From Spirogloea muscicola (taxonomy: Eukaryota > Streptophyta > Zygnematophyceae > Spirogloeales > Spirogloeaceae): DNA of 30,813 nucleotides. The stretch spans positions 161,571-192,383 of the forward strand of contig WELB01000038.1 in NCBI GenBank assembly GCA_009602725.1. The letters are read 5' to 3'. The notes under the pieces are model-generated. The model searched no databases. It was given only the letters and a program-made list of their open reading frames with translations, and had not been told where the DNA came from. Numbering within the stretch: the stretch's first letter is position 1; every line of letters starts with the position of its first letter. A program made the position numbers and the translations under genes. Positions 1 to 30,813 of the stretch are shown here, piece after piece.

Positions 1-48
1 CTTGGCGGCGCGCGGCGGCGGCGGCTGCGGCGGCGCGGGGTCCGGCAT
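1..48 (-). CDS. Possible 5' end of a gene running off the left edge
   Basis: On the minus strand an ATG at 48-46 opens 16 codons to the window edge, reading MPDPAPPQPPPPRAAK. The start has G at +4 only if the next codon were G, which it is not (CCG), so the Kozak context is only fair. A proline/alanine-rich, GC-rich start resembles the first exons of the other genes here. With so few codons no family can be recognised, and simple GC-rich sequence could produce this by chance. Confidence 0.2.
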   Translation of the reverse strand, partial: MPDPAPPQPPPPRAAK

Positions 49-159
49 GGCGGGCGGGGGCCCGGAGTGAAGGCAAGCTGCCGCGCAAGCTTCGGGGGGC
101 GGGTGCCGGGCGGGGGAGGCGGGGGAGGAGGGAAGGAGAAGCAGCTCTTTTTAAAAGGG

Positions 160-290
160 CCGTCTAAAGTCTACCGTATGCGCCTGGCCATCTCGCTGCA
201 GGCGGTCTATGGCCCGCGCGCTACACCTTCGTGCCGGCCGCGCACTCGCTGCTGCCTCTGGCTCTGGCCAGGAAAATTTCGTGTATTTGA
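160..290 (+). pseudogene. Retroelement ORF 3' fragment (copy a)
   Basis: The plus strand encodes a short segment containing VYRMRLAISLQ, followed by Arg/Pro-rich residues. It aligns by eye with VFRMRLSVSRQ in the minus-strand copy at 29590-29940 and VFRMRLAVSFQ at 1806-2126. The frame drifts after about 25 codons. Downstream on the same strand come the tail motif (about 415-435) and hairpin (about 525-545), the same order as in copy d. I infer a 5'-truncated, decayed copy of a retroelement-like ORF; the family is not certain. Confidence 0.45.
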
Positions 291-1444
291 AACAAACATA
301 GGCCAATGGCCAAGTACAAAGGCAAGCAAGCACATCTAAATATCTACATAACCTACAGCAGGTTGACCCGCTCAGGGGACCCCCTTCCACGCGCCTAGCC
401 TCTCTGATCTGCGGCTGCTTAGCAGGGGTTACTGAGTGATTCGTAGCAGCTATGCTTCGTTTTGTGCTTGCTTTCCTTAGCGCTTCCCCTGGCCCCCTAC
501 TCGTACTTTGTTCATTCTTTCTAGGGCTGGCTTGTCCAGCCCCTCTCCTCAATGGGCGAGCTCGTTCTTCTAAAGCCAGAAAGGCCCGATACGACCGCCA
601 AGGTCCGAAGAGCAGCTTAGGGGGAAACGGCGTGCATCGAGTGGCCCGGGGCCGCGCTGGCCCAAGGCGAGAGGAACTCATTTAGTACCTTGCTTTCTGC
701 TCCATCCCGCTCCTCCAGACTTTGTCCAAGCCCTCTCACAGCCACCAGTCACTCTGGCCGCGCTTTCTCTCGAGAGGAACTAGAAGCTCGCTTCCAGATC
801 TTCCAAAGGAGAGATACCAATGCTCTGCCCAAGGCAAGGCCGCGGGCAGAAGCCCATCAAAGAAGACACGCTTTCAGAATTCCTATTGAAGACGGCTGCG
901 ACAGCACGATCGTCCAGCCAGCCCGCCCAAGTGGATCTCCGAAGGGGGCCCAAGAAGGCGCCCAAAACAGAATCCGCACAGCTATGCCCAAAAGCGCCTG
1001 GAAACTCGCACTGTGGAGGTGGCCAGGGGGAGCCGAAGAGGCGGCGGCAGAGGGCAGTGAGAGAGTTCTCCGAATCTGCGGCTGCTTAGCAGGGGTTACT
1101 GAGTGTCTCGTAGCTGCTTTGTTTCTGTTTCTTAGCGCTTCCCCTGGCCCCCTTCTCGTACTCTGTTCATTCCTTTGTCCATTCTTTTTTGGCTGGCTTC
1201 TGCCAGCCCCTCTCTTCTATGGGCGAGCTCATCTTCTCCGAATGGCGGGCTTGCGGCCGAGCACGCGCCCCGGGTATCGCGCAGACTCAGTGGCCGCCCC
1301 AGCCCCGTGGCTCCCAGGTCGGCGGGCAGCGGGCAGGGCGAAGAGAAGAAACAGCTCATCCAATGTAAGGCAAAATGGCTGTGAGAGGCCAGCCCAAAGG
1401 AGTGTACAAAGACTGGAAAGAGAGGGGGCTCGCCCATTGAGGAT

Positions 1445-1778
1445 AGAAGGCTCGCCCATAGAGAAAGAGGGGCTGGCAAAGCCAGCCCAAAAAGAATGGA
1501 CAATGTCCAAAGCCGAAGAATGAGATGCCGAGGAAGGACTCCTCTAAGAAAGACAAGCACACAAGAAGAAACAAAGCAGCTACTAATCACTCTACTCTAC
1601 CAATCACGACAACATACTAGGGAAGCTCAGTACCCGCGAGTGAGCAACATCAGGTCCGAGTAGTAGATTGGTAGAGTAGAGGAGTCCTTCCTCGGCATCT
1701 CATTCTTCGGCTTTGGACATTGTCCATTCTTTTTGGGCTGGCTTTGCCAGCCCCTCTTTCTCTATGGGCGAGCCTTCT
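1445..1778. repeat. Perfect 102-bp inverted repeat (foldback element)
   Basis: The left arm 1445-1546 and right arm 1677-1778 are exact reverse complements over all 102 bases, separated by a 130-bp spacer (1547-1676). Each arm contains its own 7-bp-stem hairpin, GGCTGGCAAAGCCAGCC. The spacer also carries a shorter nested inverted pair: CTCTACTCTACCAATC near 1590-1605 and its complement near 1667-1682. I see no transposase frame. The absence of any mismatch between arms indicates recent formation or gene conversion. The same arm sequence occurs twice at 30572-30809 and once at 21457-21545. Confidence 0.9.
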
Positions 1779-1805
1779 TTTTGAGTAGCTCGAGGCAGGG
1801 AAGGA

Positions 1806-2126
1806 GGCACTCCGCCGAGACCCGGAGGCAGCGGCCAGAGCGCGTCCTGCGCGCGTGTGGACAGCGTGGGCAAGGGATCGCTGGAACGATACCGCCAAGC
1901 GCATACGAAAGACCTGGGCGAGCGACCCGGCGGCGTTGAAGCCGCCCCCGGGCGGACCCGACCGCCGATCAATAGCCTGACGAGCAAGCCGCTGGAGGAG
2001 ATCCAGCCAGCGGCTGCCGAAGGCCCCGTGAACATCTATCGCCAGGGCCGCGAACTCATCACCGACCGGGTGATCGGCATATTTTTTCTCTTTTGCCCGG
2101 GCTGCCAGGCCCTGCAAACGACGCCG
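1806..2126 (-). pseudogene. Retroelement ORF 3' fragment (copy b)
   Basis: The minus-strand frame reads ...KYADHP, then FAALAIDVHGAFGSRWLDLL, then AQVFRMRLAVSFQRSLAHA, and ends in GRALAAASGSR. The same ordered blocks appear in copies at 26614-26880 and 29590-29940, so this is a repeated protein-coding segment rather than chance. Position at the 3' end of repeats and 5' truncation suggest the C-terminal end of a non-LTR retrotransposon polyprotein. No reverse-transcriptase catalytic motif is present in the window, so that family call is inference. Confidence 0.5.
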
Positions 2127-2350
2127 ACCTGGTGGGGTTGCCAGAGTCGTAGCTGTCATTTGTCACCACATCAGCGATGATGCGGGGAATGCGGGGATAG
2201 GGGCTGGGAAAGCCAGGCCCAAAAAGAATGAACAAAGTACGAGAAGGGGGGGGGCCAGAGGAAGCGCTGAGAAAACAAAGCACACAAAGAAAGAAAGCAG
2301 CTGCAAATCACTCAGTAACCCCTGCTAAGCAGCCGCAAATCAGAGAGGCT

Positions 2351-3292
2351 AGGGTCCTGAAAGTGGGTCCCCTGGCCCAAACGGCGGAAGGAGGAAAAAG
2401 CAGGATCCTATTCTCCGTGACTTTTTCTGCAAGCGGAAAAACACTCCCCTGCCCGACCCCCCCCGGGCGGGCAGGTTTTGCGGGCCGGCCCCGCCCCCGT
2501 GCAGCGGCGTCCCGGGGCCGTGGGCATCTTGATGGCAGTCACCGCCGCCCGCCGCGTGGCAGAAAGCTGACCGGAAGATTCCCAACGATCCGACGGCCAC
2601 ATGCCCCTGCTGCACGCTCGTCTGCCATCGTCGCCCGCACCCCTCCCTGCGGCTCGTGCCTGCCGGCGGGTGACGTCACCGTCGGCCTTGCGCCGCGAGG
2701 CAGCCCGGCGCCCTCCGGCTGTGCCGGATTTTCCATATGGTAGATCTGCCCGGAAGGAGGGGTGCCACGTGGCGGCAGCGAAGGAGGTGAGGAAGTCGGC
2801 TGGCTCCCGGAGAACCGGGTCGGTCGCCGTGGAGCCGGGCGGTGACGTGGCAGCTGACGACCAGCCGCCCCTGGCCGGCCTCCCCCCCCTCAAAACAATT
2901 CATAATTTCAATCTCTGTATGCAACTTGGCTGGCTTGAAGTAACGCTTTTCTTATATCGTCAACCATTTTCCTCTCCGCCCAACCTGCTTCGCGGAGCCG
3001 CCATGGCGGCGCCCCAGGCCAGCCACAGCTCGGGGCTCCCCCGCCCAAGCCCAGCCACTGCCGTCTCCGGGAGCGCCGCGCCTTCTTGCAGGCCGGGAGC
3101 CCACTGAGCGGCTGGCCTCGCGGAGTCCTGCTAAACCCCGTTGGCGGCCCGTCTAGCCTCGCCCTGCAAAGCCCGCGACGGGGCCTGCACTCGGCCGCCT
3201 TCACTCTCAGGCTGACGGCTGAGTACTTACGGCGCTTGAGCTCGTCGGCGTGATGGCTCGCCGTCCGTAGTCCCGAGGCCCGCAAGTGGGCA
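2351..3292. other. GC-rich 5' flank of the RING-H2 gene; no gene seen
   Basis: This stretch is GC-rich, with several overlapping open frames on both strands that match no family I know and lack coherent codon usage. It probably holds the promoter and 5' untranslated region of the gene starting at 3335. No TATA-like element can be placed with confidence. Confidence 0.4.
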
Positions 3293-3334
3293 GTCGGAGC
3301 CGGCCAGGGGGCCGTCGGAGCCGGGCCAGGGGCC
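3293..3334 (+). repeat. Two tandem 21-bp copies abutting the RING-H2 start codon
   Basis: Positions 3293-3313 and 3314-3334 are two near-identical 21-bp units (each begins GTCGGAGCCG and ends in GGCC; they differ by a shifted G). The second ends directly at the ATG at 3335. It lies in the presumed 5' leader. Confidence 0.7.
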
Positions 3335-4483
3335 ATGGCGGCCGGGCCGGCGCCGTCTGGCTCCGACGACGGCGGCGGCGGCAGCGCGGCCGCCTCGCCT
3401 CCTCACTTCAGCTCCGCCGTGGCGCTCGTCATCCTCGCCGTCGTGCTCTTCTTCGTCGCCCTCCTCGCCATCAAGTTCCACAGCGTCTGCTGCCACGTGG
3501 TTCTGAGCCACCGGGGCGAAGCGCCTCCGCTGCCGGCGCCGCTGCAAAGCAGAGCGGCGCCGCAGCACTTGCTGCTCGCTGCGGGGGCGGCGCCGCCTGT
3601 ACCCTCCGCCTGGCAGCCGCCGCCTCGGAGCCGGGGCTTGAGCGCCGAGGCGGTGGCGCTGCTGCCGAGCTACACGTTCTCCAGCATCGCCAGCGCCGAT
3701 GGTGGCTGCGCGACCGAGGCCGGCGGCCGGGAGTGCGCTGTGTGCCTGGCCGAGTATGTGCATGGCGACACGCTACGGCGGCTGCCAGCATGCAACCACG
3801 CCTTCCACGCCGTATGCGTCGACCCCTGGCTGGGAGACCACCAGTCCTGTCCAGTCTGCCGGTGAGCGAGGCGCTTATTCTTGATTTTCCCGTTGTCGAG
3901 CGGCAAGTACAACATTGTCGAGTACAACATTAAGGGGATTATGTTATGGACTGGCCACTGCTTTCTGGCTGCTCTGCTTCTCAATGTCAGCAAGCACTCT
4001 TTCATTGGTCTATCTCGGTGGCACTGCTGCAGGAAGTCCGTGTTGGCTGGCGAGCTCGCAGCCGGGCCTGAGAAGACGGGAGACCATCTGCCGCGGCTTC
4101 CCCCGGCAGAGAACCCCGCTGATGACAGCAGTGGGGCCGCTGGAGATGGCGCAGCCCCTGCAGGGGGCGTGCTGCCACTTGTGGAGGTTGTTGTGCAGGT
4201 CCCACCCTCAACCGTGGCAGGGACGACTGCGACAGCCCCGTCGGCGCAGGCAACGGTTGGTACAGCATCGCCTGCTGGCTTTTGGGGCACCATAGCCGGT
4301 AGGGCCGGATTCGATGACCGCCGCTCGCGGCGCTGGGACTTCGGTGGGATCGACGTCGGAAGCCTCTCCTCGCCAGTACCTAGCAGCAGGAGCCCACCAG
4401 GGCCAGTGCAGGAGCCTGCACCGCCGCTCCTTCGGCGGTTCTTGTCACGGCTTCGACAAACACCTGCTGCCTCGGAAACGTAG
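3335..4483 (+). CDS. ATL-type RING-H2 E3 ubiquitin ligase, membrane-anchored
   Basis: There are two exons, 3335-3861 and 4033-4483, giving about 325 residues. The intron (GTGAGC...GCTGCAG) splits the Arg codon directly after the RING, and the phases match exactly. The start is GCCATGG. Residues 26-46 form a hydrophobic membrane helix. The GLD-like motif [13 protein letters not shown] follows near residue 101. The RING-H2 lies at 134-175 with C-x2-C-x15-C-x-H-x2-H-x2-C-x10-C-x2-C spacing and the ATL-typical Trp (DPWL). This order of helix, GLD and RING-H2 defines the ATL family, in which the RING recruits an E2 enzyme to ubiquitinate targets. The C-terminal 150 residues are low-complexity (Pro, Ala, Gly), and no substrate is predictable. 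Family placement is firm; the specific orthologue is not. Confidence 0.88.
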
Positions 4484-6304
4484 ACGGGCCGGTTGCCGTC
4501 AAACCATAGCTACAATAGGAAGTCAAGCTCCACATGCGAGCTCTGAAGGTAGCACCACCCATGCGCTAAGATAGGCGCCCTCAGCGCTGCCAGATAAAGT
4601 GGAATGGCTTGTTGCAAGGCCCGTCAGGAGCTGCAGATGCCAAGCTCTACCAGCCCCCAGGTTGCCCTTCTGCTTCCATGATCTCCAAATCGTGGTCCCT
4701 CAGAAGCACTCCGCCTATGCAGACCCATGCTTTTAGGTTGCTCAGGTCGAAGGTGCAAAGCAGACTCTTAGCCGGTACCATATTCTTGGAGGTGATGTTT
4801 GGTGCTCAACAAAACAGGCTCGGTCCAGGGTGAAAGTAATTTGCCTCTCGACCAGGTCAAGCCTCTGGTCTGTCATTTGAGGTGGTGTAGCTTGCATCAT
4901 GATTGTTGATAGATCATGACGCGATCAGCGAGAAAGGATTGGCTGCCATCCACCTTCAACAGTTAGCAGCCCCTGCCCGATGTATATCCTTCCTCTGTTC
5001 ACTATCCTACGATGGCTCCCTCGCACCAACCCGCCCTCCTTGCTCCAAGCAGCCACGCACATGGGTCCAAATCTTGAAACAGGCTTTCCCCCTTCTCTAA
5101 ACAGCCCAATCCAGTTGTCTATTCTGGCACTCTATCTGACCAGGATGAACATGCATAATCATACATCTCATGTTGCTTCTTTAATAGAGGAGCTGGTGCA
5201 ATTTGGAGCCCCACAAACATTACCCCTCACAAGAAAATGATGAGGAAGTTGAAGTGAAGGGTTATCAAATTACGGGCGTCAAAGGCAGCTTCGTAGGCCT
5301 TGTCAGTACTGATTCATAGCCAGGACCACATAGCCAACAGAACGGGATCGGAATGTAGCAAACAGAGCAAAGCTTGACTCAGCGATTGGTCTGCACACGT
5401 CGAATTATCTGATACAATAAACTCCACCGCCTCATAGCTCATCGGCTTTGTTAGCGTTGGCGACCAGGAGCGCGATGGTACTTAAGAATCTGTTCCAAGG
5501 TGTGTGGTGGCCTCCGCGACTTTTAGGTCACCCTCGTTGTGTCCACTCCACGTTAGCTCAAGCGGCCATCATTGTACCCGAGGCTTTCCTACTCCTCACA
5601 AGCATTCCGTTGAGAGCTGGCGAGGGCGGAGAAGGTGCTTTGCGAAAGTAGAGGATGCTACACAGACCCACCAGAGGAGGCGAGCAGTCAAGGGAAGTGC
5701 CGCTATTCATGTCAGCTAGGAGGACAGTGTGATGGACAAGATCTAAAGTTCTCACATATTGTCATCTGCAATATGAAGGAGTCGTGAAGTGTATGAACGT
5801 CATAAGCGATACCTACTCGCCCCAGCAAGGACACTTGGAGCCTGCAAATGCTATGGGCAGGCTTGCACGCCCCAGCAAAATATTTTCATGAAGTCTGGAT
5901 TCTTTCTGAGCACGCTTGCAGCCTCGTAGCAACTTGCATCAGGTACTCGACAGGGGAGGTCTAGACCGAGTAGCCCCTTCCACTTCTCCTCCCTGCTGCT
6001 CGTTGGCTGACCAGGCAACTTGCATTCCAGGCCATGCGGTTGGGGGCATACCACTCTCCTCTGGAGAAAGAGCGTGAGCTGAGGAGAAACAGCGTAAACT
6101 GAGTGAGAGAGGGCCAGATAGACTGAAGTACATCTACATACGCAGGCCGACTGCTGTTATGGCGGCTCGCTAGTGACCGGTGGCTCAGGCTTAGAGGTCG
6201 CAAATCAATGCCCGCTACCGGAGTGCAGGATTCCAAGCTCGCTTGCCACCTGCTAGAGCTCGCCCAGCTATCAGATGAAGAGCATGGGCCTGAGCTGGCT
6301 ACAG
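4484..6304. other. Intergenic stretch; no gene seen
   Basis: This holds the 3' flank of the RING-H2 gene and further intergenic DNA. Open frames here are short and match nothing recognisable. Base composition falls toward AT compared with the flanking exons. I see no RNA gene. Confidence 0.5.
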
Positions 6305-6562
6305 ACGTTCACCTACCTTTCCATTCCTTTGGGCTTGCCTCTCCCAGCCACCAGTCAATCTGGCCGCGCTTAGTTCACATACGCTGTGGCGCAAGGGGAG
6401 TGCTGTCGCGCACCACCACGATGGGCATACCCAAGGCTGACAATCTCTCCGTCAAGCGGGGTGCGGCATCGAGGACGCGTGCGCTCATACAAAGGAAGCG
6501 CGGCCAGATTGACTGGTTGGCTGGGAAAGTCAGCCAGATGCATACAGGTAGGTGTTCATGAC
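6305..6562. repeat. Imperfect foldback with about 65-bp arms
   Basis: The left arm (about 6305-6371) and right arm (about 6493-6562) are imperfect reverse complements. They share CACCTACCT at the outer ends, a degenerate GGCT...CAGCC hairpin, and the core CCAGTCAATCTGGCCGCGCT at the inner ends. The roughly 120-bp interior is unique in this window. The inner core also occurs, lightly diverged, at 742-770 (+) and 26350-26378 (-), so this belongs to the same dispersed repeat superfamily. Confidence 0.7.
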
Positions 6563-6750
6563 GGAGCCACAGGCTAGGCAGCCAGGGCGCTCTTACTTAG
6601 TGTAATTAAAAGAAAGCGGCTGCTGTTATGAAAGAATCGGAGAACGGAAGGCCAAAGTGGCTAAGCTTGGCCACTCTGGCCTTCGGAAAAGTGCCCTGAG
6701 CACCCGCGCCTGCAGGCCCCTGGCCGGGCGCAGCGCTCCGGGGCCCCACC

Positions 6751-8420
6751 ATGGCCGCCATGGCGGCCGCCTCCGCCGCCCGGGCCCTGGGCTCGCCGCC
6801 GCCGCCACCGCCGCCACANGCCGCTGCTCCGCGGGCCCCGCGCCGTCGCGACGGCGGTCCCCGCGCCGCGAGCCGCTGCCGGGCGGCAGCTGCCCTGCCA
6901 GACCAGCCGACTGCGACCGCCGTCGATCGTGGACCGGCGGCGGCGGCGGCAGCTGCAGGAGCAGTCCTTCCTCTGCCAAGCGGCCGGCGCCATGGCTTCC
7001 ATGGCGGCCTCGTCCGAAGGGCCTGGCGGCATAGGCCTCAGCGTGGGCGCCGGCGAGCCCGCCTCCGCCGGCTCCACGGCCGGCCTCCGGCCTCCGGCGG
7101 CGGCCACGCTGGCCCAGAAGGCGCGCGCCGCCGCCTTCTACTTCACCACCTTCGCGCTGGCCGTGCCGCTCTTCGCCGTCATGCTGGCGCTGCACCCGCT
7201 CGTCGTGCTGCTGGACAGGCACCGCCGCCGCGCCCACCACGCCGTCAACGCCGTGTGGGCCAAGTGCACGACGCGGCCGTTCTACGCCACGGCGCTGGAG
7301 GGCGCGGAGCACCTGCCGGCGCCCGACGCGGCCGCCGTGTACGTCGCCAACCACCAAAGCTTCCTGGACATCTACACGCTCTTCCAGCTCGGCCGCCCCT
7401 TCAAGTTCATCTCCAAGACCTCCAACTTCCTCATCCCCATCGTCGGCTGGTCCATGTGGCTCACCGGCCACGTCCCGCTCAAGCGCCTCGACAGGCGGAG
7501 CCAGATGGTGGGTCTCGGACGGCGTCGCCATGGCGGCCGTGGTGCCTTTGCATTGTCCTCTGCTTTTCTGACTCAATGGCCTCGATTCTGACAGGGGCAC
7601 TACCCAAGTAGTGAAGACTTGTGATACATGAGTTAGTACTGCACCATCTCATTGATCTGGCAGCAGGTAGTTGAGGATTCAATGGGCTTGCTCTTATCAA
7701 AAGAGTAAAGGCAGAGCTGTTCACTAATCTGGGTTGACAGGGAGCTCGCATCAACGTTGGACACCAATGCAGGAGTGCCTGAAGCTCTGCCTGGACCTCC
7801 TGAAGCGCGGCGTGCCGGTGCTCTTCTTCCCCGAGGGCACGCGCACCAAAGACGGCAAGATGGACGACTTCAAGGTCAGCAACGCACGATGGCCACATTG
7901 TTTCTTTCTTGCTCCCCCTCCACTCTCACTGTCTTGCAATCCCTCTCCTGCTCCTCACTCTGTGCCTCAGTCCATCCTCTGTCACCCTCCTCTTCCTGGG
8001 ACTCCTGCTATCCTCTTCTTTATCTTCTGCATGTCAGACTTATCATGAATGCACCTCTAAGTACGTTGTTGTAGTCGCCACATGGTTGTGGCTTGCCACT
8101 CAGTGGCAGCTCCACGTCAATGTCAGTCACGTCGTTCGTCAAGCTCATGGTCATCTTGCCGCCGCTGTGTTGCACGTGTGGTGACTCCACAGAAGGGCGC
8201 CTTCAGCCTGGCGGCCAAGACAGGGGTGCCGGTCGTGCCGATTGCACTTATTGGGACAGGCGACCTGATGCCCAATGAGATGGAGAACAGCCTGCGGCCC
8301 GGCGCCGTGAAGATAGTGATACACCCACCCATTATTGGTGCCAATGCTGACGCCCTCTGCTCACAAACAAGGGAGGTCATTGCTGCCACACTGCGCCGCC
8401 ATGGCATGGGCGTGCGGTAG
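6751..8420 (+). CDS. LPAT1: Plastid 1-acyl-sn-glycerol-3-phosphate acyltransferase (LPAT)
   Basis: There are three exons: 6751-7507, 7773-7874 and 8193-8420. Splice phases are all 0, with donors GTGGGT and GTCAGC. The enzyme acylates lysophosphatidate at sn-2 to make phosphatidic acid. Visible motifs are NHQSFLD (the H-x4-D catalytic box), FKFISKTS, FFPEGTR and TGVPVVPI, all in the order and spacing of plastidial LPAT1/ATS2. A hydrophobic segment precedes the H-x4-D box. The start ATG at 6751 sits in CCCACCATGG. Its frame joins the conserved core only if the N at 6819 is not a real base; then an Ala/Pro/Arg-rich N-terminus of transit-peptide type results, about 361 residues in all. Otherwise the first in-frame ATG is 6929. 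The core assignment is firm; the N-terminus depends on the N. Confidence 0.92.
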
Positions 8421-9563
8421 CAAGAAAACGTGAACGTGAAAGCCCTTATTCTTCCTTGCAAGTCTTTTGTAATCCTTAAGGTTGTCAAACGTTCAGCAAT
8501 GTGGCCCTGCCATCGTGGCAGTATTCATGGAGTGTCAGCTTCAGATTGAGACTGCCACGCTGGTACATTGCCCCGAAGAGTGCCAATGAGGGCCTGGTGT
8601 TCAGTGGATGACTGCCCAGTCTCGGGACTTTCACAGCGGCGTTGACATGGTTGGCAGAGCTCTCATTCCTAACATGCAGAGGCGTTGGCACCATCATCTC
8701 TATCAACGCCCGCAACATTTAGTTGTTAGAGCTCCGGTTCAGCAAGGAATTAGACACCAATTTTGACCAGCAAGGTCACAAGCACAACAGTGACTCCTTG
8801 TGGATGCTCTAGTGCCATATGGCACTTCCCATACATCAGCTTCTTCAAAATGCCCTGCCACAAGGTGCTCCACCAAACATTTGCCATGCCTGGCATCTCA
8901 TGTCACAGACTAATGATAACTAGAGATCAAGCCGACCGTCTGTTGAAGTTTCTACCGAAAGCATTGCTTAGGCTGGTCCAGCAGGGGACTAATCTGAAGT
9001 TTTGCAGCAAGCTGCGGGAAACTTGTCTAATGCATCTGTATGCTGGATCACTTAGACCATTCAGCAGGCCCCCTCACTTGTCCCCGCTTGTGGCGGCCAG
9101 GCCTTGCAAGCATGCAGTCATCACTCAATGAACCAAGACCAGCTTCAGCTGCTCCTGGAAATAGGTTGCAATATCAGATGTTGTACAATCTACGGTGAAG
9201 TGAAATTGTGTACGCCCAGAAGTCTGATTTACCTGGACAGGGTCTTTGTCGATGATCACCTTGCGCACAGAAGTTCCGTTCAATCATGCACCTTGTTTTT
9301 GTGCTGGGTGTTATCGTGCTGGACAAAATAACACTCCAATTACAAGCATTGTGGCCCCTTGCGTGGGGTGAGATGCAGGGGCGCAAGCGGTTCCTTTAAG
9401 TGGTCGGCATCTGAAATTCTTGTCAAATGCCTTTGTGGCCAGTGACAGTGTACCATGAGGCGGGGTAGGAGGGACTCTTGTGCACTAGTCTCACACTCCT
9501 GTGATTGCGCAGGACTGAGGTGAATGCTGGCGAGCTGAGAAGGGAAGACGCTTAGCTGCCACA
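8421..9563. other. Convergent intergenic region (LPAT and kinase 3' ends)
   Basis: The two flanking genes end toward each other here, so both 3' untranslated regions are expected. No gene, RNA or repeat of the families found elsewhere in the window is recognisable. Confidence 0.5.
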
Positions 9564-12284
9564 TCATGTGACAAGACCTGCACTTGGAGTAAATGACGCA
9601 GAGGGAATGCGGCCACTGGGTGACGGCGGTGGCCTGGGGGTCGAGGGGCCGGATGGCAGTGCAGGTGGGGCGCTGCGCATGGACGCGTTGCGCAGGTCGG
9701 CATTGAGGTCCTCGACAGTGAAGCCAGCCATGTCGTGCAGGCCCTGGATGGGCCGAAGTGCCTCCACCACGTCAGCCATGCGCGGCCGCTGCTTGGCACG
9801 CTTGTTCAGGCACAGCTTGATGAGAGCTGCTGCCATCTGCGCACCTCTCACGCTGTAACGTCCCCCGAGCTCCGGGTCCATGATTCTGCGCCACGAGCAT
9901 GCAAGCGAGCCAGCCCAACTCTCAGCAAGCAAGAGCCGGCCCAAGGTGCAGGTGCAGATGGTGCACTGGCGTAGTAAGCGCTGCAGCAGTTTGCAAGGAC
10001 ACTGGCGATGAGGCAACGGAGAGCAAAGAGATAAGGAGAGAGGAGGAAAGAGGAAGGGAGGACGGAGGTGGGAGGAAAGGCACGACCGACCGATAGAGCT
10101 TCTTGGGATTCTCAAGGTATGGCTCGGCCCACTCGACGAGGTTGTGCTCCTCTTTCGGGCGGCTCTTATCCATGGCCGTTCGGCCCGTGAGCAGCTCCAG
10201 CAGCACGACCCCGAAGCTCCATACGTCACTCGCCGTTGTTAGGTGGCCGGTCATCACGTACTCGGGTGCCGCGTACCCCACTGTGCCCACAATCTGCAAG
10301 GATGGGTTGGCTCCCTCAGCCCAACAGCTTGTAGCAGTGGCTCGACATAGAAGAATTGGAGCCAAAAATGTATTTGATAAGAAATTTGGGAGGAAGACAT
10401 GGGGAGAGGGGAAAGGGGTCAGAGGCTTGCCCGGGTTGTGACGTGCGATTTGTCTCCCTCAGGGCCGCTGCGGGCGAGGCCGAAATCGGACAGCCGCGCC
10501 TCCCACCGACGATCCAGCAGAATGTTAGAAGTCTTGAAGTCGCGGTAGATGACCTGAGGCACCCGCACCGAACCCAGCATGGCCAGTATCAGGCGCAGCC
10601 CATGACTTGGGTCCAACAGCCTTTGCGTTAAGAGGCCTCAAAAGGGCAGTGATAGGGAGACCAAGTAGAGAGGGAACTTGACTGCATTTCTAAGCACACC
10701 ACAAGTTGCAGACGAAACCAACAAGAATCCGAAACTTTGCAGCAAAATTCAAGTAAATAGTGGCAAGAGAGAGAGAGAGAGGTTTTTAATCATTAACAGT
10801 CATCATTCCTAATTGCCTCTTGAAGGAAGAGAGTCAGTGCATGCACCGGAGCCTCGGCCTCGTCATGCAGGTAGGTGAGGCCGTTGGCTGCGCCCAGCGC
10901 GATGCGCATCCGCTGGCTCCAGGCGAGCGGCGCGTCGCCAGGCGCACGGCGGAAGAGCGCGTGCTCCAGGCTGCGGTTGGGCATGAACTCGTACACCAGC
11001 AGGCGCTGCTCGCCGTCCGCGCAGAAGCCGATCAGGTTCACGAGATTCGGGTGGTGCAGGTGGCCCAAGAAGCTGACCTCCGTCGTCCACTCCTTCTCCC
11101 CCTGCATCACCCTCATCCTAACTTGCATTGTCAGGAAGCACAGAGGGAGGACCATGGAGGGAGAAGGGGGAAGGAGGGAGGGAGGACGGCTAGAGTGGGA
11201 GATGTGGGTGTGCTTGACTGGGGGCCTTGCCTGGAAGCCGGCGGTGTTGAGGACCTTGACGGCGACGGGCTCAGAGTGGCCATCGGCGCCATTGATGAAG
11301 CCCATGTACACGGACCCGAAGCCACCGCCGCCGAGGTAGCCTGTGGCATCGAAACCGCGCGTGATCACCTCCAGCTCCGCCAGGCTGAACCCGCGGAGTC
11401 CCGCCGGCTTGCGCCGCGACGAGCGTGCCACTACTGGCGGCGCGGCTGCCGCAGCATCCTGTTGCGGCGGCTCGGCGACCGATCCCGATGAGAGCGCCGA
11501 GCGGTTGCGCTGCAGCGACCGCTTCTGCGCAGCGTCCGTGGCGGCCGCCGACGACGAGTGCGCCCGCCCGGCCGACGCCGACCGCGACAGGGTCTTGAGC
11601 GCGGGCAGCAGCTCCGCAGACGCCGGGGAGTGGGCGGAGACCGCCGAGGACGGCGCCGGCAGTGGCATGGGCGTGCCGCCGAAGGCCGATGTGGGCGCGA
11701 CTGCCGCGCTGCCGCCAGGTGGTGGAGGCGGNNNNNNNNNNNNNNNNNNNNNNNNNNNNNNNNNNNNNNNNNNNNNNNNNNNNNNNNNNNNNNNNNNNNN
11801 NNNNNNNNNNNNNNNNNNNNNNNNNNNNNNNNNNNNNNNNNNNNNNNNNNNNNNNNNNNNNNNNNNNNNNNNNNNNNNNNNNNNNNNNNNNNNNNNNNNN
11901 NNNNNNNNNNNNNNNNNNNNNNNNNNNNNNNNNNNNNNNNNNNNNNNNNNNNNNNNNNNNNNNNNNNNNNNNNNNNNNNNNNNNNNNNNNNNNNNNNNNN
12001 NNNNNNNNNNNNNNNNNNNNNNNNNNNNNNNNNNNNNNNNNNNNNNNNNNNNNNNNNNNNNNNNNNNNNNNNNNNNNNNNNNNNNNNNNNNNNNGAGAGA
12101 GAGGTGGGGTGGGGGTGGTGGGGGGAGGTTGGGGGGGGGGGGCCGCGGAGTCAGGGCGTCAACGCGGGGCGACGACACGCCGGCGAAACGACAATTAGTC
12201 TCCCCTGGTCCGTCGTTGTCGGCAGCCTCTGCGTTGACGGGCCCCGTCAGCCCAGCGGCCGTTATCCCCCCCCCCGTTCCCCAT
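9564..12284 (-). CDS. Receptor-like cytoplasmic kinase, subfamily VII (PBS1/RIPK-like)
   Basis: Minus-strand exons are: up to the gap-11231, 11101-10847, 10553-10431, 10293-10091 and 9885-9564; 11732-12094 is assembly gap. The joined protein has a Ser/Ala-rich linker, then the kinase: [13 protein letters not shown], glycine loop [14 protein letters not shown] lysine, KEWTTEV (helix C Glu), [14 protein letters not shown] catalytic loop, SDFGLAR, and [10 protein letters not shown]. The [16 protein letters not shown] block and a DPELGGRYS segment follow. VIYRDFK and the G-F-Q-G-E-K-E-W spacing are typical of RLCK-VII kinases, which relay signals from surface receptors at the plasma membrane. No ectodomain is seen. 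Two introns have GC donors (11102-11230 and 10294-10430). The N-terminus is unresolved: the open frame before the gap lacks an ATG, but a Met-Gly start at 12284 fits if one homopolymer base is wrong. Confidence 0.88.
11732..12094. other. Assembly gap (363 N)
   Basis: A run of 363 undetermined bases interrupts the kinase gene. Both sides are low-complexity: a GGTGG-type proline-codon repeat on the left, and GAGAGAGA plus G-rich runs on the right. The true length is unknown. Confidence 0.95.
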
Positions 12285-12594
12285 CGCCAGCAACCCCGGC
12301 CGGCACAGGAGCCCGCGCCGCAGAGCCCGGCGTGGCGGCGCTGCCACCGCCGTCCGCCCAGGCCTTAGCGCGCTTCTGCGGACAAAGAGGAGGCCGCAGG
12401 ATTGACTCCAAGGTCCCGCAGCATGCGCCGCATGCCCGAGGCGGGGCCTCCCGCGGCGCCCGCTGCGCAGGATCTTCTGTAGCTCGTCCCGCGGTGGTCA
12501 ACGACGGCTCGCAGCGCTGCTGACAGCTAAGTCTGCTCCCGGAGGATGTTGGAGCAACGACGCTGGGCGCCGCTCGACCGGACGGCTCGGGAGC
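12285..12594. promoter_or_regulatory. Divergent spacer between kinase and SAC9 starts
   Basis: About 310 bp separates the candidate kinase ATG (12284, minus) from the SAC9 ATG (12595, plus). It is GC-rich and would have to contain both promoters and 5' leaders if both starts are right. No defined promoter motif is visible, so the regulatory role is inferred from geometry only. Confidence 0.4.
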
Positions 12595-15500
12595 ATGGCG
12601 GCGCAGCTGAGTGAGCCCTCTTACCCGTCAAGGGCAGGGTCGCTCTTTGCGACCATTTTTGATGATCTTTCCTAGGCTCATGTTGGGGTCTGGAACTGTG
12701 CGCTACTTGACATCCTGATAATTTATTGGACGAAGTCGGAGGGGATGATCAACTCCATAGCCGAATCCAAGTGCAGCGCTATCAATGAGTAAGCTGACGC
12801 TTCATGTCATACGTCAGGGGATGGGAGGTTGACTGTGGTGGAGCTGGCATCCGGGGACTCGTACATAATCTCCAGCTCCCCACGAGAGAAAGATACAAAG
12901 CTCATCGCTGTGGATCCCACCACGGGGGCGCTAGATCACTGTGGTCGCAGGGGACTCAGTGTGTTTCCAACGGAGCATGATTGCCTCGAACACATCACGG
13001 CCGCTGGTCGATTCCCCATCAAGTCTGCAGTGCAAGGCAAGGCTCTGATCGGTTATGCTGCACTTGGAGCCGTTGGCGCTGTACTATTGGCCACCAAGAC
13101 TAAATTGTCGATTCCAAGCCTGCCTGGAGGCGATGCTGTTCACACAGTCACAGGTACTGTCCACAGGGTCATGTGGTCCACAGAAGCGCTTCTAGCGTGT
13201 GTTTGACGAGTCAAATTGACCACTCAGTAGGTAAAGGGTCCATAAGGCCTGCTGCAAAGTCAAGGAAACACGAATTTGCCTCGCCTCTTTATGCTTTGAG
13301 TCCTGAAGGTTTTTGGGGGGCGCTCATCATCTGCGTGCTTGCCACCACTGCAGAAAGCCAGTGGGTCAGGGCTCGTCTGCGAATGCCACACGTCCAGACA
13401 AAGGCAGAGCTGAAGGCTGCCGAAGACCTCATGAGTATATTAATAGACACTGTCCACTTTTATTGTGAGACCAGGGACATAACAAGACCGTTCCCGAGTG
13501 ACAACAACGTGGATGATCCTGATGAGGAGTTTGTTTGGAACGAATGGCTGTCTTCTCCTTTCAAAGACATCGGCTTGAAGCACCACTGTGTTGTTCTTCT
13601 CCAGGTATGACGGTCTCCTCTCCCTCAATTCCAAGTTGGCATCTCCATTAAGCACATGTACATATTGAGATCATTGGTGCCTGCTCAAACAGCTGATATA
13701 AGTCTTGCTTCCTGCATAAATTAGGACTTGCCAACTCTTGAATAGGATACTATGCATCTGCACAGCTATGTGGTGCTCTTAGAAGAGAATTTGAGAGTTG
13801 GCAGTATTGCAGTACTCAATAAGTTCACGAAACTTTGAGATGACAAGACTGTCCCGCAGCCTGTCAGGGCAATGCTTTTGCACATTCACATTCTGGGGCC
13901 CTTTACAATTTTGGTGATGATAATGCGAAACATTGCCACTGAATGATCATGTTAAACTCCACAGGGTATGGCTGAGAGCCGCACTTTCACAGACGCTAGT
14001 GACAAGCTACTGGCCGTTGCACTGGTGGCGAGGAGGAGTCGGATGCATCCAGGCACAAGATATTTGGCCAGGGGCCTAAATGCTGCGGCTAGCACTGGTA
14101 CTCAAGTGCGATATAACACTCAACTATCAGTGTCAGGCATTTCCAATGGAGCTGTAATAGCACCTAGTGGGCCTGCTTGTTTGGCTAACACCTCAGTGCT
14201 CTTACCTTGACAAAAGAGTGCTGAGGGCACGTCAGAATGCTTACAATGCAGGCAATGAGGTGGAGTGCGAGCAGCTTGTCTGGCAGGCAGAAGCTGGAGG
14301 GCTTTCAGCAGGTAGATCTTCGTTTTGCACCTATGTGTGGCGGCGAGGGACTGTTCCAATATGGTGGGGTGCGGAGATAAAGACTTATGTCAGTGAAGCA
14401 GAGATCTTCGTGTCCGACAAACCCTACGAAGGAGCTGCTACATACTACAAGCGACTGCAGCTACGATATGGTGGCCGAAGCCAAGAGCAAAGCGGAGCGG
14501 ATGCTGCACAGACCCCTATATATGTGCTCAACCTGCTTAGGAACGGTCCAGGGAAGCCAGAATCAGTGCTGACAGAGCACCTCCACCACAGCATTCGACA
14601 GATCGTCACGAACAAGGAGCTGCCGAGGGCTGAGCTGACAGCATTGAACTTCGATTGGCATGCGAGCACCAAGGCTGTGGGAGAAGCAAGGACGGTTGAG
14701 GACCTCTGGCGAGTACTGAAGGAGCCAACTAAGCGCGTGGCCTTCACAAGTGGAGAGTACCTTCCCATCACACTTAAGGACCATGGTGTGATTGCAGGGG
14801 CATCGAATGGTCAGGTCGATGGGCAGTATACACTCAGCACATTGCAAACAGGAGTGATACGCTACAATTGCGCAGATTCTTTAGATAGGACAAATGCTGC
14901 CAGCTTCTTTGGAGGCGTGCAGGTTCTTGCAGAGCAGTGCTCAAGACTAGGCAGCTCGTTGATGTCCATGTCCAGCAGAAACGCAGGACTCAACTTGGGT
15001 GCAGCTTCTCTAGGTGTGAATGATGACTCAGTAAGTGGTCGGACAAGTGCTTCCGCTACTTCCTCTTCGGCGCAAACTAGTGAGCCACCTCCTCTGCCAC
15101 CAGGTTGGGAGATGCGGAAGCACGCATTTGGCCAGTATTTCTATATCGATCACATCAGACGTGTGACGACTTGGACTCGTCCATTGGAGCTGGTGGTCAC
15201 AACCGCGCCTGCAAGTTTGGTCAGCCGCCGGGATGATTCAGACAAGCATAATGCAGATGGCAAAAGACGAGCAAGTGAGCCAGCAGAGGGGTGGAGCTCG
15301 TTGGTTGATGAGGCAGAGCCATGGGCTTGGTTTGACTTGTCAGTGGAGGCTCTCAAAGCGAGGGCTCTTGCAGCTCCTATTGCAGCTCTAGCGGAGCTTT
15401 TCCTCATAGCAGGCGACATTCATGCTCTTCTGTACACGGGTTCCAAAGCCATGCACTCTCACATCATTCAGATTTTCAGTGAAGACCCTGCCAAACTAAG

Positions 15501-18500
15501 GCGAGCCAATGCTGCGAGCAATGTTGCTATCACGCTGCAACGTCGCTACCTCAACATGGTAGTGGACTCCTCTAGACAGAGGCAGCTGGAGGCGTTTTTG
15601 GGGTTAGCCCTCCCAAAAATCTTTCCTTCCCTTGCTCTACGACCCCTGGAGGTGCGTGAAAATCTCATGTCCATGACAAGTCCACTGTGTAAGCTGCTCA
15701 CGCCGCTGTGCTGTGATTTAGCTGACCATAATTGAAAAGCTATGGTCTCGGAAGATGAGATTATCCACTTTTTGGGTGTTATGGTCACTCCTGATTTGCA
15801 TATTCTTGTCTTCCTGGTTGTAAGGTCCTTAGTCGTGCTTATGCATGTCTGCTCAAGCCAGTACCAGCCCACTTCCAAGACATGCATCCTCTTGAGGCCC
15901 TGTTGAGCCCGAGAACAAACAGCATCACCTGGGTAAGGTCCGTTGACCCCTTCTGGAACCACAGTGCCGTCTCGGCGTCCACGTATCCAATCTTGCAATT
16001 GTCTTGACTTGTGTGAAGTACGTGCTGTTAGCTTGGCCATTGTAGATGTCCAAAGCGTTGAGGCAGAAAGCAGTAGAGTGGAAGAGCAGGCTATGGCCAG
16101 ATATTTGAGTGTGGCAAAAAAAACAGGGGCTGAGTATGCAGGCAATACAATGCGGTGATGTTTTCAATGAGGTCCAAGCAAAACCTGCTCCGGTACGACT
16201 ATCAGCTGGTGCTTATCAGACAGCTGGTATATGTACCACTGGTTGAACCAATTATTGCCTCGTCTGTGCAGGTCTGTCCTGGTGCAGCAGACATAGTAGA
16301 GGTTTACATATATCTCAGAGAGCCCTGTCACATCAGTGCGCTTATCCTGACGTCAGCGCATGGTGTCGACGATGGTTCAACACCGTCCTGCATGGATGTG
16401 CGTGCTGGCCAACACTTGGATGACATGCAGCTGCTTCTAGAGGTGAGGAGGACTGATTCTCTCTCTTTTACATTGTGAAAGCAGGTTTCAGCAGATTTGC
16501 AATCAGGGCAATGTCAATTTCTCGAAGATTGTTACATGGGCCTTAATGTCATTCACCATGAATTTGTCAGTTGCTGTACTGGTGGCGCTGCACATGTATA
16601 GGCTAACCAACCTCAGCAATCTACCCTCCCATTCTACCACAGGGGGCAAGCATACCAAGGTGTCCAGCAGGGACAGCTCTGCTATACAATCTGGCAGGAA
16701 CTGCTAGTGGACTAGCATCTGGGAGATGGCATTCAAATAACAAGCCCTTTATGCTGTACAATTATGAGCAAACAGACAGACAGTATGAATTCTTCACCCG
16801 TGTAGTTGCCGTCACCTTCTACCCAGCGGTTCCTGGGGTACCAATGACTCTTGGACAGGTTGGCTACCTTGGCTGCAGAAATTTTTTGTCATTAGCATTT
16901 CTCCATTTTGCATGCATGGTTACAACGTCACGCCAGCATTCTGACGAGTCTTGTTTGCCTTGCAGTTGGAGGTGCTTGGTGCATCCTTACTTGGGTTTCG
17001 ATTTTCACCACCATCACAAGCCTCTCAACGGCTTCCTTGTAGTTCGGGTGGTGCAGCACAAAGTCAAGGCTCTGCAGATGCATCAAGGAGCAGCACGTAC
17101 TCAGCAAAGCCTGAACAGCCAGTGACCTTTGACCTGCTTTCGGGGGATCCTCTCGGCGTGCAAGATGCTGTCAGTAGAGCTCCTCTTGATGAGAGTAGCA
17201 TAGTCAACCCAGCAGGTTTGAGGAAAGTTCCACAGAGAAATGCACCTCTGCCTCCTGCAACAGCAGATTTTGAACATTCTGCCAGCAGGAGGTCTTCAGC
17301 ACTTGGAATGTACCAAAACCTAGTCCACAAGATCTGCAGCCCACAGAGGGTGAGCTAGCCATCACTTCTTCACAGGGATAAATAGCTCTAATGTCATAGT
17401 TGCACCAAGAGTAGATTAGAAAGGTTCTGTTTCAGCATGAGCTTGTCACTAGTTACAGGATGCCTGTCTGCCACCTCTGTTCTTGCCTCTGTTCTGCCAC
17501 CTTCTTGTTTTCAACATGCACTTTGGTAGCTAGCCACTTTCAATCTGCACTTTCATTGTTTTTACTTTTCATTGTGGGCTGCAGGATGAGGTCATGAGCT
17601 TCAGTTTGGCGCTGAGACTCGATGCTGCAAGGCTCAGGCTTGGCTTGTCATCCCTTGAGAGGGAGCAAGTCCTTCTCAAACTTGGAAAAGACCCCCACTC
17701 CCTGGATCCAAACCATCTGCTAAGCACCGCGCAGGAGCTCCTCCAATTACACAGAGCAGCTGCACAGTTGTCGCGACTGGCCGGTGAAGAGGGTCAGACA
17801 GTTGCCGACCACGGTGACCTCCTGGGTAGGTGCAACCGAGAGGACTGTGAGGTGGGATCTGGCAAGGGGGGTAGACATGATCCACTAGCAGACGTGGATG
17901 ACTCAGAGTATGTGCAAGCAAGACGTGGAAATTCTGTGCCCCTTCTTACATGCGAAACCTGTAAAAGGATGGCTTGTGGAGCCTGTGTTGCTGGTACAGC
18001 TGGCACACAGCTAGTGGAGAGGCTTGCCATGGTTGCGCCTGCCTCTCATGCATCCACCTCAAAGGCACATACTGTGAAGTCCATGCTTTGCTGGGACTGC
18101 TGCCCTTCTTTGGTCAGGAATGCATTGCTACTGAATCAGGTCCGGGCCTTGGAAGCGAGTAGACAAGCCTGCCAGCTCTTAGATAGTGCTGCTGCAGCCC
18201 TGTCGATGCTCCGCAACTCCGGTGTCTGGAATAGGGGGCCGGAAGGAGGCTTGCCAGGAGTTCCCAAGGAATTGGTCTCACTTGCTGAACACCCATATGG
18301 GGCTTTGCTATTCGCTGTAAGTAGTGTTATGCATAACACGTTTGCTTTTATTGCAAGGCAACCACAACATACATGCTATGCAATTTGCACCAGGACAAAC
18401 AGTAGAATAGACTGGGAAGATCATTTTCTGGTTGGCTTGCAGAAATATCTTGTCATCTTCTTGAATCAGCTGGCAGTTGCTCTACTGTATCTGTACTCTT

Positions 18501-20328
18501 AGGTACCCACTGCAGATGGTTATGAGCCTGCCCAGTCATTGCTGTGGAGGCCTACTCTAAAATCGCCAGCAGCTTGCTGGCAAGCACCAGCTGGAGCACT
18601 TTCAGTTGACCTCTCCATAGTCCTCTCAACTCCTGGAATACTTTTCAAGCTCGCCTTCTATCTCGTCCCTACTGCACATGCACCATATGAGTTGGCGGTA
18701 TGTTATTATATTATTGGCTCTGAAATATTTGCCCTTTTTCGTGCTAAGCTACAGCTGTGTAGCTCGTGTTGAACACCATCTGTTGCTATCACATGATTAG
18801 GTTGACCATACAGAGGTTGTCTTACATGTACTCATGTACCTTGTCAATACCTGGCCACTTTGACGTTGTTGACGGGGTCTGCAAGTGTGGGCAGGTGAAT
18901 ATGTGGACTGGCAACAACGTAACAGAGCGCAAGTTAGCAGGGAACTGGAAGTTCGTCAATGATCAGCAGCACATTGTCTTGGACCTTGAATCTCCTATCT
19001 ATTGCAGGATTGTGTCACTGAGAATCGAAGTTCAGACAACCCAAATTTCTCAGTCTCCACCGCTGCTTGACCTGCTTAGCATGGATGACATGCCTCCTCC
19101 ATCACCTTTTAGCATACAATCTGGGAGACCACCAACCCTGACATTGAGGAGGATAGTACTTCTGGGAGTCCCCGACTTTAATGAGTTTGCAGCCCTTGCT
19201 AAGAAGCAGGGCTCTGCAACAGCTACCTATGCTGCTCTGCTAGAGACACCCCCAAAACTTGTCCGTTCCAGGGTGAGCCTATGTGGTTATGGATGGTGCC
19301 CCTACTGAGTGGCTGTGTGTTCACCTGCATCCTTGCATTGGAATACTGTCTGAGACCACTGTTTTCACCGGATGAGCAGAGAATAGTAGGCAAGATAGCT
19401 GTCTTTTGTCAACTCAATTATGGAGTGCTATCCCACAGCATGAGAGGAGCCTGCACAACAAGAGATTCCTGTCTTAAAACCTGCGAGGCTCAGCAGCTCC
19501 TGAATCTAGGAAGCTTCATGATGCCGACCACAGCTAACGTGCCCTTCTCCTGTGCACACTTTGCGCATTCGCTTACTGCAGGTTCAAGTGGAAGGTGAAA
19601 GGAGCCGAGCAGGCGGGCGAATTATTGAAATGGTTATACACCCACTGGTTCCAGAAGTCGCTGGCTTCAGATTAGAGGCCCTAAGTTGCGGCCTAAGCAC
19701 ATCACCAGGTCTGGCACAAGCTGCTGTTAACAAGGATGCAGCTGAAGCTGAGGTGCTGAAGCATGCTCTTAGTGATTTCCTTTTAGCCACTGGGCCACTC
19801 GTTGTACATGTCTCAGCTGTGCAGGTCAGTACATCATCTACCTCTAATGGCTTCATTGTGCCCAATAATTGTTAAAGTGCAATCTGTAACATCACTTTCT
19901 CGCAATTTCTTATGTGATTGACGAAGATTGATTCGATAATGTTGCACCTTCAGAGCTTCACGCAGCATCCTAATTTACATGTGATGAGGCTTCAGCTGCT
20001 AGAGCTTCCTTACCTCGAGTAACAATCTGAGGCACTCTTGTCCCAGGATTCTCGAGGGCCTCTTCCTTTGGGCGAGTTTGCTATACCTGTAATTAGACCA
20101 GGTACATCACTCTGCTTTGATTTTTCCTCTCCAACAAGCGCAAGGCTTATCATCCTTGAAGTCACCGGTGATATCACCGGCTGTCCTGATGAATCCCTCT
20201 TGGATCATGGCGATCTTGGAGGTAGGGAAGCAACAGTGTGTGGCTTGTCCTTGCAGAACAAAGTTAGATTGTATAGATATGTGCATCCAGGTGAGCTTGG
20301 CAAATGGGGTCAGGCGAATGCACCCTGA
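12595..20328 (+). CDS. SAC9: SAC9-type phosphoinositide phosphatase with WW domain
   Basis: There are fourteen exons: 12595-12610, 12818-13153, 13354-13604, 13965-14097, 14252-15651, 15825-15932, 16272-16442, 16643-16858, 16966-17349, 17585-18316, 18503-18697, 18895-19272, 19582-19824 and 20047-20328. All have GT-AG introns and matching phases, giving 1614 residues against about 1630 in Arabidopsis SAC9. The SAC domain ends with the catalytic C-x5-R-T motif NCADSLDRTNAASF (Cys452). A WW domain (LPPGWE, Trp531, then TTWTRP) follows at once, an arrangement specific to plant SAC9. Cys-rich CETCKRMACGAC (1128-1139) and CWDCC (1174-1178) could bind metal. The protein ends with a conserved ELGKW. 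In Arabidopsis SAC9 loss raises PtdIns(4,5)P2 and triggers stress responses. The small first exon is the least certain; its phase and Kozak context (AGCATGG) support it. Confidence 0.95.
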
Positions 20329-21110
20329 TCTCAATCAAGTGTTGCCCGGCAGCATCTAGTGTGCTGCAGTCACTTTCACTGAGAAGCTCTTTGACTACAG
20401 TCAGCAGCAAATGAGGACGAGCTTGTACACCCTGACTACGCTAGGTCACTAGCCCATTTGCCCTGTAGGTACCTACATTGGAACCTATGATTCATACATC
20501 GTCCTCTTGAGTTGTGGTTGTCTCATGGATCACAAAGTAAGATTGACCTGCAGTATTGTTGCATATCAATGAACGGCCTTTCTTAAGCGACTGTGAGTAG
20601 TAGCTTTGTGTATGATGACACTGGACATGTTTATGACACAATTCACTGGTGCAGGGCACATGCCATATGGCTGAATGCAAACACACCAGCAGTTTGCAGG
20701 CATGGAAGAAGCTAACACATAGTTTGCACGAGCTCAGGATCTTGGAAGTGCAGACCTTCTGTGCCTGATGAGGCTTCTGCATTCTCTCAATTGCCTCCTT
20801 AGTAGAGCCCCAACTTCTCACATCAGGCCGGCACAGAGGTGAGCAGAAGGAGATAGGTGCTGCAAGGGCCGTTGCCGAAGCGAGGCAAAAGAGAATCATG
20901 ATCAACAGGCCGCCCCGCGGATGAGAGACAGTGGCTTGAAGGGCAGCGACCTAAATCAGGCCGAGAGAAAGCCCCAACGTATGTAAGGTCAATCACCCTA
21001 GCAATAACAACTGCTAATTACAATAGCCATCAAGTAAATTCCGGATCAAGCAGCCGCAAGTCAGGAGTAACAGCAGGACTAAAGAACCTCTACCACTTTT
21101 TTGAGAAAAA
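20329..21110. other. Intergenic, SAC9 3' flank; no gene seen
   Basis: This includes the probable 3' untranslated region of SAC9. Small open frames on the minus strand (around 20492-20905) match no family and show no coding bias. Confidence 0.45.
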
Positions 21111-21690
21111 AAGAACAAGTAGCTCTTATAAAGTGGGCGAGGGCTGTGAAAAGCCAGCCACAGAAGAATGAGCAAGGTCAGAAGGAACAGCTCTGCCAGG
21201 GGCCATCCTTGACCATCTTTCGTGGTACTTACATAGCTCTGTGATTAAGCAACTGTCGGCGACCTTGTCCATCCTTTTCCGAGCTCGCCTCTCACAGCCG
21301 GCTGCTCAACATGGTTGAATGCTCCGTGGCCACCTGATTCATTATGTGCTTTCGAGCTTTCTCTGGTCCCTTCGATCCTTGTCCATCCTTTATTCTGGGC
21401 CGGCCTCTCACAGTCACCGCCCTCTCCTGGAAGCGTCTTCCCCTCTCACAGCCCTCCCTCGGCTTCTCATTCTTCGGCTTTGGACATTGTTCATTCTTTT
21501 TGGGCTGGCTTTGCCAGCCCCTCTTTCTCTATGGGCGAGCCTTCTTCTCACAGCCCTCCCTGTTGGAAAGCTGCTGCTCTGCCAGAGTGGGCGAGGTTTT
21601 TCAGATAAATGATTCGACCGACAGCTGTCACAATGCAAGCCAATGGCAGTGGGGAGGCCAGCCCAAAGATATCAAGAAAAGAAACAAAGG
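21111..21690. repeat. Cluster of dispersed hairpin repeats
   Basis: There are minus-oriented hairpin cores near 21138-21155 and 21655-21668. Plus-oriented degenerate copies occur near 21260-21305 and 21375-21460 (with 'ccctctcacagccctccct' repeated). A full single arm of the 102-bp inverted-repeat unit follows at 21457-21545. No protein is encoded. Confidence 0.7.
21457..21545 (+). repeat. Solo arm of the 102-bp inverted-repeat unit
   Basis: This matches the right arm at 1677-1778 from 'cctcggc' through 'gggcgagcc' with very few differences (for example attgTtcatt in place of attgCcatt, and ggcTtctc for ggcAtctc). No reverse-complement partner lies nearby, unlike the two palindromic copies. 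Confidence 0.85.
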
Positions 21691-21964
21691 ACGGAAAGAA
21701 CAAGTGAAGGACTTTCCCCACAAGGAAAGACCTTTTATCTGGCCAGTGTGTGTCGATGGTTGTAGAAGGCCAGCCCCCTCGGCTATTTGCCACGCCCCTG
21801 ACGCGGGTCGACGATGGCGATGCACCTCATCGGAGCGTCGGAAGCGCGCCGCTCGGCAGGCAGCCGAGTGCGAGCCTCAGCAGCTTCGGGGGAACTTCTG
21901 GAACAAACCGCCCATCGGTTAGCCAGGGGCCTTCCTACAACATACCCCCCCAAGCCGCCACACC

Positions 21965-23236
21965 ATGCTCCGGTTGCCATCGACGCCGACCTCACTCACA
22001 CGCCACCGCCGCCGTCGCCGCCGCCGCCGCCGCCGCCACAGCGTCAGAGAGACGCCCTCCCCGCTGCCCATCATACGACCTCAGGCCTGCCTCTTGCTGC
22101 CTGCTCGTGTGCGCAGCGCACCGTTCGGAAGCGCGCAGTGCCCCAGACACGACTCCGCTGACACCTCTGCGTGTGCTTTTTGCTGCGGCTGCCGTCGCCG
22201 TCGCCTCCGTATCGGCTCGTCTCGGGCCGTGGAAAGGGCCTCCACGCCATACTGGCCGGAGCGTCGCACCCGAGCAGGTAAGGCAGGCATGGCAGTCAAG
22301 GACCCCATGTCTCTCCATGGCGCCCAGCACGATTCCCGGCATGCTCACAGTGTCGCCGATACGGCTGGTGGGCACGTGTCTGCCGTTAGGCCGGATGCCG
22401 CTGCTGGTCATGCCCACACCCGGCTTTCGGTGGCCTGTGGCCTTGCCGGCAGTCCTTGCGATGGTCATGGTCGTCCTGCACCGCATGGCGAAGGCCTGCA
22501 CGGCAAGCTCCGTTCCCGTCACAAGCTGCGAATGCTGCACGGTCGCGCTGGGGGGCATGGGCCGGCGCGCAAGGGCCACTGTGGGACTCGAGCCTCAAAG
22601 CAGAGGGCCAGGTGCCTCAGCTCCGTTCCTCCGGCACCTCGCAACACTACCCAATTCATAATGCACAACAAGATGCTTGGTGTCAAGCACACGGCGGGCG
22701 GGCGCGACCACATGAGTGACTCGGCAGAGCTCCTTGGCGTGAACGCCTTTGGTTCCATGAGGGACCAATTCATTCGGCTGAATGTTGGACAAGATGGCAG
22801 CAGCCCTGTACAAGAAGGCCATATATCTATGGGTGATGGCCCGGAGCAGGCGGGAGATGCTACTGCTTCCACGTCAGGCACTCTTGCTGAGAAGGGCAGC
22901 ACAGGCGTGGGCGATCTGGACCATGTGAAGGAGAGTGAGTTGAAGTTATCAGGCAAAAGTCGTCGTTGGTGGTCGAAGAAGGGGCATCGTTGCGTGAACA
23001 AGCACTGCAGACAGATGACAGTTGGCCTGAAGCAGGCTGTGAAGCAGCTGCTTCTTGAGCACGTGGACATGAAGAAACGCTTGAGCACCTTAGAGCAGGA
23101 CATAACAAGAATGAAAGGGTCCCTTGAGACCAGGTATCAGAGTCACCAGGAGAATGGGGCACAGCAGGAGCACCGGATTGACTTATCCAATATCCCATGT
23201 GGAAGCAGCCAGAATAGTTGCGCAAGACAGGACTAA
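21965..23236 (+). CDS. Unrecognised protein with C-terminal coiled coil
   Basis: An open frame of 423 codons runs from ATG 21965 (CACCATGC) to 23236. I recognise no family. The part from about 22661 on looks genuinely coding. It includes a basic patch SGKSRRWWSKKGHRC and then a heptad-like helix around VGLKQAVKQLLLEHVDMKKR and RLSTLEQDITRMKGSL, consistent with a coiled coil, followed by a polar tail. The first half is doubtful: it contains an Arg run from a (CGC)n repeat. In the same stretch another plus frame (21750-22661) has higher GC at third codon positions. The true gene may use that frame in an upstream exon joined by an intron I cannot place. It is convergent with the malectin-like gene. 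Confidence 0.45.
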   Translation: MLRLPSTPTSLTRHRRRRRRRRRRHSVRETPSPLPIIRPQACLLLPARVRSAPFGSAQCPRHDSADTSACAFCCGCRRRRLRIGSSRAVERASTPYWPERRTRAGKAGMAVKDPMSLHGAQHDSRHAHSVADTAGGHVSAVRPDAAAGHAHTRLSVACGLAGSPCDGHGRPAPHGEGLHGKLRSRHKLRMLHGRAGGHGPARKGHCGTRASKQRARCLSSVPPAPRNTTQFIMHNKMLGVKHTAGGRDHMSDSAELLGVNAFGSMRDQFIRLNVGQDGSSPVQEGHISMGDGPEQAGDATASTSGTLAEKGSTGVGDLDHVKESELKLSGKSRRWWSKKGHRCVNKHCRQMTVGLKQAVKQLLLEHVDMKKRLSTLEQDITRMKGSLETRYQSHQENGAQQEHRIDLSNIPCGSSQNSCARQD

Positions 23237-24217
23237 TGATGTAAGTCGAAGAAACAAGGTGAAGGTGTGGTGTCTGCAATGGCTGTGACAGGGGAGGTGC
23301 GCGACAGTGCTCATCAAGGAGTTACTCGCAGAAGATTCACTCGCAGCATGCGCCTTATCCTGCAAAAAGCATCATACATGTTGCTAGCACACGTGGTGCT
23401 TGTTGCCCTAGAAGGTAGAAATGTGTAGTATCTGTATTTGTCATCCTTTATCCATTGGGGGTAATTACTGCAGCAGATGTAGTGCTGGGCTCATAGTGCT
23501 TGAGAGTATTTGATACTGGGCTGCTGTGAATTCATTGGCAGCCAAGCCACAGATCTTGGCTATTGTATTTGGTGGCAGATGCCACAGGTCTGCAATCTTA
23601 TTCTTGACTCAATTATAGTGAGCCTTCGTTCCTTGGCCTGGCTGTTCACAGCCCTCGCCCCCTTCGAGAGAGCCACTTTCAAGGATTCTTAGCAAATTTC
23701 CATGTTTTAATATATTTGATTGCCGAACAGCTGGCATTGGTGGGGACTGGTATGGTGTAGTGTATGGTACGTGTTAAGCAACACTGAGCGAGATTGCCTG
23801 CACTTGAAACAATGCAAGCCCAGCACTACTAACAATGTCAGTGACTGCAATCATCAGAACGGTAGGGCACCTGAGTATGTAATTATTTACAGCGCCCAGG
23901 CAATCATCCAAGCAAGCACCTTACATTGTGCAGTTAATGAAAAACTGCACAAGTGCATTAATCTAGGCCCATGCCAACGTAAGGGCCAGCGATGAAGCGT
24001 CCAATCATCTGAACATGTCCGCTGGTCACAAAATCTCTACTCATCTTCCTTAAGTATGGGTAGGGAACCTAGGCAACTGTGCTAACTACAAGTAGTCTTG
24101 CGAGTATCTCCCACGGCCTGCTACATCAACCGTATACAGTGGTGAGCACTCAAAGTACAGCATGTACATAGTGCATATTGATCTTTAGTAATTCACACCT
24201 ACAATTAGACCTTATAC
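23237..24217. other. Convergent intergenic region; one degenerate repeat
   Basis: The only recognisable item is a plus-strand degenerate hairpin repeat near 23630-23690 (ggcctggctgttcacagcc then 'ctcgcccccttcgagagagcc'). The rest is AT-richer, with no coding signal, and is likely 3' untranslated and intergenic sequence. Confidence 0.45.
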
Positions 24218-24369
24218 CTAGCAAGTATTGACTATATACCTAAGACTGCAGAAGCCTCCATACAATGTGGACACAATCAGCAAGTCGCACATCAAAATGC
24301 AGCCGTCAACACTGAAGAAGCTACCAAGGATCAAGCTAGTGCCGTGCGCACAGTCAACCTCCTTGGGAG
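24218..24369 (-). CDS. Candidate last exon of the malectin-like gene
   Basis: On the minus strand an acceptor CTCTTAG at 24377-24370 would join in the right phase to the exon ending at 24425. It adds about 49 residues starting A-P-K-E-V-D-C before a stop at 24218. The added residues are not recognisable, and reading through the preceding intron instead stops at 24393. Support is only phase and splice-site form. Confidence 0.2.
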
Positions 24370-24424
24370 CTAAGAGCAAGGAGGAACGGTGCTTATATTG
24401 CAAACAGGAGTAGTACAACTATAC

Positions 24425-25946
24425 CTGCTCCGCCCAAGCGGGTAGCTCCAGCATTCCGTGACTTGCGTCTGCAATAAAGAAGTGTGCCCACTGCCAACAC
24501 TGCAGCCACAACGATAACAGCAATCACAATCCCCGCAATGCCTCCACCAGACAAGCTTGATCCGCCGCCACCATCACCTGACGCATCAGGACCCAGCAGA
24601 AAGTGATGAGAACTTTGTAAGTGCCATGGGCTTTCTCCAAACATCAGGACAATTCAACCACTACCAATATGGGATGAAGCGTATACTAAACCCTCCTTCC
24701 CATCACGCTCTTGAAATGCCCGGGCGTTTTGTGACAAGCGCCATGATTCGTCAATTTCGTCCCTGACTTCTATGTGAGCGTGTTATGTTTGCTACAGATC
24801 AGCAGATTAGACATCAAAAGGCTGTCACCCCAACAAAAGCCGTACTTTGGGCATAGCACATATACCTTTCGCGGATGATGACATTGGCAGGATCTCAAAG
24901 AGCTCGAGGCCGTTGATGATGGGGCCGGCAATGCCACCTGAGCTTTGGAGCGAGACATTGAAGAGGAGCTTCGAGGTCGCTGTGCCCGCCGGCTCTGAAA
25001 CGTTCAGGATGAAGGTCTGGTTCACAGGCACAAACGCCTGCTTCCCAGCGACGCTGTAAACGTCGAACCCGCTCCTCAACACCTCCCCATTGATGACCAA
25101 GTCGAAGACGCGGTCTCCCGCCGTGACAGTCGAGTTGGTCTCGGCAAAGTAGAGGACGAGGAGCCACTGGTCGCGCACGTCCTGAGCGACGATATAGTAG
25201 ACCAGGTCGATGGCGCCACCGGCGGGGGCCTGCTGTGCCGTCTGGTACAGCATCGCGGGGGGGTAGTTGATGGGCAGGCCGGCGCCGCTCACGTTCCTGG
25301 CGGTGGTCAGCGGCGCCGACCCGCCGGCGGCGGGCGTGCTGTCCGCCGACCAGTACCGGAAGCCCAGGTCGGCCGGCTCGCGCCCGAATGCCGGCCCGCC
25401 GAGGTTAATGCGCACGGCGTTGGAGAGGACGTAGCCGTGGCCGAGCCCGATGGCCGCCGTGCTGTACGCGTCGCTCTCCGCCGGCAGGACCTGCAGGCTG
25501 TTGACGAGCGCGTCGCCGACCACCGGCCGGAGGCAGAATTGAACAGCGGCGCTGTCATCCACGAAGACGTAGAAGTCGGTGTAGTACGCTTCGCTGGACA
25601 GCTCCGCCGCGTTGGGCTCCCGGAAGTCGACGCGCTCCACCGGCAGGCCCTGGACGAGCACGTCGAACGCCACGTCCGGCGGGCCGGTGCTGTCGAAGAG
25701 CCCGATGGCGAAGGAGGCGCGCACGAGGTAGCGCCCGGCGGGCACTGGCACGGCGTAGCAGCCGCGGGCGCCGCCGGGGAAGGTCCGGAAGGTGGCGTCG
25801 ACGGGCGCGACGTTCTGGGCGTAGGCGTTGGGGTTGGAGGCGTTGACGCCGCCGTCGAAGTAGGCGTCCGCCTGCCACGCCACGCCGCCGCCGAGGTCCG
25901 CGCCCAGCGTCCGGTTGCTGCCGCAGTCGATCCGGATAGGGTCTGC

Positions 25947-25977
<31 letters not shown>

Positions 25978-26093
25978 TGCGGCGTCAGATCTCGCCTGCG
26001 GCGATCGCCGAGACCGGCAGCGCGGCGGCGGTCGAGGCGTGCAGAAAGGGCGGCGAGGCCGGGGCGGGGCGGCAGCGCGCACCGATCTGGGGC
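24425..26093 (-). CDS. Malectin-like domain membrane protein (5' end unresolved)
   Basis: Two minus-strand exons are clear: 26093 (or below) to 24866, and 24577-24425, joined in phase 1 (donor GTATAT, acceptor GCGTCAG). The first encodes a complete malectin-like region of about 360 residues. It starts at DPIRIDCGSNRTLG and continues with CYAVPVPAGRYLVRASF, GDALVNSLQV, VRINLGGPAFG, INYPPAMLYQTA, YYIVAQDVRDQW, RVFDLVINGE and finally PIINGLELFEIL. This is the carbohydrate-binding-type ectodomain of plant malectin-like receptor kinases; several N-x-S/T sites fit secretion. The second exon gives a Gly/Ser linker, a membrane helix (GIVIAVIVVAAVLAVGTLLY) and a basic CRRKSRN stop-transfer. No kinase follows. 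The signal peptide should lie upstream of 25960 but is hidden by (CCG)n, a T52 run and an N. A possible 3' exon is 24369-24218. Confidence 0.82.
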
Positions 26094-26095
26094 CN

Positions 26096-26147
<52 letters not shown>

Positions 26148-26152
26148 CCGCC

Positions 26153-26195
<43 letters not shown>

Positions 26196-26210
26196 CGGCG
26201 GTGGCGGCGC
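26096..26210. repeat. T52 homopolymer followed by (CGG)n microsatellite
   Basis: Positions 26096-26147 are 52 consecutive T, preceded by an N at 26095. From 26148 to about 26210 the sequence is CGG/CCG trinucleotide repeat with two GGT interruptions. On the minus strand the malectin-like frame would read this as a lysine run and a proline run, which is implausible as protein. Either a real homopolymer in an intron or leader, or an assembly join. Confidence 0.85.
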
Positions 26211-26613
26211 GGACGTAGGAGGTGCTTGACCGGCGATCGGGAATGCCAGCCAAGTTGCCCTTGAACGAACGACGAGAGAGCCTTCGTGCATACCTGTGGG
26301 TTGGCCTTCCACGGCCTCTTAGTGAACAGCCGCTGGTCAGATTAAATTAGAGAAAGCGCGGCCAGATTGACTGGTGGCGAGAAGTCGCGCGCGGTGCGCA
26401 TGTGATTGAAATGGAGGCCAATTCTAGCCTTACAAATGTCCTGGTAACTGGGTAATGAGCTGGCTAAGGGGTACACTAATATCCCCGAGTAAGCACATGC
26501 ATATCTGACAAGCTATACTGAGGAAAGGACAAGCTATACTGTGGCTGGGAAAGGCCAGCCCAAAGGAATGGACAAGGTCAGATTTATTGGACTCCGGGTA
26601 GCAGGTCTCTCGT

Positions 26614-26880
26614 CTATGGCCAGAGGCTGCAGGCAGGGCGCGCGACCAGCACGCAGATGCAACGCGTGTGCCATTGACCGCTGCACTGACAGGCGCATGC
26701 GAGACACCTGGGCGAGGAGAGCCTGCCGCGTTGACATCGGCCTGCTCCCTTTGGTGTCGTCGGAACACTGCGATGCACACTGGCCGGTGCTGGAGCTTGA
26801 AGCCACCGAGCACCGAGCGCCCTGTGAACGTCGATGGCAAGGGGGAAGAACTCGTCCTCCCGCAGACGGTTTTTAAGCAA
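26614..26880 (-). pseudogene. Retroelement ORF 3' fragment (copy c), frameshifted
   Basis: The minus strand reads REDEFFPLAIDVHRALGARW in one frame, and then QVSRMRLSVQRSMAHAL in another. The matching blocks in copy d (29590-29940) are in a single frame, so this copy carries at least one frameshift. A hairpin-repeat tail (about 26535-26580) follows on the same strand. Confidence 0.5.
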
Positions 26881-27439
26881 CCTTCGCTGATGCTGAGCAC
26901 CCAGTGGCCACTTGTCGTTGCGTGCTTTAGCGCTTTCCTTTACCCTTCGAACTTTGTTAATTCTTTGCTGGGCTGGCAATTATAGCCATCGCCCTCTACT
27001 GGAAGAGTCTATCTGCTCTCAGAAGAGCCTCCTCCTCTTCTCTCTTTCTCCCTCGTTGGATGCAAAGATATTGAGAACCATGCTGCGAGGTCTGAGCACT
27101 GGTCAGCTCAGGGATCCCTCAGAGCCTCCGTGTTAGCAGGAGGGAATATGGGGGCGACGAAGCTGAAACCCGTTGTGCAAGCCAGAAATTGCGGTAAGGG
27201 AACGACCAGGGCTCGACCCTACAGGGCAAATATCTGGGACCGCTGCAGTCACATGTAAGACGCGTTTGGTAGCACGGCATAAGACTAGAAGGCACGATGT
27301 CTCAGATAAGTGCTGCTCCCTGCTCGCGTTGCCGATGGTCAGCAGAGAGACCAGCATCATGTGTAGCGAGGACCACCGACCACCATGACTGCTGCAGATG
27401 TCCTTGGCAATGAAATATATCAGCGGCAGAGTGGTCCTT

Positions 27440-27600
27440 CACTTCTCCAACATTCTTGTGGTTGGCTAACTTCGCAACATAGCCGGTCTTGAGAGGCACC
27501 TGGCCGAGAGACCCGGCGGCAATGAAGGCGGGCAGCTCACCTTGCTGTCTCTGACAAAGATATATGGCCGACCGTGCAAGCCGCTGCAGAAGGTCAGCCA
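27440..27600 (-). pseudogene. Retroelement ORF 3' fragment (copy e)
   Basis: The minus strand reads DLLQRLARSAIYL...FIAAGSLGQV, which aligns by eye with DLLQRLARQAIDR...FNAAGSLAQV of copy b (1806-2126). It then diverges (VPLKTGYVAKLANHKN) with no FRMRL block, so it is truncated or belongs to a related subfamily. Confidence 0.4.
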
Positions 27601-28181
27601 CCGACTGCCAAACGAGAGCAGAGAGCAGTTGTTATTCGACTTGTAGACGATGAGAAGATGGCAGAGGGAGAAGCTCTTCCAGAGCTCTCTGGCTCCTTCA
27701 GACCTGGTTATCCTTATTGAGCTGGACGTTCTCAGCTCTCGCCTCTTTTCCGCTGCAGCCTCTGGCTACAGACAGGAAATCTACCCCAGAGATTACTTTC
27801 TCTGACCTGCGGCTGCTCAACAGGTGATATTGAGCACCAGTGACCACTTGAGTCGCAGTGTGCTTTAGCGCTTTTCTGGCCCCTTCGAACATGTACATTC
27901 ATCTTTCTGGGCTTGGCCAATCACAGCCATCGCCCCTCTACTAGCGAAGTCTTTCTTCTCCGCCCTCTAGAACACAATCTGCAAATGCTCACTAGAGTTT
28001 CTTGAGCGCCCACTCGCAGGAGCCACAGAGAGTACATTCAAGGTTTTTGCGCCTTCCCCGGCCCCCTCAGGCTTTCTTCAGTCCTTTGGGCTGGCCTCTC
28101 ACAGCACTGTTTAATGTAAATTAGCTGTTCTTCTCCAGAGAGCTGCTCCTTCGGAAGAGAGCTCGTGCACAAGGGGGCGAG

Positions 28182-28420
28182 GGTTGCGAAAAGCCGGCCC
28201 AGAGAGAATGAATAAGCCATAGGCGGGAAGCCCCAACATGGGAATAATTTCCACAAGACGGCAGCGGCTGTGGAAGGCCAGCCCCAAGAGAGAGAAGCAC
28301 TTCTAAAGTTGGCGATGGCTGTGAAAGGCCAGCCCAAATGAGAAAAAGGAGCACTCCTAACATAGGCAATGGCTGTGATAGGCCAGCCCAAGGGGAAATG
28401 AATAAGGTGAAGAAGGGCCC
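28182..28420 (-). repeat. Phased array of four hairpin units
   Basis: Hairpin cores (GGCTGTGAAAGGCCAGCC and variants) begin near 28182, 28266, 28317 and 28371. Spacings are 84, 51 and 54 bp. Between cores the units share purine-rich 'caaa-gagaaa', 'cacttctaaa' or 'cactcctaac', and 'ggc(g/a)atggctg' segments. It is a decayed tandem array, not a CRISPR: the spacers are homologous to each other. Confidence 0.65.
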
Positions 28421-28770
28421 AAAAGAGTGGACAGATAAAGTGTTACTGCAAAAGCAGGGAACTCTGCACTTGAAGTGCTTCTCACGTTTGAAGAGCCCAC
28501 CGGCGTCCGCGGCGGTGCTCAGGCACCCCAGTTGTTGTCCGACTTCTAGGTGCCCTTTCGTCGAAATCAAATCCCTTTTCCCGCCGCGCTTTCGCCGTGT
28601 CCTCAGCCCCTCAAATAGGGTGCTCGTCCGTGTAGCCCCAACCTTTGCACTCTCCCTTGTTTTGCGCATGACCAACGCAATGGCTTGGCCTTGCCCCCCA
28701 TTCATCTCATGCGCATCGTGCAACTTGTCTCTTCTGAATAAGGTAACAGCTTTACCAAAGCGAGGGCGAT

Positions 28771-28985
28771 GGCTAGGAGAGGCCAACCCAAAGACATAGC
28801 GCTTCCAAAATAGGCCGTTGCTGTGAGAGGCCAGCCCAAAGAAAGGAACAATTTTTGCAATGTAAGGCAATATCTGTGAAAGGCCAGCCCAGAAGGAATG
28901 TGTAGTATGGGAGTGGACAAGATCCGTCGGGAGAAGAAGCGTTTCTTCCAAGGGGAAGAGGGCTGGGGAAGCCAGCCCAAAAAGA
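28771..28985 (-). repeat. Second phased array of four hairpin units
   Basis: Cores begin near 28771, 28819, 28872 and 28961, with spacings of about 48, 53 and 89 bp, the same two spacing classes as the array at 28182-28420. The sequence between cores is similar in type (aaagacatagcgcttccaaaataggc, aaagaaaggaacaattt). The last unit ends with the near-intact GGCTGGGGAAGCCAGCC form. Confidence 0.65.
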
Positions 28986-29399
28986 AGGGAACGAGGTCCA
29001 TATGCAGTTGGAGGCAGTGCAAGTGGTAGAGCAAAGGAGTAGGTTTCCGGCTGGCTTTTTGCAGCCCCCGCTTTCTATGCAGCCTCTAGCTCTCTACTGA
29101 AAGAGTCTTTCTTCTCGTGAAGAAGAAGGGCGCGGAGCGCATGAAATGAAAGGGAGGCCAATTCAAGCCCATACAGTATTCATGCAGAGCCTAGAGCAAA
29201 CAAGGCTACATACTACGGAGACCTAAACTAAGGTGCCTAAGGTGACATTAGTACCCACGGGTGAGCACAAACAAATTCGACAAGCTAAGTTGGGGAGCTG
29301 GAGCAGCGCCACGAAAGCCGGAGGCCTGAATTAGAGCGCGCCCTGCACGTTGATGAAGAGCCAATGCTTGCGAGCGCTGCAGACCAGGCGAGAGCCGCA

Positions 29400-29580
29400 T
29401 CATGAAGAAGAAGAGAGAAAGACGCTTCCAGAGGGGGTGGTGGCTGGGAGAGGCCAGCCCTGAATAATAGAATGAACAAAGTCCGAAGGGGCCAGGGAAA
29501 GCGCTAAAGCTAGCACACATGGGAATCAAGCAGCTACGAAACACCCTGTAACCCCTGCTAAGCAGCCGCATGTCAGAGAA
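29400..29580 (-). repeat. 3' tail of retroelement copy d
   Basis: Reading the minus strand away from the ORF fragment, the order is: tail motif (29547-29570, CTGCTTAGCAGGGGTTAC), a 'tttagcgctttccctggccccttcggactttgttcattct' segment, then the hairpin GGCTGG...CCAGCC (about 29442-29459) and 'ctctggaagcgtctttctctc'. The same order follows copy a on the plus strand at about 411-575. Confidence 0.65.
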
Positions 29581-29589
29581 GCTGGTCTC

Positions 29590-29940
29590 CTGGTAGCGTG
29601 TCCCTGGCCAGGGCCAGAGGCTGCAGCCAAGGCACGACCAGCACGCAGTGCAGCGCGCGAGCCATAGATCTCTGCCGTGAGACGGACAGGCGCATGCGGA
29701 ACACCTGCGCAAGCAAGCATGCTGCATGGAAATCCACGCGCTCCCCATGATACCGGCGGGAGATAGCGTGACGCGAGAGCTGGTTGAGCAGCTCGAGCCA
29801 TCGAGCGCCCAACGCACCGTGAGTGTCGATGGCGAGCGGAAAAAACTCGTCTTCCCGTGGGTGGTCGGCGTACTTCAAATCCTTGGCCCTGGCGGCGCAG
29901 GCCACCGTATACCCAGCCTTGGAGCCACATTGCGTGGGAA
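29590..29940 (-). pseudogene. Retroelement ORF 3' fragment (copy d), longest
   Basis: This is the best-preserved copy. The minus strand reads GNVLLPTQCGSKAGYTVA, then KDLKYADHP, FFPLAIDTHGALGARWLELL and AQVFRMRLSVSRQRSMARAL before losing homology. No start codon context, catalytic motif or complete domain is present. Four copies with the same ordered blocks support a once-coding mobile element; I think the C-terminal end of a non-LTR retrotransposon polyprotein is likeliest. Confidence 0.5.
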
Positions 29941-30571
29941 GAAGGACGTTTCCAGAAGAGGGTTTTCTCGTCAAGGGGATTGCTTTTCAGCGGCTAGTCT
30001 TCCTTACTTGCTGCTGCTATCTACAGATTGATAAGTGATGATCCCACATGGTACTTGCTTACTTATTTGTATCAGCGCTTTCCGACCCCTTCCGACACAT
30101 TTAATATTCTTTCGGGCTGGCTTTTCACAGCCCTTGCCCCCTTTGGAAGAGCTCATCGGATGAGCTTGGTCGCACAGGAGGAGGCGGTCACCGCGGATGG
30201 CGCCTGCCTGGCCGGGTCAACAGTGCGCCCGATGTCGCGCGTCGCGCCGCAGGGCGAGGGGAAGGAAAGGCGCGCGGATCGCATTGATTTAGAGGCCAAA
30301 GCCAGCCAGCACATTGTGTCAGACGATCAGGGAGGGAGAGAGAGAGGAAGACGCTTCCAGGAGAGGGCGGTGGCTGGGAGAGGCCAGCCCACAAAAAAAG
30401 AATGAACGAAGTGCGAAGGGCCAGGGAAAGAGGAAGAGGGTTTCCAGGCCTTCTGGCATCTGTTTGGCTCTTTGGAATTTGTCCATTCTTTTCGGGCCAA
30501 CCCCTCTCGGACCTGATGTTGCTCACTTGCGGGTACTGAGCTTCCCTAGTATGTTGTCGTGATTGGTAGAG

Positions 30572-30809
30572 TAGAGGAGTCCTTCCTCGGCATCTCATTC
30601 TTCGGCTTTGGACATTGTCCATTCTTTTTGGGCTGGCTTTGCCAGCCCCTCTTTCTCTATGGGCGAGCCTTCTCCTTCTCTATGGGCGCGCACTTTCTTC
30701 CAGTAGAAGAAGGTTCGCCCATAGAGAAAGAGGGGCTGGCAAAGCCAGCCCAAAAAGAATGGACAATGTCCAAAGCCGAAGAATGAGATGCCGAGGAAGG
30801 ACTCCTCTA
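30572..30809. repeat. 102-bp inverted repeat, second palindromic copy
   Basis: The arms are 30572-30673 and 30708-30809, each 102 bp, with a 34-bp spacer. They differ from each other at one base (30714 T). Arm sequence is the same as at 1445-1778, but here the opposite ends face the centre: the 'gccttct' ends are inside, whereas at 1445-1778 the 'ctcta' ends are inside. The flank 30507-30571 matches the reverse complement of the spacer of the first copy (about 1595-1662). Confidence 0.9.
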
Positions 30810-30813
30810 CTCT

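Follow-up and report, generated by a model that had tools for sequence, protein, structure and literature searches.

The locus and its genes

The window, the whole stretch of DNA that we analysed, is 30,813 nucleotides long and lies on one contig of the Spirogloea muscicola assembly (C38:161571-192383; 153-Mb genome, 471 contigs). Between two palindromes near its ends it carries several frames with known protein domains, a combination suggestive of a streptophyte:

3335-3865 (+), RING-H2 finger protein
6929-7591 (+), acyltransferase
10793-11500 (-), kinase fragment, receptor-kinase-like
14167-15735 (+), frame with a SacI homology (Syja_N) domain and a WW domain, which we take to resemble plant SAC9-type phosphatases
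24900-25550 (-), malectin-like domain, receptor-kinase-like

A run of N (363 bases, 11732-12094) lies near the kinase-like frame.

A repeated arm of 102 bp

When the window is compared with itself, the arms of the first palindrome (1445-1546 and 1677-1778) are reverse complements of each other over 102 of 102 bases. The arm at 1445-1546 matches the reverse complement of 30572-30673 equally well (102/102). The right-hand arm of the second palindrome, 30708-30809, differs at arm base 7 (C to T), and the mismatch is confined to that arm. The arms are separated by a linker of 130 bp in the first palindrome and of 34 bp in the second, and 30506-30576 is complementary to 1590-1660 at 99%. The initial annotation had described these identities, the single mismatch and the homology of the 30507-30571 flank to the 130-bp linker, and on all three points our comparison agrees with it. 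Elsewhere in the window there is a weak inverted self-match of about 245 bp at 65% identity (6310-6554), possibly two older element ends.

The whole-assembly search for the arm that had been proposed there gave at least 45 matches. At least 40 of these are perfect across all 102 bases, and the 40 lie on 32 of the 471 contigs. These counts are lower bounds, as 40 of 1,109 candidates were scored; three of the 40 perfect matches fall in the window. In the 153-Mb genome the exact 32-base 3' end, CCAGCCCCTCTTTCTCTATGGGCGAGCCTTCT, is present 161 times (81 forward, 80 reverse); the reversed sequence, used as a control, has 0 occurrences. The repetition of the arm is far above chance.

One sharp end and one ragged end

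We compared the stretches around the listed copies of the arm, 44 rows that represent 42 distinct copies (L039 repeats two window copies). All 42 share a single sharp boundary at AGAAGGCTCGCCC, with two variants (one copy starts CGAAGG and one AGAAGGTTC), and beyond this boundary the outer flanks differ. In many copies the outer flank is itself the end of another element. On the opposite side the copies run into a common sequence and stop at different points. The 44 copies share between 61 bp and at least 3,059 bp with the family A element L049; in the two longest the match reaches the limit of the compared sequence, and some others stop at a gap or contig end. Their identity to L049 is 95.7-99.6%. 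The copies were gathered by their match to the arm, and 3'-truncated copies are therefore invisible to this sample.

A sharp end together with a ragged end indicates 5'-truncated LINE copies, in which the sharp end corresponds to the 3' end of the RNA. We are highly confident that a young R2-like LINE has the 102-bp arm as its 3' terminus and that the palindromes are nested or neighbouring 5'-truncated copies of it. This reading draws on direct observation of the anatomy, the copy number, the common 3' end, an excess of target-site duplications and the coding capacity of the element. The earlier impression that no known transposon end is present has to be abandoned, for the arm is one, namely a LINE 3' end. 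It does not fit a SINE either, a short element with a fixed 5' end and a pol III promoter, as there is no common 5' end and the longer copies reach a LINE open reading frame.

An alternating chain is not supported

From the two palindromes it had been deduced that the unit belongs to a longer chain, alternating in orientation with linkers of 34 and 130 bp. The arrangement of neighbouring ends does not support this. An ungapped scan of the examined loci that allowed up to 5 mismatches gave 48 near-identical 3' ends. They include seven neighbour pairs within 1 kb, four inverted with the ends outward, one inverted with the ends facing and two direct, at spacings of 35 to 596 bp. Of the 161 exact ends, 100 were compared as well, and among these five pairs within 1 kb are direct and one, the window's own, is inverted. 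This mixture of orientations and spacings matches the expectation for independent insertions, and ends that lie close together could stem from insertion into stretches already rich in elements.

The same data bear on whether the unit could be a palindromic or terminal-inverted-repeat element (MITE-like or foldback) that alternates with fixed linkers. That one window holds two perfect or near-perfect inverted pairs would suit such an element. Three observations argue otherwise and make it extremely improbable. First, with seven pairs among 48 ends, most 3' ends lack a partner within 1 kb; single ends predominate and a fixed, bounded unit is absent. Second, the copies extend for variable lengths into a LINE coding region, and truncation is graded on one side only. 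Third, close pairs are both direct and inverted and their spacing varies.

The first palindrome

If the arm is a LINE terminus, the first palindrome and its surroundings can be divided into the following features (elA and elB give positions in the family A and family B elements):

1445-2188 (-), host family A copy, 5'-truncated, 3' end at 1445 (blastn to L049: elA 3917-4339 at 2188-1783, elA 4334-4504 at 1663-1445)
1445-1546 (-), left arm, the host copy's 3' terminal 102 bp
1547-1589 (-), 43-bp insertion, internal piece of a B-like LINE 3' region, with CTCTA at 1542-1546 and 1590-1594
1658-1663, target-site duplication GAGTAG, left copy
1664-1782 (+), inverted insertion of 119 bp, a second 5'-truncated family A copy, 114/119 identical to the L049 3' end
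1677-1778 (+), right arm, the inserted copy's 3' terminal 102 bp
1783-1788, target-site duplication GAGTAG, right copy
2195-2377 (-), family B-like LINE 3' region ending in ...CCCCTATCC, putative outermost host (elB 4113-4277 at 2377-2197)

The host copy starts at position 3,917 of the L049 element, near 2188. When both inserts and one duplicate of each are taken out, 561 of the 571 aligned bases of the joined host are identical to L049; neither junction has a gap, and deletions of 11 and 6 bases lie elsewhere. The best explanation for the first palindrome is a 119-bp truncated copy that inserted in reverse inside an older truncated copy.

One could also argue that the inverted arm arose within a single LINE insertion, by twin priming or 5' inversion. 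Inverted pieces do occur in LINE insertions of other hosts. Twin priming, however, inverts the 5' part, whereas here both arms bear a complete 3' terminus, and the inner copy has its own GAGTAG duplication within the outer copy. We give this origin practically no credence and retain the reading as two separate insertions.

The 43 bases at 1547-1589 also sit within a longer B-like copy in L032, and positions 1-46 of the 130-bp linker match L032 4097-4142 at 100%. This piece could be a fragment captured in the repair of a double-strand break and not a product of retrotransposition. It comes without the 3' end of its parent element, and in copies that are not interrupted the neighbouring CTCTA is a tandem motif (CTCTACTCTACC); both points speak for capture. 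Retrotransposition is favoured by the one extra host CTCTA that accompanies the piece, a 5-bp duplication, and by the run of pyrimidines (GTCTTTCT) at which it ends in the parent's sense, an ending that internal priming could produce. Capture during repair is a serious candidate that falls somewhat short of being our preferred origin.

The family A host copy in turn seems to be nested in a family B 3' end, judging from flanks read by eye. The B-like 3' end seems to resume at about 1421-1444 (ATCCTCAATGGGCGAGC on the minus strand), and GGAT is repeated at 1441-1444 and 2195-2198, which would be a 4-bp duplication accompanied by some filler bases. If so, four events, nested or adjacent, fall within one kilobase, and the joined alignment backs two of them.

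The second palindrome and other related copies

The second palindrome lies at the right-hand end of the window:

30506-30673 (+), family A copy, 168 bp, 5'-truncated (elA 4337-4504, 98.2%)
30674-30706, linker remnant like another element's 3' end (TTCTCTATGGGCGCGCACTTTCTTCC) plus AGTAG, read by eye (the 34-bp linker 30674-30707 minus its last base)
30707-30813 (-), family A copy in inverse orientation, running into the assembly gap (elA 4399-4505, 97.2%)

Its best explanation is two short copies of opposite orientation beside an older element end. The junctions are untidy; the joined host is identical at 65 of 81 positions to a reference that is a hand-typed composite end. Directly after 30813 follow 4,041 N (L039 814-4854), and the sequence past this gap looks, by eye, like coding sequence.

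Palindromes may also be hairpin artefacts of assembly. The last arm of the window directly abuts the 4,041 N, and N make up 13.6% of the bases across the 38 loci L009-L046. Yet the first palindrome sits within uninterrupted sequence, its duplications are precise and its empty site is clean, and the last arm has one different base and different flanks. We consider an artefact very improbable. For the first palindrome the concern is answered by the comparison of filled and empty site; for the second it may still apply on the side that meets the gap.

Related copies, most of them decayed, are found elsewhere in the window:

167-569 (+), family B-like 3' region in two pieces (elB 4015-4119 and 4116-4300, 82-88%)
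1067-1228 (+), family B-like 3' region (elB 4144-4292, 85.8%)
21450-21546 (+), short family A copy (95.9%)
26575-26866 (-), decayed relative, C-terminal coding part (elB 3860-4153, 64.6%)
27498-27612 (-), decayed family A-like coding fragment (elA 4095-4210, 72.4%)
27751-27913 (+), decayed family B-like 3' fragment (elB 4094-4259, 67.8%)
29250-29379 (-), decayed relative, end of coding region (elA 4239-4368, 63.6%)
29416-29929 (-), decayed family B-like copy including the endonuclease C-terminus (elB 3792-4299, 76.9%)

Coding capacity of the parent element

The arm was said to lack coding capacity. This is true of the arm itself and untrue of its parent element, which is able to encode a protein of 1,358 aa. 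The long copies L044 and L046 extend into a reverse transcriptase frame (RVT_1, 1.3e-12 for the L044 piece). A genome search with a 199-aa piece of the reverse transcriptase gave at least 150 matches (150 of 1,332 candidates scored). Among the matches listed, six loci are 97% identical to the piece and have open frames of 1,386 to 1,433 codons. In a second subfamily, whose reverse transcriptase is 75% identical, at least 18 matches have the same score and every open frame exceeds 1,100 codons, which suggests that this subfamily, including L050, represents a separate recent burst. With a 163-aa piece of the endonuclease, at least 151 matches were found (150 of 9,754 candidates scored).

Family A (L049) has a single frame of 1,358 aa from the chosen ATG and family B (L050) one of 1,299 aa; the two proteins are 67% identical. 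Both frames match RVT_1 above the curated Pfam cut-off (E = 2.3e-13 in L049 and 8.1e-16 in L050). The same Pfam scan of the two frames gave no match to an APE domain (Exo_endo_phos) or to RNase H at E up to 1, nor was a Myb motif among the matches of this general scan at that threshold. A two-sequence profile of L049 and L050 retrieved 12 PDB sequences at E up to 10. The top three are R2 retrotransposon proteins (9nl3, 9nl2 and 9dou; E = 4.3e-7 to 6.2e-7), and these are the only significant matches; the remaining nine have E of 0.38 or worse, and eight of these nine are zinc-finger chains. The reverse transcriptase piece alone had no match in PDB (phmmer). The RVT_1 scores and the R2 matches identify a LINE-type reverse transcriptase.

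The C-terminus of both families carries, read by eye, a conserved R-x-DLV...DVV followed by KEKKY or KELKY. A LINE endonuclease core with KX2KY is described in passages of PMC5678591. R-x-DLV, DVV and KEKKY/KELKY agree with this published core, and the proteins thus appear to end in a restriction-like endonuclease (RLE) with an acidic core and KX2KY. Ahead of the endonuclease motif a C,C,H,C set is conserved with the spacing CX1CX12HX3C, unlike the CX2-3CX7-8HX4C that the same passages give for the CCHC knuckle before the LINE endonuclease. At the N-terminus two conserved cysteine-histidine fingers are seen by eye; they score below the Pfam cut-offs and have no significant match to R2 or other PDB fingers. 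The best explanation, as far as sequence allows, is an element whose single open reading frame would encode a protein with cysteine-histidine fingers at the N-terminus, the reverse transcriptase in the middle and the restriction-like endonuclease at the C-terminus.

Target duplications and the 3' hairpin

The initial annotation had also suggested tabulating target-site duplications. In a looser test, the mean longest match between flanks is 5.4, compared with 4.7 for mismatched flanks. A position-specific test covered 36 of the 44 copies (8 were left out for N or for their location at an end), and the offsets that it allowed were chosen after the junctions had been inspected. Thirteen of the 36 copies have duplications of at least 6 bp, where 3.3 are expected with re-paired flanks (0 of 5,000 permutations), and 15 have at least 5 bp, where 7.9 are expected (0.3% of permutations). 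Shorter duplications are at about chance level: 4 bp in nine of the 36 copies, 3 bp in seven, and none of 3 bp or more in five. The window's host copy is among these five; the script placed its 5' junction at the 43-bp insert. The excess at 6 bp or more and the identity of the 44 copies to L049 bear out the recent mobility that had been proposed. Conversion, offered as the other possibility, is not needed to account for the identity among young copies.

The 3' end of the RNA is predicted to fold into a stable hairpin, GGGCUGGC-UUU-GCCAGCCC; downstream of it come AUGGGCGAGCC and a short tail of pyrimidines. Compared with 200 shuffles, the window copy folds with a z-score of -3.7 and L049 with one of -3.1, no shuffle being as good in either case; L050 has -2.6, with 2 of 200 shuffles as good. 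Relatives at the examined loci have the stem with differing loops, in a collection whose pattern itself demanded the stem letters. For the same reason we dropped covariation as support for the hairpin: the 48 diverse 3' regions, kept from 142 and then aligned, were collected with a pattern that fixed the stem letters. Stem-loops at the 3' end are described for stringent-type LINEs in passages of PMC3747384, and by analogy we infer that the hairpin may have a role in recognition.

We infer the following course of events. The enzyme would nick the target DNA and prime reverse transcription from the 3' end of the RNA (target-primed reverse transcription). Synthesis would often halt early, giving a constant 3' end and a variable loss at the 5' end, and the target site, where this is visible, would be duplicated over some 4 to 10 bp. 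In the first palindrome, a 119-bp truncated copy would have entered an older truncated copy in reverse and duplicated GAGTAG, with a separate 43-bp insertion nearby. In the second, two short copies would have inserted close to each other, in opposite orientations, beside an older element end.

Significance and comparison with known systems

The palindromes are mostly ordinary; what stands out, for such a host, is the element type. The mechanism and the type have both been described before. The table of plant and green-algal LINEs in passages of PMC3747384 has L1, RTE, RTEX and RandI, and the Utopia lineage is reported, in the abstract of the Utopia paper, from Amoebozoa, SAR and Opisthokonta. 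Our literature search, limited to titles, abstracts and passages of open papers and hence no proof of absence, found no LINE of the green lineage that encodes RLE only. Such an element in the green lineage may therefore be new.

We tentatively suggest that a large, mobile superfamily of R2-like, RLE-only LINEs expanded in this streptophyte, lost strict site specificity and tends to insert where its relatives have their pyrimidine-rich 3' ends, so that minute copies with a terminal hairpin pile up in nested clusters; on present evidence we lean against so broad a claim more than towards it. If it were true, RLE-only LINEs would extend to a supergroup for which passages of the literature record none, and there would be material for studying the loss of site specificity in R2-like enzymes. 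A streptophyte family of this kind would close a gap in their known distribution. With its empty-site comparison, the odd palindrome also becomes a clear example of nested retrotransposition, and it shows that LINE tails truncated at the 5' end to a very short length (about 100 bp) can mimic mysterious palindromic units.

Several known systems resemble the element in part. Dualen/RandI of green algae are likewise LINEs with RLE in a green-lineage host, with 3' repeats other than poly(A) that are shared with SINEs (passages of PMC3747384). Dualen encodes both APE and RLE (passages of PMC4640811), and our element does not belong to Dualen/RandI, as the two frames have no APE-type match at E up to 1. 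Stringent-type LINE 3' ends, as described in passages of PMC3747384, share the hairpin near the 3' end and the short tail that is not poly(A).

By profile match and motifs, the element is R2-like, an RLE-encoding LINE that would belong to the R2 group in a broad sense. The R2 group (R2Bm and R2Tg; PDB 9nl3, 9nl2 and 9dou) provides the closest relatives of the family A/B profile among solved structures. It has the same layout of one open reading frame, a central reverse transcriptase and a C-terminal endonuclease with KX2KY, and 5'-truncated copies are frequent there too (passages of PMC7650587). Unlike R2, family A is dispersed over many contigs and the spacing of its zinc knuckle differs, and the R2 hosts named in the literature surveyed are animals, in contrast to the present host. 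The element is not R2 proper, which occupies one site in 28S rDNA, since at least 40 perfect copies lie on 32 contigs with differing flanks. R2-like elements without site specificity are reported from the cockroach Blattella germanica (passages of PMC7650587), and the HERO clade has many non-specific families (passages of PMC4640811). Both combine the RLE LINE architecture with the lack of a strict target, as our element appears to do, in a different host lineage; the likeness concerns architecture.
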